In this document: one piece after another, positions 1 to 64,000 of the stretch | Layout: each line of letters begins with the position of its first letter | How positions within the stretch are numbered: the stretch's first letter is position 1 | Source of the DNA: Candidatus Methanoperedens sp. | GTDB lineage: Archaea; Halobacteriota; Methanosarcinia; Methanosarcinales; Methanoperedenaceae | Length of the DNA: 64,000 nucleotides | NCBI GenBank assembly: GCA_023249105.1 | Contig: JAHFDG010000012.1 | Coordinates: forward strand, 1 to 64,000 | Reading direction: 5' to 3' | Notes under the pieces: model-generated | What the model was told of the DNA's origin: nothing | Database searches by the model: none | What the model saw: only the letters and a program-made list of their open reading frames with translations | Position numbers and translations under genes: made by a program

Positions 1-99
1 GAAACCAAGTTGAAATTTGTTGCTCATGATATCAGAAGGATTGGCTACATCGAGACTTTGTATGACATAAACCCTCAATGGCCAAGGAACGGGGTTTAG
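1..99 (+). CDS. C-terminal fragment of an unidentified protein
   Basis: An open frame runs in from the window edge and ends at a TAG, giving 32 residues that finish in YDINPQWPRNGV. No family is recognised. It may be the tail of a real gene or part of a decayed stretch, since a pseudogene follows within 600 bases. Nothing supports a function. Confidence 0.3.
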   Translation, partial: ETKLKFVAHDIRRIGYIETLYDINPQWPRNGV

Positions 100-221
100 A
101 TGAATATTGTCCCAAAGCCGGAATCATTCATGAATAACTATTAACTATGCCTCAATACATTCCTTTTAGCTTAATTAATAAGTAGAAAAGTATTTTTAGT
201 ATAAAAGTATAATAGTATTCT

Positions 222-482
222 ATGACAACTACAATCAAGGTATCGGATGAGACAAAGCAGCTTCTTGATATGCTCCAGGCAAAGATGACGCTGACCTTTC
301 GAAAGAAAAAGCCTCTTTCCGAACTGATTGATGATATTACACGAATTGCATTGCGGCACGAGGATGAGCTTTTGCAAATCAAAAAATCGCCTTCTCAGGA
401 GAAAGCTGCGCCTAAGAATATTAGCCGGATGGTAAAAACCGATGCTGGAACTATGGATGATTATGTTTATGTGGAAGATTGA
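222..482 (+). CDS. Small ribbon-helix-helix-like protein (antitoxin-like)
   Basis: The 86-residue protein opens with TTTIKVSDETKQLL, a beta strand followed by a helix, as in ribbon-helix-helix DNA-binding proteins of the VapB/RelB antitoxin type. The C-terminal half is charged and ends in an acidic tail, which in antitoxins often contacts the toxin. No toxin gene follows; instead there is a second small gene and a broken clpB. A TATA-like AT-rich stretch lies just upstream and no clear Shine-Dalgarno is seen, so the transcript may be nearly leaderless. It is either an orphan antitoxin or a stand-alone regulator; the fold is inferred from the N-terminal pattern only. Confidence 0.5.
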   Translation: MTTTIKVSDETKQLLDMLQAKMTLTFRKKKPLSELIDDITRIALRHEDELLQIKKSPSQEKAAPKNISRMVKTDAGTMDDYVYVED

Positions 483-531
483 TTCGTATTGATGTTGAAA
501 TTATATTCCATTTCATAGGAGAAGGTTAAAA

Positions 532-675
532 ATGAAGTCTTCTGAACCAATTCGTATTCCAGATAGAATCAAAGATATGTGGGATGAGGCTGATAAAAAG
601 AATATCAGCGTTAAAAAAATAGTAGATACGGTAAGGCAAGTAAGGTCGAAGACATGCAAGGATGAGGAGTTATAA
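532..675 (+). CDS. Very small RHH-like protein
   Basis: The 47-residue frame starts MKSSEPIRIPDRIKDMW and ends KTCKDEEL. An AGGAG Shine-Dalgarno lies about 10 bases upstream of the ATG. The pattern 'IRIPDRIKDMWDEADKK' resembles the first strand and helix of a CopG/VapB-type protein. It ends four bases before the clpB relic begins, so the rearrangement that truncated clpB may also have cut this gene short. It could be a fragment; function unknown. Confidence 0.35.
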   Translation: MKSSEPIRIPDRIKDMWDEADKKNISVKKIVDTVRQVRSKTCKDEEL

Positions 676-678
676 TTT

Positions 679-1528
679 TTGGATAAAGCTGTTGTTACCG
701 TCGCGAACGCTGTCAGGCGAGGGCGCACGGGCATATCAGACCCAAAGCGTTCCATCGGTTCGTTCATGTTCCTAGGTCCCACAGGCGTGGGTAAGACCAA
801 GCTTGGACGCGCGCTTGCCGAATTCCTTTTTGATGACGAAGCGGCGATGATACGGCTTGAAATGAGTGAATACATGGAAAAACACACAGTTGCGAGGCTC
901 ATCGGCGCCCCGCCAGGTTATGTGGGTTATGAAGAAGGGGTTCAGCTCACCGAAGCAGTCAGGCGGCGCCCTTATGCTGTGGTGTTGTTCGATGAGATTG
1001 AAAAAGCTCATACTGATGTTTTCAACCTGCTGCTCTAGATACTTGACGACGGAAGGCTCACAGACGGCCACGGGCGAACAATGGATTTCAAGAACACTGT
1101 AATTATAATGACCTCCAATATCGGGAGCCAGTGGATATTCGAGTTGGGAGATAAGGAAGACGAAATGCGGGAAAAAGTAATGGATATCGTGCACAAGAAT
1201 TTCAAACCTGAATTCTTAAACCGCCTTGACGAGGATAATCATCTTCCACACTTTAAAACTCCCCGATATTATGAAAATCGTGGATATCCAGTTCAGGATA
1301 TTGCGCAAACGCCTTGAAGAAAGAAAGATAACCATCTCACTTACCGCAAAAGCCCGGGACCTCATAGCTAAAACCGGTTATGACCCCTTATACGGCGCAC
1401 GACCGATTAAACGGACAATCCAGCATAGAGATACTTGACCCGCTTGCGATGAAGATACTCAATAAGGAATTTGTGGAGGGGATTCGGTGGAAGTGGATGC
1501 AAAAAGAGACGAGATTGTGTTCAGGAAA
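679..1528 (+). pseudogene. clpB: clpB relic: C-terminal AAA+ domain with stop and frameshifts
   Basis: The reading frames together match the second nucleotide-binding domain of the disaggregase ClpB: Walker [10 protein letters not shown], the [12 protein letters not shown] loop, Walker [12 protein letters not shown], then TSNIGS, GYDPLYGARPIKRTIQ and a beta-strand tail. The N-terminal domain, first AAA domain and middle domain are absent. After FNLLL a TAG at 1036-1038 replaces the usual glutamine codon. A one-base change near 1234 shifts the frame before IIIFH, and further shifts occur near 1425 and 1480. The gene therefore cannot make ClpB. It is a decayed copy truncated at a rearrangement point around base 676; a working clpB, if any, would be elsewhere. 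Confidence 0.9.
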
Positions 1529-1557
1529 ATAGCTAAAATTTTGTTGGCTATTTTCCT
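1523..1557 (+). terminator. Perfect 11-bp hairpin after the clpB relic
   Basis: AGGAAAATAGC at 1523-1533 is exactly complementary to GCTATTTTCCT at 1547-1557 with a 13-base loop. The stem overlaps the last codons of the clpB relic. There is no long T-run after it, so it may be a terminator remnant or only a structured 3' end between convergent genes. Confidence 0.35.
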
Positions 1558-1587
1558 AACAATCACGGGGATTTTAGATGTGAAAAA

Positions 1588-2124
1588 TTAATACACTGTT
1601 ATTGTACCTTCTGCGTAAATTTTTGCCTTTATATTCGGGTCATTTGAAGGAATGTTACCTTCAAAACGGTAGGTTCCCTTCTTATTAAAAGTAACAACCA
1701 CTGCTCCACTGGTTCCAAGGTTTTGCGAATATGTCGCGTTCAGGATAAGAGTTAGAGGTGACTGTGAAGAATAACCAGTAATTTTGATTAAAACCGTATC
1801 TCCCAGACGTATGGATAAAGAACTCGGGTTAGCGCCATTGCTTGTAAGTTCAATTGTCGCTGTTGGAATATCTGTTGAAGTATCGTAATTCTTGACCGTG
1901 AAATCACTTATTGCAGGAGTTGCAGTTGTAGTTGCGGTTGCGGTCGCAATCGGAGTGGGGGTGGGTGTAACAGTTACATACACCGTGTTGTTCTGGTAAA
2001 CTATTTTTTCTACAGGTTTCTCAATCTCTATTGTTTTAGGTTTATGTGCTACATACCCTACCACTGCTCCCAGTACAAAGAAGATGATAATTAAAGGGAT
2101 TAACGTCTTATATTTTGATTCCAT
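1588..2124 (-). CDS. Membrane-anchored surface protein with Thr/Pro linker and beta-sandwich domain
   Basis: The protein of 178 residues has one N-terminal membrane anchor (LIPLIIIFFVLGAVVGYVAH), a short charged stalk, a PTPTP/TATATTTATP linker typical of extracellular archaeal proteins, and a C-terminal domain of about 100 residues with alternating strands. The pattern 'LSIRLGDTVLIKITG...GTYRFEGNIPSNDP' is cupredoxin-like, but the Cys/Met/His copper ligands are missing. The ATG at 2124 is chosen because AGGAG lies at 2132-2136; a TTG start at 2139 would overlap that site. It probably sits outside the cell. A substrate-binding or structural role is possible; nothing nearby decides. Confidence 0.7.
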   Translation of the reverse strand: MESKYKTLIPLIIIFFVLGAVVGYVAHKPKTIEIEKPVEKIVYQNNTVYVTVTPTPTPIATATATTTATPAISDFTVKNYDTSTDIPTATIELTSNGANPSSLSIRLGDTVLIKITGYSSQSPLTLILNATYSQNLGTSGAVVVTFNKKGTYRFEGNIPSNDPNIKAKIYAEGTITVY

Positions 2125-2238
2125 AATCTTGCTCCTCAAGCCACAATAAATTCTTTATTGAGTTATAAAGATTTCGGACTACACAGACTACTGGATTATT
2201 GGTAATCATTAAGTACTTTCCATCCTATAAAAACATAT

Positions 2239-3216
2239 ATGTTCCCCACCACGCGCATGCGGAGATTGCGTTCATCAAAATTCCGACCTCTTGTCAGCGA
2301 GACAACGCTGGATGTTAAAGACCTTATTTGCCCGGTCTTTGTCGATGAGACAATAACAAAACCAATGGAAATAAATTCCATGCCCGGTTATTTCCGCCAG
2401 CCTCTTTCGATGATAGCCGATGAAGCCGCAAGCATTTCTGGACTTGGAATCCCTGCAATAATACTGTTCGGGATACCGGAAAAGAAAGATGAGACAGGTT
2501 CCCATGCGTACGGCGACAATGATGTCATCCAGAAGGCAATCCGCACCATAAAAAGCAATATCGGGGAAGAACTTGTTGTCATTACAGACCTTTGTCTTTG
2601 CGAATATACCTCTCACGGTCACTGCGGCATGGTAAGCAAGACCCAGGAGATTCTCAATGACCCGACCCTTGAAATTCTAGGCAAGACAGCAGTAAGCCAT
2701 GCCCGTGCAGGCGCCGACATGGTTGCGCCTTCAGGCATGATGGACGGCATGGTCGGAGCGATACGAAACGCCCTTGATGATAACGATTTCACAGACATTC
2801 CTATAATGTCTTATGCAGCAAAATACTGCTCTGCATTCTACGGGCCTTTCAGGGAAGCAGCGGGTTCAGGCTACACATTTGGCGACCGTGCTTCATATCA
2901 GATTGACCCCGCAAATACGGATGAAGCCCTGCGTGAAGTGGCCCTTGATATCGAAGAAGGGGCTGATATCATAATGGTCAAACCTGCTCTGCCATACCTT
3001 GATATCATTTACCGCATTAAAAAGAAATTCAGGATGCCTACAGCGGCTTATCACGTCAGCGGTGAATATTCGATGATAAAAGCGGCAGCAGGCAATGGCT
3101 GGCTTGATGAGAAAAAGGCAGTGCAGGAGTCATTGGTTTCAATAAAGCGCGCGGGTGCGGATATGATCCTTACGTATTTTGCAAAAGATGTAGCCCGTGA
3201 ATTAGAATCCAGATAA
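2239..3216 (+). CDS. hemB: Porphobilinogen synthase (delta-aminolevulinate dehydratase)
   Basis: HemB condenses two 5-aminolevulinate molecules into porphobilinogen, feeding heme, siroheme, F430 and corrinoid synthesis in the cytoplasm. At 325 residues it is full length. It begins with the family's [11 protein letters not shown]. It carries the zinc-site cysteines in [14 protein letters not shown] (about residue 120) and the two active-site lysines in [15 protein letters not shown] (about 195) and [11 protein letters not shown] (about 248). The family-typical N-terminus supports the ATG at 2239. The next gene starts on the last base of the stop codon, so the two are translationally coupled. 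No other tetrapyrrole gene is in the window. Confidence 0.97.
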
Positions 3217-3641
3217 TGCCCGGTTATAACACACACAGGATATTCAATTATGTGATTTTTGCTGCAATTGTAGCTTTAGCCTGGTATGAATCTATTAATC
3301 CAAAACAATTGATGGCATTGGGTATCGGTTTTTATATCGGTACTAATTTTTTAACACCCGACCTGGATACTGAAAGTACGGCAATAAAAAGATGGGGGAG
3401 GTTAAAGATATTCTTTTTGCCATACAAATGGCTATTTACCCACAGGCAGAGTTCCCACAATATTGTGTACGGAGCAGTGGTCAGGATTTTGTATATTAGC
3501 CTTATAATGCTCGTTTTATACTATGTTCTTTTCAAATCATTTCCATCTGGAACTGTGTTTTTTTCAGTTTATATTCTCCTTTTTCTTATTGGAATAATAA
3601 CTGCCAATGCACTGCATGTATTACTGGATGCCATATTCTGA
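3216..3641 (+). CDS. Membrane protein, DUF2227/YdjM-like putative metal-binding protein
   Basis: The 141-residue protein has about four hydrophobic segments (near 8-25, 30-48, 85-108 and 113-135). Conserved polar positions are His7 in NTHRIFNY, the acidic TPDLDTE motif at about 48, and HRQSSHN at about 75. This arrangement of His and Asp between membrane helices is that of DUF2227/YdjM-type proteins, described as putative metal-dependent membrane hydrolases. The ATG overlaps the hemB stop by one base. The substrate is unknown and the link to hemB may be only positional. Confidence 0.65.
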   Translation: MPGYNTHRIFNYVIFAAIVALAWYESINPKQLMALGIGFYIGTNFLTPDLDTESTAIKRWGRLKIFFLPYKWLFTHRQSSHNIVYGAVVRILYISLIMLVLYYVLFKSFPSGTVFFSVYILLFLIGIITANALHVLLDAIF

Positions 3642-3722
3642 ATATTTTTCTCATGACAGGAATTTACGACGCCACATTTAAATATCTTCTTTCATACATT
3701 ATATGAAAAAGAGTCCACTCCA

Positions 3723-4409
3723 ATGTATGAAAAAACCGGTGATCGAGATTTGGGCAGATACCACATAATATTAATCCTTCTTTTTGTAACATTTTCCGGA
3801 TGCATAGGCGAGAATAAGGCTTTAAATGAACCGGTACCAACTCCTTCTTTTTCCCCCATTCCAACGCCCACTCCAACGTCCACCCCAATACCTTTTGCAG
3901 TCAATACAGTCCAAACACCTCCTCCTGCAACTACCAATAAACCCACTGAGATTATTCCAAAACCCGAAGAAAAACATGAAAATATCGATAACCGTTCCGT
4001 TGCAGTGGAAGTAAATTACCGGGAATATGTGGACTGGTTCCGGAATTATAACCTGAATATAAGGGCATACACCCCACAGGAATATATCTGCGGGCAGTAC
4101 ACGGTTGATATGATAGCGGCCTCAGAAAAAGCCGGATACAAAGCATATTTTGCAGCGGTAACCTTCTCTGATGGTAGCGGGCATGCGCTTGTATCGTTCA
4201 AATCGACATTTTCAGGGATTACCTCATGGTATTTTTTTGAACCCCAGACAAATGAGCTGATAACGCCGGAGACTTTAAAAAATGAGCTTAATCAAAATAT
4301 GGGTAAAATGGCCACCAGGGTCGATATTTATGGTTATTTTGATGATGCGGGGGATAATGACCCCTCTACATGGCGATTTGCATACCCATTATATAGCAAA
4401 AATTACTAA
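3723..4409 (+). CDS. Surface lipoprotein with a possible transglutaminase-like domain
   Basis: The protein has 228 residues. An N-terminal hydrophobic stretch ends in a lipobox (FSGCIGE, Cys about 27), followed by a PTPTPTSTP linker and a globular C-terminal part. The globular part contains YICGQYTVDMIAASEKAGY, then SGHALVSF, then WYFFEPQT. A Cys at a helix start, then His, then an acidic residue in strands is the layout of transglutaminase-like cysteine proteins (inference). The Pro/Thr linker resembles that of the protein at 1588-2124. It is probably anchored outside the cell; the substrate is unknown. Confidence 0.65.
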   Translation: MYEKTGDRDLGRYHIILILLFVTFSGCIGENKALNEPVPTPSFSPIPTPTPTSTPIPFAVNTVQTPPPATTNKPTEIIPKPEEKHENIDNRSVAVEVNYREYVDWFRNYNLNIRAYTPQEYICGQYTVDMIAASEKAGYKAYFAAVTFSDGSGHALVSFKSTFSGITSWYFFEPQTNELITPETLKNELNQNMGKMATRVDIYGYFDDAGDNDPSTWRFAYPLYSKNY

Positions 4410-4476
4410 AAATCACTCTTTAATTTATGCGCAGGACGAATGTCCTTTGCAGATTCCATGTTTAATTTTTTTGTGC

Positions 4477-5232
4477 TTAAATATCCAGTTTCAATTCATC
4501 TATATGAACCATTTCTTCAATATCAAGAAGTCGTGACATTTCCTGCGTATCGATATAAATCCCATGCTCCTGGATAAGAGCCATGGGGTTTGTGCCGCCG
4601 ATAACAACTATCCCCACTTTGTCTTTTCCGACCTGTACCCCGAGTATATCATTATTAGGTTCACCCACTTCCAGGATACAGGAAAATCCGGCTTCGACAA
4701 GCGAATCAAGCACCTGTTCTATCTTATCCCTGGATGCCATGGGAGCTTCCCGCAGATTCGCAAGTATCTTACCTGAACCGGTATTTATCATTTCAGTTAC
4801 CGAAGTGAGTTCCTGCGACATTAAAACGTCAAGAGGGTCGATTGTCGTGCTGTCATAGCTCAGGATTTCAGTGAATCTTAAAGGTGAGCCGTCATGTATT
4901 TCCACGACCCCGCCAAATTTGGGTTTAACGGGTATGCCTGCCTTTAGCAGGACACCGTCTATCGTGATACTGCATGCAGTGGCCAACCCTACCTTTCCTT
5001 TCTCGATTGTGAGATTCCCGAATTTTTCTCCCGCGCGTATTATTTTTATATAAGGGCTTACTGAAAGTCCGCTATGCACGGCCTGCCTGATGAATCCGAT
5101 AACCTTTTTTAAATCCGGTTCATTAACGATAGAAATATTTACAATTATTTTCCCTTTGCGTTTGAGCGGGTCAAAGGTTACCTCATACATCATGTTTTCA
5201 ATTCTTGAGATAATAAACATTATATCTGTCAT
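4477..5232 (-). CDS. NrpR-type nitrogen regulatory domain protein without a DNA-binding domain
   Basis: The 251-residue protein corresponds to one NrpR regulatory domain (DUF128). Recognisable pieces are [20 protein letters not shown] at the start, [46 protein letters not shown], and [17 protein letters not shown] near the end. In methanogens NrpR represses nif and glnA genes and is released by 2-oxoglutarate. Full versions carry an N-terminal winged helix, which is absent here; the Met-rich start leaves only about 12 residues before the domain. Methanosarcina relatives split the job between two NrpR proteins, so this one may work with a separate DNA-binding partner. No nitrogen-metabolism gene is adjacent. 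Confidence 0.8.
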
Positions 5233-5261
5233 CTTAATTCAAGTATAATAATTACAATGCG

Positions 5262-5271
5262 TTATAAATAT
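5262..5271 (+). promoter_or_regulatory. Candidate TATA box for the gene at 5352
   Basis: TTATAAATATA-type sequence lies in the 119-base spacer between the divergent genes starting at 5232 and 5352. It is about 85 bases from the ATG, so the transcript would have a leader. This is a pattern match only. Confidence 0.35.
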
Positions 5272-5351
5272 ACCGAATTCGATAAACCTCATCAATAATC
5301 AGGGAATATAATATCAGAAAGATAAAGTATTTCAGTCAGGTAAGAAGTATA

Positions 5352-6329
5352 ATGTCCATGAATAAGCAGGCAGTGATTGGCATTGTGAAAAATATTTTCA
5401 CATATTACGGTTACGGTACAAGTTCACCTGATATCTGTGACCTGCTTGCTGAAAAAGATTCTGACCACTTATTAATAAAATTTGAAAACGACCCCAATTT
5501 CAACAATATCAGGTATTTTTCAAATATTGCTAAAAGCTATCGCGGCAAGGGTATAATGATTTCCGAATCTTTTGATGAAAAAACCCGCCTCTTCGCCCTT
5601 GACGAAGGGCTTATGCTCTGGGACAGGAGCGAGCTTGAATCCTGGATAGGCAGGGCAGTTCTTGCAGGAGCGCTGGGCGGATATGAGGAAAAAAAGCTGG
5701 CTGCGGAGAAAACCGATACCGGAGCCAGACAGGTCCTGGAACCAGTTAAAAAAGAATATGAACGAACTATCAAGGTATTGCTGCGTTCAATCCCCATCAA
5801 TATCGGGAAATCCGATGCATTATCCATAGCTGAAGCAAAAGTGGGAACTGCAAAAAGCCAGACATTGAAATTCATCCCGGTCTGGTATTATAATTATTCT
5901 TTTAATATCCGGAAAAAGTATAAATCAAAAATGGTAGACCTTACAGGCGAAGGTGAAGGGTATATCCATGCTCTCACTGGAGAGAATTTTTTTAATAAAT
6001 ACAAGGATATCCAGGATAACACCTTCATGCCTACACAGAATTATGAGATAAGGCAGCCGCTCATCCAGAAAAAGGATGCAGCGACCAAAGCATTAAATTC
6101 CATCATCAGGGAACACACAAAAGAAATCAGGCTGAATGAAATGATTGGCGATACTATCGTGTTTGAAAACAAGATATTTGCTCCCAACAACGAAGAAATC
6201 AACCTCAAAATGGACCTTTTGCATATTCCCGTCTGGGAGATAAAAGGTAAGAGAGAAGTAATAGATATAAACGCATATGACGGGCATATAATGGCCATTA
6301 AGCTCTATAATGATGCAGAAATGGTTTAA
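5352..6329 (+). CDS. Conserved-looking cytoplasmic protein with two PepSY-like repeats
   Basis: This 325-residue soluble protein is not recognised with certainty. The N-terminal 110 residues (IFTYYGYGTSSPDICDLLAE...LMLWDRSELESWIGRAVLAG) resemble the restriction-endonuclease-like domains found in archaeal nuclease-related proteins. The C-terminal part holds two similar units, FIPVWYYNYSF...GEGYIHALTGE (about 177-215) and HIPVWEIKG...IDINAYDGHIMA (about 290-318), like PepSY-type repeats. It stands alone between divergent and downstream genes. A nuclease activity is not demonstrable by eye. Confidence 0.6.
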   Translation: MSMNKQAVIGIVKNIFTYYGYGTSSPDICDLLAEKDSDHLLIKFENDPNFNNIRYFSNIAKSYRGKGIMISESFDEKTRLFALDEGLMLWDRSELESWIGRAVLAGALGGYEEKKLAAEKTDTGARQVLEPVKKEYERTIKVLLRSIPINIGKSDALSIAEAKVGTAKSQTLKFIPVWYYNYSFNIRKKYKSKMVDLTGEGEGYIHALTGENFFNKYKDIQDNTFMPTQNYEIRQPLIQKKDAATKALNSIIREHTKEIRLNEMIGDTIVFENKIFAPNNEEINLKMDLLHIPVWEIKGKREVIDINAYDGHIMAIKLYNDAEMV

Positions 6330-6509
6330 CCACGAAAAGCCCATAATATAGTTGAGAAACTAATATTTTAAACGTATTCAAGCGAAATAACTGCCAACCG
6401 TAAATATCATAAAACTTTATTATACTGGAAGCGTTCTTAATATTGGGGTTACGACCTTGTTTTGAATATAAACAGGCTCGCTGTTGACTCTGGATGAGGA
6501 GGTAGTGAA

Positions 6510-8177
6510 ATGGGAAAAGAAACTACAGCATTCGATTACGAAAAGGAGAGAGCGAAGTTCACCTGGGATATCCTGGAAGATTACAATTTTGTTGATACTA
6601 TTAGAAAGTGGGCAATGGATAGGACAAAGTTGATGGCAATCACCGAGCATCCGGACGGGAAGGTCGAGAAAGCGGCATACTGGGAAGTGTGGGATAATGC
6701 CATGAGAATTGGGAATATCCTGAGAGAATCCGGCATCCATAAAGGTGACCGGGTTTTTGTGATACTTCCACGGGGATTAGATGTTTATGCTGCAAGTACA
6801 GGCATCTGGGCAGTCGGCGGTGTTGTCGTTCCCGGAACAATAATGCTAAGGAGAGCGGATATTGAATACAGGATTCTGGATGCGGGGGTAAAAGCACTTA
6901 TCACAGGTGATTCGGAAGTCGCTGATGAGGTAGATGCAATAAGAGATAAAATCCCGATTCACAATCTTTTCTTTTTAGGGGAGAGGAAGGGTTGGAGGAA
7001 CATTCGTGAGGAATCTAATCTTGCATCACGAAAATTAGAACTTGAGGATATTAAAAAAGATGATACTTTAGCCTTCACCTACACCTCAGGAACCACAGGC
7101 GCGCCCAAAGGAGTCGTCCACGCCCATTCATTGATGTACTGTTTCGACAGGCTCAATAGATACTACTGGTGGAATACCCAACCGGATGAACTCTGCTGGG
7201 CAACCACAGAGCCAGGATGGGCTAAATGGTACTGGGCGCCTTTCGGGGCTATCTTAAACGGTGGCGCAACAAACTTCCATTATACGGGTAGATTTAACTC
7301 AGAGAAATGGTTTGAGCTGCTTGATAAATGGAGAATAAACAAGGCATGTATGACTGCTACGGAACTGCGGGCTATGGCGACACTCGATGATGCGAACAAA
7401 AGATATGACCTTTCGGATTTGAAGGTCATCCTGACTGCCGGGGAGCCCTGCACGCCCGGAGTCATCAGGTTCTTCGATGAGAAATTCGGGATAAAGGTCA
7501 GGGAAGGGTATGGACAAACAGAAACCTGTGTTGTGGCGTGTACCATGCCTGGAATGGAAATAAAACCCGGGTCGATGGGAAAGTTCACGCCCGGGGTCGA
7601 GGGAGCAATCGTGAACCCTGAAACCGGAGAAAGAGTGAAGGCAGGCGAGAAAGGGGTAATCGCCGTTGTCAAAAACCATCCCATGCTGTTCAAAGGATAT
7701 TATAATAAACCCCAGAAAACTGCCGAATGTTTTGTGGGTGACTGGTACCTGACCGGAGACCTTGCAATGATGGACGAGGCCGGATACATCTGGTTTGATT
7801 CACGGGCTGACGACATCTGCAAAAGCTCTGGATACAGGATAGGTCCGTTTGAAGTCGAGAGCGCGGTTAATTCACATAAGGCAGTCCTTGAGTGTGCGAT
7901 GGTCCCGAGCCCTGACCTTTTTAGAGGAGAGATTGTCAAGGTTTTTGCGGTATTGAAGGAAGGATACGAACCTTCTGATGAACTTATTAAAGATATCCAG
8001 CAGCATGTGAAGAAAATGACTGCTCCATATAAGTATCCGAGGGCTATTGAATTTGTTAAAGAGCTGCCCAAAACCATCAGTGGGAAGATAAAGCGCAGGG
8101 AGCTTCGAATGATGGAGTTTGAGAAAAAGAAGGATGTGATTGAGAGACTTAAGGAAAAGGGTTTATGGGAGAGATAG
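6510..8177 (+). CDS. AMP-forming acyl-CoA synthetase, medium-chain (MACS) type
   Basis: This enzyme activates a carboxylic acid to its CoA thioester via an acyl-adenylate. The 555 residues are full length. Visible motifs are the P-loop-like TSGTTGAPKG at about 191, EGYGQTE at about 333, YLTGDLAMMDEAGYIWFDSRADD at about 415 and the catalytic-lysine region PKTISGKIKRREL near the C-terminus. GAGGAGGTAGTGA provides a strong ribosome site ahead of the ATG. The architecture fits archaeal MACS enzymes acting on branched or medium-chain acids rather than acetate-specific Acs; the actual acid cannot be read. It is monocistronic, facing a convergent radical SAM gene. Confidence 0.92.
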   Translation: MGKETTAFDYEKERAKFTWDILEDYNFVDTIRKWAMDRTKLMAITEHPDGKVEKAAYWEVWDNAMRIGNILRESGIHKGDRVFVILPRGLDVYAASTGIWAVGGVVVPGTIMLRRADIEYRILDAGVKALITGDSEVADEVDAIRDKIPIHNLFFLGERKGWRNIREESNLASRKLELEDIKKDDTLAFTYTSGTTGAPKGVVHAHSLMYCFDRLNRYYWWNTQPDELCWATTEPGWAKWYWAPFGAILNGGATNFHYTGRFNSEKWFELLDKWRINKACMTATELRAMATLDDANKRYDLSDLKVILTAGEPCTPGVIRFFDEKFGIKVREGYGQTETCVVACTMPGMEIKPGSMGKFTPGVEGAIVNPETGERVKAGEKGVIAVVKNHPMLFKGYYNKPQKTAECFVGDWYLTGDLAMMDEAGYIWFDSRADDICKSSGYRIGPFEVESAVNSHKAVLECAMVPSPDLFRGEIVKVFAVLKEGYEPSDELIKDIQQHVKKMTAPYKYPRAIEFVKELPKTISGKIKRRELRMMEFEKKKDVIERLKEKGLWER

Positions 8178-8236
8178 GGGTTGGGTGAAACTTATGATGT
8201 TGAAATTTTTTTTACAGCCCCGTCGCAGCAGCTATT

Positions 8237-8983
8237 TTATATCTGTCCTGAAGGTATTTTATCAGGCCTATACCCTGTCACATAATCCACCTTCAGTTTC
8301 TTAAGTCTCTCAAGAACTGCCGGGTAGAGAATAAGTTCCTCTACCTCAAAATCTTGAAATGCAGGGTTTATTGATTTTAATCTCTTCCTCAAAGCTGTAA
8401 TATTTTCAGGCGAGGAGAAGCTTATCATGCAGGCAGGATGGGCATTTACATGATATTTGTTGAGATTTTCAAGCGCCTTAAGCTGCAGTTGAAACCCTTC
8501 AGGTACCGCACCTGTCAATCTTGAAAATTCATCCTCGCATGTGCCTTTGAGACTCACCCTCACATAAAGAGTGGAGAATTTTGAGAGTTCCTCGGCATAG
8601 GTCATGTCGCTGCCTATGAGTATTCCATTAGTTTCAAGAATAAAAATCAAATCTTTCGGTATCAGCTCAAGTACTTTTATCAAGTGTTCCCTGCATATGG
8701 TCGGTTCATTTCCACTAATCCTCAATCGGCGCAATTTTTTGCTTTTTGCGATGGCGATAAGTTTCCCTGCGACCTCCTGCGGAGAGTAAAATTCCCCGCA
8801 TTCCTGCGGCTTTGAAACTACGTTCCATGACCAGCAAAAGACGCATCTTAAGCAGCAGCCCACACAGTCAGCTGTTGCTATGCCGCCATAGAATTTTGAT
8901 GAGCGGAACCTGTAGTATTTTCTCTGGTTGTTTTTGCAGACTATTTTCCTGGTGAGTTCTGCCACTTCGATGGGGTTGAACAT
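8237..8983 (-). CDS. Radical SAM protein
   Basis: The 248-residue protein carries the CxxxCxxC radical SAM motif in GCCLRCVFCWSW (about residue 45). The SAM-binding LRISGNEPT replaces the usual GGEP at about 90, and strand motifs ILETNG and YVRVSLKG follow. It resembles archaeal pyruvate-formate-lyase-activating-like proteins of unknown substrate. The ATG at 8983 is used. The 37-base gap to the upstream gene on the same strand (9021-9305) allows cotranscription. No peptide or glycyl-radical partner is adjacent, so the target is unknown. Confidence 0.85.
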   Translation of the reverse strand: MFNPIEVAELTRKIVCKNNQRKYYRFRSSKFYGGIATADCVGCCLRCVFCWSWNVVSKPQECGEFYSPQEVAGKLIAIAKSKKLRRLRISGNEPTICREHLIKVLELIPKDLIFILETNGILIGSDMTYAEELSKFSTLYVRVSLKGTCEDEFSRLTGAVPEGFQLQLKALENLNKYHVNAHPACMISFSSPENITALRKRLKSINPAFQDFEVEELILYPAVLERLKKLKVDYVTGYRPDKIPSGQI

Positions 8984-9020
8984 AAGTAGAAACAGCCAGG
9001 TATAGAATTCAAATATTAGT

Positions 9021-9305
9021 TTATTTGAGCGATTCTATCAAATCATCCACAGGTATCGCCTTATACGTCGCTGTTTTGATGCTGCCCCTTGATAAAATTT
9101 CAACAGCAGCTCTTGCAACAGCGGAATCATCCTCGGCTTCCACAATGGTCAGGAAATCAAAATTTCCCAGGACGGCATACTGGTCAAGCACCTTTACACC
9201 CATACCCTTAAGCTCAGCATTAACTTCTTTCACCCTGCCAGGATTCTTCTTAAGAGTCCTGGCGCCTTCATCCGTCAGATTAGAGATTATAATATATCTT
9301 GACAT
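9021..9305 (-). CDS. GYD-domain small protein
   Basis: At 94 residues the protein matches the GYD family: MSRYIIISNLTDEGARTLKKNP, then VLGNFDFLTIVEAEDD (the G-x-[FY]-D signature in the order GNFD) and a C-terminal amphipathic region. It probably forms a ferredoxin-like alpha/beta fold; the function of the family is not established. The ATG at 9305 is chosen over one seven codons upstream because GGAGGT sits at 9312-9317. Confidence 0.8.
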   Translation of the reverse strand: MSRYIIISNLTDEGARTLKKNPGRVKEVNAELKGMGVKVLDQYAVLGNFDFLTIVEAEDDSAVARAAVEILSRGSIKTATYKAIPVDDLIESLK

Positions 9306-9368
9306 AATTTTACCTCCATTTCCCATGTTAAATTAGTGCTTTTATTGTATATAAATTCTATAGCTGCG

Positions 9369-9392
9369 AACTTTGCGCCTCTATGGTGAGCG
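9369..9392 (+). repeat. Degenerate copy of the 'CTTTGCG...GCGGTG' dispersed repeat
   Basis: The stretch reads AACTTTGCGCCTCTATGGTGAGCG. It resembles, with several changes, the repeat seen at 28203-28229, 28916-28942 and 30048-30074. It lies in the roughly 190-base spacer between divergent genes, which otherwise holds nothing recognisable. Confidence 0.35.
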
Positions 9393-9499
9393 CTCTATGC
9401 TCACACAACACAGGTGGAAATTTACATTGGATTATCAGCACCAAATTTTAATGAGTAATCTTTTAATCTTATGCAAACCCTGTAATACGTGGTGATATT

Positions 9500-9811
9500 A
9501 TTCAGGAGTATTCATTTAAACGAGGTTTTTCGCAGGATATTGGGCGAATAAGGGCAGAGCTTGAGAAGAATTTTCCAGCGCAAATAAAGGAAGAGAACGG
9601 GAAATGCACAATAAATTATGGCGCTTTCAAACAGTTAACTGTCTGGGTTGATAACAAAAAGCTTTTCATGGAAACCGAATCTAACAAAGACGTTAAAGAC
9701 GATGCTATTCTCGATACCAACAAGCGCTTCAGGATCTTCCTTGAAGGGGCAACTGGTTTTACTGCCAAAGAAAGACTTAAAAAAGCCAAGAAAGAAGTGC
9801 AGGGAGCCTGA
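9500..9811 (+). CDS. DUF5611-like protein without a standard start codon
   Basis: The frame encodes about 104 residues: IQEYSFKRGFSQDIGRIRAE, then INYGAFKQLTVWVDNKKLFMETES, then NKRFRIFLEGATGFTAKERLKKAKK. This looks like the methanogen DUF5611 family, recalled from its 'TGYTAKER' C-terminus. The frame is open only from 9467 and has no ATG, GTG or TTG before the conserved sequence; the family Met aligns with ATT at 9497-9502. GGTGAT at 9491-9496 could serve as ribosome site. It is followed two bases later by the chorismate-lyase-like gene. Either ATT initiates here or the start was altered. Function unknown. Confidence 0.6.
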   Translation: MQEYSFKRGFSQDIGRIRAELEKNFPAQIKEENGKCTINYGAFKQLTVWVDNKKLFMETESNKDVKDDAILDTNKRFRIFLEGATGFTAKERLKKAKKEVQGA

Positions 9812-9813
9812 AT

Positions 9814-10311
9814 TTGTGGGATGCGCTTAAAAGACCGGACATCCCCGCTTGCCTTCGCATTTGCGCCGGCACTGACGGCTCGATTACGCAGCTTCTTGAG
9901 GTGCTGACAGGGAAAAACGTGGTAGTCAAAACGCTTGAGCAAGGTATAATAAAAGCAACGCCTGATATCGCAAAGCTTCTTGATATTGAAGTCGGGGACG
10001 AGGTTAACAGCCGCCTTGTGACATTGGATGCCGGAGGGACTATTTACGTACTGGCAAAATCCCTGGCGCCTATTAAAAGAATGCCACAGCCGGTAAGGGA
10101 CGACCTCATGCGAGCGGATATCCCGATAGGGAAGATTCTACGGGAGCATAAACTTGAGACGCGGCGGGATATACTGAAAATGGAAATTGTGCGGCAGGAT
10201 TTTTTTGGAGATGTGCCTGTGCTTTCAAGGGAGTACAGGATAATCTATGAGAATAAGGTGCTTATGTGGATTAATGAGTGTTTTCCTGTGGATGACAGGT
10301 GGAGGATGTAA
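9814..10311 (+). CDS. Chorismate lyase-like protein (DUF98/UbiC family)
   Basis: The 165-residue protein matches the DUF98 chorismate-pyruvate-lyase superfamily: VGDEVNSRLVTL in the middle, ADIPIGKILREHKLETRRDI, and the terminal REYRIIYENKVLMWINECFPVD. UbiC-type enzymes release pyruvate from chorismate to give 4-hydroxybenzoate; archaeal members are uncharacterised as far as I know. Translation appears to start at TTG 9814, immediately after the stop of the DUF5611-like gene. No clear Shine-Dalgarno is seen, so translational coupling is likely. Chorismate is plausible but unproven as substrate. Confidence 0.75.
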   Translation: MWDALKRPDIPACLRICAGTDGSITQLLEVLTGKNVVVKTLEQGIIKATPDIAKLLDIEVGDEVNSRLVTLDAGGTIYVLAKSLAPIKRMPQPVRDDLMRADIPIGKILREHKLETRRDILKMEIVRQDFFGDVPVLSREYRIIYENKVLMWINECFPVDDRWRM

Positions 10312-10453
10312 TCAATTACTTTGTAATGTAATTAAATTTGATTATTTGTAACATCATAATGTAATTTGTGTGAAGCGGGTCAGGAAATTCATTGAAAAGT
10401 ATGGGGTGCGAATTACGTAAACGATATATATTATGTAATACATTGTAATACAT

Positions 10454-10738
10454 ATGAGCGTCCTGACGTTTAGAGAAGATAAAGAAACAATAAAAAAACT
10501 TGACGAATTAGCAAAATGGAAAATGAAGCCAAGATCGGAAATAGTCAGAAAAGCTGTAAGAGACTACGTTACCCGCAAACTTGAGCTTGTTGAAATTCAG
10601 AAATTGGCTGCTAAACGCTACACAGAGGGCAAACTTTCGTTTGATGAACTTGTAGATATTCTTGGTTATGAAGAGGCAAAGAAAATAGCATATTATAAAG
10701 ATATTGCTGAAGCTTCTTTTGCACAGGGTCTTTCATGA
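10454..10738 (+). CDS. RHH antitoxin with UPF0175-like tail
   Basis: The 94-residue protein has an N-terminal ribbon-helix-helix (SVLTFREDKETIKKLDELAKWK...RSEIVRKAVRDYV) and a C-terminal helical part (KLSFDELVDILGYEEAKKIAYY) like the UPF0175 antitoxins that pair with PIN toxins. Its last four bases overlap the toxin start (ATGA). It should bind both its own promoter and the PIN protein. An AT-rich region with TATA-like ATATATTATG lies about 30 bases upstream, so the mRNA is probably nearly leaderless. Confidence 0.85.
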   Translation: MSVLTFREDKETIKKLDELAKWKMKPRSEIVRKAVRDYVTRKLELVEIQKLAAKRYTEGKLSFDELVDILGYEEAKKIAYYKDIAEASFAQGLS

Positions 10739-11268
10739 AGATAGTAGTGGACACCAGTTCTCTTCTTTCTCTTGAACTTATTGAGATATTGGATGACGCT
10801 ATCGGTATCGTTGAAGTCTGCATCACAAATATCGTAGAAGAAGAATTGAAGGAAATAGCAGGTTTTAACGATGAAAAATCAAAGATGGCAAAAAGAATTC
10901 TAAATAATGTTAATAAAGGGAATATCAAGAGCTTTCATGTAAAGAACGATTCGTTCTCAAAATACCTTTCAAGAGACGTGGATCCGGGAGAAGCGTCCTG
11001 TCTTGCTCTTTGTATATCGGAAAAAATCCAGTTTCTGATAACAGATGATGCCGATGCAGCATATTATCTTGGAAGAATAGCAATGCAGAACGGAATAGAA
11101 CTCAGGATTTGCGTGGCAATTCTTATAGAATTAATAAAATCCAACAAAATGAGCAAATCTGAAGGTAAGTTCAAGCTTGAAAAGCTTGTAAAAAAACGCG
11201 GGTGGGAAGGCGGCGTCCTTGAAGTTCTTGTTAAAAGGTATCTTGAAGATGATGCTTTTACCGATTAA
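10735..11268 (+). CDS. PIN-domain toxin (VapC-like/DUF3368)
   Basis: The 177-residue PIN-domain protein is the probable RNase partner of the preceding antitoxin. Acidic residues of the active site are visible: VVDTSSLLSL at the start (Asp6), DPGEASCLAL at about 82, and LITDDADAAYYLG at about 101. The C-terminal 45 residues are an extra lysine-rich helix typical of the DUF3368 group. Overlap of start and stop codons shows translational coupling. The activity, mRNA or tRNA cleavage, is inferred from the family. Confidence 0.85.
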   Translation: MKIVVDTSSLLSLELIEILDDAIGIVEVCITNIVEEELKEIAGFNDEKSKMAKRILNNVNKGNIKSFHVKNDSFSKYLSRDVDPGEASCLALCISEKIQFLITDDADAAYYLGRIAMQNGIELRICVAILIELIKSNKMSKSEGKFKLEKLVKKRGWEGGVLEVLVKRYLEDDAFTD

Positions 11269-11279
11269 AATAGTAAGGT

Positions 11280-12377
11280 TTACTTAACCACTACCTTCAT
11301 CTTTCTCACCGTTTCAGCAACCCTGTCAAAATACATCTTCTCGGTATCAAGAGGACCGGGATGTGCCTCAGGATGATACTGCACCGACATTATTTCCAGC
11401 TTTTTATGCTCAAGCCCCTCGACAGTGCCGTCATTGGTGTTAAGCTGCGTAATAGTGACTTCTTTTTCATCCATGCTGCTCTCATCCACAGCATAGCCAT
11501 GATTCTGCGAAGTGATATACACGATACCTCTTTTTTTATCCTTCACAGGCTGGTTTGCTCCGCGGTGACCGAATTTCATCTTATAAGTCTCTCCACCCAG
11601 CGCCAGCGAGATAATCTGGTGACCGAGGCAGATACCGAAAATTGGAAGTTGTCCAGCCAGTTCTTTTACGACAGAGATGCCGTTCACCGCCTGCTGCGGG
11701 TCTCCCGGACCATTGGAGAGGAGCAGGGCATCGGGCTCGTAATTCAGTATATCCTTTGCCTTTGTGTTGGCAGGAACAACAGTGACATTCACGCCCCGTT
11801 TATTCAGGCTCTTGATAATGTTTCTCTTTGCACCAAAATCCATAAGCACAATATTGCCCCCGTCTTCCTGTCCTTTTACATGGTATGGCTCTTTGCAGGT
11901 GACCCTGCTAATCAGGTCAAGTCCTCCTATATCGGGCTGTTCCCTTGCAAGCCTTACAGCTTCCTCGCCGTCATCGTCCCCGACTATTATAGCGGCTTTC
12001 ATGGTGCCGTGCTCTCTTATTTTTATCGTGAGCATGCGGGTATCGATTCCCATGATGCCTGATTTGCCCTCGTCCTTCAGGAACTCATAGATGGAGCGAG
12101 TGGATTTGTGATGGGATGGATGGTCGCAGGCTTCCCGAACCACGAGTCCCTCTGCCTGCATGTGGTCCGACTGGAAGGTTTCGCCGCTGATACCGTAGTT
12201 GCCTATGAGCGGATATGTAAACATCAATATCTGGCCTTTATACGATGGGTCTGTCAAAGCTTCCTCGTAACCTGTGTACTGCGTTGTAAAAACAAGCTCG
12301 CCCTGGACAATACCCTCTACTCCCAAGCCCTCTCCTTTAACAAATGTTCCGTCCTCAAGGCCGAGTACCGCTTTCAT
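11280..12377 (-). CDS. carA: Carbamoyl-phosphate synthase small subunit
   Basis: CarA hydrolyses glutamine and passes ammonia to CarB for carbamoyl phosphate, used for arginine and pyrimidines. The 365 residues are full length. The N-terminal domain begins KAVLGLEDGTFVKGEGLG with the TGYEEALTDPSYKGQI motif. The class I glutaminase domain has LLLSNGPGDP, the nucleophile in GICLGHQ at about 253, and the His/Glu pair in QYHPEAHPGP. The usual partner carB is not adjacent. The gene reads toward the PIN toxin gene; the two end 11 bases apart. Confidence 0.97.
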   Translation of the reverse strand: MKAVLGLEDGTFVKGEGLGVEGIVQGELVFTTQYTGYEEALTDPSYKGQILMFTYPLIGNYGISGETFQSDHMQAEGLVVREACDHPSHHKSTRSIYEFLKDEGKSGIMGIDTRMLTIKIREHGTMKAAIIVGDDDGEEAVRLAREQPDIGGLDLISRVTCKEPYHVKGQEDGGNIVLMDFGAKRNIIKSLNKRGVNVTVVPANTKAKDILNYEPDALLLSNGPGDPQQAVNGISVVKELAGQLPIFGICLGHQIISLALGGETYKMKFGHRGANQPVKDKKRGIVYITSQNHGYAVDESSMDEKEVTITQLNTNDGTVEGLEHKKLEIMSVQYHPEAHPGPLDTEKMYFDRVAETVRKMKVVVK

Positions 12378-12458
12378 GGTTGCTAAACTGTAAGGGGATG
12401 GTAAATAGGTTACGATTTGGGGGAGAAATAATCAAATCCATCATCATTAATTATTTTA

Positions 12459-12474
12459 TTCGTATTCATACGAA
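12459..12474 (+). promoter_or_regulatory. 16-bp palindrome in the carA/mcrD divergent spacer
   Basis: TTCGTAT-TC-ATACGAA is a perfect 7-bp inverted repeat with a 2-base centre. It lies just upstream of a TATA-like CCTTAATATT (12482-12491), which itself is about 30 bases from the ATG at 12521. Its position suits an operator or activator site for the small gene and mcrD, or for carA on the other strand. No bound factor is known. Confidence 0.45.
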
Positions 12475-12520
12475 CCAAAACCCTTAATATTCTACACAGC
12501 ATTTACATCAATTGTAAAAT

Positions 12521-12679
12521 ATGACCAGATGCGCCAGAAGAAAATCGACAGACAGATTGCACTGCACATACAGTGCGATAATCGACATCCTTGAGATGGA
12601 ATACAACAGGGAACCGACAACACAGGAAGTAAACAACCTGATAATAGCTATAGGTGACCGTGGAGCTTCAAATAAATAG
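12521..12679 (+). CDS. Small protein upstream of mcrD
   Basis: The 52-residue frame begins MTRCARRKSTDRLHCTYSAI and ends AIGDRGASNK, with two Cys residues and a helical middle (IIDILEMEYNREPTTQEVNNLII). The mcrD ribosome site AGGAG overlaps its stop codon and mcrD follows in 9 bases, so the two are surely cotranscribed. The high density of charged and polar residues and consistent codon use support coding. The family is not recognised; REPTTQEV-like helices occur in small DNA-binding proteins. Confidence 0.5.
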   Translation: MTRCARRKSTDRLHCTYSAIIDILEMEYNREPTTQEVNNLIIAIGDRGASNK

Positions 12680-12688
12680 GAGAATACA

Positions 12689-13210
12689 ATGTTAAAAACT
12701 GCCACAACTGTAGAAAAACCCATCCAGATAAGAGTATTCCCGCAGAGATTATTGCAGCCTGCTACTGCTGAAAAGGTCTTAAATGAGATTGACCGGGTCG
12801 AAGGTGTAATAAGAATGCTCATCAACGGGAAGAACCTGCCCAGCAAAGTAACGTCCGGACCCGGTACGGGCACGGATGTAAACCATCCTGACAGGAAAAT
12901 TATTCAAGTTGGCGATTGCGCATTTGAATTGCATATAATCGTGGGAGAAATACTGGTTGAAGTTGATGATGAAGCCGCCGTGGAAAGAGTGAGAGGGACA
13001 TGCGAGCGGGCGTTTCCCTTCCCATTTGAATTCAAGCGCGGGCACTTCATTAAGAGAAGACCCACTTTGACTGATTACGGCAGATACGGGTTCAGGAGCA
13101 AGACTGATGAAAGGCTCAATCTCGAAGATGAGCGCATACTTGGCTTAATGGACCCACATGCAAATGTGGAAACGAACCTATGTGTAATTGGGACAACGGA
13201 AGAAAAATAA
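12689..13210 (+). CDS. mcrD: Methyl-coenzyme M reductase operon protein D
   Basis: McrD is encoded with methyl-coenzyme M reductase in methanogens and methanotrophs and is thought to help mature or activate the enzyme. The 173-residue product shows family sequence: IQIRVFPQRLLQPATAEKVLNEI, the SGPGTGTDVNHPDRKII motif at about 58, VGEILVEVDDE, and FKRGHFIKRRPTLTDYGRYG. AGGAG lies 7 bases before the ATG. No mcrA, mcrB or mcrG is nearby, so this is a detached mcrD lying just ahead of the heterodisulfide reductase operon. That placement fits a role near CoM/CoB thiol metabolism. Confidence 0.9.
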   Translation: MLKTATTVEKPIQIRVFPQRLLQPATAEKVLNEIDRVEGVIRMLINGKNLPSKVTSGPGTGTDVNHPDRKIIQVGDCAFELHIIVGEILVEVDDEAAVERVRGTCERAFPFPFEFKRGHFIKRRPTLTDYGRYGFRSKTDERLNLEDERILGLMDPHANVETNLCVIGTTEEK

Positions 13211-13275
13211 GATAATCCTGGAGTATATAACAAGTAACATTATTAATCATGAAGCTGTGGCGTTAAAATAGAAAT

Positions 13276-13284
13276 CTTTAAAAC
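13276..13284 (+). promoter_or_regulatory. Candidate TATA box of the hdr operon
   Basis: CTTTAAAAC, preceded by the purine-rich GAAAT (BRE-like), lies 72 bases upstream of the GTG start of the first hdr gene. The 145-base spacer after mcrD suggests a separate promoter here. Pattern match only. Confidence 0.4.
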
Positions 13285-13355
13285 CAATTATACCTTCTAG
13301 CATTAACAATTATACCCTTGACACATTAAAAACGTTACAAATCAAACAAACACTG

Positions 13356-14435
13356 GTGGATACAACGAGTAACGTACAAGCCTGTTATCAGTGCGGTAAA
13401 TGCACATCTATTTGCCCAATGCGCCGGGTTTCCAAGACCTCGCCGCGCAGCTCTATTTATAATGCTAATGTTTACGGGCTTGATACAAAGGATATCTGGA
13501 CTTGCCTTACATGCGGGCTCTGTCCGATTGGATGTCCGCAGCAGGTTGATTTCTTAAGTTTCATAAGAGAAGAACGTGCCGGGAAGGAGCCCCTTGAGGT
13601 CGCTCATCTTGGTGTGTTCACAGAGTTTGCTGAACTGAGTTCAAAACTTGATGGGGTCAAACCTGAAAAATCAGATTCAAAATACGGTTACTTTCCCGGT
13701 TGCGTGGATCAGCTTGGATTATTCCTTCATGATGTCAAAACTGATTTCGGTGAGATCACGACTTCATCCCTGAAATTGCTTGATAAGCTTGGGATCAAGC
13801 CGCAAATCATGAACATGAAATGCTGCGGCCACGATGTCCTCTGGCAAGGGAAAAAAGATGTTTTTGACCGGCTGAAAAAATTAAATTTAAAATACATCAA
13901 GGAAAGCGGCATCGACACCCTCATAACAAGCTGTGCCGAATGCTATCGCACTTTTTCAAAGGATTACGATATGGGGATAAAAGTTGTTCATACCTCAGAG
14001 CTTCTGGATAAACTCGGATTGAAGATAAATGCCGATGTTACTTATCACGACTCGTGCAGGCTTGGAAGGCACATGGGCTTGTATGACGCACCGCGAAAAG
14101 CGCTCACTGCAAATGGTGTTACAGTAAAAGAGATGGAGCATTCAAAGGAAAATGCCCTGTGCTGCGGGGTGAGCAATTTTATGAACTGCAATGAGCAGAC
14201 AAAAGCGCTTCGCATCGCACGTATGAATGAAGCCGAAGCTACAGGCGCAAAAACTTTGATAACTACCTGTTCAAAATGCCTGGCACATTTTAACTGCCTG
14301 AAAAATGAAAAGGATGCAGTAAAGAAATATGACATGGATGTTGTGGACCTTACAGTATATCTTGCCAGAAAGTTGGATGAAAACGTCAAAAAAGAAGGAC
14401 CAGCATTGGATTCATCAAAGATGGAGAATATATGA
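13356..14435 (+). CDS. HdrD-like protein (HdrC-HdrB fusion)
   Basis: The 359-residue protein joins an HdrC-type ferredoxin domain (CYQCGKCTSICP at about 10; CLTCGLCPIGCP at about 50) to two CCG domains like HdrB. The first CCG set is YFPGC, MKCCG and TSCAEC; the second is HDSC, LCCG and TTCSKC. In HdrB/HdrD these Cys bind the unusual clusters that cleave or form the CoM-S-S-CoB disulfide. Start is GTG 13356. The stop overlaps the next gene by four bases. With the membrane cytochrome that follows it could form an HdrDE-like or Qmo-like module; thiol oxidation coupled to quinone reduction is inferred. Confidence 0.85.
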   Translation: MDTTSNVQACYQCGKCTSICPMRRVSKTSPRSSIYNANVYGLDTKDIWTCLTCGLCPIGCPQQVDFLSFIREERAGKEPLEVAHLGVFTEFAELSSKLDGVKPEKSDSKYGYFPGCVDQLGLFLHDVKTDFGEITTSSLKLLDKLGIKPQIMNMKCCGHDVLWQGKKDVFDRLKKLNLKYIKESGIDTLITSCAECYRTFSKDYDMGIKVVHTSELLDKLGLKINADVTYHDSCRLGRHMGLYDAPRKALTANGVTVKEMEHSKENALCCGVSNFMNCNEQTKALRIARMNEAEATGAKTLITTCSKCLAHFNCLKNEKDAVKKYDMDVVDLTVYLARKLDENVKKEGPALDSSKMENI

Positions 14436-15541
14436 AGGTTGATCCAAAATTATTGTCCGACGTCAGGAAATACGGCGAATTTGACGTTACAGGCTGCTTT
14501 AATTGCGGCAGCTGCACTGTAAAATGCAACTTATCAAAAGATTCCTCAACGTTCCCGCGACAAAGTATGCGCCATGTTGTTATGGGATTAAAAGATCAAC
14601 TTAACAGCAGCCTGGAACCGTGGCTTTGTTATTATTGCGGCGACTGTTCCAAGACATGTCCCAGGCAAACCGAACCGGGTGAAGCCATGATGACGCTTCG
14701 AAGATATCTTACTTCAAAGTATGATTGGACAGGCCTTGCTTCAAAATTCTATCAATCTGCTGCATGGGAGATAGGCGCAATATTCATCGTGGCAGCTTTT
14801 GTCCTGGCGCTTGGTGTGATGTTTACCGGACCAATGGTGACAGACAGGGTTGAGCTAAATACATTTGCTCCGGTCGAAAAGGTTCACCTTTTTGATATGG
14901 GAATGTTCGTTGTTCTTTCTTTCTTCATAATCTCAAATGCCTTTAACATGTTCCACTTAACGATGTATAAGGATAAAAGCGTGAAAATACCCATTTCATT
15001 ATATATTACGCAGCTAAAAGAATTAATGGTGCAATTTGCGACCCAGAAAAAGTTCAGGGAATGTACTACCAGCAGCCGCTGGATAAAACACTGGTTAATC
15101 GTAGCAGGATACGTTACCATGTTCATTCTTGTGGTCGTATTCCTTGGCTGGTTCCAGACTGACAATATATACCCAATATATCATCCTCAGAGATGGCTGG
15201 GTTACTTTGCCACTATCGTTCTTGTGGTTTTTACAGCAGAGATAATATATGGTCGTATTATAAAACGCGACCAGATACACAGGTTTTCGCATCTGAGCGA
15301 CTGGTTATTCCCCATATTGCTGCTTCTGACCGCTGTGACCGGTATTGCTGTCCATGCATTCAGGTATATGGAACTGCCGCTTCCTACTTATTACACATAT
15401 GCGATTCACATGGCGATAGCTGTTCCAATGCTGGTCGTTGAAGTACCGTTCGGAAAATGGTCACATCTTCTCTACAGGCCGCTTGCAGTATATTTCCAGT
15501 CTATAAAAGATAAAGCAATCCTTCTTCAGAAGGGAGGATAA
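14432..15541 (+). CDS. QmoC-like membrane protein: HdrC ferredoxin fused to cytochrome b
   Basis: The 369-residue protein has an N-terminal dicluster ferredoxin (CFNCGSCTVKC at about 22; CYYCGDCSKTCP at about 66). About five to six membrane helices from residue 108 on follow, with several helix-borne histidines (FHLTMYK, HWLIVAGY, HRFSHLSDWLFP, GIAVHAFRY, YAIHMAIAV) that could bind two b hemes. This is the layout of QmoC in sulfate reducers, where it links HdrA-like flavoproteins to menaquinone. It overlaps the HdrD-like gene by four bases and precedes the doubled HdrA by four. It is probably the membrane anchor and quinone site of the complex. Confidence 0.85.
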   Translation: MKVDPKLLSDVRKYGEFDVTGCFNCGSCTVKCNLSKDSSTFPRQSMRHVVMGLKDQLNSSLEPWLCYYCGDCSKTCPRQTEPGEAMMTLRRYLTSKYDWTGLASKFYQSAAWEIGAIFIVAAFVLALGVMFTGPMVTDRVELNTFAPVEKVHLFDMGMFVVLSFFIISNAFNMFHLTMYKDKSVKIPISLYITQLKELMVQFATQKKFRECTTSSRWIKHWLIVAGYVTMFILVVVFLGWFQTDNIYPIYHPQRWLGYFATIVLVVFTAEIIYGRIIKRDQIHRFSHLSDWLFPILLLLTAVTGIAVHAFRYMELPLPTYYTYAIHMAIAVPMLVVEVPFGKWSHLLYRPLAVYFQSIKDKAILLQKGG

Positions 15542-15545
15542 AAAC

Positions 15546-18500
15546 ATGGAAAGTAATAAAAATAATAAAATTGGCGCCGCAGTTGTACTTGGGGGCGGGA
15601 TAGCAGGCATGCAGGCAAGCCTCGACCTTGCTTCATCCGGAATAAAGGTATATCTTGTAGAGACAAAACCAAGCATTGGCGGAGTAATGGCGCAGCTTGA
15701 TAAAACATTCCCCACGAACGACTGCGCGATGTGTACTATGGCTCCAAGGCTTGTTGAAATAAGCCGTCATAAAAATATTGATCTCATAAGCCTTGCTGAA
15801 GTTGAAAGCGTAAAAGGAGAAGCAGGGAATTTCACTGTAACTGTTAAGAAACGACCCCGTTATGTCAATGAAGATAAATGCACTGGATGCGGTTCCTGCC
15901 TTGCTGTCTGTCCTGTGGGCAAGGCAAAAGCAGCTGCGGACGGCAAGGAAAATAAAATAAAACCAATACCTGATGAATATAACGAAGGTTTGTCAACTAG
16001 ACCTGCAGTATCCATACCATTTCCGCAGGCAATACCCAATAAAGCCTTTATCGACAGCAGGTACTGCCTTTACCTCAACAGCGGGAAGTGCGGGAATTGC
16101 AAGAAAGCATGCAAGGCTGATGCTATTGATTTTGAACAGAAGGAAAAAATATTTGAGTTAAACGCCGGCGCCATAATTGCAACACCGGGTTATGAGCTGT
16201 TTGACATCGGATCAAAACCGGAATACGGGCAGGGCAAATTCGAGAATGTCGTTACTGCGATAAAGTTCGAAAGGATACTTTCAGCTTCAGGTCCTTATCA
16301 GGGTAAAGTGCTGCGGCCATCAGATAAGAAAGTTCCCAAAAATATCGGTTTCATCCAATGCGTTGGTTCAAGGGACCATGAAAGAGATTACTGTTCTGCA
16401 GTGTGCTGCATGTACGCGACAAAAGAAGCCCTTATCGCAAAAGAACATCTGGGCGATCAGCTTGAGATAGATATTTTATATATGGACATTCGAGCCTATG
16501 GAAAAGGATTTGAAGAATATTACCAGAGAGCGCAAAAACTTGGCGTCAATTACATAAGATCCCGCGTACCTTCCATTGAAGAGGACCCGAAGACTAAGAA
16601 CCTTATAATTAATTATCTGTCAGATAATGACAAAAAAGTTTCAAAGGAATATGATATGATAGTCCTGTCCACAGGACTGCTTGCACCGAAATCCGCAAAA
16701 CAAATTTCGGGAACCCTGGGGATATCATTGAATGAATATAACTTCTGCAACACTGGCTCATTCTCGCCTGTTAATTCATCAAGGGACGGGATATTTGTCG
16801 CAGGGCCATTTACAGAACCAAAGGACGTTCCTGAGACTGTCACCCAGGCAAGCGGGGCTGCAGCCAAAGCTCTGTCTCTTCTTTCTGATGTCCGGGGTAC
16901 ACTTGTTAAAGAGAAAGAATATCCGCCTGAGAAAGATATCACCGGGCAGGATGCGCGCATTGGGGTATTCATATGCCACTGCGGTAAAAATATCGGTGGA
17001 GTTGCCAACGTCCCTGAGATTGTCAAATATGCATCCACTCTTCCCAGTGTTGTTCATGCGGAAGATAATCTTTACATGTGCTCTTCTGATGCCATAGACA
17101 AAATAAAACAGAAGATAGAGGAACATCACCTGAACCGTGTGGTAGTGGCATCATGCACCCCAAGGACACATGAGCCGTTATTCAAGAACACGATACGTGA
17201 AGCCGGATTGAACGAATATCTTTTCGAGATGGCAAATATCAGGGAACACTGCACATGGGCGCATATGCACGAACCTGAGGCTGCAACTAAAAAAGCAATG
17301 GGTCTTGTCCAAATGGCTGTTGCAAAATCAAGGTTACTTGAACCTCTTTACAGGCAATTCGTTCCCATCAACCAGGATTGCCTTGTTATCGGTGGAGGTA
17401 TTGCAGGTATGGTCGCTGCAATGGAAGTGGCGAACCAGGGATTCCTTGTTCATCTCGTGGAAAAAGAGGAAAAACTTGGCGGCGGCGCTAGAAAGCTCCA
17501 TTATTTACTTGGCAATGATAAACCTCAGGAATATTTGAACGATCTGATAAAATCAGTAAGCAGCCATGAAAAGATCATGGTGCATACAGGTGCGAATATT
17601 GAAAGTTTTTCCGGGTCAATTGGCAAGTTCAAGACAATTATTAACAGCGCTGGTACTAAACAAGAGTTCGAACATGGCGCCACAATAGTCGCGACTGGCG
17701 CTATCGAGCATAAGCCTTCTGAATATATGTATGGAAAGAATAAAAAAGTGATGACCCAGCTTGAATTTGAAGAGAAACTTTCCACTGATGCGCAATTAAA
17801 ACCTCCTGAATGCGTTGTTATGATACAGTGCGTCGAATCACGCAACGATGAACGTCCTTACTGCAGCAGGATATGCTGCGGAACTGCAGTCAAGAACGCA
17901 TTAAAAATAAAGGAAAAGTTCCCTGACACAGGCGTCTATGTGCTCTATCGGGACATGAGGACATTCGGGTTCATGGAGAGCTATTACACGAAAGCGCGGC
18001 AAAAAGGAATAGTGTTTGCAATTTATAATAATGAGAAGAAACCTGAATTGATCGAATCGAATAATGGTAATTTGACCGTGAAATACTTTGATTCGACATT
18101 GCAGGAAAATATAGAAATAGATTCGGATTACGTGGTATTATCAACACCTGTTACTCCGCGCCCGGAAAATAAAGAACTGGCATCAATGCTGAAAGTCCCG
18201 CTTGACCAGAACAAATTCTTCCTTGAAGCGCACATAAAATTAAAACCAGTTGATTTTGCCACGGATGGTATTTTCCTCTGCGGAATTGCCCATTATCCGA
18301 AATCCATCAAAGACAGCATTGCCCAGGCAGGGGCAGTTGCAGCAAGAGCTGGTGCGATCTTATCCAAGAAATTCATAGAGACCGAAGGCGCTATCTCTGT
18401 TGTGAATGAAGCAAAATGCATTGGGTGCGGTACATGTGTTACCGTATGTCCATATAATGCGCCGGCACTTGAGGAAGTAACAGTTACAGTCGAAGAAGTA

Positions 18501-18695
18501 ACTTATAAAACAAAGAAATCAAAGATCAATCCTGCTGCATGCAAAGGATGCGGTTCTTGTGCCGCTGCATGTCCTGCAGGAGCGATCACGGCTTCGCATT
18601 TCTCATCAAAAGAGATCCGTGAAGTGATCGATGCTTTTGATAGAGGTGTCAGGAGCGTATCAATTGAAAAGGGCGTCGTGGAGGTAACGGTATGA
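15546..18695 (+). CDS. Doubled HdrA-type flavoprotein
   Basis: This 1049-residue iron-sulfur flavoprotein contains two HdrA-like FAD halves. The first (1-460) has GGGIAGM at about 17, TNDCAMCTMAP, and an inserted ferredoxin (CTGCGSCLAVCP at about 112; CGNCKKACK at about 178). An HdrA N-terminal cluster domain follows (VFICHCGKNIGG at about 472). Then comes a second FAD half (GGGIAGM at about 614) without an inserted ferredoxin or the TNDC motif, and a C-terminal ferredoxin pair (CIGCGTC at 957, CKGCGSC at 998). Ordinary HdrA is about 660 residues. It resembles QmoA plus HdrA joined together. In the operon it can wire the QmoC-like cytochrome to the soluble HdrA/MvhD/FrhB part. Confidence 0.9.
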   Translation: MESNKNNKIGAAVVLGGGIAGMQASLDLASSGIKVYLVETKPSIGGVMAQLDKTFPTNDCAMCTMAPRLVEISRHKNIDLISLAEVESVKGEAGNFTVTVKKRPRYVNEDKCTGCGSCLAVCPVGKAKAAADGKENKIKPIPDEYNEGLSTRPAVSIPFPQAIPNKAFIDSRYCLYLNSGKCGNCKKACKADAIDFEQKEKIFELNAGAIIATPGYELFDIGSKPEYGQGKFENVVTAIKFERILSASGPYQGKVLRPSDKKVPKNIGFIQCVGSRDHERDYCSAVCCMYATKEALIAKEHLGDQLEIDILYMDIRAYGKGFEEYYQRAQKLGVNYIRSRVPSIEEDPKTKNLIINYLSDNDKKVSKEYDMIVLSTGLLAPKSAKQISGTLGISLNEYNFCNTGSFSPVNSSRDGIFVAGPFTEPKDVPETVTQASGAAAKALSLLSDVRGTLVKEKEYPPEKDITGQDARIGVFICHCGKNIGGVANVPEIVKYASTLPSVVHAEDNLYMCSSDAIDKIKQKIEEHHLNRVVVASCTPRTHEPLFKNTIREAGLNEYLFEMANIREHCTWAHMHEPEAATKKAMGLVQMAVAKSRLLEPLYRQFVPINQDCLVIGGGIAGMVAAMEVANQGFLVHLVEKEEKLGGGARKLHYLLGNDKPQEYLNDLIKSVSSHEKIMVHTGANIESFSGSIGKFKTIINSAGTKQEFEHGATIVATGAIEHKPSEYMYGKNKKVMTQLEFEEKLSTDAQLKPPECVVMIQCVESRNDERPYCSRICCGTAVKNALKIKEKFPDTGVYVLYRDMRTFGFMESYYTKARQKGIVFAIYNNEKKPELIESNNGNLTVKYFDSTLQENIEIDSDYVVLSTPVTPRPENKELASMLKVPLDQNKFFLEAHIKLKPVDFATDGIFLCGIAHYPKSIKDSIAQAGAVAARAGAILSKKFIETEGAISVVNEAKCIGCGTCVTVCPYNAPALEEVTVTVEEVTYKTKKSKINPAACKGCGSCAAACPAGAITASHFSSKEIREVIDAFDRGVRSVSIEKGVVEVTV

Positions 18696-19147
18696 GCGAA
18701 GCACCTGCTGTGACCACAACAAAAGAAGAGTGCTGGGTACCGAATATACTTGCTTTTGCCTGCAACTGGTGTTCATACGCAGGTGCTGACCTTGCAGGCG
18801 TGAGCAGGCTTCAGTATCCTCCGACAGTTAAGATCCTGCGCGTTATGTGTTCAAGCAGGGTTGAGCCGTCATTTATCCTTAAAGCATTGAAAGATGGCGC
18901 GGACGGTGTTCTTATCGCAGGCTGTCACATCGGCGACTGCCATTACATCGACGGGAACAAGAACGCAGAGATCAGGATAAATAATACTAAAAAAGCGCTG
19001 GAAAAACTCGGGCTTGATAAAAGGCTGCGGCTTGAATGGATATCTGCCAGCGAAGGATTGCGATTCTCAGAAGTCATTAAAGAATTTACAGATGAGATTA
19101 AAAAACTGGGTCAGAACCCTGTCAAGGAAGTGAAGGTAAATGAGTGA
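18692..19147 (+). CDS. mvhD: MvhD-type iron-sulfur electron-transfer subunit (copy 1)
   Basis: MvhD carries a [2Fe-2S]-type cluster and delivers electrons to HdrA. The 151-residue protein has all expected cysteines: CNWCSYAGAD at about 23, VMCSSRVEP at about 50, and GCHIGDCHY at about 75. A C-terminal helix follows (RLRLEWISASEGLRFSEVIKEF). It overlaps the genes on both sides by four and eight bases. Presence of one MvhD after each HdrA suggests each flavoprotein has its own feeder subunit. Confidence 0.93.
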   Translation: MSEAPAVTTTKEECWVPNILAFACNWCSYAGADLAGVSRLQYPPTVKILRVMCSSRVEPSFILKALKDGADGVLIAGCHIGDCHYIDGNKNAEIRINNTKKALEKLGLDKRLRLEWISASEGLRFSEVIKEFTDEIKKLGQNPVKEVKVNE

Positions 19148-21146
19148 TGCTAAGAGCGCTGAAAAAGGCGTTGAGTTGAAGATAGGCGAAGAAAAACGGG
19201 TAGGTGTGTTTGTATGCGAATGCGGCGTGAATATCGGGGGCGTCGTAAACACAAAAGCTGTGGCAGAATATATTGGAACGCTGCCCGGTGTGAAGGTCAC
19301 CTCTGTGAACAAATTCACATGCTCTGACTCAGGGCAGGCCGATATCCAGGCAAAAATAAAAGAACATAACCTTAACCGCGTCGTTGTGGCAGCATGTTCT
19401 CCCAAGACGCATGAACCAACATTCCGTGCCTGTATTGAAGAGATGGGGTTGAACCAGTATTTCCTTGAATTCGTAAATATCAGAGACCATTGCTCATGGA
19501 TCCACATGTGGGAAAAAGAGAAAGCGACTGAGAAGGCAAAAGACCTTATCCGCATGGGAGTTGAACGTGCTAAGCTGCTTGAACCCCTTCAGGCAAGCGA
19601 GGTACCTGTAACTGATAAGGCTCTTATTATCGGTGCAGGTGTTGCGGGAATGCAATCGGCGCTTGACCTTGCTGATATGGGTTTCCAGGTATATCTTGTG
19701 GAGAAGGAGCCTTCAATAGGCGGGAGGATGGCGCGATTTGACAAAGTGTTCCCCACAAATGACTGTTCAATATGCATTCTTGGTCCTAAAATGGTAGAAG
19801 TCGCACGTAATAAAAATATCAAGATAATGAGCTATTCAGAAGTGAAAGCAGTAGAGGGGTATGTAGGCAATTTCAACGTGAAGATAGAACATAAACCCAG
19901 ATACCTTGATGTTGCAAAATGTACAGGCTGCGCCAAATGCAGCGAAGTATGCCCTGTTGAAGTGCCTTATGATTTCAACGAAGGATTCGGCACGAGAAAA
20001 GCGATATATGTTCCTTTCCCGCAGGCAGTCCCGCTTCGTGCAGTATTGGACAAAGAGAACTGTATTTCATGCAAAGCGTGCGCCAAGGCATGCCAGAGCG
20101 GTGCGATAAATTACGATATGCAGCCGAGTTTTACGGATCTCAATGTGGGAGTGATTATCGGCGCAGTTGGTTTTAAGACATACGACCCTGAACCAAGACA
20201 TGATTTCGGATACGGGTTATATGATAATATCATTACAGCGATGGAATTTGAGCGGCTTCTTAACGCTGCAGGGCCCACAGGCGGGCACGTTGTGCGCCCA
20301 TCGGACTGCAAAGAGCCAATACGCGTGGGATTCGTGAACTGCGTTGGTTCAAGAGATAAGAACACCAATATTTACTGCTCAGGTGTGTGCTGCATGGTCA
20401 CCATAAAGAACGCACAGCTCCTTAAAGAGAAGCGACCTGAAACCGACCAGACTATAATGTATATTGATATCAGGACACCTTTCAGGGGCTACGAGGAATC
20501 GTATAACAGGTCGCGAAACCTTGGCGTTAAGTTCCTGCGCGGAAGACCTGTGGAAGTGAAGGAAGATCCTGTTACAAAGAATATCAAGGTGCGCGTTGAA
20601 GATACACTCGCTGGTGAAATTCGAAACCTTGAATTCGATCTTCTTGTACTTGCAACTGGTATCGTCCCGAATGAAGGGATTGGCCAGATACAGCAGTTAT
20701 TAAAATTATCAAAAGCAGCAGACGGTCTGTTGATGGAAGCGCATCCAAAATTAAAACCAGTGGATACCACTATCGATGGCGTCTTCCTCGCAGGCTGCGC
20801 TTCAGGGCCCAAGGATATTCCATATGCAGTATCGCAGGGCAGCGCATGCGCAGGTCGCGCCACAATTTTGCTCAAGAACAAGAAAGCAATAACAGAAGGC
20901 ATCACAGCAGTTGTGAATCCTGATGTTTGTGTGGGATGCGAAGTATGCATACCCATGTGCCCGTTCCAGGCTATCAAGATGGATGAAAAAGCTGGAAAAG
21001 CAAATGTGGTGAAAGCTCTGTGCAAGGGATGCGGAACATGTGTGGCAGCATGCCCGACTGGTGCGCTTGAGCAGAGCCATTTCAAGAATAACCAGATACT
21101 TGCCCAGATAAAGAATGTATTCAAATTCCAGGAGGTTGCGGCATGA
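19140..21146 (+). CDS. hdrA: Heterodisulfide reductase subunit A
   Basis: HdrA is the FAD protein that bifurcates or confurcates electrons between ferredoxin, the disulfide and an upstream donor. The 668 residues match standard HdrA. The N-terminal cluster domain has [12 protein letters not shown] at about 24; the FAD fold has IGAGVAGM at about 164; [11 protein letters not shown] follows at about 206. An inserted ferredoxin (CTGCAKC at about 262, CISCKAC at about 308), [16 protein letters not shown], and a C-terminal ferredoxin (CVGCEVC at 599, CKGCGTC at 630) complete it. It lies between two MvhD genes and overlaps both. The direction of electron flow (to or from F420 and ferredoxin) cannot be read from sequence. 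Confidence 0.95.
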
Positions 21147-21601
21147 GCGCAGAAGCAGTAGCTGCTACGGCTGCAAAGACAAATGGCTGGGAACCCAAGA
21201 TCGTGGCCTTCTGCTGCAACTGGTGTTCATACGGAGGCGCGGACAGCGCGGGGATGGGAAGATTCCAGCAGCCGGCTTCTGCAAGGATCATACGTGTCAT
21301 GTGTTCAGGCAGGATCGACCCGCTGCATGTTTTCAATGCTTTCTTAGAAGGCGCTGACGCTGTGCTTGTGACGGGATGCCATATCGGCGACTGCCATTAC
21401 GTTAATGGTAACGATAAAACAAAAATAAAATACAAATACCTTGAAAACGTGGTGCATGAGCTTGGTATTGAAAAAGAGAGGCTTCAGCTCAACTGGATAT
21501 CGGCAAGTGAAGGCGAGAAATTCGCAAATTTCATCCGGGATGTAACAGAGCAGATAAAGAAGCTTGGCCCAAGTCCATTGAAACCTGAGGGGGTGGCGTA
21601 A
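21143..21601 (+). CDS. mvhD: MvhD-type iron-sulfur electron-transfer subunit (copy 2)
   Basis: The 152-residue protein is a second MvhD, similar in layout to the copy at 18692-19147: [14 protein letters not shown] at about 26, [18 protein letters not shown], and [18 protein letters not shown]. It overlaps hdrA by four bases and its last base is the first base of the FrhB-like gene. Placed between HdrA and FrhB-like, it probably passes electrons between the F420 flavin and HdrA. Confidence 0.93.
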
Positions 21602-22755
21602 TGCAAAAAGGCGAGATGTATGTTGGCTGGTCAACAAAAGAAGACGTGAGAAAACGAGGCGGCTCAGGCGGCCTTGTTACTTCCATGCTGGCTGCGGCGC
21701 TTGAAAAGAAGCTTGTTGATGCAGTTGTGGTACTTAAGAAAATAAATGAATTCGAGGCTGTTCCTATCATCACTTCTGACGTGAACGAGGTGTTGAACTC
21801 TGCAGGTTCGCTGCACTCTGTGCCGAGCCATTTTGCAAAGCTTATTGCGAACAGGAATTTGAAAGTCGCACTTCCTGCCAAAGGATGCGATGTTCGCGGA
21901 ATAATCGAACAGGGTAAGCGCAATGCAATTAATCTTGATAATACCTTCATCGTTGGATTGAACTGTGGTGGGTCAATGCATCCTGTTGTCACCCGTGAGA
22001 TGCTTGAAGTAATGTACAAGATAAAACCGGAAGATGTGCATGGTGAAGAGATCGAGAAGGGTAAGCTCATTTTTGAGACAAAAGACGGGAAAGAGCACGC
22101 TATAACCATTGATGAGCTTGAAGAAAAAGGGTACGGAAGGCGAGAAAGCTGCCGCTACTGCACGATAAAGATACCCAATAATTCTGATATTGCCTGCGGC
22201 AACTGGGGCGTTACCGGAGACCTTGTGGGAAAAGCCACATTCGTGGAGATTAACTCGGAAAAAGGCGGCAGGCTCCTTCAGAATGCTATTGATGCTGGAT
22301 ATGTGCAGTTGCAGAAGCCTGATGAGAAAGGAGTTGCGATGCGCGCCAAGATAAAAGGCGTGATGGAAGATCTTGGCAAGAAATGGAAGGCGAAAGTGTT
22401 CGTGCCGATTGATAATGGAAGGCTTGAGTATTTCATGAAGGAGCTTGAGCACTGCATCGACTGCGGCGCATGCAAGACTGTGTGCCCGACATGCTCATGC
22501 GGTGAGGTTTCAAAGTGCACCCAGTATCATTCCAGAGGCGATGCTTACAAGATGTCGATGTATCATCTTGTGCGCTTTTTGCATCTTTCAGACGCATGTA
22601 TCGGGTGCGGGCAGTGCAGTGATGTGTGCCCGGTGGACATTCCGCTTACGAGACTTTATAGAAGGTTCGCAAACCCGGTGCAGGAGCAGTTGAAGTATGG
22701 GCCAGGGATGGATATGCGAAAACCGCCTTATTTCGAGGTGAAGTTAAATGAGTGA
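21601..22755 (+). CDS. FrhB/FdhB-like F420-oxidoreductase subunit with ferredoxin tail
   Basis: FrhB-type subunits bind FAD and F420. The 384-residue protein starts with the family's GSGGLVTSMLAAALEK (about 20-35) and has PAKGCDVRGI, FIVGLNCGGSMH and the cluster motif CRYCTIKIPNNSDIACGNWG at about 184. The C-terminal 100 residues add two [4Fe-4S] sites (CIDCGACKTVCPTCSCG at about 285; CIGCGQCSDVCPVD at about 333), as in FdhB or FqoF-like proteins. It is directly fused into the hdrA-mvhD run, so the complex very probably exchanges electrons with F420. Confidence 0.9.
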   Translation: MQKGEMYVGWSTKEDVRKRGGSGGLVTSMLAAALEKKLVDAVVVLKKINEFEAVPIITSDVNEVLNSAGSLHSVPSHFAKLIANRNLKVALPAKGCDVRGIIEQGKRNAINLDNTFIVGLNCGGSMHPVVTREMLEVMYKIKPEDVHGEEIEKGKLIFETKDGKEHAITIDELEEKGYGRRESCRYCTIKIPNNSDIACGNWGVTGDLVGKATFVEINSEKGGRLLQNAIDAGYVQLQKPDEKGVAMRAKIKGVMEDLGKKWKAKVFVPIDNGRLEYFMKELEHCIDCGACKTVCPTCSCGEVSKCTQYHSRGDAYKMSMYHLVRFLHLSDACIGCGQCSDVCPVDIPLTRLYRRFANPVQEQLKYGPGMDMRKPPYFEVKLNE

Positions 22756-23203
22756 AGATTCTAGTTTTAATAAGAACCAGAAGAAGGAAGAAGAGCGCAA
22801 GCATGCTCCGAATCTATTTGGTTCATTGGGAGAAGGGATGTTAGCTAAAGAGAACATAGAGACATTAAAAAAAGCTTCTGGATTAACTCCTCTGGGTTTT
22901 GGTATTGATGTTCGTGAGAGAGTTCTGAATAGAGGTTTTGTGGGTGACGGATTTTCTGCCACAGAGGGCACAGAGAACACAGAGTTACTTAGAAATTCAT
23001 CGGGATTATCGCCGCTTCGTCCTTTTGGCGATAATGGTGATTTAAAGACCGATGGTATGATTAGAATAGAACCGCAGATGAACGCAGATGAACGCAGATG
23101 TGATTGTTTTGTTTTAGAAAAAAATCATAGTAGCATCGATACACAAAGAAGCTTATCTGGCCTCTCCGTGGCGAGAATTACAAAAAAGGAGGTAATTGAA
23201 TGA
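22748..23203 (+). CDS. Low-complexity open frame carrying dispersed repeats
   Basis: The 151-residue frame overlaps the FrhB-like stop by eight bases and ends just at the start of the next gene. It contains no recognisable domain and is rich in Glu, Asn, Ser and Arg. Two parts of it are translated dispersed repeats: the CACAGAG series at 22959-22984 and the 10-bp series at 23072-23101. The segments 'KKASGLTPLGFG' and 'LRNSSGLSPLRPFG' look like two copies of one unit. It is either a filler frame created when repeats inserted into the operon or a fast-evolving spacer protein. Its ribosome site for the next gene, AAAGGAGGTAATTGA, is excellent. Confidence 0.35.
   Translation: MSEDSSFNKNQKKEEERKHAPNLFGSLGEGMLAKENIETLKKASGLTPLGFGIDVRERVLNRGFVGDGFSATEGTENTELLRNSSGLSPLRPFGDNGDLKTDGMIRIEPQMNADERRCDCFVLEKNHSSIDTQRSLSGLSVARITKKEVIE
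22959..22984 (+). repeat. CACAGAG tandem dispersed repeat
   Basis: CCACAGAGGGCACAGAGAACACAGAG consists of three CACAGAG units with 2-3 base spacers. The unit is typical of low-complexity dispersed intergenic repeats in many archaeal genomes. Here it lies inside an open frame within the hdr operon. Confidence 0.6.
23072..23101 (+). repeat. Three tandem 10-bp units (cgcagatgaa)
   Basis: The 10-base unit CGCAGATGAA is repeated three times in a row. Single or partial copies occur at 57027-57040 (same strand) and, reversed, at 28256-28274. This is a dispersed repeat family of the genome, not a CRISPR array. Confidence 0.7.
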
Positions 23204-24615
23204 CCGATAATGTTTATTCAACAATATGTCCTGGCTGCAATTTCGGCTGCGGGCTTTATATTCGAGAAAATGGCGCTCTTGAAGTTGATTTCAGGAAATC
23301 ATCGCCCACCAATGCTGGAAAACTGTGCAGGTTCGGAATGAGCCTTCCAAAGTTCTTTGCGCCTGCAAAATCGATTGTAGATGGCAAGGAAACAACGCTA
23401 GAAGAGGCTGCAAAGGAAGCGACGAAGCGAATTTTGGCAAGTAAGGGTTCTGTTGCATTTCTCTCATCAGGCAATACCACAAGTGAAGAGCTTCTTGCAT
23501 TCCAGAAGATTGCTGAATCATATTTATGCACAGGTGTGAATTTTGAGGCGCTGCCGAAGGATACTTATCAAACTGTTAGCGTGGGAATTCCATACAGCGA
23601 TATAGAATCGGCAAAGCATATCGTGCTTTTTATTGACCCATATGAGCAGTATCCACTCATAGTCAGGCGCTTGCTTTCTGCAAAGAATAAGGGGGCAAAA
23701 ATCACAGCAGTCTGGTGGAAAGACCTGCCGCTGGCAGATGAAAACATTAGACTGAATGATGTTTCAAAATTGCATCTGACGAAAGAGTCGCTTATTATTG
23801 CTGATTTCCATCCCTTTTCTGATGCAGAGCAGGTAAAAAGCGTCCTAACACTGGCAAAGAACGCAGGAGCAAAAGTAACTTTCCTCAAGCCCTTTGCGAA
23901 TTCAACTGGCGCGTATATCCTGGCAAAGGACGCAAAGCAGAAATCTCTGGCACAGCTTATTGATGATATCAATAAAGGAACGATAAAGACGCTTTTTGCT
24001 CTTGAATCCGATCCGTCAGCGTTGATACCATCCGAGATGCTTTCAAAACTCACGAACCTGATAATCCAGACAGGACAGGCAGTTTCTGCAAAAGCCAACA
24101 TCATTGTTGCCCACGAACCCCTGTATAAGAAAAAAGGCACGCTCATAAACAACGAGGGAAGGGCGCAGGCTCTTGGCGGCGCCGGGACGAACGGGCTTGG
24201 CGCGCTTGGGATCATTGCAGGCACCAAATTTGATTTTAATGCACTCCATGAATCAGTAAAGAAAGCGATTGGTATTACAGCCGTCGATGAATTTACAATT
24301 CCCAAATATGAAAGACCCGCATACGGCGCAATACAGGCAGCTCCAAAACCAATGGAAGCAAAACCTGCGCTTATTGATGTGTATAATCCCTTCATGTGGT
24401 TCAACCTGGCTGATGACAATGATTTTGTGGAATTGAATTTGAATACTGTGAGGGCGCTTAAGCTCTTAAAGGGCGGGACACTGAAGATTAAATCAAACGG
24501 AAGCGCCGTTGAAAAGAAGTTCAAGGTTGCACCTGTTCAGGATAATGTGTTGCTGACAGGCAGGAAGTTTGGGATTGAAAAGGGGATTCTCACGCCGGTT
24601 GAGATTTCGAGGTGA
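23200..24615 (+). CDS. Molybdopterin-oxidoreductase-fold protein (FdhA/NuoG-like), possibly without a metal ligand
   Basis: This 471-residue protein starts with a [4Fe-4S] motif CPGCNFGCGL at about 10 and a fourth Cys in KLCRFG, as in FdhA, FwdB and NuoG. Later parts fit the molybdopterin fold: GSVAFLSSGNTTSEELLAFQKI (about 80-105), ALESDPSALIP, and KKKGTLINNEGRAQ near 310, which is like NuoG. The position where FdhA has its Sec/Cys ligand reads YLCTGVNFEALPK and lacks the usual Cys-His context. At 471 residues it is also shorter than FdhA. It could be a formate-dehydrogenase-like subunit or a structural, cofactor-less relative. A strong GGAGGT precedes the ATG. Confidence 0.75.
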   Translation: MTDNVYSTICPGCNFGCGLYIRENGALEVDFRKSSPTNAGKLCRFGMSLPKFFAPAKSIVDGKETTLEEAAKEATKRILASKGSVAFLSSGNTTSEELLAFQKIAESYLCTGVNFEALPKDTYQTVSVGIPYSDIESAKHIVLFIDPYEQYPLIVRRLLSAKNKGAKITAVWWKDLPLADENIRLNDVSKLHLTKESLIIADFHPFSDAEQVKSVLTLAKNAGAKVTFLKPFANSTGAYILAKDAKQKSLAQLIDDINKGTIKTLFALESDPSALIPSEMLSKLTNLIIQTGQAVSAKANIIVAHEPLYKKKGTLINNEGRAQALGGAGTNGLGALGIIAGTKFDFNALHESVKKAIGITAVDEFTIPKYERPAYGAIQAAPKPMEAKPALIDVYNPFMWFNLADDNDFVELNLNTVRALKLLKGGTLKIKSNGSAVEKKFKVAPVQDNVLLTGRKFGIEKGILTPVEISR

Positions 24616-24620
24616 TAAGT

Positions 24621-24890
24621 ATGGCAGAAGAGATTACTGTTATGAAAGCGCAAGCAGTTGAAGCAGCGCATGGAGTTAAAGCTGAAGCGCCGAAAGTAAA
24701 GGAAGCTGACCCGAGCAAGGAGTTCGTGGAGGGTATCATGACGGAAATGGCACTTAAAGGCGCATCAAAGAAGAGGCTCATCAAGATGCTTGCGGAGCAG
24801 TATGGTTTCGATAAGCAGAGGGTGATGTTCAAGTTGAAGAGGGCGCTGATTACTGAGAGGTATGCAACGGCGCATGAGGCGGGGCATTGA
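24621..24890 (+). CDS. Small helical protein ending the hdr operon
   Basis: The 89-residue protein begins MAEEITVMKAQAVEAAHGVKAE. A charged helical region (EFVEGIMTEMALKGASKKRLIKMLAEQYGFDKQRVMFKLKRALI) follows and looks like a small helix-turn-helix or protein-binding bundle. ATG 24621 is preferred over GTG 24612 because GAGGTGAT lies directly upstream at 24609-24616. It starts six bases after the previous stop, so it belongs to the operon. Family not recognised; it may be an assembly or regulatory subunit. Confidence 0.6.
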   Translation: MAEEITVMKAQAVEAAHGVKAEAPKVKEADPSKEFVEGIMTEMALKGASKKRLIKMLAEQYGFDKQRVMFKLKRALITERYATAHEAGH

Positions 24891-24908
24891 GTGATAAGAG
24901 TTTGCGTT

Positions 24909-25652
24909 CTAAATATTATCTAATCTATAATGGATTTCAAAAATCTTAGTTTTTCCAACCTGTATATCTGCTTCCCAGCTAACCTCTAACGCATGTACAA
25001 AACCATCATTTAATAAAGTAGTTTTTGTTGCGCGCTTTTGTATTTTTCTTCGATTATCTCCAACGTCAATAATCTCAAGGAATTTTGGATTAAAATGGTC
25101 TGGATCTATTTCATCGAATGGCAAGTTTACTGATAATTCCAAATATTGCAAATCATACTCAGAAGAATTTGTAACTTTGTAATTAACTATTATTTCTTGA
25201 GGATGCTTTTGCGGTAGATCTTGTTTGGGTATATACAATTCATTTTTTTCTGGAAACCATTCATATTGAATTCTAACTTTAATTTTTGAATTTCTTTCAA
25301 GGGTCCATGCTTTTGGAGTTAATATATTCTTTTTAATCTTTATTATGTCTCTTCTATCTGTATCTGGAAATGAGATGCTAAGGTTTTTAAAATTAATAGG
25401 CAAATTTATCGATTCTGAAAAAACGGCAATAATTGGCTTTATTATTTCATAAGTATCAACTCTAACACACGAATTTCCATGAATCTGCAATGCTGAGTTT
25501 ATACATTTACAGGATACCCTCTTTGTTAAAAGTATTCCCCCGAAAAGCCCTGTTGGAAGCAGATAATACCATATAGAATAGATTATTTCTACTATTTTCT
25601 GAAATATTGTTGGTTCGGATTGAGAAAAAATATTAGATATATTTATATCCAT
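24909..25652 (-). CDS. Membrane-anchored protein of the AAA operon, unknown function
   Basis: The 247-residue protein has one likely membrane segment near the N-terminus (IVEIIYSIWYYLLPTGLFGGILL, about 20-43) and a large domain rich in beta strands (IVNYKVTNSSEYDLQYLELSVNLPFDEIDP). The beta domain looks like an immunoglobulin or CARDB-like sandwich. It begins two bases after the ATPase gene ends, so it is the third gene of one operon. Base composition is clearly more AT-rich than the hdr operon. No family is recognised; a membrane effector or sensor in a defence or signalling system is conceivable. Confidence 0.6.
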   Translation of the reverse strand: MDINISNIFSQSEPTIFQKIVEIIYSIWYYLLPTGLFGGILLTKRVSCKCINSALQIHGNSCVRVDTYEIIKPIIAVFSESINLPINFKNLSISFPDTDRRDIIKIKKNILTPKAWTLERNSKIKVRIQYEWFPEKNELYIPKQDLPQKHPQEIIVNYKVTNSSEYDLQYLELSVNLPFDEIDPDHFNPKFLEIIDVGDNRRKIQKRATKTTLLNDGFVHALEVSWEADIQVGKTKIFEIHYRLDNI

Positions 25653-25654
25653 TT

Positions 25655-26932
25655 TTATTCCACTAAAGTATTATTCATTACAAAATTGACATCGATTGGT
25701 CTATATCCAGCACCTTTTCCTTTTTCAATTAATATATGGCAAGTTTCTAAAGCACGTCGAGGATTTCCATTGGTTATTTCTCTTATTTTTTCAATGCCTT
25801 CAGAGGTAAACGGAAAGATTTTTTCTCCATTATAATTTTTAGGTCTTGCCTTGGTCAAATACGTCTCAATTAACGATTTCATTTGTTCGGGTTCTAAAGG
25901 AAATAAGTTAGCTGGTCCAGAAAAACGATCCGAAAAAGCTGGATGCGCTTGCTTAGCAGTTTCCCACTCCAACGGTGTAGAAGCTAAAACCATAGAAAAA
26001 GAAAGTTGAATAGAATCAATCAAATCCCTTAATTCGACCAAGAAGTTTAACCTAGAACGTTCACCTTGTTTTATCATATCTTCGAATTGGTCTATCATTA
26101 TAAAGAGACGACGATAACCAGCTTTTCGATACAGATTTATCAATGACTTCAATGCTTCCATTGTATTTTTTGTATTAAAATCTGAAGAGATCCCTAACGT
26201 TGATTTTTCTTCTTTGTACAATTTACCTCCTGTTAACCATCTCCAGCACTCCTCTTGAACCCCTTTTTCAATCAATAATTTGCTACAAACAATCCTCATA
26301 TTTTTATCAAGAATAATCTCTTTTAGGAAATCTTCACATATTTTTAACATGTTCCCTTTGGATATAGGTTTTTGACTTAAAAATTCATGGAATAAACTCC
26401 AATCATTCAAATTTTTTTGGAGTTCATTAATTTCGATTGTATCCTCAAAAAAAGATAAATTCATGCCGCTACTCAATAAATTCAATGATTCTTGTGTATT
26501 AAACTTTGATTTGAAATCATCAGAAACTGCATCCCAAAGTAGTGAAATGAAATCACTTTGACCGATGTTTTTAATAGTCCTGATATATATTTCTTCAAAT
26601 GATGCAGGCATGGCTATAAAATTTGCCCGACATTTTTCATTTTTTGGTTTTGCTGAGAGTTGTAAATTTATTTGATCTCGCATAAATTTTACCGTGTGGG
26701 TTTTTCCCATCCCGTTTTCCCCAACTATTACCAAGCCGCTCCATCCTGGAGCACTATAAGAGCCAATAATATATCGACGCAAGGTTTCTAGGGTTTTATC
26801 CCTTCCAGCATAGAACTCTGGATTTTCTTTAGAAACTCCAGTCATCGGGAAGGGGTTATCAATTAATGAATATCTTTCAAAATTTAATCCAATTTGAGCT
26901 TTAGTTATTTCACTTAAATCAAAATCTGTCAT
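25655..26932 (-). CDS. AAA+ ATPase (Cdc6/STAND-like), possible defence or mobile-element protein
   Basis: This 425-residue P-loop ATPase has an N-terminal lead (NPFPMTGVSKENPEFYAGRDKTLETLRRYI) like Cdc6-type AAA proteins. Walker A is GENGMGKTHT at about 80, Walker B is LFIMIDQFED at about 287, a sensor stretch is VLASTPLEW, and arginine-finger-like RFSGPANL and NPRRALETCH follow. The centre (about 120-265) is a helical insertion. It overlaps the upstream gene by 14 bases. Such ATPases occur in archaeal transposon, plasmid and defence contexts; no substrate is recognisable. Its AT-rich composition suggests it was acquired. Confidence 0.7.
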   Translation of the reverse strand: MTDFDLSEITKAQIGLNFERYSLIDNPFPMTGVSKENPEFYAGRDKTLETLRRYIIGSYSAPGWSGLVIVGENGMGKTHTVKFMRDQINLQLSAKPKNEKCRANFIAMPASFEEIYIRTIKNIGQSDFISLLWDAVSDDFKSKFNTQESLNLLSSGMNLSFFEDTIEINELQKNLNDWSLFHEFLSQKPISKGNMLKICEDFLKEIILDKNMRIVCSKLLIEKGVQEECWRWLTGGKLYKEEKSTLGISSDFNTKNTMEALKSLINLYRKAGYRRLFIMIDQFEDMIKQGERSRLNFLVELRDLIDSIQLSFSMVLASTPLEWETAKQAHPAFSDRFSGPANLFPLEPEQMKSLIETYLTKARPKNYNGEKIFPFTSEGIEKIREITNGNPRRALETCHILIEKGKGAGYRPIDVNFVMNNTLVE

Positions 26933-27776
26933 TTAAATTCCTCAATGTAATATAGTAGTACATACCATAATTGCTATCTAACCCTTCTTTACCTATTGTC
27001 TTTGAAACTCTCTCTAAACATATCTTCTCTGGCATTTTATTCCAAACATCCTTTAATAGCTCATTGAATCTATCTTTTCGAATTCCATATCTTATACAAA
27101 CTTCATTTCTCAATTCATTTATTGTTATTCTTTCTTTATATTTATACCCCTTAATTTTGATGTATTCTGTAGTTAGGAATTTTATGAAGGTATTTTCATC
27201 TACTTGTTCATGAATTATCGGGTAGTATACTTCTTTTGCATCATTATATTCTATTAAATTGATTTGTTCCGTCCATCCTCGTATGACTCGAAAAGTTTTC
27301 CAATTTACTCCAATTTGTTTTGCCAAAGTTTCATTTGTATTAGTGGGCTTTGCTTTATCTCTAAAATCTTGTAAACTTATTACTTCTTTTCTATCACAAA
27401 ATAGACTTAAGAATTGCCTAACCTGCTCTAACTTGAATAAACTACTAAGTAAAAATTGTCGTTCTGGTTCTGAAAGATTCTTCAAATCGCTGTTGTCTTT
27501 ACTAACCACTAAAAACTGCTGGCCGATATCTGAAATTTCGTTTCGTATATTTCTGCGTAGGAAGTTTAAATGCTTTAACAATATTAGATATTCATCTAAA
27601 GTCCCAGGTTCAATGGAATAATCATAATTATTAATTAATATGTTTTTAATATTAATCAATGTCTCTTTTTTTTCTTCTCCTTTTTTCAAATTATTCAAAA
27701 TAACCTTTAGTAGTGACAAGTTATGAGCTCTTGCAACACGTTTAATATGGAAATTCTTATTATTTTCTTCGGTCAT
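26919..27776 (-). CDS. First gene of the AAA operon: helical, possible DNA-binding protein
   Basis: The 285-residue protein begins MTEENNKNFHIKRVARAH and is nearly all alpha-helical, Lys/Asn/Ile-rich. Segments such as ETLAKQIGVNWKTFRVIRGWTEQINLIEY (about 150-180) look like a winged helix-turn-helix. The C-terminal part (TINELRNEVCIRYGIRKDRFNELLKDVW) looks like a second. It overlaps the ATPase by 14 bases. The ATG at 27776 is preferred to TTG 27782; no clear Shine-Dalgarno is seen. It may be the DNA-recognition subunit for the ATPase; this is inference. Confidence 0.6.
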   Translation of the reverse strand: MTEENNKNFHIKRVARAHNLSLLKVILNNLKKGEEKKETLINIKNILINNYDYSIEPGTLDEYLILLKHLNFLRRNIRNEISDIGQQFLVVSKDNSDLKNLSEPERQFLLSSLFKLEQVRQFLSLFCDRKEVISLQDFRDKAKPTNTNETLAKQIGVNWKTFRVIRGWTEQINLIEYNDAKEVYYPIIHEQVDENTFIKFLTTEYIKIKGYKYKERITINELRNEVCIRYGIRKDRFNELLKDVWNKMPEKICLERVSKTIGKEGLDSNYGMYYYITLRNLNDRF

Positions 27777-27947
27777 AATCAAGATACCAAGAATTATTTT
27801 TGAAGCTATTTTTAAAGCTATATCTTATTTTGAGACTATATTAATTTGCTTAATCTTGCCAAATCCATTCAAACTTATTCTAAGATGGCCTCCATGCAAA
27901 ATGGTCGTTCCAGTGTATTATAATTATTTGATGCAATTGGGTTGTTG

Positions 27948-28050
27948 CTTTGCGTTCTTGGCGCTTTTTTGCGGTGATGCCCCGCTTTTGGTTGCTTCGT
28001 TCTCTGTGTAGCGCCACCACTGTCAAAATAAGTTAAGCCATTCCCGCTAT
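27948..28050 (+). repeat. About 100-bp dispersed repeat, copy A
   Basis: It starts CTTTGCGTTCTTGGCGC, passes GGTTGCTTCGTTCTCTG and TAGCGCCACCACTGTC, and ends near AAGTTAAGCCATTCCCG. Copy B at 28916-29014 aligns over almost its whole length with small gaps. The stretch 27777-28387 carries no gene I can support; it holds this repeat, two shorter ones and GC-rich low-complexity sequence. Confidence 0.7.
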
Positions 28051-28202
28051 CCAGTCCGCCTCCTCCCGTAATCCCCATGCGTCCTCCCTTATATGCGCCC
28101 AGTGCTCCTCATCCGCGCATACCACTGCGCCGCATGCTGACATTGCGCCGCCGAGTTCGTACGAGTTCGTTTTGAGTTCGTTGTTAAAAAAATGCTGCTA
28201 TG

Positions 28203-28229
28203 CTTTGCGTTCTTCGCGCCTTTGCGGTG
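28203..28229 (+). repeat. CTTTGCG-TTCTTCGCGCC-TTTGCGGTG dispersed repeat
   Basis: This 27-base unit matches 28916-28942 with one change and 30048-30074 with four. It is a short version of copy A/B and belongs to the same family. Confidence 0.7.
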
Positions 28230-28255
28230 TGCGCCGTTGAGAATCCAGAGATTTA

Positions 28256-28274
28256 ATCTGCGTTCATCTGTGGT
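28256..28274 (-). repeat. Reverse copy of the cgcagatgaa unit
   Basis: AATCTGCGTTCATCTGTGG is the reverse complement of the 10-bp family found at 23072-23101 and 57027-57040. Confidence 0.55.
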
Positions 28275-28387
28275 TCGTTATTTTTCAATTTCTTAAACCC
28301 AGAAGAGTCTATTTGAAACTACTATATATAAAAAAGTATATCAGGATGATAAGTTAAGATATTATAAAAACAAAACAGGTGATTCTG

Positions 28388-28651
28388 ATGCTTATAGAAT
28401 ATATAAACAAGGCGCTTAGCAAAGCGGTATATGACAAACTCGAAGACGGCACTTTCTTTGGAAAAATACCGGAGTGCCCGGGTGTACTTGCTTTCGGAAA
28501 AACGCTTTTTGAATGTCAGAATGAGCTTCGGTCGGTACTTGAAGGATGGCTGATAGTAAAGATAAGACACGGCGATGTACTGCCTGTGATAGATAGTTTT
28601 GATATTAACCAGGGAATCCCTTCAGGTAATGAGGCTGTCGCCCATGCCTAG
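28388..28651 (+). CDS. hicB: HicB-family antitoxin
   Basis: The 87-residue protein has the HicB partial RNase-H-like fold: YDKLEDGTFFGKIPECPGVLAFGKTLFECQNELRSVLEGWL, the family's 'Y..L.DG.F.G.IP..PG..A.G.T..EC...L...LE.W' pattern. The ATG at 28388 is preferred to GTG 28379 because GGTGAT lies 4 bases upstream. The stop overlaps hicA. A nearby TATA-like ACTATATATAAA lies about 65 bases upstream. It neutralises HicA and usually represses its own promoter. Confidence 0.88.
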   Translation: MLIEYINKALSKAVYDKLEDGTFFGKIPECPGVLAFGKTLFECQNELRSVLEGWLIVKIRHGDVLPVIDSFDINQGIPSGNEAVAHA

Positions 28652-28874
28652 ATGGACACCGTGCAAACGCAGGATTTTTATTAAAAAACTGATAAAACTG
28701 GGTTTCAATCCGCCTGAACCCGGCGGTCGGCATTTTTACATGCGGTACGGCAGCAACGTATTGACTATACCCAGTAATGAGGAATATTCTGTTCCGCAAC
28801 TTAGAATGATGATCCGGGAATTAGAAAACATCATCGCAAGGAAGATTACACCGGAAGAATGGAGAGAACTTTAA
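28644..28874 (+). CDS. hicA: HicA-family toxin
   Basis: HicA is a small double-stranded-RNA-binding-like mRNA interferase. The 76-residue product begins MPRWTPCKRRIFIKKLIKLGF and has the catalytic-His loop PPEPGGRHFYMRYG, then TIPSNEEYSVPQLRMMIRELE. The ATG at 28644 overlaps the end of hicB by eight bases. An in-frame ATG at 28629 would add five residues; the family usually begins near MPRxTP. The pair order hicB then hicA is one of the two common orders. Confidence 0.88.
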   Translation: MPRWTPCKRRIFIKKLIKLGFNPPEPGGRHFYMRYGSNVLTIPSNEEYSVPQLRMMIRELENIIARKITPEEWREL

Positions 28875-28915
28875 TCCACAGCGCCCGCAGCTCATTATCC
28901 ATTTTTCAGTCCTCC

Positions 28916-29014
28916 CTTTGCGCTCTTCGCGCCTTTGCGGTGAGCGTTGTGGTTGCCTTGTTTTCTATCGGGCGCCACAACAGTTAAAATAAATTAAGTA
29001 ACTTGTCAATCCCG
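28916..29014 (+). repeat. About 100-bp dispersed repeat, copy B
   Basis: Starts CTTTGCGCTCTTCGCGCC and continues GGTTGCCTTGTTTTCTATC, GGGCGCCACAACAGTTAAAAT and AAATTAAGTAACTTGTC. It aligns with copy A at 27948-28050. It fills the spacer between hicA and the convergent Fic gene. Copies A and B flank the hicBA genes in the same orientation. Confidence 0.7.
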
Positions 29015-29015
29015 T

Positions 29016-29918
29016 TTAAATCAACGATTCTTCTTTTAGATACTTCATATTTTCTTTCAGGTATCTCTTGAAAAACCATTGTAGAAATATCATCTCATCC
29101 TTTTTTATCTGAGACCGCTCTAATGAACTGTAATAACCCGCTCTTTTTTCATAATTTATATTGAGCATAGGGAAGCCATGTCTATTTAAAACAAAGTTCA
29201 TCATCAGCCTGCTTATTCTTCCATTCCCGTCAGCAAAAGGATGAATAGTTACAAGTTTCAGGTGAACAAGCGCCGCAAGTTCCACAGGGTGAATTTTGTC
29301 TTTATTCTTGCGATACCATCTGAAAAGCTCCATTAGCAGAGGATATATCTCGGCTGGAAAAGGCGGTGTAAATTTACTTCCTGCAATAGTCACCTGATGC
29401 TGCCTTATCTTTCCTGCTATGTCTTTTTTCGTCTCCTCAAATAATTTTTTGTGAAAATACAGGACAGTATCAAGCGATAACTCTTTTTTATAATCCAGTG
29501 CCTCATAAAATACGTTTCTATGCGCTTCAGCCTCATTTACATCACGCATAGGCTTTGCATTCGGTGTTATGCCTTTTTCAAGCAGCAAAGAGGTTTCCCG
29601 AAACGTCAGTGTTGAACCTTCTATCCTGTTCGTATCATAAGTGAATTTGATAGCGAAGTTCTCCAATTCTTTTTCCTTCGCCGATGGAGGGATTGTTTTT
29701 TCCTGTGCTGAATACTCTTCTTTTATTCTGTCAAAAAGACCGAACCATTTCCCCCCATAAATTTCAGAAATAAACTGCTGCTTCAACTCTTTGATGTTTT
29801 GCGGCAAAGTTTTTCCAAGGTATTTCTCTTTCTTTTCCACCCTGCCATTCTCCCGGAAGCTATGCTCAAGGTAATAGTATGTCTGTTTCCCTACGGTTTT
29901 TTTTCTGATTGTTACCAT
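29016..29918 (-). CDS. Fic-domain protein (AMPylase-type)
   Basis: Fic enzymes usually transfer AMP to target hydroxyls. The 300-residue protein carries the complete motif HPFADGNGRISR (about residue 225) and a preceding flap. It also carries TNRIEG (about 100), which fits the inhibitory helix signature (S/T)xxxE(G/N) placed N-terminal to the Fic fold, so it is probably self-inhibited. The first 60 residues (VGKQTYYYLEHSFRENGRVEKKEKYLG) form a small beta domain common in archaeal Fic proteins. It stands next to hicBA and the AAA operon, which fits an accessory island. The target is unknown. Confidence 0.9.
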   Translation of the reverse strand: MVTIRKKTVGKQTYYYLEHSFRENGRVEKKEKYLGKTLPQNIKELKQQFISEIYGGKWFGLFDRIKEEYSAQEKTIPPSAKEKELENFAIKFTYDTNRIEGSTLTFRETSLLLEKGITPNAKPMRDVNEAEAHRNVFYEALDYKKELSLDTVLYFHKKLFEETKKDIAGKIRQHQVTIAGSKFTPPFPAEIYPLLMELFRWYRKNKDKIHPVELAALVHLKLVTIHPFADGNGRISRLMMNFVLNRHGFPMLNINYEKRAGYYSSLERSQIKKDEMIFLQWFFKRYLKENMKYLKEESLI

Positions 29919-30047
29919 AAGATTACACCATATTATCCCTACAAGATTATAAAGTTTTATGTTTTTGATGAATTGTAGGGGTAAAAACCTGTATATAAGG
30001 ATGCGATTATCCAGTTCATCCTGTTATCCTGTCTGATAATCAATCTG

Positions 30048-30074
30048 CTTTACGCTCTTCGTGTCTTTGCGGTG
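30048..30074 (+). repeat. Degenerate CTTTGCG...GCGGTG repeat
   Basis: CTTTACGCTCTTCGTGTCTTTGCGGTG has four changes from the unit at 28203. It is preceded by ATCCAGTTCATCCTGTTATCC at 30009-30029, another phrase seen as a dispersed repeat in related genomes (recalled). The 164-base spacer holds nothing else. Confidence 0.55.
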
Positions 30075-30082
30075 ATTATCCC

Positions 30083-31258
30083 CTAAGAACCGTTTGTCTC
30101 ATTCCCGAAATCCTTATTCACCAGCGTCTCCCTTACTCTCTTCCCCCGTTTTGCAGTAACCTCAGGCCACAACTTGACGCCTGAATGAATCGTGACCCCT
30201 TCCTCGATTAATACCCTTGGACCTATAACAGTACCAGTTTCAAGTATGCATGAGTCCTTTATCCTTGTGGCATTATCAATAACAGCGCCTGAAATCGCGC
30301 AGTTTTCACCAATATCAACATTATCAAAGATATACGAAGAAAGTATTCTTGAATTGCTGCCTATCGTGCAGTTTGAGCCGATAGAGGTATAAGGGCCTAT
30401 CAGGACATTATCGCCAATTGAAGTGTTCTCTCCTATTACTATTGGCCCCACAGCTGCCGAGTTTGAACCCAGGGAGACATCATGCCCGATGTCAATGGGC
30501 CCTGTAATTTTTGCATCTTTAATGTCAAGCCGTCCTGAAATCTTGGTGCCAGGCATCTGCTCAAGCATCCACCTGCATGCTTCCCTGTAAGCCTGGGGAT
30601 TACCGATATCAGTCCACCTTCCGCGTACAAGATAACCATTTATCTGTTCGCCTTTTTTCATTATCTTCGGGAAAAGGTCTTTTGCAAAATCGTATTTTTT
30701 CTTTGGAATCCATTTAAGGATTTCAGGGTCGCATACGTATATGCCCGTGCTTGCAAGATTGCTGAAAATCTCGCCGGGCCCTGGTTTTTCAAAGAACCTG
30801 TTAATCCTGTTATTAACATCCATATCCGCAATACCATATTCGCGCGGGTCATCTATCGGGATAAGACCGATGGTGACGGGTGCATCGTTTTTCTCATGGA
30901 AACGGACGAACTCCCGAAGCCCAAGGTCCATAACATGGTCGCCGCCGACTACCATGAATGGTTCGCCTTCAAAGAGTTTTTCTGCATTTTTCACTCCTCC
31001 TGCAGTTCCCAGCTTCTCCTTTTCATGGACGTATTCAATATGCACGCCGTACATACTGCCATCGCCGAGCGCGGCTTCTATTTCACCGCCAAGATAACCT
31101 AGAGTGAGCACAATATCATTGAAACCCTCGATAGCCAGATGTTCAACAAGGTGTACTAATGATGGCTTGTTCAAAAGCGGTATCATCGGTTTTGGCCTGT
31201 CAAAAGTCAGGGGGCGCAGTCTGGTCCCTTCACCGCCGCACATTATGCATGTTTTCAT
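30083..31258 (-). CDS. Nucleotide-sugar pyrophosphorylase with left-handed beta-helix
   Basis: This 391-residue enzyme joins a sugar-1-phosphate to an NTP, giving an NDP-sugar for glycan or S-layer glycosylation. The N-terminal signature GGEGTRLRPLTFDRPKPMIPL, GGDHVMDL and the NDP-binding region are visible. From about residue 250 hexapeptide repeats (VSLGSNS, IVIGENTSIGDNVLIGPYTSIG, CTIGSN, NVDIGENC) form a left-handed beta-helix. Mannose-1-P guanylyltransferase or glucose-1-P thymidylyltransferase activity are both possible. No sugar-pathway genes are adjacent. Confidence 0.9.
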   Translation of the reverse strand: MKTCIMCGGEGTRLRPLTFDRPKPMIPLLNKPSLVHLVEHLAIEGFNDIVLTLGYLGGEIEAALGDGSMYGVHIEYVHEKEKLGTAGGVKNAEKLFEGEPFMVVGGDHVMDLGLREFVRFHEKNDAPVTIGLIPIDDPREYGIADMDVNNRINRFFEKPGPGEIFSNLASTGIYVCDPEILKWIPKKKYDFAKDLFPKIMKKGEQINGYLVRGRWTDIGNPQAYREACRWMLEQMPGTKISGRLDIKDAKITGPIDIGHDVSLGSNSAAVGPIVIGENTSIGDNVLIGPYTSIGSNCTIGSNSRILSSYIFDNVDIGENCAISGAVIDNATRIKDSCILETGTVIGPRVLIEEGVTIHSGVKLWPEVTAKRGKRVRETLVNKDFGNETNGS

Positions 31259-31340
31259 TCAAATCCTGCTTGAAATTGGTCTGGCAGTATATAGATATAA
31301 CGGGATTGTAAATCAGTTTGAAGTTAAAAAAAATGAAGCT

Positions 31341-31361
31341 CCCCACAGCAGAGCTGAGGGG
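31341..31361 (+). repeat. GC hairpin of the IS200/IS605-end type
   Basis: CCCCACAGC (31341-31349) pairs with GCTGAGGGG (31353-31361) with one mismatch and a three-base loop. It is preceded by AAATGAAGCT. Such a GAAGC plus C-rich hairpin resembles the right end of IS200/IS605 elements. No transposase or omega-RNA gene is seen. The 31259-31427 spacer is otherwise plain. Confidence 0.3.
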
Positions 31362-31427
31362 TATAGTAACGAAATGAACAAATACGAATTAATGCAAGCC
31401 GATTATCATAAACAACTTCTTAATTTT

Positions 31428-32000
31428 TCACCCGCTCAATTGGTCAACCTCATTACTTATTTCACTTAAAACCTCAAATGCTGATGATGGGGCTGATGCT
31501 CCTTTGTGACAGCCAATGCAGGAATTATAAGTTTCATTCCATACAACTTCAAAATTTTTCATATCTTTTTTGCCGGCAGCATCCTTTAATTTCGGAATAT
31601 ATGTGCTTCGGAAAGTCTGGATACTTTGCGCCAATTCGGAATTATGGTTCATAGCATCCTGGAGGTTCTTATCCAATCCATCGACTTCCTTTGTAACTGC
31701 ATCCCACCTGGAAAATTTTCCTGTATAGTCCATCAGGAGCATCCTTCGCCCGTTCTCCTGCATATCCCGCCTGAATGATTCTCTGGTACTTTCTTCCAGA
31801 CTTGTTTTTACTGTCTTTATCGAAGAATCAACGTTCTTTACTGATGTGTCGATCCCTTTTATCGAGGTTCCAAGGTCTTTAATGTCCGAAGATACTGCTT
31901 TTATTTCCCAGGAGACTTTTTGCGTAAGGGATACTTCAATAAACACTCCGATAACTAACACTGCAAGCAGAATCAGTATTATTTTGTTTTCTTTATCCAT
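31428..32000 (-). CDS. Membrane-anchored monoheme c-type cytochrome
   Basis: The 190-residue protein has an N-terminal membrane anchor (IILILLAVLVIGVFIEVSLT, about 7-26). A coiled-coil stalk of IKxxxTSIKGID-type repeats (30-75) follows, then a helical domain with one heme-binding CIGCH at about 162. The helical layout with a C-terminal CxxCH resembles cytochrome c-prime-like four-helix proteins. It starts 9 bases after the TorD-like gene, so it is the last gene of molybdoenzyme operon 1. It probably sits on the outside and passes electrons to or from the molybdoenzyme or another acceptor. Confidence 0.82.
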   Translation of the reverse strand: MDKENKIILILLAVLVIGVFIEVSLTQKVSWEIKAVSSDIKDLGTSIKGIDTSVKNVDSSIKTVKTSLEESTRESFRRDMQENGRRMLLMDYTGKFSRWDAVTKEVDGLDKNLQDAMNHNSELAQSIQTFRSTYIPKLKDAAGKKDMKNFEVVWNETYNSCIGCHKGASAPSSAFEVLSEISNEVDQLSG

Positions 32001-32009
32001 AATGTCACC

Positions 32010-32576
32010 TCATTGATTTTTTTTCAATTCTTCCTCATTCACGAATTCCAAAAGAGCGGCTGCCGCATGCCTGTAAAAACCGATCCGGTCGTTTTTTTCA
32101 ATATCTTCACAGAACTGCGGAACCCATCTTGAAAAATGCTCGTTCATAAAAGCATTAAACTCTTCATTATATCCCTGATTCTCAAGATAATATAGGAACT
32201 CAAGTTCTACCGCAACATGGTCAGGAAGGTCGCGAAACGTTTCTAAAACCCGAAGCCCCGCTTTATTGTAGCAATCAAGAACGCTAATCGTAGAATTCCC
32301 CATGACTTCCTTCTCCCTATACATTGATTCATAGGGAGGACAGGGTACACTTGGAATAGCGGTTGTGAAAAGTTTTGTATATTCAACAGCCAACATTTTA
32401 TAAAATTCTTCATCGCTCTTTAGCCTGTTTTCATCAAGGAAACGGGCAAAACCTGACTTTGCTCCATTTTCTAGGAATCCAATATCCTTTGAGAAACCAT
32501 TTCTCAGATATCCTACAAATTCCCTTTCAGGCTTATGAAAAATAAGACTGAATATTTTATAGAATTCCTTTTCCAT
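32010..32576 (-). CDS. TorD/DmsD-family molybdoenzyme chaperone
   Basis: At 188 residues the protein is all-helical and shows the family's signature PCPPYESMYREKEVMG (about 95-110) and the C-terminal FYRHAAAALLEFV. TorD-family proteins bind the Tat signal and folding apoprotein of a cognate molybdoenzyme until its cofactor is inserted. It lies two bases after the NrfD gene and 9 before the cytochrome, so it serves the catalytic subunit at 34409-36961. Confidence 0.88.
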   Translation of the reverse strand: MEKEFYKIFSLIFHKPEREFVGYLRNGFSKDIGFLENGAKSGFARFLDENRLKSDEEFYKMLAVEYTKLFTTAIPSVPCPPYESMYREKEVMGNSTISVLDCYNKAGLRVLETFRDLPDHVAVELEFLYYLENQGYNEEFNAFMNEHFSRWVPQFCEDIEKNDRIGFYRHAAAALLEFVNEEELKKNQ

Positions 32577-32578
32577 AA

Positions 32579-33733
32579 TTAACGTTGAGAGGGGAGGAGT
32601 TTCATAAACCTCAACCCTATAATATATGCTAATCCTATTGCTCCAACTACTCCGAGGATAATAGCGACTTCTGCTCCTGATATTGAATATATGGCAGGTT
32701 CACCGTATAATCCCATCATAGTCCTTCCAACTACCTGCTGGGATGGCACAGATTGACCCGGTATCACAAGACTGAACCTTTCTGCGAACACACCAATAAC
32801 AGCTAGCAGTGAAGCTATTTGCACCTTCAGCATCGTCTTCCTTGAAGAGAGGATCAAAATTGGTATCACTGTTCCCATGAATATCTGTATTCCCCAGAAC
32901 ACGAGACTATATGGGCCTGAGAAAAGGAATTTTGACATTTCTCCTCCGCCCATTCCTCCATATGTGCGTACGATGTTTTCAATGAACACAAGGAACAGCT
33001 GAAGCAGCAGGAAAGCTGTAAGATATTTTCCCAATCCTACGACAAGTTTCTCATCCATCTTATACCCAATTAACTTGAATGTAACTGTGAGTATAAGTAT
33101 GAGCAAAGCAACCCCGGATGTCAGGGCTGCCACAATGAAAAGTATCGGGAGAAGCGGTGAGAACCATAGTTCTTTTGCTACTATGAAACCAAATATAGCG
33201 CCAGTTCCTGCATGCACAAATATTGCAAGAGCCGCTGCCAATGCTCCCAGCAGCTTTGTGGTTTTCAATAGATCTTCCCTGAATGTCGTCCAGAGATATA
33301 CACTTGATAGAATAATATATCCAGTATATAAGAATGAATTTACCGCGAACATCGATGTCAGGTTCTCGGGCCCATATAGGAATAGATTTAAGAACCTATC
33401 AGGGCGGCCAAGTTCCCCTAATATGGTTGTCAGGGCTCCGATTATAAGGAGAATTGCAAGGAATATGGAAACCCTTGATACCGGCTTATATTCTTCCTTT
33501 CCGAAAACATAGGTCAGGGATGAGAGCATCAGGGCGCCTGCACTTGCTCCTATGAAAAATATTACCGATGTTATAGGCAGCCCCCAGGGAACAATATTGC
33601 TCGTACCGAAACTTTCATGACCCTGGATCATGCCCTGGATGAATTCATATAAACCAGCGATCATAAATGCTACCAGAATCCCAATTATCCCGTAAAACCC
33701 CACAGATCTTCCTTCGATTTTAGTGTATTCCAT
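32579..33733 (-). CDS. NrfD/PsrC-type quinone-reactive membrane subunit
   Basis: The 384-residue polytopic protein has about nine to ten helices and the NrfD pattern WGLPITSVIFFIGASAGALMLSSLTYVFGKEEYKPVSR near residue 50 and ILGELGRPDRF at about 105. Members bind menaquinol near the outer face and exchange electrons with the Fe-S subunit. It lies between the Fe-S subunit and the TorD-like chaperone with short gaps. It links the extracellular molybdoenzyme to the quinone pool. Confidence 0.92.
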   Translation of the reverse strand: MEYTKIEGRSVGFYGIIGILVAFMIAGLYEFIQGMIQGHESFGTSNIVPWGLPITSVIFFIGASAGALMLSSLTYVFGKEEYKPVSRVSIFLAILLIIGALTTILGELGRPDRFLNLFLYGPENLTSMFAVNSFLYTGYIILSSVYLWTTFREDLLKTTKLLGALAAALAIFVHAGTGAIFGFIVAKELWFSPLLPILFIVAALTSGVALLILILTVTFKLIGYKMDEKLVVGLGKYLTAFLLLQLFLVFIENIVRTYGGMGGGEMSKFLFSGPYSLVFWGIQIFMGTVIPILILSSRKTMLKVQIASLLAVIGVFAERFSLVIPGQSVPSQQVVGRTMMGLYGEPAIYSISGAEVAIILGVVGAIGLAYIIGLRFMKLLPSQR

Positions 33734-33744
33734 GTTCTTACCTC

Positions 33745-34398
33745 CTAATCCAGATAATATACCTGCGGTTCTGTACCAAGGTCAGGGCGAAGCTGATAAT
33801 TCCTCCTGCTCCGCAGCAGCTTTGAGACCTCGCTATCAGGGTCATCAAGGTCTCCGAATGTCCTTGTCCTTGCAGGGCATGCCTGGGTGCATGCAGGCTC
33901 AACGCCATCTGGCGAACCTATTTTTTTCCCTTCAGCCACTGCTTTATCTATCCTGTGACGACAGAAAGTGCACTTTTCAACAATTCCTGAAATCCTCTTG
34001 GGAACGTCGGGATTATGATAATCCTTTTCTTCCTGCTCGTAGAAATTGAAGAACCTCTGCTGGTATGGACATGCTACCATGCAGTATTTGCATCCTATGC
34101 AGCGCTCGTATCGCTGAAGGACAAGACCGTCTTCTCTTTTATATGTGGCATCAACAGGACATACTTTCACGCATGGAGGATGTTCGCAGTGATTGCAAAT
34201 GAGAGGCATGATGCTTGCACTCACATTGGGGTACTTCCCTTTGAACACTGTCACCATACGGTTCCACTCCATAAGCCTTCTTTTCTTGTAATCCTCTGGT
34301 GTGCTTGAAGTCACGCTATTCTCTGCTTTGCATGCAACTGCGCAAGCAGCACATCCCACACATCTATCAAGATCAATGACCATTCCGTATCTTACCAT
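33745..34398 (-). CDS. Four-cluster ferredoxin subunit (PsrB/DmsB/NrfC type)
   Basis: The 217-residue protein carries four [4Fe-4S] sites: CVGCAACAVAC (about 13), CNHCEHPPCVKVCP (about 70), CIGCKYCMVACP (about 103), and the split fourth set CTFC with PACTQACP (about 150-180). It carries electrons between the NrfD subunit and the molybdopterin subunit. The ATG at 34398 is used because GAGGTG at 34405-34410 sits 6 bases before it. No signal peptide is seen, so it is probably exported with the Tat-bearing catalytic subunit. Confidence 0.92.
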   Translation of the reverse strand: MVRYGMVIDLDRCVGCAACAVACKAENSVTSSTPEDYKKRRLMEWNRMVTVFKGKYPNVSASIMPLICNHCEHPPCVKVCPVDATYKREDGLVLQRYERCIGCKYCMVACPYQQRFFNFYEQEEKDYHNPDVPKRISGIVEKCTFCRHRIDKAVAEGKKIGSPDGVEPACTQACPARTRTFGDLDDPDSEVSKLLRSRRNYQLRPDLGTEPQVYYLD

Positions 34399-34408
34399 AA
34401 ATTTCACC

Positions 34409-36961
34409 TCACGCCGGGTAAACCTTTACCATGGTTGCATTCGTACAGCTCTGCGCAGATATTACGGCGGAGAGGTTTGCCATTATCTCATTGGGATTAG
34501 CCCCCAGCCCTTTAGCATATCTGCCGTAGTTCCAGTGTCCGTGCTCGAACGGGAAAACAACCATCCAGGGAGGGTTCCCCGGATTTATCACAGCCATCAC
34601 CTTGATTTTCCCTATCGGGGATTCAACCCAGACTTCATCTCCGTTCTTGATTCCCAGTTCTTCCGCTGTATCGGGATTAAGCTCCACCCAATTATTCCAG
34701 CCTCTTCCTACAACTATCCCGAACCTCTCCTGCAGCCACTGCACATTTGCGCCCCTTCCTTCGGCATGGGTTATCATCTTAGGAGAACTCATATGAAGAG
34801 GGAATCCTTCATCTTTACCCGCGAACTGTGGTTCTTCATAATGCGGGTATGCAAAGAGTTCAGGAGATTTCAGTTCGCTTTTCAGGATTTCCTTCTGCTT
34901 ATCAGTAAATCCTTCCAGTTTTGAACTCCTGAATTCGAATTTACCCGATTTTGTTTTGAGGAGTTTATCCTTGACGGGGTCTGTAATGACCTTTGTTTCG
35001 ACTTCTTTCCCATCCTTAACTTCTTTTTTCACTTCTTCTTTCTTTTTCATCTCCTTGTTGTATCCTGTGCCATCCCATTCATAGAATTTTCCATTTGATA
35101 AACGGTAGAGATATGGCTTCTTATACCATGCTCCTTTTTCAGCCCATGAATCAAAGCCATTAACTCCATTATCTCCCGGGGTTTTTTCAAAGCCTTTTGA
35201 TATTTCGCGAAGCATGTTCTCATGGTTGCCAAGTTTCGTAAAATACTCACCCATTTTTCCGCCCATTCTCTTCCCCAGGTCTATTATTACATCCACGGAA
35301 TCCCTGTTATTATATATTGGCTGAATTACCTGTGCTCTAAATCCAGTAACAGGATAACCTGTACTTGCATATACTGCCATATCCTGTCTTCTCTCAAGGT
35401 AATAGGCATCAGGCAATATGTAATCCGCATAAAGAGCTGTCTCGCTCAAATAACTTGAAGTCTCGACTATGAATACATCTTTAAAGGCTTCCCTTGCCCG
35501 CTGGGGATTTGGCATTGAGAACAAGGGATTTGTGTAATAGGTGAACATCATACCCAGTTTATAGGGGTCACCCTTTGCGTGATGATCCGGTACATTCTGG
35601 TACACATTGCTGGCAATCGGCCATTCATCGCTTTTTGCTTCATCTATTCTTGCAAGAGTATGCGCTTTGAAATCTTTATCTACTTTTTTGGCGACATCAT
35701 CCATATAATCGGCGTCTTTTAAAGAAATACTTGCATAGGGCACACCCATCTGGTACATCACTCCGCCGACAGCGAACATGTTTCCAACAAGAGCATTCAG
35801 AGCATGTATCGCCATATGGTTATAGGTGCCATTGGTATGGGCGCCTGCTCCTCTCTCACCCGCTGCTATAGCAGGTTTAGTTGTAGCGAATTCCTTTGCA
35901 ATCCTTGTTATCCTTTCACCAGGAATGCCTGTGATATCACTTGCTTTATTTGCACCGAAATCCTTAAGGACATTATTCCACCAGTCTATCAGACCATAAG
36001 TCCAGGTCTCTTCAAAATCTTCTTTTGCGACCGTCTCTCCATGATTGAACTTTTTTCCCTTCACCTTGAAGTCGCCTACAAAGCTCCTGTCCCATAGCCC
36101 TTCGGTAAGAATGACATGAGCTATTCCGAGTGCAAGCGCACCGTCAGTTCCTGGTTTAACAGGCAGCCACTCATCCGCCTTTATAGCTGTTGTTGAGAAT
36201 CTTGTGTCTATCATGACCTGCTTTGCCCTGACAGGTCTTCCCCTTCGCATGTGCGCCCATTTCTGGAGCATCAGGTTTGTGGGTCTCCAGGCTTCAAGGG
36301 TAGCTCCGCCGAAGTTGAGCACATAATTACAGTTCTCCCAGTCATAGGCGCAGTAATCATCCGTCCCGTCTATGCAAAGCCTTGCTTTTTTGCTTGCGTC
36401 CGCGCATATCGAGCTATGACCAATGTTATTGGGGGTTCCGTACAGAGTTGTGAATGTTCCCCATACCGATCCTGCCCTTCCTTGGTTCCTGCCGCTGAGG
36501 AAAGCTACAGTATGGGATTTTCCTTCATTCCGTATCTTATTCAATCGTGCAGCTATGTCATTGAGAGCTTCATCCCATGAGACTTCCATGAACTTTGGAT
36601 CTTCGTTCTGACCCTTATTCGGATTTGTCCTCTTAAGTGGCGATTTCACCCTGTCCACATCGTAAAGTAACTGTAGCCCTGCATATCCCTTGGGGCAAAG
36701 CTTGCCGTTGCTGTAAGGATGATCCGGGTTCCCCTCAATCTTTACAGCTTTTCCATTGACAACCCTAACTTTTGTTCCGCAACCTGCTGGACATTGAATA
36801 CAAACGCTTGAGACCCATTTTTCCTCCCTTACCGCTTCCATGCCCTGTGCCAGGGCTTTAATAACAGGCTGGTCAAAGGAAATTACTCCAACTGTTGCTG
36901 CACCAGCTACGCCTGTAGCTTTCAAAAACGTTCTTCGGTTCATTTTTAATTCTAAAGCCAT
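34409..36961 (-). CDS. Tat-exported molybdopterin oxidoreductase, PsrA/ArrA-like (operon 1)
   Basis: This 850-residue catalytic subunit begins with a Tat signal (MNRRTFLKATGVAGAA at residues 7-22). It carries the N-terminal [4Fe-4S] motif CIQCPAGCGTKV (about 53) with the last Cys in KLCPKG. The Mo ligand appears to be Cys in IGHSSICADASKK (about 190), as in the polysulfide/arsenate/thiosulfate group. A lysine- and glutamate-rich insertion near 640-680 is unusual. It has a dedicated tatA, Fe-S subunit, NrfD, TorD and cytochrome c. The set-up fits an extracellular terminal reductase. The preceding loop reads SGRNQGRAG, which does not match the RGRY motif I recall for ArrA, so arsenate respiration is only one option beside selenate, polysulfide or thiosulfate. 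Confidence 0.88.
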   Translation of the reverse strand: MALELKMNRRTFLKATGVAGAATVGVISFDQPVIKALAQGMEAVREEKWVSSVCIQCPAGCGTKVRVVNGKAVKIEGNPDHPYSNGKLCPKGYAGLQLLYDVDRVKSPLKRTNPNKGQNEDPKFMEVSWDEALNDIAARLNKIRNEGKSHTVAFLSGRNQGRAGSVWGTFTTLYGTPNNIGHSSICADASKKARLCIDGTDDYCAYDWENCNYVLNFGGATLEAWRPTNLMLQKWAHMRRGRPVRAKQVMIDTRFSTTAIKADEWLPVKPGTDGALALGIAHVILTEGLWDRSFVGDFKVKGKKFNHGETVAKEDFEETWTYGLIDWWNNVLKDFGANKASDITGIPGERITRIAKEFATTKPAIAAGERGAGAHTNGTYNHMAIHALNALVGNMFAVGGVMYQMGVPYASISLKDADYMDDVAKKVDKDFKAHTLARIDEAKSDEWPIASNVYQNVPDHHAKGDPYKLGMMFTYYTNPLFSMPNPQRAREAFKDVFIVETSSYLSETALYADYILPDAYYLERRQDMAVYASTGYPVTGFRAQVIQPIYNNRDSVDVIIDLGKRMGGKMGEYFTKLGNHENMLREISKGFEKTPGDNGVNGFDSWAEKGAWYKKPYLYRLSNGKFYEWDGTGYNKEMKKKEEVKKEVKDGKEVETKVITDPVKDKLLKTKSGKFEFRSSKLEGFTDKQKEILKSELKSPELFAYPHYEEPQFAGKDEGFPLHMSSPKMITHAEGRGANVQWLQERFGIVVGRGWNNWVELNPDTAEELGIKNGDEVWVESPIGKIKVMAVINPGNPPWMVVFPFEHGHWNYGRYAKGLGANPNEIMANLSAVISAQSCTNATMVKVYPA

Positions 36962-36962
36962 T

Positions 36963-37139
36963 CTAAGCCTCCTTTTTCTTTAAATCAATAGCTTTTAATT
37001 CGTTCTCAGTTTCCATTCTTGCCTTCTTGAATTCACCTGTCGCTTTACCCATAGAGCGTGCCAGCTCAGGTAACTTGCTTGCCCCGAAAAGCAGCAGGAT
37101 AACAACAAATATAATCACCATTTCCTGGGTTCCTATCAT
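36963..37139 (-). CDS. tatA: TatA translocase subunit (copy 1)
   Basis: The 58-residue protein is a Tat[42 protein letters not shown], one membrane helix, the FGxxKLP hinge and an amphipathic helix, then a charged tail. It is the first gene of molybdoenzyme operon 1. Its last codons AAGGAGGCT double as the ribosome site for the catalytic subunit, which starts one base after its stop. TatC is not in the window. Confidence 0.95.
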   Translation of the reverse strand: MIGTQEMVIIFVVILLLFGASKLPELARSMGKATGEFKKARMETENELKAIDLKKKEA

Positions 37140-37189
37140 AATTTCTCACATCCAATCCAAAGCTAATTATTATTAACATAAAGCAATGC

Positions 37190-37224
37190 ATATATATAAA
37201 AGATTTTTAGAAAAAAATTTCTAA
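37190..37224 (-). promoter_or_regulatory. Promoter of operon 1: TATA element and inverted repeat
   Basis: On the minus strand TTTATATATA (37190-37200) is a strong TATA box about 50 bases before the tatA start. Ten bases further upstream lies the inverted repeat TTAGAAA-AAAA-TTTCTAA (37207-37224). Its core GAAAAAAATTTCTA (37210-37223) recurs at 50114-50127 ahead of the second molybdoenzyme operon. It may bind the response regulator encoded next door at 37281-37913. Inference only. Confidence 0.5.
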
Positions 37225-37280
37225 TTAATTGATTTTACAATAAGAAAAATTCCAATCATTGACTTTTGCCTGGAGAAAAA

Positions 37281-37913
37281 TCAAAGCTCGGCGCTTCTCA
37301 ATGCTTCAAAGAGCTTCTTTCCGGCAGGCGTCAGCATATAAAATTTCTCCCCGTCCTGCTCTATTATCTTATGTACCTTCATCACTCTCATATGGAAGTT
37401 TAACTTTGTGGCATCTTCAATACCAAGCCCGCGCTGGATCTCTGTGAACTTGAGTTTACCTGCTTTATAGAGAAGTTTTACCGCATCCTTCCTTGTTTGA
37501 TTTGAGATTGCCTTGATCAGGTCAGAATCAAAGATTTGGGGCTTATCAAATTCCGCCTCTGCAAGAACCTTTCGTATTTTTGTCTGGACTTCATCTATTT
37601 TAAAAGGTTTTGTGATGTAATCTGATGCCCCTGCTTTCATGGCTTCAACTGCATTATCAACAGTTGCAAATGCAGTAATCAGGATTACACGGGTGTGGGG
37701 TTTTATACGTTTTGTTTCCCGTAACACTTCCATTCCCCCGACAACAGGCATGATGAGATCGGTCACAACGATATCAAAATCTTTTTTCCCGATTTTTTCA
37801 AGCCCTTGTTGACCATTCACGGCAGAATCTACTAAGAACCCTGCATCTTCCAGTACTTCTGCTAATCCATCCCGAATTTCCTTTTCATCCTCAATTATTA
37901 AGATGTTCTTCAT
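37281..37913 (-). CDS. DNA-binding response regulator (receiver plus winged helix)
   Basis: The 210-residue protein has an N-terminal receiver (ILIIEDEKEIRDGL; phospho-acceptor Asp in DIVVTDLIMP at about 51; ILITAFAT; DYITKPFKID). A C-terminal winged helix follows (SNQTRKDAVKLLYKAGKLKFTEIQRGLGIEDATKLNFHMRVMKVHKII) of the archaeal type. It begins five bases after the histidine kinase gene. Together they would control the adjacent respiratory operons. It ends about 140 bases before tatA on the same strand. Confidence 0.93.
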   Translation of the reverse strand: MKNILIIEDEKEIRDGLAEVLEDAGFLVDSAVNGQQGLEKIGKKDFDIVVTDLIMPVVGGMEVLRETKRIKPHTRVILITAFATVDNAVEAMKAGASDYITKPFKIDEVQTKIRKVLAEAEFDKPQIFDSDLIKAISNQTRKDAVKLLYKAGKLKFTEIQRGLGIEDATKLNFHMRVMKVHKIIEQDGEKFYMLTPAGKKLFEALRSAEL

Positions 37914-37917
37914 AACA

Positions 37918-39672
37918 TCAAAACGGTAATCTTATTGTAAACGTTGTTCCAGTTCCAATTTCACTTTTCACGTCAATCGAACCATTGTGCTTTTTAATGA
38001 TCCCATAGCAAATCGATAATCCAAGTCCGGTTCCTTCACCCGGCATTTTGGTCGTAAAAAAGGGATCAAAAATTTTACCAATGTTATCATGCGGAATGCC
38101 GCAACCATTATCGGTTATGCTGATCTCAATGTGGTCATTTTTTGCTTCAGTTTTAATAATAATTTCTCCGTCCAATGTTATGGATTGGATTGAATTTGTC
38201 AGCATATTCATGATCACCTGCTGGATTTGTTCCCTATCAGCCATTATAAGCGGAAGAGGCTCCAGGTCAGTAGTTATTTTCGTACGGTCTAACTGAGGTT
38301 CAAGGACATTCAGCACATTATCTATCTCCCTATTTATGTCTACCGAACTTATTTTTGGCTCTGACTGGCGCGCAAATTCAAGCAGTCTCTTTACAATACG
38401 AGCTGCCCTATTAGTTTCATTATTGATGATTTTAAGTCTGCTGTCAGTTTTCTCATCCCACGTTTTCTTCAACATTATCTGGGTGTGAAGGGATATAGTG
38501 GTCAGAGGATTGTTTATCTCATGAGCTACCCCTGCTGCCAATTTTCCCAGCATGAACAGCTTTTCTGATTGCATGAGCCGCTTTTCAAGATTTGCCATCT
38601 CCTTTTGCTCTGTAATATCTTTGATAACCAGTACATTGCCAGCATTCAAACGATCCTGCAATGGTTTATTACTTATAAGACCGGGGAAAGTCGAACCGTC
38701 TTTTCTCTTAAAAACGTTCTCACCATCCAGTATTTCCAGATTATCGCCCTCGCTTGCCGAAGAATAATTCAGCAAATTGATATTACTTCCGGCAACGTCC
38801 TCAAAACTATAACCAAATATTTTTTGAGCCCCACTATTCCAGGAAAGGATCTTTTTTTGTGAATCTATCAATATGACAGCATCACTTATACTATCAACGA
38901 GATTTTTATATCTCTCTTCTGATTTACGCAGTTCGTTTATGCCGTTATTCAGGTTAAATGACATCTCGTTGAACGCTTTTGAAAGAATATTTATTTCATC
39001 TGTTGAGTCGGTTTTTATCTGGTATCCGAGATTCCCACGGCCTATTTCTTCAGTCCCTTTTATCAGGGAACGTATCGGTCTTGTCAAATAATTTCCCGCT
39101 ATATATGCCATTAAAACACCTATAGCCCCTACAAAAAGAGTAAGTGTGATTATTGCACTGCTTGTCTGGTTTATCTTTTCATGCATGGACGTTTCATCCA
39201 TTCCGATATGGACAAAGCCTGCCCTGCCATCCAGAATTGGCGCAGTAAAATCAATGACAATACCATCACCTGTATCGAGAAGATGGGGATTATTTCCCAA
39301 ATCTATCTGAACAGTAAGAAGGTCGCCTGGGAAACCGCCTTCAAATGTATGCGCCAGCACTTTACCCCTCGCATCGGTTATATAAATATATTTAACATCT
39401 TTTTCTGTCTTTTTTGTATTCTCAACGAGCCTGTGGACATATACCGTATCCTCGATCAGTATGGATTCTATAATGCTTGTTGCCAGATTCCTTGATATGA
39501 CCTGTCCTCTCTCACGAAGCTCTTCTGACAATGTCTTTGTGAGGCTTATTTGCACAAAAATGGTAGTCAGCACTCCAAGAAGCATTATGATAACGACTAT
39601 CCAGACAACAAAATTCCTTACTAATCCCCCGCCTATGAAATTATTTATTTTATTTATCTTTTTTCCTGGCAT
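37918..39672 (-). CDS. Membrane sensor histidine kinase (dCache/sCache-HAMP-PAS-HisKA-HATPase)
   Basis: The 584-residue kinase has a first membrane helix at about 20-43 and an extracellular sensing domain to about 178. The second helix TLFVGAIGVLMAYIAG is followed by HAMP (TRPIRSLIKGTEEIGRGNL), PAS (about 265-375), the phospho-His region GVAHEINNPLTTISLHTQ (about 390), and an ATPase domain with NSIQSI, DNGCGIP and GTGLGLSICYGIIKKHNG. Its start overlaps the preceding periplasmic-binding-type lipoprotein by 23 bases. The pair resembles the accessory binding protein plus kinase sets (AioX/AioS, ArrX/ArrS, TtrS) that control molybdoenzyme operons. Confidence 0.93.
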   Translation of the reverse strand: MPGKKINKINNFIGGGLVRNFVVWIVVIIMLLGVLTTIFVQISLTKTLSEELRERGQVISRNLATSIIESILIEDTVYVHRLVENTKKTEKDVKYIYITDARGKVLAHTFEGGFPGDLLTVQIDLGNNPHLLDTGDGIVIDFTAPILDGRAGFVHIGMDETSMHEKINQTSSAIITLTLFVGAIGVLMAYIAGNYLTRPIRSLIKGTEEIGRGNLGYQIKTDSTDEINILSKAFNEMSFNLNNGINELRKSEERYKNLVDSISDAVILIDSQKKILSWNSGAQKIFGYSFEDVAGSNINLLNYSSASEGDNLEILDGENVFKRKDGSTFPGLISNKPLQDRLNAGNVLVIKDITEQKEMANLEKRLMQSEKLFMLGKLAAGVAHEINNPLTTISLHTQIMLKKTWDEKTDSRLKIINNETNRAARIVKRLLEFARQSEPKISSVDINREIDNVLNVLEPQLDRTKITTDLEPLPLIMADREQIQQVIMNMLTNSIQSITLDGEIIIKTEAKNDHIEISITDNGCGIPHDNIGKIFDPFFTTKMPGEGTGLGLSICYGIIKKHNGSIDVKSEIGTGTTFTIRLPF

Positions 39673-40579
39673 CGCTGACTACCTTTTTCATCTCTCTTAC
39701 ATTATCATAGAGACTGTCATTAGCTTCTGAGAACCTGTCTATCATAATACGGTCAAGTATCTCTTTTCCCTTTTTGTCCTCATGCATTTGAAGAAGAATT
39801 TTACGCAACTTCTCTTTTAATGCCGGGTCAATGTCCTTTGAGATAACTATAGGAGGAATGCCGTATGGAGGGGATTTACTTATTATTTTAGTTCTTGAAG
39901 TAAATCTTGGATCGGTTGCATTTTTAAAATCCCATACCAGACTATCCACTGCAGCACCGTCAACCATCTTCTCAGCTACCGCCTGAATGGATTTGTCATG
40001 ACTGTAGGTGAAAAACGTAAGCTTGAAAAACGTCTCCGGATTCTCACCCATCTGCGCTATCATATACTCAGGTGATAGCTTCCCTGAATTGGAGAGCGGG
40101 TCTGTGTAGGCAAAGGTTTTACCTTTCAGTTCTTTGAGTGAATTGATACTGCTGTCCCCTGGCACTATAATATATGAATAATAGCGAGTTTCTCCTCGAA
40201 CTTCGGGCACTGCAAGGAGTTCCATGCTAAACTGGTCTTTCCCCTCAATATATGCGAGACTGCATACAAAAGCTGCATCCACGCTATTTTTTCGCACTAA
40301 GTCGTTCACTTCCTGATATGTCTTACGCTGGACAAGCTTGACCGGAACACCCATTTTCAAAGAAATATAATCGAACATTTCCTGATAATATACTAGAGTC
40401 TCATCTGGTGAAATGATTGCAGATACTGCGATCCTGAGGCTCTGTGAATCTGAATTGTCGCCAACGTCATTGCTCCTGTTTGAGAGATTCACTTTTGTCG
40501 CTTTTTCAGTGTCCAAACATCCGCTAGTAATTACAAATAAGAGTATCGTCAGCAGAATTACGCTTTTTTCAGGATGCAT
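39650..40579 (-). CDS. PhnD-like substrate-binding lipoprotein (sensor accessory)
   Basis: The 309-residue protein has a signal with lipobox TSGCLD (Cys about 21) and a PhnD-type solute-binding domain: LRIAVSAIISPDETLVYYQEMFDYISLKMGVPVKLV, then DAAFVCSLAYIEG, LKGKTFAYTDPLSNSGKL, and DGAAVDSLVWDF. No ABC permease or ATPase is nearby. It precedes a histidine kinase and response regulator with overlap, the layout of the accessory oxyanion-binding proteins AioX and ArrX and of the TtrS input domain. It probably presents an oxyanion ligand to the kinase outside the cell. The ligand is unknown. Confidence 0.85.
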   Translation of the reverse strand: MHPEKSVILLTILLFVITSGCLDTEKATKVNLSNRSNDVGDNSDSQSLRIAVSAIISPDETLVYYQEMFDYISLKMGVPVKLVQRKTYQEVNDLVRKNSVDAAFVCSLAYIEGKDQFSMELLAVPEVRGETRYYSYIIVPGDSSINSLKELKGKTFAYTDPLSNSGKLSPEYMIAQMGENPETFFKLTFFTYSHDKSIQAVAEKMVDGAAVDSLVWDFKNATDPRFTSRTKIISKSPPYGIPPIVISKDIDPALKEKLRKILLQMHEDKKGKEILDRIMIDRFSEANDSLYDNVREMKKVVSDARKKDK

Positions 40580-40677
40580 ATAAACTCATTTTGGATTTCC
40601 ATATTACTTGTATCTATGCTTATAATTAAGAGGTATTGGAGAATAAGTCAAAAGGAGTCTAATAGGTAATGGAATTT

Positions 40678-40706
40678 TTATTCGAATAATAGTCTGTTTA
40701 TATAAG
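40678..40706 (+). promoter_or_regulatory. Palindrome and TATA box upstream of moaA
   Basis: TTATTCGAATAA (40678-40689) is a perfect 12-bp palindrome. TTTATATAAG (40697-40706) follows as a TATA box about 53 bases before the moaA ATG. This is in the 179-base spacer between the divergent sensor operon and the molybdenum cofactor operon. Confidence 0.45.
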
Positions 40707-40758
40707 TATTTTAACAAGAAAAAGTTATGACTCCAATAAACATGGAATACATATATTC

Positions 40759-41688
40759 ATGAATAACGAGCTTATCGACCCCTATGGTCGGGTTATTACC
40801 AGCCTTCGCATTTCGATAACACAAAAATGCAATTTAAATTGCATTTATTGCCACCAGGAAGGGGAAAACGAAAAACCTAAGAGAGAAATATCTCTTGATA
40901 CCATTGTCAAAATAACCACTTCTGCGACCGAATTTGGAGTGAAAAAAGTGAAATTCTCAGGCGGGGAGCCGTTAATGAGACGCGACTTTGAGGATATAAT
41001 TGCAGCGTTGCCTGAATTAAAAGACATATCTGCCACAACAAACGGCACTTTTCTTGCTGAGAGGGCAGCATCTCTTGCTGACAGCGGTCTTGACAGGGTG
41101 AATATCAGTCTTCCTTCGCTTAACAAAGACCACTATAAAAAAATAACAGGTTCACCGCATGGGCTTCCAAAGGTGCTTGAGGGCATCAATGCAGCAGTAG
41201 AGGCTGGATTAACCCCAATCAAACTTAATATGGTGCTTTTAAAGGGTATAAATGAATTTGAAATCGATGATGCCATTAATTTTGCAGCAAGGTTTGATGG
41301 AAATGTGATTTTACAGCTAATAGAACTCATGAATTTTAAAAATACCAGACAGTTCATGGTCGATATAAACGGAATAGAAAAAATACTGGAATCGAGAGCC
41401 ATATTCACTAAAGAACGCCTGATGCACCGAAGGAAAAAGTATTTCATAGACGGAATAGAAGTAGAACTGGTCAGGCCTATAGACAATTCAAAATTCTGCG
41501 CTAACTGCAATCGACTGCGCATAACTTCCAGTAGTAAGTTGAAACCATGCCTTATGAGGAATGATAACCTGATAGATATTAACGAAGAAGCTGCTGTGGA
41601 GGAAATCAAAGAGATGCTTAAATGTGCAGTGGAGAAAAGAGAGCCATATTACGAAGAGAACAAGAAACAGATTACCTGCAGAATATGA
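40759..41688 (+). CDS. moaA: GTP 3',8-cyclase (molybdenum cofactor biosynthesis)
   Basis: MoaA is a radical SAM enzyme that starts molybdopterin synthesis from GTP. At 309 residues it is full length. The N-terminal cluster motif CNLNCIYCHQEG is at about 23, SGGEPL at about 70, and the C-terminal cluster cysteines appear as FCANCNRLRITSSSKLKPC at about 247. The stop codon overlaps the moeA start (ATGA), so both are translated together. Its place between two molybdoenzyme operons indicates supply for them. Confidence 0.96.
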   Translation: MNNELIDPYGRVITSLRISITQKCNLNCIYCHQEGENEKPKREISLDTIVKITTSATEFGVKKVKFSGGEPLMRRDFEDIIAALPELKDISATTNGTFLAERAASLADSGLDRVNISLPSLNKDHYKKITGSPHGLPKVLEGINAAVEAGLTPIKLNMVLLKGINEFEIDDAINFAARFDGNVILQLIELMNFKNTRQFMVDINGIEKILESRAIFTKERLMHRRKKYFIDGIEVELVRPIDNSKFCANCNRLRITSSSKLKPCLMRNDNLIDINEEAAVEEIKEMLKCAVEKREPYYEENKKQITCRI

Positions 41689-42866
41689 ACTCCCCAATAA
41701 CCCTTGATGAAGCGTTTGAAAAAATAAGAGATTTAAAGAGTATATTTTACTTCAGGCGTGAATCCGAACAGGTCGCTCTTACCGATTCGATAGGCAGGGA
41801 ACTAAGTGAAACCATTTTTGCTCATTCCATATCGCCTGAATTCGATATAGCAGCTATGGATGGATTTGCCGTTCGGTGCGAAGACGAATATCCACTGGAA
41901 ATATCAGGCAGGGCATACGCGGGCGATAGGATTACAAAAATAAAAAGCAAAGAAGCCATAGCAATAGCAACAGGCGCATTACTCCCGCAGGGCGCAGACG
42001 CTGTGTTGAAGATGGAGGATGCCATGGTCAAAGAAAACCTCTTTTATGGCAAAAATTTAAAAAAATGGGAAAACGTTTTCCGTGCAGGTTCGGATTACAG
42101 GACAGGGGACAGGATTTTTGAGAAAAACCATCGCATTATGGCGCAGAGTACTGCGCTTTTATATAGCCTTGGCATCGAAAAAGTTCCGGTATATAAAAAG
42201 ATCCGGGCAGGCGTAATCTCGACAGGTACAGAGATTCATAATGGGATGATAAAAAATACCAACGCGGTGCTATTACAGGGGTTTATGAAAGAAATGGGCT
42301 GTGAATCCACATTTATTGGAACTGTGCCGGATGACTATGATAAAACAAAGAAAATGTTGTTGCAAGCCTCCGAAAAATATGACGCTGTATTTACTACAGG
42401 TGGCGTTTCAGTTGGCGAGCGCGATTATGTTGCAGATATTATATCCGAGACGGGCGAACTCGTGTTCCACAGGGTTGCAATCCGGCCCGGTAAGCCAATC
42501 GCTGTGGGAATCATCAACGACACACCAGTATTCAGCCTTCCAGGTAAGCCCACAGGTGCTTTTGCTGCTCTTGAAATGGTTGTACGCAGTTATTTCACAA
42601 AGATACCCAGAGCAACTTGCAAGCTTATGATAAATGAGGATGTGTTGCTCCAGGAAAAAGGTTTTAGTTACATACTGTTCGTGAAAATAACACAAAACAT
42701 AGCAAACACCATGGGGTATAAGAATTCAGATATGAACCTGTTTGAGAAGGATTACGAGACTGCAATCATTTCATCTTCTCCACGCTCTACTATCGTGGAC
42801 GGGTATGTGATAACAGATAGGAATATTAAGAAAGGCGAGTTGGTCGAAGTCCATCTATTCAGTTAG
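41685..42866 (+). CDS. moeA: Molybdopterin molybdenumtransferase
   Basis: MoeA inserts molybdate into adenylated molybdopterin. The 393-residue product begins MNSPITLDEAFEKI and has the family motifs MDGFAVR, ATGALLPQGADAVLKMED (about 85), STGTEI, TTGGVSVGERDYV (about 240) and LPGKPTGAFAALE. The ATG at 41685 overlaps the moaA stop, which is preferred to an in-frame start 63 bases upstream. It belongs to the same operon. Confidence 0.96.
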   Translation: MNSPITLDEAFEKIRDLKSIFYFRRESEQVALTDSIGRELSETIFAHSISPEFDIAAMDGFAVRCEDEYPLEISGRAYAGDRITKIKSKEAIAIATGALLPQGADAVLKMEDAMVKENLFYGKNLKKWENVFRAGSDYRTGDRIFEKNHRIMAQSTALLYSLGIEKVPVYKKIRAGVISTGTEIHNGMIKNTNAVLLQGFMKEMGCESTFIGTVPDDYDKTKKMLLQASEKYDAVFTTGGVSVGERDYVADIISETGELVFHRVAIRPGKPIAVGIINDTPVFSLPGKPTGAFAALEMVVRSYFTKIPRATCKLMINEDVLLQEKGFSYILFVKITQNIANTMGYKNSDMNLFEKDYETAIISSSPRSTIVDGYVITDRNIKKGELVEVHLFS

Positions 42867-42911
42867 GAAAATTAGGAATAAAAAATTCTAAGCATCATCA
42901 AGTAATAATTT

Positions 42912-44078
42912 ATGAAGAAAATAAATTTCGAACGCCTGAATATACGGTTTGATAGAAATGAAATAGCTGGTTCACTTGGAGACTTGGGTACCTTTATCGT
43001 ATTTCTGGTTGGTGTTGTCACTATTTCAGGTATGAATCCTTCTCCAATACTGGTTTTCAGTGGGATTTTTAATATATTCAACGGCTTTGTATTCGGACTG
43101 CCAATGGCTATCCAGCCAATGAAAGCCATCGGAATCATAGCGATTTCCAATAAATTACCTTCTGCAACCATAATCGCCGCCGGTTTTTTGATGGGATTAA
43201 TTATACTTGTGTTATCCATGACCAGAGTTATTTCAAAATTAAATAATTACGTGCCTAATTGTGTGGTTCGCGGAATCCAGCTTGGTCTGGGGCTGATATT
43301 TTTAAAAACTGGTGCCGACCTGATAATGACAACAGGAAACTGGTCTGGATATGATAGCTATCTTACTGCATTGCTTGCGGCAGTAGCAGGATTTTTACTG
43401 ATCAATAATAAGAAAATCCCGGCTGCCCTGATTATTTTTGGCATCGGGATTTTATTAATGCTCCCTAATTTTAAATCCTCTATCTCTCTGGATCTTTATT
43501 CTCCTATTATTTCTATTCCTGATATGGGCTCTTTTTTATCAGCATCGTATCTGATGGTAATCCCACAGCTTCCCCTTACAATACTCAATTCCCTGATTGC
43601 AACTGCTGCACTTGTAAAAGATTACTATCCAAAACAGGCTGAAAAGGCGAATATAGATAAAATCGGTTTCAGTATGGGTCTCATGAACCTTTTTACAATG
43701 CCATTCGGCGCGATGCCTATGTGCCACGGTGCTGGCGGACTGGCTGCCCAGCATAGATTCGGTGCGCGCACCGGGGGTTCTGTTGTATTTCTTGGTATTG
43801 CAAAATTGCTGCTCGGACTGTTCTTAGGTGGCTCTGTGCTGCTATTTTCCAGGTCATTCCCTGTTAGCATACTGGGAACCATGATAATATTTGGGGGATT
43901 TGAGCTTTCCACTCACATAAAAGATGTGACAGCACACAAAGATGTGATTGTCATGCTGCTTGTAGCTGGCATTTCTTTTAGCGTTAACATAGCTTTTGGA
44001 TTCCTTGCAGGAATGATACTTTCTTACTACTGGAAATTCAACGGCCACGATTATATAAAAAAGGAGATACATGGATAA
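42912..44078 (+). CDS. MOT1-type molybdate (or sulfate) transporter
   Basis: The 388-residue protein has about ten helices and the family's motif GSLGDLGTFIVFLVGVV near residue 20, with PMAIQPMKAIG at about 60. A second half holds AMPMCHGAGGLAAQHRFGARTGGS at about 275. MOT1-family (MFS_MOT1) proteins take up molybdate or sulfate. Its place between moeA and the FmdE gene, overlapped by the next gene, argues for molybdate supply to cofactor assembly. Confidence 0.85.
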   Translation: MKKINFERLNIRFDRNEIAGSLGDLGTFIVFLVGVVTISGMNPSPILVFSGIFNIFNGFVFGLPMAIQPMKAIGIIAISNKLPSATIIAAGFLMGLIILVLSMTRVISKLNNYVPNCVVRGIQLGLGLIFLKTGADLIMTTGNWSGYDSYLTALLAAVAGFLLINNKKIPAALIIFGIGILLMLPNFKSSISLDLYSPIISIPDMGSFLSASYLMVIPQLPLTILNSLIATAALVKDYYPKQAEKANIDKIGFSMGLMNLFTMPFGAMPMCHGAGGLAAQHRFGARTGGSVVFLGIAKLLLGLFLGGSVLLFSRSFPVSILGTMIIFGGFELSTHIKDVTAHKDVIVMLLVAGISFSVNIAFGFLAGMILSYYWKFNGHDYIKKEIHG

Positions 44079-44652
44079 CAAAATCGTAAGTCTTGCAATA
44101 GACCTTCACGGCCATCTGGCGCCGGGCATTGCTCTTGGATTAAGGATGAGTGAGATCGCACTTTCACGAACGAACACCAAAAAGGGAGATAAGCATCTTA
44201 TCGGGATATCAGAAACAGCACGATGCCTTGCAGATGCAATGCAGGCTGCAACCGGCTGCACTCTCGGACACGGGAATGCCTGTGTTGAAGACTATGGGAA
44301 ACTTGCCCTTACCATAGGGGATGTAAGGACGAAAAAGGGGGTGCGTATTGCACTAAAGGAAGATGCGAACAAGCACTCATCTCTTATGAACAAATGGATG
44401 ATGCGGCTTGGGAAACTCACCCATGAAGAGGAAGAAGAGCTTGGCATGCAATTACTGGATATGGATGAAAAATTCCTCTTAGTTCAGGATGTTGAGATTA
44501 ACAGGGATCAGAATTTCGAAAAATCCAGAATAGTAACATGCAGAGAATGCGGCAATTTGATACCTGAAAGCTTAACAGAAAATATGGAAAATGAAGTTTA
44601 TTGCAAAGCTTGCAGAGGCACTGCCTACTATAAATTATTGAGAATCCAGTAA
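44071..44652 (+). CDS. fmdE: FmdE-family protein with zinc ribbon
   Basis: The 193-residue protein has the FmdE fold: LAIDLHGHLAPGIALGLRMSEIA (about 5-28) and ARCLADAMQAATGCTLGHGNACVEDYGKLALTI (about 50-85). A C-terminal zinc ribbon, CRECGNLIPESLTENMENEVYCKACRG, follows. FmdE copurifies with molybdenum formylmethanofuran dehydrogenase; other members stand near molybdenum genes and are less defined. It overlaps the transporter gene by eight bases. Given the context it may serve molybdopterin-enzyme assembly rather than formylmethanofuran metabolism. Confidence 0.85.
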   Translation: MDNKIVSLAIDLHGHLAPGIALGLRMSEIALSRTNTKKGDKHLIGISETARCLADAMQAATGCTLGHGNACVEDYGKLALTIGDVRTKKGVRIALKEDANKHSSLMNKWMMRLGKLTHEEEEELGMQLLDMDEKFLLVQDVEINRDQNFEKSRIVTCRECGNLIPESLTENMENEVYCKACRGTAYYKLLRIQ

Positions 44653-44726
44653 TTTTTCCTGACACATTCGCTTGATGAAAAAAAAATCCAGCCGTCGTAA
44701 TGACAGCAGGATTTCCATCTGCTTCT

Positions 44727-47700
44727 TCAAACCTTTTGCAGTTTCACTTTGGTATCATAGAACACAGCGCTTCCGCCGGCCATGTCTGAAAGGCATGTAT
44801 TCTTCAGGTAAGGGTCAAGGAGCATTGCGGCGTTGGCGTGGATGCCCATGCCCCTTCTCTCATCGCCTTTTATTGTGTTGCCGTCGATGACAATGTCCCG
44901 CGAACCACTTGCCCAGTTGCCGAATCCCAGAACAAAAGTCACGACTCCGGGAGAAATTGTTTGAGTTACCTTGACCTTTCCTTCAATCGGTTTCTTTCCA
45001 GAAGCCTGCAAGTCCCATTCACCTGCGATGTTTGTGGGAGATGATACCTTGACCTTATCCCCGTCTTTCAGACCGAGCCTGGTGGCATCCTGTTCGCTTA
45101 TAAGAATGGCGTTCTCAGGCAGGAGAGATAGCATCCAGTAATCCACGTTCGTTCTGGACTTTGTCTGCGTGATATCCCTCTGTGTAATAAGCTGCAGGTC
45201 ATACTCAGGTGCGAACTTCAATTCATTGCCCTGGGAATCAGTTATCGGCATAAGGGATGGAAGACCATTGAACGACTTTCCTGTAATTGCGTTCTTTGTG
45301 GTAGCTGTCTTTTCCTGGTACATATTTATCAGGTTCTGACCGGATTTGCTGTACGTGTTCTTTATCCAGCCTTCGACCTTTCCCTTCTTGCCTGCCTCAA
45401 AGTCCTCAAAGGCGCCGCCGCGGTTGAGAACATATACGACCTTCTTCCAGTCTTTACCCGCAATCTTCTGCCACCGCCCGACATCGAATACTGTCTTTGG
45501 CAGATGCCTTCTTGCTTTTGTGAAAAGCTCGACCTCTGCATCACTGGCTTCGGGGGCTTTTGCGCTTGCAGCAACGTTTGCCACCATTCGTATGTAGTAG
45601 TCGTCCGGATGCTTCAAGTCCACACCTGTTTCGAACCCGTCCTTACCGAACCCGGGCAGGTTGGCCTTTTCGGCGATCCCCAGAAGCATTGCTTCAAGAC
45701 CGTGCGGCATCTCTTCGCCAAACACTTTGACTGTTTCAACAAGCGGAGGAGCAACAGGGTTCCTCACAGGCTGTACCTTGTAGATGAAGCTTGGATGCGA
45801 GCCAGGGAATTCCCACCGCTCAAGGTATGTTACATCAGGGAAGATGTAATCCGCATAAAGCGAAGTCACGCCCACTGTTATGTCATTGTATATGAACAGG
45901 GGTATTTTGTTTATATCAGAGAGTATCTCTATGTTGGTCTGCCCCCCGGGCAATGAATATGTGGGAGCTCCCATGTAATTTATGAGGATTTTGACCGGGT
46001 ACGGGTACGCATCGCCCACGCTCGGGATTATCTCCTGATATACGTCACTGCTCAGGTAATACCATGGACGCTTTGCCGGGTATCCGCTAAAGAGCGTAGT
46101 ATTCTCGTATTTAATACCGTAGCGTATGCTGTTTATGCCAAAGGCTGTTATCTTACCTGGCTGCTTTCCAATATCATACGCCCCGCTGCTCGTGCTGTAC
46201 GTGGAAAGCTGCGAAGAACCGCCAAGCCAGCTATTGTTGCCCAGCATCGTGTTCAGGAGCATCCATGAACCTACGTTGTAGAAACCATTCGTGTGCTGGC
46301 TTACCCCTCTGTGGACGTCCACGACAGCCTTTTTGCCGTGGGAGGTGAATTCAGCTGCCACTGCTGCAACATCTTCTTCCTTCGCTCCGCATATCTCTGC
46401 CCATTCCTTGATGCTCTTTTTCTGTGCTTCTTCTTTCACAAGCTGCATGGCACTCTTTACCGTAATGTCCTTGCCGTCCTTGCCTTTGAGCGTTGTAGAA
46501 ACGAACAGGTCGCCGACTACTGGAGCAGTTTCATCATACGGGTCAAATGCTACCGGTTTTCCTCCTACGAGCGTGATGAGTGGGTCCATCTCCACTTCTT
46601 CTTCCTTGTCCCCGATTTTCTCTTTCTTCTTTACCGCCGCTATGCCAAGGTCAGAGCCATATAGCAGTTTCCCCGGCTTTCCATCCGTCACAACAACAAG
46701 CCATGCGGCATTTGAAAACGTGGGCTCTTTCCCATCCGCTGCCGCTTTCTTGTTGGAGTTTCGTAAGTATTTCTCATCATATTTTTTATTTTCCACCATC
46801 CAGCGCAGCATTCCCCAGGCAAAAGCCGCATCTGTCCCGGGTTTTGTGGGTATCCATTTCCATGCCTTGGAGGCTTCTTTTGTAAACCTTGGGTTGAGCG
46901 TTACGAACTTGAGCCGCCCGGTGGAAAGCCCATCCATTACTTTCATAGCCCTGTTGGTGGGACCGTAATTTCCCTCAAAGAGCGTCGTGCCTACAAAGAT
47001 TATGAACTCGGAATTCGCTTCATCTGCCTGGAAATAGAATTTATCGCCGCCAGTCCACTTGTATTTCTTATCCTTGGCATCGTAGAGGTACTGCTCGCTC
47101 ATAGCCTTGCCTGTAAAGTACAGCGAACCCTGACATACCGTGGTATGACCGTGGGCGTTCACAGTGCCGCATGCAGCGGTAAATCGCTTGATCAGGTCGC
47201 TCCTGCCGCCTTTTAGCCTGCCCCACATGAACACTAACTGGTTATTCTTTGGACCAAGGTCAGGGTAGTCGGGGTCGATGAGTTTATCGATATTAGCCTT
47301 GAATTTCTCTTTGAATGCGGTTATGAGTTCTTTCTTCTTGTTAGCATCTTTCTCTGCCCAGATTTTGTCTATTTCTGAGGACATTTCTTTTGATATCTTC
47401 GGGTCACGAAGCGCCACCACATCCTTAAAGCCCTCTACATTGCGGTCTTCCTCACCCGGGACATGACTGAAAAGTTTTCCTCCATTCACTATTTCCTCGA
47501 TCGCCTTGTCGAAATCGATGGTCATCCATTTGTTCTCTCCGCGCTTCCCTGCCCTCTTTAAGACCTTTGTTATCCTGTAAGGGTCGTAGTAGGTCTGTAT
47601 CCCTGCCTGTCCCTTGGGGCACAGCCCGGCATCAATGACCGCCGCTTTTTCAAGAGGAGTTATATAATTGATGTGAGGATAAAGGTTCCAGGGAGAATAT

Positions 47701-47948
47701 GGATTGCCGTCTATTTTCGCAATATGGCCGTCCAGCGTTTTTACTTTAATCGGGCAGCCTGTGTTGCACTGCTGGCAGCTTGAGTACAATATATTCTCTG
47801 GTTTTGACAGCTCATAGGCAAAACGCTCAGGTTCAGCTCTTGCGATATTTACCAGGAATTCCTGGTGTCTATCGAAAAGCGAAGTTCCAAGTATTGCGCC
47901 TCCCACGACTGCTGTTGATCTTACAAAGTCCCTTCGTGTAATCTGCAT
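44727..47948 (-). CDS. ttrA: Tat-exported TtrA-like molybdopterin oxidoreductase (operon 2)
   Basis: The catalytic subunit has 1073 residues, near the length of tetrathionate reductase TtrA (about 1020). A Tat signal (ITRRDFVRSTAVVGGAILGTS) opens it. The cluster motif CQQCNTGCPIKV (about 58) with LCPKGQAG follows. The Mo ligand is probably Cys in AHGHTTVCQGSLYFTGKAMSEQ (about 271). Extra charged insertions (about 170-220 and 420-470) enlarge it. The gene order tatA, ttrB, ttrC, ttrA equals the ttrBCA order of enterobacteria. Selenate or arsenate reductase activity remains possible because the TtrA clade includes archaeal enzymes of mixed substrate. Confidence 0.85.
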   Translation of the reverse strand: MQITRRDFVRSTAVVGGAILGTSLFDRHQEFLVNIARAEPERFAYELSKPENILYSSCQQCNTGCPIKVKTLDGHIAKIDGNPYSPWNLYPHINYITPLEKAAVIDAGLCPKGQAGIQTYYDPYRITKVLKRAGKRGENKWMTIDFDKAIEEIVNGGKLFSHVPGEEDRNVEGFKDVVALRDPKISKEMSSEIDKIWAEKDANKKKELITAFKEKFKANIDKLIDPDYPDLGPKNNQLVFMWGRLKGGRSDLIKRFTAACGTVNAHGHTTVCQGSLYFTGKAMSEQYLYDAKDKKYKWTGGDKFYFQADEANSEFIIFVGTTLFEGNYGPTNRAMKVMDGLSTGRLKFVTLNPRFTKEASKAWKWIPTKPGTDAAFAWGMLRWMVENKKYDEKYLRNSNKKAAADGKEPTFSNAAWLVVVTDGKPGKLLYGSDLGIAAVKKKEKIGDKEEEVEMDPLITLVGGKPVAFDPYDETAPVVGDLFVSTTLKGKDGKDITVKSAMQLVKEEAQKKSIKEWAEICGAKEEDVAAVAAEFTSHGKKAVVDVHRGVSQHTNGFYNVGSWMLLNTMLGNNSWLGGSSQLSTYSTSSGAYDIGKQPGKITAFGINSIRYGIKYENTTLFSGYPAKRPWYYLSSDVYQEIIPSVGDAYPYPVKILINYMGAPTYSLPGGQTNIEILSDINKIPLFIYNDITVGVTSLYADYIFPDVTYLERWEFPGSHPSFIYKVQPVRNPVAPPLVETVKVFGEEMPHGLEAMLLGIAEKANLPGFGKDGFETGVDLKHPDDYYIRMVANVAASAKAPEASDAEVELFTKARRHLPKTVFDVGRWQKIAGKDWKKVVYVLNRGGAFEDFEAGKKGKVEGWIKNTYSKSGQNLINMYQEKTATTKNAITGKSFNGLPSLMPITDSQGNELKFAPEYDLQLITQRDITQTKSRTNVDYWMLSLLPENAILISEQDATRLGLKDGDKVKVSSPTNIAGEWDLQASGKKPIEGKVKVTQTISPGVVTFVLGFGNWASGSRDIVIDGNTIKGDERRGMGIHANAAMLLDPYLKNTCLSDMAGGSAVFYDTKVKLQKV

Positions 47949-49082
47949 TTAATCCACCTCTTTAAATAACGATGTTATTGTTTTTTTTTCAATCAGTACC
48001 CTGTTTCCGATGATAATCAGAAGCGTTGCAAGAGCTAGAGCAAAAACGAACTCCAGCCATTCCATTGTACTTGGGAAATAACTGAAAGAAAGCCTTGAGT
48101 GCACAAATGCGGTCTCAAGTCCGGCAAGTTCCGGGACAGCCAGTCCGGGGATTACAATATTCAACTTGACACTTAAGGAGGATATTACTACAAAAAACGA
48201 GGCAAGAGCTACTGCCCATGCTTCCCGTCTTTTAAAGATAAGCAAACCCGCCGGCACAAGTAGGCTGCCAAATACGAAGAATCCCCAGAATACCCAGGCA
48301 AAAGGCCCGAATAATACGAGATCGATACTTGCTATATCTGCCGGTATCTTGGAATAATATATAGATAGGATATCGGAGAATTCGAGCAAGCCATAAAATA
48401 CTATTAAAAGAAGTATTGCACTGCCCATACTCCTGATGTTTTCTGCGTATTCATGTTTTTCTGGATTAAGTACGTATGCTGTAAAGGCAACAAGTGCAAT
48501 CCCCGAGAGCAGAGCAGCAGCAAGGAACATTATTGGCAATATCCCTGCATTCCAGTAGGGTCTTGCTCCAACTACCCCATATAATGCCCCGCCTCCTATC
48601 TCAAATGCGACTGCAACTATCATTCCTAATGCGGCAAGCTTTTTCACGTTCCTGCTTTCATCCGAAGTGAGCCAGAGCATTGCAATGAGTATAATCAGAT
48701 ATAGAGGATAGAGAATAAACATCCAGCCCATTACGGAACCCGTATTCAGGTGAAGCGCAGAGATGAATACCCTGAAAGGATGACCGATGTCTGCAAAAAC
48801 AAGGATCAAGCCGGGAATTCCGGTTGATAAAGCAATTATGAGTCCAAGTCTTTTTACTTTTTCAAGGCTTTTAATTTCAAAAACATAAGCTGCTGCTGAG
48901 AGAAGGAATGAACCTGCAGACAATCCCATAAAATATGCATAGGCAGCAACTCCCAGCCCCCAGGGAATATAACTCCCGATGTTTGCTTCAAGGTTCCCTG
49001 AGATGGCTTTCATAAACATCCCATAAGCTCCTATTATCAATGCAATTATCGCAACCCAGAATATTGGTTTCTCAAGTTTCAT
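47949..49082 (-). CDS. ttrC: NrfD/TtrC-type quinone-reactive membrane subunit (operon 2)
   Basis: The 377-residue polytopic protein has about nine helices with the NrfD pattern WGLGVAAYAYFMGLSAGSFLLSAAAYVFEIKSLEKVKRLG (about 42-80) and FADIGHPFRVF (about 100). It lies between the Fe-S and catalytic genes, ending one base before the latter begins. It is expected to oxidise menaquinol and pass electrons to the TtrB-like subunit. Confidence 0.9.
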   Translation of the reverse strand: MKLEKPIFWVAIIALIIGAYGMFMKAISGNLEANIGSYIPWGLGVAAYAYFMGLSAGSFLLSAAAYVFEIKSLEKVKRLGLIIALSTGIPGLILVFADIGHPFRVFISALHLNTGSVMGWMFILYPLYLIILIAMLWLTSDESRNVKKLAALGMIVAVAFEIGGGALYGVVGARPYWNAGILPIMFLAAALLSGIALVAFTAYVLNPEKHEYAENIRSMGSAILLLIVFYGLLEFSDILSIYYSKIPADIASIDLVLFGPFAWVFWGFFVFGSLLVPAGLLIFKRREAWAVALASFFVVISSLSVKLNIVIPGLAVPELAGLETAFVHSRLSFSYFPSTMEWLEFVFALALATLLIIIGNRVLIEKKTITSLFKEVD

Positions 49083-49093
49083 TTTTTTCCCTC

Positions 49094-49798
49094 CTACAAT
49101 AAATAAAATACCTGCGGATTTGTTCCTTTTTCTTCTTTGAGCCTCATTACCCTGGGATTTGCAATCAGTCTGCTCACCATACTTTCCGGGTCGTTTTTAT
49201 CCCCGAAGTAATTCACCCTGGCTATGCATGTTGTAACGCATGCAGGCAGCATTCCTACATTCAATCTATGTATGCAATAATGGCACTTTCTTGCATTTCC
49301 AATAGGCGATTTGCCGTCTTTTCTCTCCCATTTCTTTTCATACTCAAAGTTGGCTATCTGTTCATAAGGTTGAATGGCTGGGGTTTTTTTGGTATAATAT
49401 TCACCGAAGTCAGAAGTCCTGGCGCTGTACGGGCATGCAACGATACAATATCTGCATCCTATGCATCTATCATAATCCACGACAACAATCCCATCAGCAT
49501 TTTTCCATGTAGCGTTCACAGGACATACCGGGGTGCAGGGGGGGTTATCACACTGCATGCACGGTCTTGGCACGAATCTCCTGCCCACGTTGGGGTATTT
49601 TCCGAGCTCCTCCTCAAGTACAGGACGGTACACCACACCAGGCGGAAGTTTGTTTTCAGAAACGCATGCTATTGTGCATGCATGGCATCCAACACATTTC
49701 TTTAAATCTATAACCATTACCCAATGCCGTTCGTTGACAGGTTTTTCAAGGGCTCTGTTTAAATCACCCTGCATGGAAACCAAAATATCTTCACTCAT
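49094..49798 (-). CDS. ttrB: TtrB-like four-cluster ferredoxin subunit (operon 2)
   Basis: The 234-residue protein carries [11 protein letters not shown] (about 35), [14 protein letters not shown] (about 80), [12 protein letters not shown] (about 113) and the split set CHYC with PACVTTCIA (about 172-195), enough for four [4Fe-4S] clusters. It has an N-terminal 20-residue extension without signal peptide. It starts two bases after the tatA stop. Electron carrier between TtrC-like and TtrA-like subunits. Confidence 0.92.
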
Positions 49799-49799
49799 T

Positions 49800-49964
49800 T
49801 TATTCCCTCACCATTTCTTTCATTTCATTTTCAGATTCTATTCTTGCTTTCTTGAATTCTCCAGCCGATTTTCCAATAGAGCGCGCTAACCCGGGAAGCT
49901 TGCTCGCACCGAAAAGCAGAAGAACTAATGCAAAAACTATTATAATTTCCTGTGTTCCTATCAT
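49800..49964 (-). CDS. tatA: TatA translocase subunit (copy 2)
   Basis: The 54-residue TatA begins [47 protein letters not shown] and is close in sequence to the copy at 36963-37139. The ATG at 49964 fits family length; an upstream frame would add 13 unrelated residues. It opens operon 2 and lies two bases before ttrB. A second dedicated TatA for a second enzyme is unusual for one genome region. Confidence 0.95.
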
Positions 49965-50078
49965 AATACCCTCTATTAGCATTATCAATAAATCTCCATC
50001 CACCCGTTTTACCAGTATGATGCGGAATTCTTTATAAGATTTTATTATAGATATGCTAATAATGATGGGTTACAATGG

Positions 50079-50127
50079 TATATAAATTTTATTCAATTGA
50101 ATTATTTATTTTTGAAAAAAATTTCTA
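50079..50127 (-). promoter_or_regulatory. Promoter region of operon 2 with shared motif
   Basis: TATATAAA at 50079-50086, TTTATATA on the minus strand, is a candidate TATA box for tatA copy 2. GAAAAAAATTTCTA at 50114-50127 is identical to the core of the inverted repeat upstream of operon 1 (37210-37223). The 361-base spacer 49965-50325 also holds several AT-rich stretches that could promote the divergent PstS gene, but no gene. Confidence 0.45.
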
Positions 50128-50325
50128 TACAACTCTGGGCATTAAATATTCCCTTTAAGTCAGGCAAGATTCAAAAATAGAACAAAACATTAAATAATAT
50201 AATTTTATATAAATTTGTATGCTTTTTTTCACACTTAATTATATACCTATGTGAATTCTGCTAAATGCGTATCTAGGAAAAAACGGTATGAAAACCTAGT
50301 GCACGAGGAAACTGAGGTATTAATT

Positions 50326-51192
50326 ATGAAAAAACAATTAGTGGTTATGTTTTTCCTGATCATTTCTGTCATTGCGGCAGGATGTATAGGAGACACCACA
50401 AAAAACATAAAACAGCAAACAGAACTATCTGGTGTTCTGAAGCTTGACGGGTCAACAACCGTCTATCCGATAGCAAAAACAGCCGCGGAAGAGTTTATGA
50501 AACTCCACCCTGCAGTTACTATCGATGTACAGCAAAGCTCTACAGGTGAAGGGCTTGTAAAATTTTTAGCAGGCGAGACTGACATCTCGGATGCTACGCG
50601 GGCGCCCAAGGATCAGGAGTATGGAGATGCAAATAAAAAGGGCATGAGACTTCATATGACTATTATATCAAATGATGCCGTTGGTATAATTGTACATCCG
50701 AGCAACCCGCTCTCTGACCTTACGACCGCACAGTTAAAAGCCATCTACTTTGATGGGACAATAACCGACTGGAGCCAGCTTACAAACGGCACAAAGAAGG
50801 GTAAAATAAAAATATACAATACAGACCCCAAGATTTCAGGAACTGCTGAACTCTTTAACACTAAGATCCATGGTCAGGCGGATAAGCCCTATGTAAACGG
50901 GACAAAAATAATACACCCCACTCCCCTGATGATACCCACAATAAGGGACGACCCTGATGGTATCGCCTACACACCGGTGAACTGGATAAATAGCGATGTC
51001 AAGATGGTGAAGGTTAATGGAGTGGCACCGACACAGAAAACAATCCTTGATACATCATACTTGCTGTCAAGAAAGATGTATATGATAACCGACGGGGCGC
51101 CCAATGGACTTAAAAGAGAATTTATAAGTTTTATTTTAAGTGAACAGGGACAGGGCATCGTTCAAAAAGAAGGATTCATTCCAGTAACGTGA
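50326..51192 (+). CDS. PstS-like phosphate-type binding lipoprotein
   Basis: The 288-residue protein starts at ATG 50326, with GAGGT seven bases upstream. A signal and lipobox (VIAAGCIGD, Cys about 19) are followed by a PstS fold: LKLDGSTTVYPIAKTAAEEF, VQQSSTGEGLVKFLAGETDISDATRAP, and ISGTAELF. PstS proteins bind phosphate through such SSTG and TAE loops. No PstCAB follows; the next gene is a membrane receptor. It may act as a sensing protein for phosphate, arsenate or molybdate-like oxyanions instead of a transporter. Confidence 0.85.
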   Translation: MKKQLVVMFFLIISVIAAGCIGDTTKNIKQQTELSGVLKLDGSTTVYPIAKTAAEEFMKLHPAVTIDVQQSSTGEGLVKFLAGETDISDATRAPKDQEYGDANKKGMRLHMTIISNDAVGIIVHPSNPLSDLTTAQLKAIYFDGTITDWSQLTNGTKKGKIKIYNTDPKISGTAELFNTKIHGQADKPYVNGTKIIHPTPLMIPTIRDDPDGIAYTPVNWINSDVKMVKVNGVAPTQKTILDTSYLLSRKMYMITDGAPNGLKREFISFILSEQGQGIVQKEGFIPVT

Positions 51193-51203
51193 GGCGATAA
51201 ACA

Positions 51204-52013
51204 ATGAAAATAATGTATAAATTAATGAGCGGGTTCATATTACTTGTCCTGTTATTCTCAATAGCAGGAGCCGTGGTTATTTCAAACCTGAAAGTGATAG
51301 ATACTGTGAATGCACAGGTCGGCACTGACTTCGCAATAAACCAGTATGCAACAAATTATGAAAGAGGTGCCGGAAAAGTGCAGGTTGGAACTTACCTTTA
51401 CGCCCAGGGCAGCCAGGCAATGGGCAAACAACTGATTGATGAAGGAAAAGATGCCATGGCACAGAACAGGGAGAACCTGAAGAATACACTGAAAGACGAA
51501 GCCGCAAAAAAGGAACTGGGCGAGATAGAAAGAATTGAAAAACTTGCAATAGAAGCATCAAACGAAGTTGTTGTAAGAGTAAAAAATCCGGACAAGGATA
51601 CCAGCATACAGGAAAAGCACCTTAAACAGGACATGCATTTCCTGGAAGCAAGAGTGGATGCATTGAATCTTAAGCTTGGAACCTTTGTGGATAAGACCCA
51701 GGAAGATACTGCATCATCCCTTGAAGTGGCTCAAAAGAGCGGAAACCAGACGACTCGCATAACCCTCTACGCAATAGCAATATCGCTATTAATTGCCCTG
51801 ATCGTCTCGTTCATAGTGGCAAAGAAGATAACCGACCCGGTGAAAAATCTTACCAATGTTGCCAACAGGGTGAGTAAAGGGGACATGACAGAGAAGGTCG
51901 AAGTGTCGTCTTCGGATGAGATTGGAGACCTGGCGGAATCCTTCAAGCGCATGATAAATGCCTTTAAAGTGATGGAAGCAATGAGCAAAGAAGAAAGTGC
52001 TCCAAAAGGGTGA
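51204..52013 (+). CDS. Membrane receptor with four-helix sensor and HAMP, no output domain
   Basis: The 269-residue protein has a membrane helix at about 8-28, an extracellular helical bundle (30-185) like the 4HB_MCP domain, and a second helix (AISLLIALIVSFIVAKK, about 192-208). A HAMP domain (ITDPVKNLTNVANRVSKGDMTEKVEVSSSDEIGDLAESFKRM) follows. It stops about 20 residues later; neither a methyl-accepting signalling domain nor a kinase is present. It follows the PstS-like gene by 11 bases and precedes a 74-residue gene by six. Output must come from a partner, possibly that small protein. Confidence 0.85.
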   Translation: MKIMYKLMSGFILLVLLFSIAGAVVISNLKVIDTVNAQVGTDFAINQYATNYERGAGKVQVGTYLYAQGSQAMGKQLIDEGKDAMAQNRENLKNTLKDEAAKKELGEIERIEKLAIEASNEVVVRVKNPDKDTSIQEKHLKQDMHFLEARVDALNLKLGTFVDKTQEDTASSLEVAQKSGNQTTRITLYAIAISLLIALIVSFIVAKKITDPVKNLTNVANRVSKGDMTEKVEVSSSDEIGDLAESFKRMINAFKVMEAMSKEESAPKG

Positions 52014-52019
52014 TCAAGA

Positions 52020-52244
52020 ATGGCAATAAGTGATCAGGTAATTAAAATACTGGCTGAGGACATGGGCCCATCAGCCCAACCTTTTCTGGAGAGACAGTGC
52101 AAGTTCCACCTGAACAAAGACCCTGTGGCTCTTACGAGTTCGGATATCGAGGAACTGGCAAAATGGGTTCAAATAAGCTCAAAGTTAACACTTGGAGATG
52201 ATATTGCGAATAAGTTAAAGACAAAGGTTCTGGCTCTTAAATAA
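52020..52244 (+). CDS. Small protein downstream of the receptor
   Basis: The 74-residue protein begins MAISDQVIKILAEDMGPSAQPFLERQCKFHLNKDP and is helical with one Cys. The sequence DIEELAKWVQISSKLTLGDDIANKLKTKVLALK suggests a compact helical bundle. It is the last gene before a strong terminator and lies six bases after the receptor. Not recognised; it could be the cytoplasmic partner of the output-less receptor. Confidence 0.65.
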   Translation: MAISDQVIKILAEDMGPSAQPFLERQCKFHLNKDPVALTSSDIEELAKWVQISSKLTLGDDIANKLKTKVLALK

Positions 52245-52261
52245 AGCAAATTGATTAAAAT

Positions 52262-52300
52262 GTTCTCCCGCAGATAAAGTTGCGGGAGAACCTATTTTTT
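52262..52300 (+). terminator. Intrinsic-type terminator hairpin
   Basis: GTTCTCCCGCA (52262-52272) pairs perfectly with TGCGGGAGAAC (52281-52291) around an eight-base loop, followed by CTATTTTTT. It closes the PstS-receptor-small protein operon. It is the clearest terminator in the window. Confidence 0.8.
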
Positions 52301-52370
52301 AATAGTACATTCAATAGTTTAATGGGGTAAATGATATAGACAAGGGCAAGAACTTTCTATGGCATTTTCA

Positions 52371-52922
52371 TTATTTCCCACAGCAAGTTGAATTTTTGCT
52401 TTTAGAAGAACTGCACGTAGATTCTTTCCTTGATGCCTTTTCATCAGTTGACGCACTATTTTTAATATGCCCTGCCACTACAGCCTCAGCCACAGTGCGG
52501 GCACATTCCCCGAGTTCTTCCTCTGAAACTTCATCTATCCCGAAAGGAAGGGAAGCTTCATAGAGCGTATCAGCCTGGACTATTTCAGGGCACAGGCCGG
52601 GCAATACGCCTTTCATCATCCTTGAAGAGCAGGATATAAAGCATCCTTCAATGGCAATCGTTTTGTTTGCCCTTCTGACCAGGTTTCTTTGCCCCGTATC
52701 CTTCGTAAAGGCGCCGCCGAGACAGATGCGTACAGTGTTTTCGCGGGCAAGCCGGTGGGCTACGAGGTTTGCCGCTATTCTTGCAACCTCGCCTTTCGCG
52801 CATGCTCCCTCGCATGCCATGACTGCAATCCTGGGAGGGTTTGTGGAATGTTTCTCTGCATATTCCTCGCATGCGGGGCAGGTTTTTTCTACCTTTTCGA
52901 TTTTGATTGTTTCATAATTCAT
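52371..52922 (-). CDS. DGC-domain putative zinc-binding protein
   Basis: The 183-residue protein starts MNYETIKIEKVEKTCPACEEYAEKH, a Cys pair, followed by IAVMACEGACAKGEVARIAANLVAHRLA (about 32-60), FTKDTGQRNLVRRA, and AIEGCFISCSSRMMKG (about 90). It ends in a Cys/Ser-rich tail. The conserved CEGAC and the DGC-type GCFISC features mark the DGC family, called putative zinc-binding and often found near arsenic or metal genes. It stands first in the arsenic and mercury region, divergent from an ArsR-type gene. Function unproven. Confidence 0.75.
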   Translation of the reverse strand: MNYETIKIEKVEKTCPACEEYAEKHSTNPPRIAVMACEGACAKGEVARIAANLVAHRLARENTVRICLGGAFTKDTGQRNLVRRANKTIAIEGCFISCSSRMMKGVLPGLCPEIVQADTLYEASLPFGIDEVSEEELGECARTVAEAVVAGHIKNSASTDEKASRKESTCSSSKSKNSTCCGK

Positions 52923-53037
52923 ATTTCGCCTCTCTTACACCATTTTTAAGTTTCAAATCATATAAACCATAAAACCGGTTATCAAGATAAATTGAATTCA
53001 GGGAAAATATTTATCCTACAAAAACTCTCTGTTTTGC

Positions 53038-53400
53038 ATGCAAATAAGAAGATGTTGCCCGGCTGATTGCGCAATCAAAAGTGATTGGGAAACTGAACTT
53101 CAAGCGGAAAATGATTTGTTGGAATCAAATAAATTTCATAAAACAAGTACAATATTAAAACTTCTGGGTAATCCATCAAGATTAAAAATAACTCTTCTGC
53201 TTTTAAACAGAGACCACTGCGTTTGTGAAATAATTTACATATTAAATGAAAAACAAAATCTGGTTTCATCTAATCTGGGTATATTAAAAAGATTCAAAAT
53301 AATAGACTCCTACTATCGTTCTAAGCATAAATATTATAAACTGAATGATAATGCGATTGGTATAATCAGATTAATAAAAGAAAGTTTGATTGATAAATGA
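53038..53400 (+). CDS. arsR: ArsR/SmtB-family regulator (copy 1)
   Basis: The 120-residue protein has a winged helix-turn-helix: LKLLGNPSRLKITLLLLNRDHCVCEIIYILNEKQNLVSSNLGILKRFKIIDSYYR. CVCE in the recognition region (about 60) is the classic ArsR metalloid-binding position, and the N-terminus adds CCPADC. It divides divergently from the DGC gene (116 bases), so the spacer should contain its operator. Likely senses As(III) or a soft metal ion. Confidence 0.85.
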   Translation: MQIRRCCPADCAIKSDWETELQAENDLLESNKFHKTSTILKLLGNPSRLKITLLLLNRDHCVCEIIYILNEKQNLVSSNLGILKRFKIIDSYYRSKHKYYKLNDNAIGIIRLIKESLIDK

Positions 53401-53489
53401 AACTTACTTTTTCGTGGCAAAATTCAACTTTTTTTGATATTGGGGTTATGCGCTTATTTATATCGGCATCTTTAATCCGAGCATATGAA

Positions 53490-53783
53490 ATGTTTGTCGA
53501 ACGAATAGAACAGGTGCTTCCCTGCCTTTCAGATCCATGGAAGCTTCGGATAATCGCTTATCTTGACACTCCTCCTGACCTGAAAGAGCTTGCGGAAACC
53601 CTTAAAGCGCGCTATTCCGAAAGCCTTGGGGTTGTATTGGTGCGTCTTGGGAGGCGTGAGGTAAATTTTTTCGCAAGCGGCAAAGTGACTATCAGGGAAG
53701 TTAATGATATAGAAGAAGGGAAGAAGCTTGTGAATTCCATACTTGCCATGGCAGCGCAAAAGCAGATACTTAAAGAGCAATAA
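53490..53783 (+). CDS. Small conserved-looking protein, possibly TBP-like fold
   Basis: The 97-residue product begins MFVERIEQVLPCLSDPWKLRIIAYLDTPPDLKELAETL. A strand-rich part follows: GVVLVRLGRREVNFFASGKVTIREVNDIEEGKKLVNSIL. The string xVNFFASGKVTIREVNDxEEGKKLV recalls the half-fold of TATA-binding-protein-like domains. The ATG at 53490 is preferred over 53397: ATTTATATC at 53455-53463 would place the start nearly leaderless. It precedes sufC by 61 bases. Function not assigned. Confidence 0.55.
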   Translation: MFVERIEQVLPCLSDPWKLRIIAYLDTPPDLKELAETLKARYSESLGVVLVRLGRREVNFFASGKVTIREVNDIEEGKKLVNSILAMAAQKQILKEQ

Positions 53784-53844
53784 AGTAGAATAATGAACTA
53801 TCAAAGCTGCGAATGAATAAAATATTGTATTCGGGGAGGAACAT

Positions 53845-54561
53845 GTGGCCTTACTTAAGATTAAAAATATAACATATAGAGTACCAGAAAAGGAGATATT
53901 TTCAAATCTTTCTCTTGTCGTCGAAAAAGAAGAAGTCCACGCAATTCTCGGTAAGAATGGAACAGGAAAAAGTACACTTGCTTATCTGATAATGGGATGT
54001 GAGGGTTATGTCCCGGATTCGGGAAAGATACTGTTTGAAGGAAAAGTCATCAATGGTCTTAAGCTCCATGAAAGAGCGCAGCTCGGAATAACTCTTGCAT
54101 GGCAGGAACCGGTGAGGTTTGAGGGTATTTCAGTCAGGGATTTCCTCATACTGAAGAATAAAGAAGCTGATCCCTCGCCTTATCTTGAAATGGTAGGACT
54201 TTTACCTGAACTTTATCTTGGCAGGATAATGGATAAAACCCTCAGTGGCGGCGAAAGAAAAAGGATAGAACTTGCCTCCATTGTAGCGCTTCAACCAAAA
54301 TTTGCAATCCTCGACGAGCCCGACTCAGGCATAGATATGCTCTCGATACAGGATATATTAAATGTTATCGCAACTTTAAAGAAAAACGGGGCGTCGGTGC
54401 TTTTAATTACCCACAGGGAGGAAATCGCGAAAATTGCGGACAGGGCTTCCCAGATATGCAACGGCAAAATAGTATGCACAGGCGCTCCTGATAACGTTGC
54501 AGAGTATTATAAAACACGAAAATGCGAGATATGCAGCAGCGAGGAATGTGTATATGTCTGA
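53845..54561 (+). CDS. sufC: Fe-S cluster assembly ATPase SufC
   Basis: SufC is the ABC-type ATPase of the SUF scaffold. The 238-residue product starts at GTG 53845. It shows Walker A GKNGTGKS (about 33), Q-loop LAWQEP, signature LSGGERKRIELAS (about 133) and Walker B ILDEPDSGIDML, all typical. The end overlaps the SufB/D gene by eight bases. A two-gene sufC-sufBD set is usual for archaea. Confidence 0.95.
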   Translation: MALLKIKNITYRVPEKEIFSNLSLVVEKEEVHAILGKNGTGKSTLAYLIMGCEGYVPDSGKILFEGKVINGLKLHERAQLGITLAWQEPVRFEGISVRDFLILKNKEADPSPYLEMVGLLPELYLGRIMDKTLSGGERKRIELASIVALQPKFAILDEPDSGIDMLSIQDILNVIATLKKNGASVLLITHREEIAKIADRASQICNGKIVCTGAPDNVAEYYKTRKCEICSSEECVYV

Positions 54562-55489
54562 ACTTGAAGATTTGATGAAAGTATTTGGAGAATCCGGCGG
54601 TGATAAAAGCATTCTCGGAATACATGATATAGCTCACCTCGTTGCAAGCGGTCATAAAATATTAAGCATGAGGGCAGTTGAGGGAATAGAGGTAAAGGCA
54701 GAAGAAACCGCTACCGGAATTGATGCAAATATCAGGATTCTTGAAGGAATAATCCTAAAACATCCGGTACATATTTGCTTTGGCGTACTGCACAAAAAGG
54801 GGATACAGGAAATAAAGATGAACGTCCAACTTGAAAAAGATTCTTCTGCAGAATTTATCGCGCACTGCATATTCCCGAAAGCGGAAAAAGTACGGCATAT
54901 AATGGATGCAGTCGTTGAGATTGGTGAAAATTCGAAGATGAAATATTCTGAGATACATTATCATGGAATCTCCGGGGGAATAGAAGTTATCCCAAAAGCA
55001 GTTGTCAAGGTTGGTAAAAACGGCAGGTACTTAACGGATTTTTCACTGACCACCGGAAGGGTCGGGAAACTTGGTATAGATTATACCGTAGAAGTGGGTG
55101 AAAATGCAGTAACCGAGTTAATTGTGAGGGTGTTCGGTCATGGCAATGATGAGATAAAGATACAGGAAAAGGTCGTTCTTAAAGGTGAAAATTCTAAGGG
55201 TCTCATAAAAACAAGGGTTGCCATCGAAGACAAATCCCAGGCTGAAATAACAGGCATCACCGAAGGCAACGCAAAAGGTGCCAGAGGTCATGTTGACTGT
55301 TTGGAGATAATAAAGGACGGCGCCGTTGGAAAAGCAATACCCATTGTGAGCGTTTCACATCCCCTGGCGAAAGTAACGCATGAAGCAGCCATCGGGAGCG
55401 TGGATAAAAAACAGCTTGAAACACTCATGGCACATCGGCTTACACCAGAGGAAGCTGTGGATATAATTGTGAGGGGTATATTGAAATAA
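54554..55489 (+). CDS. SufB/SufD-family Fe-S assembly scaffold
   Basis: The 311-residue protein begins MSELEDLMKVFGESGGDK and carries the beta-helix core of SufB/SufD: IHICFG..., YSEIHYHGISGGIEVIPKAVVKVG, RGHVDCLEIIKDGAVGKAIPIVSVSHPLAKVTHEAAIGSVDKKQLETLMAHRLTPEEAVDIIVRGIL. The end sequence HEAAIGSVDKKQLETLMARGL-type is diagnostic. It is shorter than bacterial SufB (about 470), typical for archaea with one scaffold subunit. It forms a complex with SufC and supplies [4Fe-4S] clusters for the many Fe-S enzymes here. Confidence 0.93.
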   Translation: MSELEDLMKVFGESGGDKSILGIHDIAHLVASGHKILSMRAVEGIEVKAEETATGIDANIRILEGIILKHPVHICFGVLHKKGIQEIKMNVQLEKDSSAEFIAHCIFPKAEKVRHIMDAVVEIGENSKMKYSEIHYHGISGGIEVIPKAVVKVGKNGRYLTDFSLTTGRVGKLGIDYTVEVGENAVTELIVRVFGHGNDEIKIQEKVVLKGENSKGLIKTRVAIEDKSQAEITGITEGNAKGARGHVDCLEIIKDGAVGKAIPIVSVSHPLAKVTHEAAIGSVDKKQLETLMAHRLTPEEAVDIIVRGILK

Positions 55490-55531
55490 AATGTGCTAAA
55501 TATTAAAGGAAATAAGTAAAATGCAAGATTT

Positions 55532-55906
55532 ATGATTAATCAATGTTTATGTGAATCCAAAACCGCAAAACTATGTTGCCCGGGCGATGAAAAACTTCGG
55601 AATGAATGGCTTTTTAGTCTTGAAAACGAACACGAACCATTAAGGCAGACATCAAAGGAAATTGCAAAGAAATTGAAGCTCCTCTCAAATTCCAACCGCC
55701 TGGAAATTCTGTTGATGCTTGAGCAGCGGGAACACTGTATGGATGAGATTGCACGAAAACTAAATTCTAAAAAACCGGCTATTTCCTATCACCTGTCACT
55801 CCTGAAAAAACACGGTATGGTTTGCGTAAAAAAACGCTCCCGGTTCACCTTTTATTCGCTTTCTCACAGCGGTAAGAAGGCTATCGCGGCTTTTGAAATG
55901 ATATAA
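55532..55906 (+). CDS. arsR: ArsR/SmtB-family regulator (copy 2)
   Basis: The 124-residue protein has an N-terminal Cys-rich stretch (CLCESKTAKLCCPGDE). The winged helix then reads LKLLSNSNRLEILLMLEQREHCMDEIARKLNSKKPAISYHLSLLKKHGMVCVKKR. It lies directly before the arsenite transporter gene and 42 bases after the suf scaffold. It should regulate acr3; the several Cys could bind As(III). Confidence 0.88.
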   Translation: MINQCLCESKTAKLCCPGDEKLRNEWLFSLENEHEPLRQTSKEIAKKLKLLSNSNRLEILLMLEQREHCMDEIARKLNSKKPAISYHLSLLKKHGMVCVKKRSRFTFYSLSHSGKKAIAAFEMI

Positions 55907-55968
55907 TTCAAATTTTTTTGAATCCATATAGGGGGTTTTATTTCACAAAGAATACATGAACGGAAATA

Positions 55969-57006
55969 ATGGATGAAAAACTCTCGTGGATTAGCAAATA
56001 TCTGACTTTCTGGATTCTTCTTGCCATGGCAGGCGGAATAATTGCCGGCGCTGTCTATCCGGAGATAGCCGCCATACTTGACGCTGTCCGCATCGAACAG
56101 GTTTCGCTTCCTATCGCTATCGGGCTTATCTGGATGATGTATCCGCCCCTTGCCGGCGTGAAATACGAGGAACTCTCAAAAATGAGGAAGCAGGGGAAAG
56201 CTTTGACCGCATCAATTATCCAGAACTGGATTATCGGTCCCGTTCTCATGTTCGCGCTTGCATGGCTCTTCCTCCCGGACATGCCCGAATACCGCATTGG
56301 ATTGATACTGATAGGTCTTGCCAGATGCATTGCCATGGTGCTTGTCTGGAACCAGCTTGCTGGCGGGGATAACGACCTGTGTGCTGTTCTTGTAGCTATG
56401 AATTCCCTCTTCCAGGTTGCGCTTTATTCGGTGCTCGCGTATGTATTCATCACAGTACTGTCCACATGGATTGGCGGTGCGGGAGCCGGGGCAATCGTAA
56501 ATATATCCATATGGCAGGTAGCAAAGGCAGTTTTCATATATCTGGGCATTCCTTTTATTGCAGGCATAATAACGCGGTCAGTTCTGTTAAAAAAGAAAGG
56601 GAAAACGTGGTATGATGATGTGTTCATGAAAAAGCTCGGCCCGACAGCGCTTATAGGACTGCTATTCACAATCATAGTCATGTTCTCTCTGAAAGGCGAA
56701 AAGCTCGTCGAGCTCCCACTTGATGTTTTCAGGATAGCAATACCGCTGCTTGCTTATTTCTCCATAATGTTCGCCTTATCCTTTTTTATGTCTTACAGGC
56801 TGGGATTTTCCTATGACCAATCCACGACGCTTGCTTTCACTGCGACAAGCAACAATTTTGAACTTGCAATCGCTGTAGCTATCGCAGTGTTCGGCATCGG
56901 CTCAGGCGAGGCATTTGCTGCTGTGGTAGGTCCGCTCATTGAAGTGCCCGTAATGCTGGGATTGGTGCATGTTGCAAGGAGAGCAAAGGTGATGTGGTTT
57001 GAATAA
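55969..57006 (+). CDS. acr3: Arsenite efflux transporter Acr3
   Basis: The 345-residue, ten-helix protein is of the bile acid/arsenite permease superfamily. It has the functional Cys in [22 protein letters not shown] (about residue 112) and the conserved Glu in [16 protein letters not shown] (about 302). Acr3 pumps out As(OH)3. It is next to ArsR and converges on the hgcAB genes. It supports arsenic exposure as a selective force for this region. Confidence 0.95.
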
Positions 57007-57026
57007 AAGGGAATTGAATTAAAAAA

Positions 57027-57040
57027 CCGCAGATGAACGC
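57027..57040 (+). repeat. Short copy of the cgcagatgaa repeat
   Basis: CCGCAGATGAACGC matches the family at 23072-23101. It lies between acr3 and the convergent hgcB stop. Confidence 0.5.
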
Positions 57041-57053
57041 ATAGAGGGATACA

Positions 57054-57377
57054 TTATGATTCCTTTTTTCCTATCTGCAGAATCTCAGGTTTAGAGTCAC
57101 AAGAACTACCGCAACCGCATGTTGCTTCCTTTTGTCCTCTTACAGCTGCCCATATCATTGCAGATGCACATCCAACGCCGCTGTCAACTTTGATGGCTTT
57201 TGTGGGACAGTTGAGCTGACAGGCTCCACATTCCATGCATGCTTTTGGGTTCACTAATTGTGCTACCTTTCCACTCGTATTGAATACACCATGTGGACAT
57301 ACTTTGCTGCACATCCCACAGTTAATACACAATCTCGGATCATATTTCAGGGTGTTTGAATCATACGAATTGAACAT
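57054..57377 (-). CDS. hgcB: Mercury methylation ferredoxin HgcB
   Basis: HgcB supplies low-potential electrons to HgcA and may handle Hg. The 107-residue product begins MFNSYDSNTLKYDPRLC, with two [4Fe-4S] motifs CINCGMCSKVCPHGVF (about 17) and CMECGACQLNCPTKAI (about 48) in a canonical 2x[4Fe-4S] arrangement. C-terminal cysteines VGCASAMIW and TCGCGSSC follow, as in the family. It overlaps the hgcA stop (TGATG), and GGAGGAATG lies just upstream. The identification is very strong together with hgcA. Confidence 0.95.
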   Translation of the reverse strand: MFNSYDSNTLKYDPRLCINCGMCSKVCPHGVFNTSGKVAQLVNPKACMECGACQLNCPTKAIKVDSGVGCASAMIWAAVRGQKEATCGCGSSCDSKPEILQIGKKES

Positions 57378-58390
57378 CACATTCCTCCAGATATTTTCAG
57401 TAATGACAACACAATTACCAGGATAATTCCGATTCCGAACATCCATGCCATTTTTGGAACATAGGTAAATATTTCGCGCTTAACCCCTATCACCGAGGTA
57501 AAAGTTGTAGAACCTGTAAAGTTCAATGCCAAAAAGGCAGTTACAGGCGGCATGGTCAGCATATAAGTCAATGCCCAACCGGAACGCAACCACAAGGCTT
57601 CACTCATCATGCCATAAAACGCGTTCATGGCAAACGATAGCGCCATCAGTCCACCTATAATGAATCCCTTTGTGCTAAAATCTGTTGTTGGGATCCATGG
57701 CAACAGGATTGGAAATAAAACCACTCCGGAAAGGATGACTGTGATGGCAGCCGCTGCCGCCGTGTAGCTCCCCACAAGTGACAGGATCACGGATACGATT
57801 AACATGGGTATAAGGATATAGTTCATCTCAACAGGAATAAGGACAATGCGGTCAAGAAGGGTAAAGCGTACGCGGCGCATTTCTTCTGTAGCCTGATGCG
57901 TTTTAAGATACTCCGGTAGATCAGAAGCTCTCACTGGCCCGAACTCGAGTTTGAATCCAGAACGCGCCCTGACCTCTTGGGCAGATACTCCCGTCGCGCC
58001 CAGTTGGGGAACGATAAGTATTCTGTGGCTGACTACATCATGAAGTTTTACTGTCTCGATGCGACGCACGATCTCATCAGTCCCAAATGTACCTTTCCCG
58101 GCAGCGCACCATACATTAATGCCTCTGGTGTCAAGAACGAGAATATAGGCATCAATGCCAGACAATGCTGATCTTAAGGCATCAAAGCTGAGGGTATAAT
58201 TTGCGCTGGCAAAGACTGGTGAATCTTTTGCAGGTTTTCCCAGGGCGTATAGCCCGGGTGCTATTAAATGCCCGTTTCGATTTACTCCAAGACGAGCCAT
58301 AAAATGATCCATTCTATTGGCGAACGTTATGTCGCCGGAAGTGGATTTGATATCAATTTCTTTCGTTATTGTTCCAGATAAATTTTTCAA
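57377..58390 (-). CDS. hgcA: Mercury methylation corrinoid protein HgcA
   Basis: HgcA is the corrinoid methyltransferase that makes methylmercury. It has a soluble corrinoid domain (about 1-180) with the diagnostic cap-helix motif INVWCAAGKG (Cys near 95), followed by the expected five membrane helices. TTG 58390 is preferred as start because GGAGGAG lies about six bases before it; GTG 58396 is possible. hgcB follows by overlap; the AbrB-like gene precedes it by 58 bases. HgcA's usual methyl donor is methyl-THF or a related pterin, so in this archaeon it could draw on the methane-oxidation methyl pool (inference). Confidence 0.96.
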   Translation of the reverse strand: MKNLSGTITKEIDIKSTSGDITFANRMDHFMARLGVNRNGHLIAPGLYALGKPAKDSPVFASANYTLSFDALRSALSGIDAYILVLDTRGINVWCAAGKGTFGTDEIVRRIETVKLHDVVSHRILIVPQLGATGVSAQEVRARSGFKLEFGPVRASDLPEYLKTHQATEEMRRVRFTLLDRIVLIPVEMNYILIPMLIVSVILSLVGSYTAAAAAITVILSGVVLFPILLPWIPTTDFSTKGFIIGGLMALSFAMNAFYGMMSEALWLRSGWALTYMLTMPPVTAFLALNFTGSTTFTSVIGVKREIFTYVPKMAWMFGIGIILVIVLSLLKISGGM

Positions 58391-58448
58391 TGTCACTCCT
58401 CCTCATTAATGTAAACTTTACAGCAAAGTTCAAGAAATTGGTTTATAT

Positions 58449-58724
58449 TTATTTTTCGAATATATCCTTCATCACCGGTCCAAGCATGCCCTTTACAAGC
58501 TCTGCGAGCTTCTCGACCTTTATCAAAGATATACAGCATACTTCACCGTCTTTTTCCCAGCTTACAACAGCCAGCTTATCGCCGGATTGAATTTTTGCTT
58601 TTTCTCTTATCTCTTTGGGAAGCACCGTTTGCCCCCTATCATCTACGGTTATTACAGATTCTACTTTGCAGCAACCCATTTCTGAAGGGGCACAGCATGA
58701 TTTGTTTTCATCTTTCTTTGCCAT
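58449..58724 (-). CDS. AbrB-like HgcAB-associated protein (HgcC-type)
   Basis: The 91-residue protein begins MAKKDENKSCCAPSEMGCCKVESVITVDDRGQTVLPKEIREKAKIQSGDKLAVV, an N-terminal Cys-rich segment (SCCAP, GCCK) followed by an AbrB/MazE-type swapped-hairpin DNA-binding fold and a helical tail. AbrB-like proteins of this type are annotated as HgcAB-associated (HgcC). It is the first gene of hgcC-hgcA-hgcB. The Cys motifs suggest sensing of Hg or a related thiophile. Start 58724 is preferred to 58751 since the conserved sequence and a GGATGAT site begin there. Confidence 0.85.
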   Translation of the reverse strand: MAKKDENKSCCAPSEMGCCKVESVITVDDRGQTVLPKEIREKAKIQSGDKLAVVSWEKDGEVCCISLIKVEKLAELVKGMLGPVMKDIFEK

Positions 58725-58755
58725 TTTATCATCCTGGTGGCAAATATGCATTCTG

Positions 58756-58785
58756 AATATTTATACTTTTTCTGATAAATCAGAA
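58756..58785 (-). promoter_or_regulatory. Promoter and palindromic operator of the hgc operon
   Basis: TTCTGAT-AA-ATCAGAA (58770-58785) is a near-perfect 16-bp palindrome. On the minus strand TATAAATA near 58756-58765 gives a TATA box about 35 bases before the start, with the palindrome just upstream. An identical palindrome sits at 60548-60563 ahead of arsM. Binding by the ArsR or AbrB-like protein is inferred. Confidence 0.6.
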
Positions 58786-58885
58786 TAAGCGGAAAAAAGA
58801 ATGGGTTTGAAAACCGGCAAAATTCCTTAGAAAAGTTGTGTCCCAGATTTGACAGGGTTTAAGCGTAATCCGAGTTCTATCGACC

Positions 58886-59461
58886 CTATCTTAGCCATTT
58901 CACTTCAGGCTCGTTTCTTATTAGCATTGCGGTTTCACCACGCGGATATCCGAATATCAGCGGAGCAACCGCTTTATAGCCTGAAGGCGCACCAAGCTCT
59001 TTCAATATCTTTTCATCCATGAGAGCAGGCATCGCAAACCCAATCCAGCAGCTGCCGATACCTATTGAATGCGCTGCAAGCATCATGTTCTGAGCAGCCA
59101 TCGCGCAGTCCCAATCTGCGGTAAGGGATTTTTTATTTCCAAGGATTATTACAAGCAAAGGAGCATTATAGAACAGGCTTGTACCCTTTGTTTTGAGAAA
59201 AGAAATGAAACCAGGTGCTTTCCTGGGATCATCGACCATCTGTTCGGCAAGCGGGATCATCGCCTTTTTACCGTTTTCAGAGAGCTTTTGAATCACTTCT
59301 TTGTTCTTTATCACCAAAAAGCTCCAAGGCTGCATATTCATACCAGATGGGGCGTATCTTGCGCAGTCTATCAGGAATTTTATTTCCTCATCCGGCACCG
59401 GATCTTCCTTATAGTTCCTTATGCTTCGTCTTGTTTTGATGATTTCGATTATGTCTTTCAT
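58886..59461 (-). CDS. Nitroreductase-family flavoprotein
   Basis: The 191-residue FMN enzyme has the family's motifs TRRSIRNYKEDPVPDEEIKFLIDCARYAPSGMNMQPWSFLVI, the central NKKSLTADWDCAMAAQNMMLAAHSIGIGSCWIGF and APLIFGYPRGE. Substrates of this archaeal group are unknown. It lies 31 bases after arsM on the same strand, so it may belong to the arsM unit. It could reduce oxidised organics or serve a redox step for thiols, but no direct evidence. Confidence 0.9.
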   Translation of the reverse strand: MKDIIEIIKTRRSIRNYKEDPVPDEEIKFLIDCARYAPSGMNMQPWSFLVIKNKEVIQKLSENGKKAMIPLAEQMVDDPRKAPGFISFLKTKGTSLFYNAPLLVIILGNKKSLTADWDCAMAAQNMMLAAHSIGIGSCWIGFAMPALMDEKILKELGAPSGYKAVAPLIFGYPRGETAMLIRNEPEVKWLR

Positions 59462-59492
59462 AATAACTCACCCATATTTAGCTCATTCCCGG

Positions 59493-60320
59493 TTATCCTA
59501 TTTTTCTTCCCTGTACCCTTATGCTAATGATAGACTTCCCGATTTCTTCAACTTCTTCTATCGGTATCTTAAGTTTCTCAATGACCTCCTTTCCGACCGG
59601 GTCATTTGAAATAAATTCTACAGGAAAAGTCTTTTCATCAAGTACTTTTATCTCACCGAAACCTGCGTTCTTTATTGTTTTTAAGTATTCATCCTTCATT
59701 GCTGCACCTGCAATGCAACCGACATAAGCATGGATTGAATCCCGGACATTTTCGGGAAGTTCCTTTAACAGCACGATATCTGATATCATCATCCTGCCGC
59801 CCGGTTTGAGCACCCTGAATGCTTCTTTAAAGACCCTGCTTTTATCGGGTGCAAGGTTTATGACGCAGTTTGAGATCACAACATCGACTGAATTATCAGC
59901 CGCGGGCAAATTCTCAATTTCCCCGAGCCTGAACTCCACGTTCGAATAATTCCCTTTCCTTGCATTTTCCCTTGCCCGATCCAGCATCTGGGGTGTCATA
60001 TCTACTCCTATGACTTTCCCTTCTTTCCCTACCCTTTTGGCTGCAAGGAAGCAGTCAAACCCGGCGCCTGAGCCAAGATCAAGCACTGTTTCCCCTTCTT
60101 TTAACGACGCCAAAGCCAGCGGATTCCCGCATCCGAGACCCAGGTTTGCACCTTCTGCCACTGATCTAATCTCCTCATCGCCATATCCTATTCTTTTGCT
60201 GATGACCTCTGCCCTGTTCCCGCCGCAGCAGGAAGGTGCAGGAGCGTAACTTGAGCCTTTATCCTTGGCTATACTACCGTATCTTTCCCGTACTACTGTT
60301 TTTATTTCCTTTTGTTTCAT
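59493..60320 (-). CDS. arsM: Arsenite S-adenosylmethionine methyltransferase
   Basis: ArsM methylates As(III). The 275-residue protein has the N-terminal Cys pair APSCCGGNRAEV (about 30), SAM motif VLDLGSGAGFDCFLAAKRVG (about 75), DVVISNCVINLAPDKSRV (about 147) and HAYVGCIAGA (about 195), thus the Cys set needed to bind arsenic. The start overlaps the truncated AbrB-like gene by four bases, and GGAGG in that gene's end supplies the ribosome site. Together with Acr3 and ArsR it defines an arsenic detoxification island. Confidence 0.96.
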   Translation of the reverse strand: MKQKEIKTVVRERYGSIAKDKGSSYAPAPSCCGGNRAEVISKRIGYGDEEIRSVAEGANLGLGCGNPLALASLKEGETVLDLGSGAGFDCFLAAKRVGKEGKVIGVDMTPQMLDRARENARKGNYSNVEFRLGEIENLPAADNSVDVVISNCVINLAPDKSRVFKEAFRVLKPGGRMMISDIVLLKELPENVRDSIHAYVGCIAGAAMKDEYLKTIKNAGFGEIKVLDEKTFPVEFISNDPVGKEVIEKLKIPIEEVEEIGKSIISIRVQGRKIG

Positions 60321-60502
60321 TCTGTTTCCTCCTTGTATTTATCCATCGCCAGTTTATCACCAGCGTGAATTTTTCCTATTTCTTTGCTCTCTTTTGGAAG
60401 CACTGTCTGCCCCCTCTCATTTACAGTTTTTACAGACTCTACTTTGCAGCAGCCCATATTTGCAGGGGCGCAGCAGGATTTGTTTTCATCTTTCTTTGCC
60501 AT
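60317..60502 (-). pseudogene. Truncated copy of the AbrB-like HgcC gene, now a leader peptide for arsM
   Basis: The 61-residue frame repeats the first 50 residues of the AbrB-like protein at 58449-58724: MAKKDENKSCCAP and GCCKVES are identical, then VNERGQTVLPKESKEIGK diverges. It stops after GDKLAMDKYKEETE, losing the rest of the fold and the helical tail. The end contains AAGGAGGAAACAGAATGA, the arsM ribosome site and overlapping start. It carries the same operator upstream. It may act as a Cys-rich leader peptide; its loss of the fold makes DNA binding unlikely. Confidence 0.7.
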
Positions 60503-60533
60503 TTTATCACACTGGATTCCAAATGATTGTTCT

Positions 60534-60563
60534 CAATATTTAAACTTTTCTGATAAATCAGAA
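60534..60563 (-). promoter_or_regulatory. Promoter and palindromic operator of the arsM unit
   Basis: TTCTGAT-AA-ATCAGAA (60548-60563) is identical to the palindrome at 58770-58785. On the minus strand TTTAAATATTG (60534-60544) is the TATA element. Spacing to the start resembles the hgc promoter, so the whole promoter and gene start were duplicated. Confidence 0.6.
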
Positions 60564-60610
60564 TTTACTGAAAAACCCCAAAAAAATTATTGAATTTGCC
60601 GCATTATTCC

Positions 60611-60733
60611 TTAAGGCATTAATTGTCTAAGATGCGGCGGGATTCCACCATGGATTAGAAGGGCTAAACCTGCGAACACCAGAATAATGACCACTATTAC
60701 GGCAAGAATGATTATCCATTTAATGTATTTCAT
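60611..60733 (-). CDS. 40-residue membrane peptide of the ABC cluster
   Basis: The frame begins MKYIKWIIILAVIVVIILVFAGLALL and ends HGGIPPHLRQLMP, one membrane helix flanked by Lys at the N-side. GGAGGTG at 60741-60747 lies seven bases upstream of the ATG. It follows the ABC permease by 22 bases on the same strand and is probably cotranscribed. It could be a small accessory subunit of the transporter. Confidence 0.6.
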   Translation of the reverse strand: MKYIKWIIILAVIVVIILVFAGLALLIHGGIPPHLRQLMP

Positions 60734-60755
60734 TTTGTGTCACCTCCATTCATAT

Positions 60756-63161
60756 TTACTCATAAGCCAGAACCTCCTGCACCGGTAATCGCGCTTCACG
60801 CCAGGCAGGGTAGGCACTTGCGATAATTCCAATCAGGATAACCAATACAAACCATCCCGCCATTGCTAATGGTGGAAAGACATGATCCAGATAGGTCTGG
60901 ATAAAAATATCCCCTGCGAAGTCCCCTATAATCACGCTGAGGGGCCACGCAATTACGATGGCAGCCAGCCAGCTAAGGATGCATATAACAATTCCCTCGA
61001 CGACCACGATCTGCAGCACATCATCGGTCAAAGCGCCTATCGCCCGCATAATACCGAATTCGCGCCTTCGTTCCATCACGTTAATACTCATTGTGGAAGC
61101 CAGTGCCAATCCACCGACCAAAGCGACCAATGCCGCCATTGCCATCAGGAACATCTGGATGACCACCAGGTGGTCCCTTAGCTCCTGAACCCTTTCGGTA
61201 CTCGGATTGACAGAAATACGGTGCAATCCGGCAGTATCAAACTGCTGTTCAAGCTGCCCTGCCACTGTCTTCAATGCGGCATCACTGTGCTGGTCTGTCT
61301 TGATACGGATATCAGCGGTATTACCTTCCATACCTGTAATGCCAGCCAGATAGTCAAGGTTGACATAAGCCGAAGCCGCAATATTTTGCCCGCGTTTGCG
61401 TGCGCCCACTTCACGGACGGCGCCAACAACTATCCATTCCATTTCCTTATTACCCGTTTTAAACATTATCCGGTCTCCGACTTTGGCGTCAGATGCCTCC
61501 AGCAGTTCATGGTTGATTACCAGTGCATTCGTATCGTTTGAATTAAGCCAGCGCCCCTCAATAACCGGGAAAGCGATCATTTCCGTCGCAGGCGGTACCC
61601 CGGTGAGAGTAAAGCTAATGCCATCAGTTCCATCTGAGTTTTTGCGTACAGCCAAAACTTGCTCCCAGCTCTCCATATTTGATATACCCGGCACAGCAAG
61701 AACCGTTTTTTCTACATATGCCACGGGGTAGGGCTGGTTAAACTTCACTTCAATGTCATAATGGCGGGCACTCATTGCTACATCAATAGTGTTTGACCAC
61801 GAGGCACTGACATTGATCGCACTCATGAACGTTGCGCCTCCAACTGCCAGGATTCCGATCGTCAACAACAGGCGTGTCCTGTGCCTAAAAGTATTACGCA
61901 GGGATAGCAACAGCGGACGACCCATGCCCCGCATGCGGGACACAAGTGTGTCAATACGGTTTGTACCAAATTGTCCTTTGCTGCCAATCCCATAATCGCT
62001 GATAGCCTGCCGGACGGTTATCCGGCTGCCTGTAAATACCGGAAAGGCAGCAGCAAGCAGCGGCACAGACAGCCCGATGAGAATCTGGACAACAAATACC
62101 CAGTGCGGGATAAAGTCACTGGTGATGTTGAAGTTCAATATTTTCGCCGTGAATGCCGCAAATGCCCGGCCGGCCCACATGCCGGCAGGAATACCAATAA
62201 GAAGTCCTGCAACGCCAAGCAGCAAAACAGATCCGAAATAAAGCCCTGCTATCTGGTAAGTCCTTGCTCCAATGACCTTCATCACTCCTATTTGCCTGGT
62301 CTGCTGCGCAAGCAAAGCAGATATTGTACTTGCGACAAGGATACTACTGAGAACCAAGGCGAGAACGCCAAACGCCTCCAATAAGAACAATAGCGAATCC
62401 ATTTGGTCAGAATGCGGATGTTTACCCGCATTAGGAATTTCCATCCGCGAAACTTTGTATCCGCGTTCCTCCATAACATCCCTGACCTGATAAGCGATTT
62501 TGGTGATTTGAGGGATATCTGCCTTTTGCGCCGTAACAATACGCAATTCATTCAGGGCACGTGTCTCGTTGAGCCATTCCAGAGTATTGAGGGTGATGTA
62601 GCCATAGGCGATATTATCTACCGCGCCTGGTGATTGCCCCGGGTCATGGACAATCCCGCTCACGCGCAGTTCGTGATTCTGACCATTATCTGGAGTCTGG
62701 ATTATTACCATGTCGCCGATCTGCTTTTTGATAAGCGGCAGCGCTGAACGTTCGATGAGTATTTCACGGTCAGCGGGAGGCCAATCTCCCTGTTCGGGTT
62801 TAAATGTTGACACGCGTAAATTGTTGAAGTCATCGATCACAAAGAGTAAGAGCCTTCGCCAATCACCCGGTCCGACCAGGATGCGAGCCGTGACAACACG
62901 ACGTGGCTCAGCATTTGCAACCCCGGGGAGACTTTCGACAGCAGCAGCCAGCTTATCGTCGGCATTGTCCGTGTACAGGATTGCCGAGGCGGGATTTGTA
63001 CCAAGGAAATTTGCGTTTATTTCGTGGGTTAGAATAGAATAGCCGGTCAGGACTGTGCCGACCCCGAAAATTCCGATAGCGATAGCCAGTACTGCCAGCA
63101 GAGTACGCGCCTTGTTCAACCACAGATCGCGTACGACTTTGCGCCAGCGTACACTAATCAT
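60756..63161 (-). CDS. MacB/FtsX-type ABC transporter permease, two-unit
   Basis: The 801-residue protein has two FtsX units: N-terminal helix (ARTLLAVLAIAIGIFGVGTVLTG), a large extracellular domain, and three helices, then a repeat with RNTFRHRTRLLLTIGILAVGGATF and a second extracellular domain and terminal helices. Such MacB-type proteins move or handle lipids, peptides or exported factors. The start 63161 overlaps the ATPase stop by eight bases; a longer start at 63176 is possible. It forms an ABC unit with the next gene. Confidence 0.9.
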   Translation of the reverse strand: MISVRWRKVVRDLWLNKARTLLAVLAIAIGIFGVGTVLTGYSILTHEINANFLGTNPASAILYTDNADDKLAAAVESLPGVANAEPRRVVTARILVGPGDWRRLLLFVIDDFNNLRVSTFKPEQGDWPPADREILIERSALPLIKKQIGDMVIIQTPDNGQNHELRVSGIVHDPGQSPGAVDNIAYGYITLNTLEWLNETRALNELRIVTAQKADIPQITKIAYQVRDVMEERGYKVSRMEIPNAGKHPHSDQMDSLLFLLEAFGVLALVLSSILVASTISALLAQQTRQIGVMKVIGARTYQIAGLYFGSVLLLGVAGLLIGIPAGMWAGRAFAAFTAKILNFNITSDFIPHWVFVVQILIGLSVPLLAAAFPVFTGSRITVRQAISDYGIGSKGQFGTNRIDTLVSRMRGMGRPLLLSLRNTFRHRTRLLLTIGILAVGGATFMSAINVSASWSNTIDVAMSARHYDIEVKFNQPYPVAYVEKTVLAVPGISNMESWEQVLAVRKNSDGTDGISFTLTGVPPATEMIAFPVIEGRWLNSNDTNALVINHELLEASDAKVGDRIMFKTGNKEMEWIVVGAVREVGARKRGQNIAASAYVNLDYLAGITGMEGNTADIRIKTDQHSDAALKTVAGQLEQQFDTAGLHRISVNPSTERVQELRDHLVVIQMFLMAMAALVALVGGLALASTMSINVMERRREFGIMRAIGALTDDVLQIVVVEGIVICILSWLAAIVIAWPLSVIIGDFAGDIFIQTYLDHVFPPLAMAGWFVLVILIGIIASAYPAWREARLPVQEVLAYE

Positions 63162-63852
63162 AGAGACCACTTCCATTGGCAACCTTCCCGTCCGCTAACT
63201 TCACCACGCTTGAAACCCATGTCGTGATGTCACGTTCATGCGTCACCATTACAATGGTTTTGCCCGATGCTGCAAGGCTCTTAAAAAGCTGTAAAATAGC
63301 CTCTGAAGTATGTGAATCGAGATTGCCGGTCGGCTCATCCGCCAGCAGCAATGGAGGATCGTTTGCCAGCGCACGTGCAATAGCAGCCCGTTGTTGCTGA
63401 CCGCCGGAAAGCAACGCGGGCAGCTTATCAGCCTGCTCACTGATACCGACCTGTTCCAGAACTTGCGTCCCGGCTTTTAAATATTCCTCCTTCTTCCTGC
63501 CGAGCGCCATTGCAGGCAGATAGACATTTTCAAGTGCAGTAAGTTCAGGCAGAAGTGCATACTCCTGGAAGACGTAACCGAATTTCAAAAGACGGAATCT
63601 TGCCTTCTCGGATTCAGATATATCTGAAATGTTCTTTCCACCGAAAACGATCTCTCCGGACGTAGGTGCATCGAGCAATCCGAGCTGGTGCAGCAGCGTT
63701 GATTTCCCGCTTCCGCTCTTGCCCATTATGGCAGCAAATTCACCTCGTTTGATGTCCAGCGTGACGTTATTCAGAGCCCTTACCTTCACTTCGCCCATAG
63801 CATAGATCCGGGAAAGGTTTTTTATTTCAATTATTTTTTCATCTCCGGTCAT
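63154..63852 (-). CDS. MacB/LolD-type ABC ATPase
   Basis: The 232-residue ATPase has Walker A GKSGSGKST (about 39), Q-loop YVFQEYALLPELTALENV, signature LSGGQQQRAAIARAL (about 137) and Walker B LLLADEPTGNLDS, typical of the MacB/LolD family. The ATG at 63852 has GGGGTGA upstream. It overlaps the permease by eight bases and starts one base after the stop of a second permease gene at the edge. Confidence 0.95.
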   Translation of the reverse strand: MTGDEKIIEIKNLSRIYAMGEVKVRALNNVTLDIKRGEFAAIMGKSGSGKSTLLHQLGLLDAPTSGEIVFGGKNISDISESEKARFRLLKFGYVFQEYALLPELTALENVYLPAMALGRKKEEYLKAGTQVLEQVGISEQADKLPALLSGGQQQRAAIARALANDPPLLLADEPTGNLDSHTSEAILQLFKSLAASGKTIVMVTHERDITTWVSSVVKLADGKVANGSGLYD

Positions 63853-63853
63853 T

Positions 63854-64000
63854 TCATTCACCCCATATCGCATCTATTATCGTTTTACGGACAGCCATCC
63901 ATGAAGGTATAAACCCGGCAGCAAGCGCAGCTATGATCAGACTTATTGCATTCATCGAAACTCTTTCAGGAAGAATCAGTAATGAAGCCAGTCCGATAGG
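63854..64000 (-). CDS. C-terminus of a second FtsX-like permease (partial)
   Basis: Reading in from the window end, 48 residues end in AALAAGFIPSWMAVRKTIIDAIWGE, the last membrane helix and cytoplasmic tail of an FtsX-type permease. It ends one base before the ATPase start and belongs to the same operon. Confidence 0.85.
   Translation of the reverse strand, partial: PIGLASLLILPERVSMNAISLIIAALAAGFIPSWMAVRKTIIDAIWGE

Follow-up and report, generated by a model that had tools for sequence, protein, structure and literature searches.

The locus at 50,326 to 52,300 of a 64,000-nt stretch of Candidatus Methanoperedens sp. DNA (contig JAHFDG010000012.1, positions 1 to 64,000, hereafter the window) raises the question of how a membrane receptor that ends just after its HAMP domain could pass on a signal. 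Its gene lies between those of a binding lipoprotein and of a 74-residue protein, and the initial annotation had proposed a new kind of sensor acting through this small protein. The three genes were compared with known families, structures and related genomes.

Gene order and the lipoprotein

The three genes, termed here the triad, lie on the forward strand. The first (50326..51192) encodes a 288-aa substrate-binding lipoprotein of the PstS family, the second (51204..52013) the 269-aa receptor and the third (52020..52244) the 74-aa protein, with spacers of 11 nt between lipoprotein and receptor genes and 6 nt between receptor and small gene. An intrinsic-terminator-like hairpin (12-bp stem, 6-nt loop, T run) follows on the same strand at 52262..52291; five terminator-like sites were observed in the region versus 1.9 expected from shuffled sequences. 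The initial annotation had named all these parts, namely a PstS-like lipoprotein at the start, a receptor stopping directly after HAMP, a 74-residue protein downstream and a strong terminator closing the unit, and each was recovered.

The lipoprotein carries a lipobox (...VIAAGC), matched Pfam PBP_like_2 at 2.3e-35 and passed the PstS family model TIGR02136 with 209.9 bits (cut-off 206.6). Neither in the window nor in the Methanoperedens loci did PstC, PstA or PstB genes adjoin the unit or any ABC permease or ATPase gene stand beside the lipoprotein. A different PstS gene, followed by PstC, was found elsewhere in the same genome. The Arg found in the ligand loop of classical PstS is missing, and lipoproteins of the triad clade have TDPKISGT at this place. 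An attempt to read the ligand from these residues was dropped, because other PstS-like proteins of the genus also lack that Arg.

Identity of the small protein and the receptor

No Pfam or NCBIfam family matched the 74-aa protein. An AF2 model built from 30 aligned members reached a pLDDT of 94 and was compared by Foldseek with 350,542 PDB chains, of which the top match was Af1502, the STAC type structure (5A1Q; probability 0.95, TM 0.61/0.65, E 0.47). Three helices were assigned in the model (DSSP) versus four in the Af1502 crystal, a two-hairpin four-helical bundle. The family profile likewise matched Af1502 best among PDB entries (E 0.077), and hhalign aligned the family with relatives of Af1502 at E 6.4e-5 (prob 64), over only the 25 N-terminal columns that bear the GP motif. 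A second match of the small protein in its own genome (C122) was rejected as a chance match within a 279-aa frame.

Af1503-like receptors have no effector, HAMP is their sole cytosolic part and they are often coupled to STAC proteins of 60-90 residues with an LGPx(x)A motif, which joins helices h1 and h2 (PMC4834066). Sequence searches do not link Af1502 to other STAC proteins, owing to divergence (PMC4834066). The 74-aa protein has the size and the motif of a STAC protein (MGPSA at residues 15-19; LGPSA or LGPAA in relatives), and the coupling to a receptor gene is seen both in the 6-nt gap of the window and in 34 tabulated loci. The small protein is thus read as a predicted STAC protein and the receptor as Af1503-like; because of the Foldseek and PDB profile E-values, the homology to Af1502 is argued from fold, motif and synteny together.

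Two hydrophobic segments were found in the receptor (about 1-33 and 182-213), followed by HAMP at residues 205-252 (Pfam, 6.8e-14) and a tail of 17 residues before the stop. A Pfam scan detected no kinase (HisKA/HATPase) or MCP signalling domain, as had been claimed from the sequence, and the receptor thus has the Af1503-like architecture of an extracytoplasmic sensor between two TM helices with HAMP as the sole cytosolic domain. The best PDB matches of the receptor profile were Af1503 HAMP structures (E 3.6e-7), which, as HAMP is a broad family, is a weak test when taken alone. The receptor model (pLDDT 83 overall, >90 across most of the sensor) predicts the sensor as a four-helix bundle running on into the TM helices. 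Its fold matched NarQ, Tsr-type chemoreceptors and LytS of the XylFII-LytS complex (LytS TM 0.84-0.85 to the target). Sensors of this type adjoined a binding-protein gene in nine of ten cases; other receptors carry other sensors.

An end so soon after HAMP, with no output domain beyond it, could mean that a chemoreceptor or kinase gene has been cut short or is decaying, and evidence of truncation had been named beforehand as refuting the unit. However, the receptors of 34 loci from several organism groups end at the same point, 9-23 residues after HAMP, and HAMP and tail are highly conserved. Since almost every intact stand-alone homologue of the small gene (34 of 36) directly follows a HAMP-only receptor gene, the receptor is considered not truncated, and decay is scarcely credible as an explanation.

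The post-HAMP tails of the window and the distant locus L083 share 71% identity, as against 30% for the two sensors. Between the window and L051, a locus without STAC, tail identity is 12%; this locus comes from a different family of the order and has, after its PstS and receptor genes, a gene for an unrelated 55-aa protein (1740-1907) in place of STAC. The unrelated third gene and unconserved tail of L051 hint, and no more, that the tail is a candidate docking site for STAC, and part of its conservation is possibly ordinary HAMP conservation.

Occurrence in other genomes

A search of 100 related genomes for the receptor family gave full-length relatives that likewise end after HAMP in six further Methanoperedens genomes, in a second genus of the family and in a second family of the order. 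In five of the other Methanoperedens genomes the triad has 76-94% identity, the same order and similar gaps, and in the sixth the identity is about 46-65%. The PstS-family lipoprotein is the fixed first gene of the triad in seven Methanoperedens genomes; in an eighth genome (L083) the first gene encodes a divergent PBP_like_2 protein.

Profile searches with the small protein recovered relatives across Halobacteriota. After removal of duplicates, 36 intact stand-alone STAC copies were counted in Methanoperedens, other Halobacteriota and Chloroflexota MAGs, of which 34 have the HAMP-only frame -3 to 45 nt upstream; five of these paired loci (one Methanomicrobiales MAG, four Chloroflexota MAGs) were fetched by name. 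The two exceptions are a STAC gene after another membrane protein (L049) and one between a chemoreceptor and CheA (L118). The search for the gene order in other archaea, suggested with the initial annotation, thus showed the PstS-receptor-small protein order to be kept across the triad-bearing Methanoperedens and the receptor-STAC pair to extend far beyond the genus. The linkage, whose absence was to count against the unit, is conserved.

A plasmid search gave no match, and neither did a scan of genome contigs with a single protein sequence; a scan with an alignment of Methanomicrobiales members gave ten loci. Weak matches were dropped, namely one in G006 (C49), those inside frames of about 810-860 aa in one other family of the order, and L150 and L151, which fall in unrelated genes. 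Two partial loci (L107, L108) and a broken pair (L106) were placed outside the intact set. The receptor of L048 contains two unread bases and for this reason appears frameshifted.

Several further arrangements were recorded. The exception L118, from a Chloroflexota MAG, has its STAC-like gene (5944-6231) between a multi-HAMP chemoreceptor gene and a CheA-REC gene, then CheB. STAC-like domains form the C-terminal part of 299-358 aa proteins in L101 (6036-7112), L104 (5960-6967) and L105 (6188-7087), with no Pfam domain in the two of these that were scanned. In L047 (9981-10835) and L048 (6107-7219), two genomes of the family, the gene after STAC encodes a member of one protein group of 284-370 aa, for which Pfam gave no significant match. 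Roadblock genes adjoin the pair in L085, L048 and A. fulgidus.

The triad is therefore a real, conserved signalling unit, of an already described type. The part of the initial proposal by which the signal passes through the small protein stands as the best model, and the linkage is conserved; the claim of a new kind does not stand, because the small protein has Af1502 as its best fold match and the receptor HAMP is closest in sequence to the HAMP of Af1503, a pair described in 2015 (Korycinski et al., as summarised in PMC4834066). The locus of Archaeoglobus fulgidus was itself recovered (L152), with the 68-aa Af1502 overlapping the end of the 338-aa Af1503. In both systems HAMP is the only cytosolic part of the receptor, STAC with an (L/M)GPx(x)A motif comes directly after, and the neighbours are transport-related. 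They differ in the sensor, which in the triad is a predicted four-helix bundle with no sequence similarity to that of Af1503, and in the first gene, a PstS-family lipoprotein in the triad versus an MgtE-type transporter in the Af1505-Af1502 operon. Judged from sequences and models, the triad would add to the pair of PMC4834066 a fixed PstS-type partner, a LytS-like four-helix-bundle sensor, an arsenic-linked context and occurrence in Chloroflexota.

Genomic context, ligand and proposed working

The predicted genes of the window form an anion respiration island. On the reverse strand, 31428..40579 holds ArrXSR-like regulators (PhnD-type lipoprotein, HAMP histidine kinase, response regulator), TatA, an ArrA-like molybdopterin reductase, Fe-S, NrfD-like and TorD-like proteins and one more gene. 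With 468.6 bits against the ArrA model cut-off of 1600, this reductase is taken as a divergent relative of ArrA; arsenate-type reductases were reported earlier in Methanoperedenaceae (PMC7327174). A second molybdopterin reductase cluster (44727..50003, reverse strand) has NrfD-like and Fe-S subunits and its own TatA; its best NCBIfam model is TtrA, far below cut-off, and the TtrA-like reductase stretch spans 44727-49798. Just before this cluster lie genes for MoaA, a MoeA-like protein and a MOT1 molybdate transporter (40759-44078). An ArsR-type regulator and an ACR3 arsenite exporter are encoded on the forward strand at 55532..57006. A 128-aa protein with weak TBP-like similarity (53397-53783) follows an ArsR gene, and SufC/SufB-like genes (53845-55489) are flanked by two ArsR genes.

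The unit is most probably an Af1503-like receptor with a STAC partner and a dedicated PstS-type lipoprotein, working as a ligand-docking relay. The membrane-anchored lipoprotein would bind a small anion, for which a tetrahedral oxyanion (phosphate or arsenate, for example) is the likeliest candidate, and in its loaded state would dock on the dimeric receptor at its four-helix-bundle sensor. The LytS/NarQ fold match and the constant presence of a binding-protein gene in the triad suggest such docking, which has been established or proposed for other binding proteins on sensors of this fold (PMC9769921). The resulting movement may reach the short tail by way of TM2 and HAMP; there the STAC protein would bind or be released and act as the relay towards a transporter or a target in the cytosol. 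Within the unit there is no obvious target.

Several known systems resemble this scheme in part. In SLC5-STAC histidine kinases (CbrA, CrbS), STAC likewise stands between signal input at the membrane and signalling in the cytosol (PMC13022988, PMC7918813), but as a domain of one polypeptide with transporter and kinase, whereas that of the triad is a free protein. The GlnH-GlnX-PknG system of Corynebacterium and Mycobacterium shares a binding lipoprotein, an output-less four-helix-bundle membrane protein and a soluble cytosolic partner (PMC9769921); GlnX, however, has no HAMP and tandem bundles, and PknG is a Ser/Thr kinase, so that the triad is likened to it in working and not in membership. 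A periplasmic binding protein is also the sensor input in XylFII-LytS and in binding protein-kinase systems of the ArrX/AioX type, the receptors of which, unlike that of the triad, have a histidine kinase.

The lipoprotein could instead be an ordinary spare PstS that feeds a phosphate ABC transporter, with receptor and STAC regulating transport and no sensing through the lipoprotein. Transport components are enriched near Af1503-like receptor/STAC pairs, for which STAC was proposed as a regulator of solute transport (PMC4834066), and in L087 and L093 genes for Pst permease, ATPase and PhoU lie just upstream of the pair, with a REC-histidine kinase and a chemoreceptor-like gene after it; the TIGR02136 score also fits such a role. 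The tie to phosphate seen in these two archaeal loci is, however, equally counted for the relay. The triad, however, comes without permease or ATPase in the window and the Methanoperedens loci, and its sensor type is accompanied by a binding-protein gene in almost all cases. The other PstS of the genome, paired with PstC, is likewise counted for a role outside transport. A spare PstS therefore appears unlikely.

As a specific version of the relay, the unit may sense arsenate or another electron-acceptor oxyanion and contribute to the control of the reductases nearby, in the manner of ArrX in arsenate respiration. The two molybdopterin reductases, ArsR and ACR3 of the island speak for this, as do L043 and L044, in which the ArrXSR-reductase cluster directly adjoins the triad, and the affinities of ArrX (arsenate at 1 uM, phosphate at 150 uM; PMC5908839). 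An ArrA-like reductase was present in 5/7 genomes with the triad versus 2/24 without it (hypergeometric P 0.002, uncorrected for phylogeny). Against it, triad and reductase are unlinked in two further genomes, one good genome contains the triad but no such reductase, and the window already contains its own ArrX-S-R. The substrates of the reductases are also uncertain, because their scores fall far short of the curated cut-offs for ArrA and TtrA. Arsenate sensing is a possibility that we hold only tentatively.

For the ligand-docking relay as a whole, a more far-reaching and rather doubtful extension is that the non-transport lipoprotein gives the receptor an oxyanion ligand (arsenate or phosphate), and that free STAC is a diffusible output tuning arsenic-oxyanion respiration in these methane-oxidising archaea. 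We know of no signal for effector-less Af1503-like receptors, which have been used as HAMP models. The unit has its own binding lipoprotein and therefore a testable ligand, and, if the extension were true, no STAC system lacking an effector would have had a known ligand before it. The function of STAC has been described as unclear (PMC7918813, PMC13022988), and its role may be learned in the further contexts offered by the Chloroflexota and Pst-operon cases.

Follow-up and report, generated by a model that had tools for sequence, protein, structure and literature searches.

Mercury-methylation genes of Candidatus Methanoperedens lie in an arsenic island and share a putative operator with arsM

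The known product of HgcAB is a neurotoxin, and the reason microbes keep the hgcAB genes is an open question. The stretch of DNA analysed here (64,000 nucleotides, hereafter the window) raises that question in a methane-oxidising archaeon, with hgcA, hgcB and hgcC lying among arsenic genes, and with it the question of what controls the three genes in such a setting. Parts of the picture are already known, namely the hgcAB pair, ars genes near hgcAB (PMC7438021; Gionfriddo 2023 as cited in PMC10349881), ArsR control of hgcAB in the bacterium ND132 (Gionfriddo 2023, in the account given by PMC10349881) and an AbrB-like gene before archaeal hgcA. In addition, hgcA assigned to Methanoperedenaceae was reported together with transcripts from rice paddies in February 2026, in a study that excluded the group from further analysis (PMC12997803), which answers a doubt raised in an earlier note on this DNA as to whether a link to hgc genes had been described for the group. 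The host family is the same in that study and here, and we add genome context, regulon and phylogeny. New as far as the literature searched shows, and with priority uncertain, are the operator common to the hgc and arsM units, the position of HgcC before arsenic genes more often than before hgcAB across archaeal families, and interleaved hgc-arsM operons together with sites with and without hgcAB. Among the papers listed by a literature search with incomplete coverage, none treated HgcC as an arsenic-operon regulator, and only PMC10349881 joined AbrB with acr3, arsM and archaea.

Host, genes and enzyme

A 137-kb contig from a metagenome-type assembly (134 contigs, 3.28 Mb, 99.7% complete) contains the window. 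An assembly of this kind gives some ground to suspect misbinning, with the hgc genes on a contig from a non-methanotroph, an outcome that the earlier note had named as one that would count against its ANME-2d-like methanotroph host. However, the same contig carries mcrA, whose product has as its best PDB match 9qr1, the MCR of Methanoperedens BLZ2. McrA places the host in ANME-2d, comparison with named Methanoperedens genomes places it in the same genus, and HgcA in those named genomes is 71–85% identical to that of the window. Because mcrA shares the contig with the hgc genes and genomes of the same genus group are identical, in the loci compared, to records named Candidatus Methanoperedens, the probability of misbinning is negligible, and the host is Candidatus Methanoperedens (ANME-2d), as the note had supposed. 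Viral contigs were searched for a viral or extrachromosomal carrier of hgcA and gave nothing beyond a short 41% match.

HgcA, HgcB and HgcC were called with NCBIfam equivalog models and their curated cut-offs, which all three genes exceed. On the reverse strand lie hgcC (58449..58724; AbrB/SpoVT-type regulator, 91 aa) with 118 bits against a cut-off of 70 for NF040962, hgcA (57377..58390; corrinoid/membrane protein, 337 aa) with 421 bits against 275 for NF040863, and hgcB (57054..57377; dicluster ferredoxin, 107 aa) with 108.6 bits against 99 for NF040864. The earlier note was thus right about the three genes, the AbrB-like hgcC alongside hgcA-hgcB included, and about where they lie; 57054-58724 spans hgcB to hgcC, and the functional unit extends to about 60563. 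The start of hgcA is probably the TTG, chosen because GGAGGAG lies upstream, with GTG at 58396 as the alternative. The ATG start of hgcB overlaps the stop codon of hgcA by one base (its last base), and hgcB follows hgcA in 13 of 13 family loci.

The cap-helix motif of HgcA is INVWCAAGK (Cys95 in the numbering of this protein), and its NVWCAAGK core is invariant among 41 aligned HgcA. The AlphaFold model (pLDDT 85.8) has an alpha/beta corrinoid domain and five long C-terminal helices, predicted at residues 178-206, 209-232, 238-260, 266-289 and 300-333. Its top Foldseek match in the PDB is the published HgcAB model 9a0b (E 5e-19), followed by CFeSP, and sequence comparison likewise puts HgcA nearest the 9a0b HgcAB model and corrinoid iron-sulfur proteins. 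These results bear out the motif and the five membrane helices described in the earlier note. HgcB has two CxxCxxCxxxCP motifs, a conserved Cys70 and at least one C-terminal Cys; the two ferredoxin motifs that the note described therefore stand, but its terminal Cys pairs do not, as the tail reads CGCGSSC (Cys-x-Cys plus one Cys) and the vicinal CC of ND132 is absent. In ND132 HgcB either tail Cys alone sufficed, and tails vary among orthologues (PMC7305189). Judged by profile, motif and fold, hgcA and hgcB are a genuine HgcAB mercury-methylation pair, with an enzyme activity predicted from homology. The pair shares with the HgcAB of ND132 and of methanogens the NVWCAAGK core, five membrane helices, a dicluster HgcB with conserved Cys and adjacent genes, and it differs from that of ND132 in the HgcB tail and in its putative co-regulation with arsM by HgcC.

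By homology, HgcB would reduce the HgcA corrinoid to Co(I), SAM would methylate it (as published work also suggests), and the methyl group would pass to Hg(II) bound by HgcB cysteines. The earlier note had drawn the methyl group straight from the methyl-pterin pool of methane oxidation; by that account the methyl-tetrahydromethanopterin pool of reverse methanogenesis would feed HgcAB, and methane carbon would go directly to mercury. HgcA is homologous to CFeSP, which takes a pterin-bound methyl, and the genome has CdhD-type proteins as well as mcrA. However, for purified HgcAB of ND132, a bacterium and not an archaeon, the methyl donor was SAM, and methyl-THF did not serve (PMC11588087); for this reason the direct passage is disfavoured and seems to us quite unlikely. 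By analogy, SAM would be the methyl source in Methanoperedens HgcAB as well, and methane carbon could reach HgcA indirectly via methionine and SAM. A search for AdoMet synthetase (PF01941) found three genes (G000:C114, C45, C24); methionine synthase PF01717 had no match in the genome of the window and likewise none in the control, Methanosarcina acetivorans.

Arsenic island and putative operator

On the forward strand, a gene for an ArsR/SmtB-family regulator (55532..55906; NF033788, 65.5 bits against a cut-off of 55) lies upstream of acr3 for an arsenite efflux pump (55969..57006; TIGR00832, 449 against 283), which is convergent with the hgc unit. On the reverse strand, arsM for an arsenite S-adenosylmethionine methyltransferase (59493..60320; NF008823, 367 against 263) is separated from the hgc unit by a nitroreductase-family gene (58886..59461; PF00881, 132 bits), a type of gene linked by synteny to hgcA in four Methanoperedens loci. 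The arsR, acr3 and arsM genes that the earlier note saw around the hgc genes are thus supported by profile scores over the cut-offs; a second ArsR-type gene lies at 53038. The arsenic setting of the hgc genes is a conserved and probably functional link. The island is adjoined by a gene for a DGC-domain protein with a Cys-rich C-terminus (52371-52922), and upstream of arsM lie an ABC transporter ATPase and an FtsX/MacB-like permease (60756-63873), a pair that also occurs near hgcAB in Methanoperedens LC 1 (L035).

Upstream of hgcC, a putative operator/promoter of hgcC-hgcA-hgcB (58751..58785, reverse strand) is conserved in relatives. It consists of a putative 18-bp palindromic operator, TTCTGATTTATCAGAAAA (58768-58785), beside a TATA box, TATAAATA (58758-58765), and of a further half-site, TTCAGAA (58751-58757). 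A second copy of TTCTGATTTATCAGAAAA (60546..60563, reverse strand) heads a truncated hgcC of 61 aa (60317..60502, reverse strand; NF040962 positions 1-36, 41 bits), a decayed copy directly before arsM; over 168 nt, it and hgcC form a direct repeat with 85% identity. The pattern TTCTGANNNATCAGAWAA occurs exactly twice in the whole 3.28-Mb genome, and because both copies head these units, hgcC-hgcA-hgcB and (hgcC remnant)-arsM-nitroreductase have a common operator. With up to one mismatch allowed, 0.25 matches would be expected by chance in the window, and 2 exact ones were found. Across genomes, a strict pattern places similar operators upstream of hgcC at 16 of 23 sites linked to hgcA, mostly in methanogens, and at 14 of 24 linked to arsM, compared with about 0 in shuffled sequence; the counts include related genomes and are incompletely independent. 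Many acr3-linked HgcC sites are without the pattern, so the operator could differ between loci or be bound by a different factor. A 105-aa reading frame opposite hgcC, conserved and at first taken for an unknown gene, is the antisense frame of hgcC.

HgcC itself carries Cys pairs, as CC..CC close to the N-terminus and as VCC in its C-terminal half. We consider it likely, on balance, that a genuine HgcAB is here under an AbrB-type repressor, HgcC, that is released by arsenite, and that it belongs to one regulon with arsM. The hgcC-hgcA-hgcB genes would be expressed as one unit under HgcC, whose most likely binding site is the palindrome TTCTGA-N4-TCAGAA, next to the TATA box or overlapping it. 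Binding of a thiophilic element, with arsenite as the most likely one, to the conserved Cys pairs of HgcC would release the repressor. Since the same operator also heads arsM, arsenic methylation and HgcAB would form one regulon. Operator binding and arsenite sensing are suggested by where the elements lie, how well they are conserved and which genes accompany them. Arsenic-type control would be shared with ND132, as the latter is described in PMC10349881, and ars genes beside hgcAB are shared with cases known before. In contrast to the ArsR of ND132, Methanoperedens mostly has an unrelated AbrB-type regulator with a common operator; an ArsR-type gene stands directly before hgcA in place of HgcC in G028, G032 and G052.

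HgcC in related genomes and across the phylum

Of 31 Methanoperedens genomes, 29 have an HgcC above the cut-off, whereas 10 have hgcA; in 26 of those 29, with the remnant copy of the window counted, HgcC heads arsM, mostly without hgcA. It is linked to hgcAB at the window locus and in 7 of 29 genomes in the genus. In three genomes (G012, G017, G019) a single operator heads hgcC-arsM-(nitroreductase)-hgcA-hgcB. In a tree from a short alignment, the hgcA-linked HgcC copies of Methanoperedens are nested among arsM-linked ones (20-row clade, 96/91) and stand apart from methanogen HgcC (97/99). G017 and G026 also carry a gene for a 221-aa class I methyltransferase (L119:5565-6230 and L121:16800-17465; below the ArsM and CpaM cut-offs), which follows hgcC and precedes arsM or hgcA; in G026 it alone separates hgcC from hgcA, and in G017 it is additional to arsM.

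Two comparisons show sites without hgcAB. In the hgcA-less genome G029, hgcC-arsM lies next to acr3-arsR in an island that is collinear with that of the window (82–91% identity) and lacks exactly 57030..59489, a block that by blastn and junction comparison holds the nitroreductase gene, operator, hgcC, hgcA and hgcB. G018 and G019 are 91% identical through hgcC-arsM-nitroreductase, and in G018 only about twelve codons from the start of hgcA remain before the sequence diverges, a stub that points to loss of hgcA there. On the evidence of these sites, hgcAB is a labile add-on to an operon for arsenic methylation. A SufC/SufB-type pair in the window (53793-55510), between the two ArsR-type genes, is missing from the collinear island of G029 (L254) and is a second insertion or deletion in the same arsenic island.

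In an even sample of 394 phylum genomes, HgcC was over the cut-off in 74, and we analysed 70 HgcC loci outside Methanoperedenaceae, Methanosarcinaceae and a second family, f3 (G040-G056). Of the genes tested, arsM comes next after HgcC in 27 loci, acr3 in 19 and hgcA in 18, and 6 loci have none of the three. The arsM and acr3 representatives that were checked exceed their NCBIfam cut-offs. The C-terminal-half Cys-Cys pair is kept in 69 of the 70 homologues. The protein is of the same family, and in the same position before archaeal hgcA, as NF040962 HgcC and the PrlF/AbrB-like gene of PMC10349881, but its place is more often ahead of arsM or acr3 than ahead of hgcA, with a common operator, and the name ‘HgcAB-associated’ suits only a minority of the HgcC loci examined. 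The most likely role of HgcC in archaea is to regulate arsenic operons, hgcAB being one of the modules under its control. In family f9 (G241, G267, G298 and others; L336, L337, L338), HgcC lies directly before acr3 at 18 loci, mostly without the operator pattern.

Could HgcC instead sense mercury, or soft metals in general, in a heavy-metal island where the arsenic genes are only incidental? Both Hg(II) and As(III) are bound by Cys pairs, and in methanogens hgcAB is the immediate target, directly after HgcC in 9 of 9 Methanosarcinaceae loci. However, HgcC heads arsM without hgcA in most Methanoperedens and is followed by arsM or acr3 in 46 of 70 loci elsewhere, and we regard a mercury sensor as unlikely; merB, searched for with PF03243, had no match in the genome and likewise none in any control genome. 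Much less probable still is a toxin-antitoxin module in which the AbrB-like gene encodes the antitoxin and controls hgcAB by coincidence. Weak MazE/PrlF profile matches of HgcC and the toxin-antitoxin-like regulator proposed for archaeal methylators (PMC10349881) speak for it, but no toxin gene was recognised beside hgcC at the window locus, and arsM, acr3 or hgcA is the next gene in 64 of 70 loci elsewhere.

Since the regulator before the mercury genes more often heads arsenic genes in related archaea, mercury methylation in archaea seems to belong to a response to arsenic, and a regulator and operator that hgcAB shares with arsM and acr3 across many archaeal families point to an arsenic-related role of hgcAB. 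A wider proposal, that in methanogenic and methanotrophic archaea HgcC is an arsenic-sensing AbrB-type repressor, that hgcAB is one module of an arsenic stress regulon, that the native role of hgcAB concerns arsenic or a related thiophilic element and that methylmercury is a side product, is tentative and in our estimate falls short of an even chance. The archaeal link between HgcC and arsenic was found independently of the bacterial ArsR link. Arsenic in paddies and sediments could raise the methylmercury potential of methane-cycling archaea, and a widespread methane-oxidising genus is added to the genomes with the mercury-methylation pathway.

Distribution and ancestry of hgcA

Over the cut-off, hgcA is found in 13 of 34 family genomes (10 of 31 in the genus and 3 of 3 outside it) and in seven genomes of f3 (G040, G041, G048, G050, G051, G052 and G054). 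The McrA of f3 is nearest to ANME-2d and is not ANME-2c, and by elimination the family is probably ANME-2a/b. Several f3 genomes have a nitroreductase-like gene after hgcB.

The HgcA phylogeny that the earlier note had proposed as a check places the window HgcA inside the HgcA clade and apart from methanogens. Methanoperedenaceae and f3, except for the single genome G033, form one clade (98/94) that sits among Chloroflexota and other bacterial HgcA, and methanogen HgcA form a separate clade (97/92). Unlike methanogen HgcAB, Methanoperedens HgcA groups with the Chloroflexota type, and a methanogen-type ancestry common with Methanosarcinaceae is rejected by the AU test (p = 0.002). Clustering of euryarchaeotal and Chloroflexi hgcA has been noted before (PMC7438021).

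On the McrA tree the presence of hgcA is patchy and at least 4 changes are forced. The nearest relative of the window is G019 by McrA, and G026 and G028 by HgcA, a conflict that makes strict vertical inheritance within the genus unlikely, although mcrA could be misplaced and the conflict is not proof. Together, patchy presence and the disagreement between HgcA and McrA suggest movement and loss of hgcA. One further HgcA match over the cut-off (G124:C47:3669-4343) has a single in-frame TGA and is either a broken gene or a possible case of selenocysteine.
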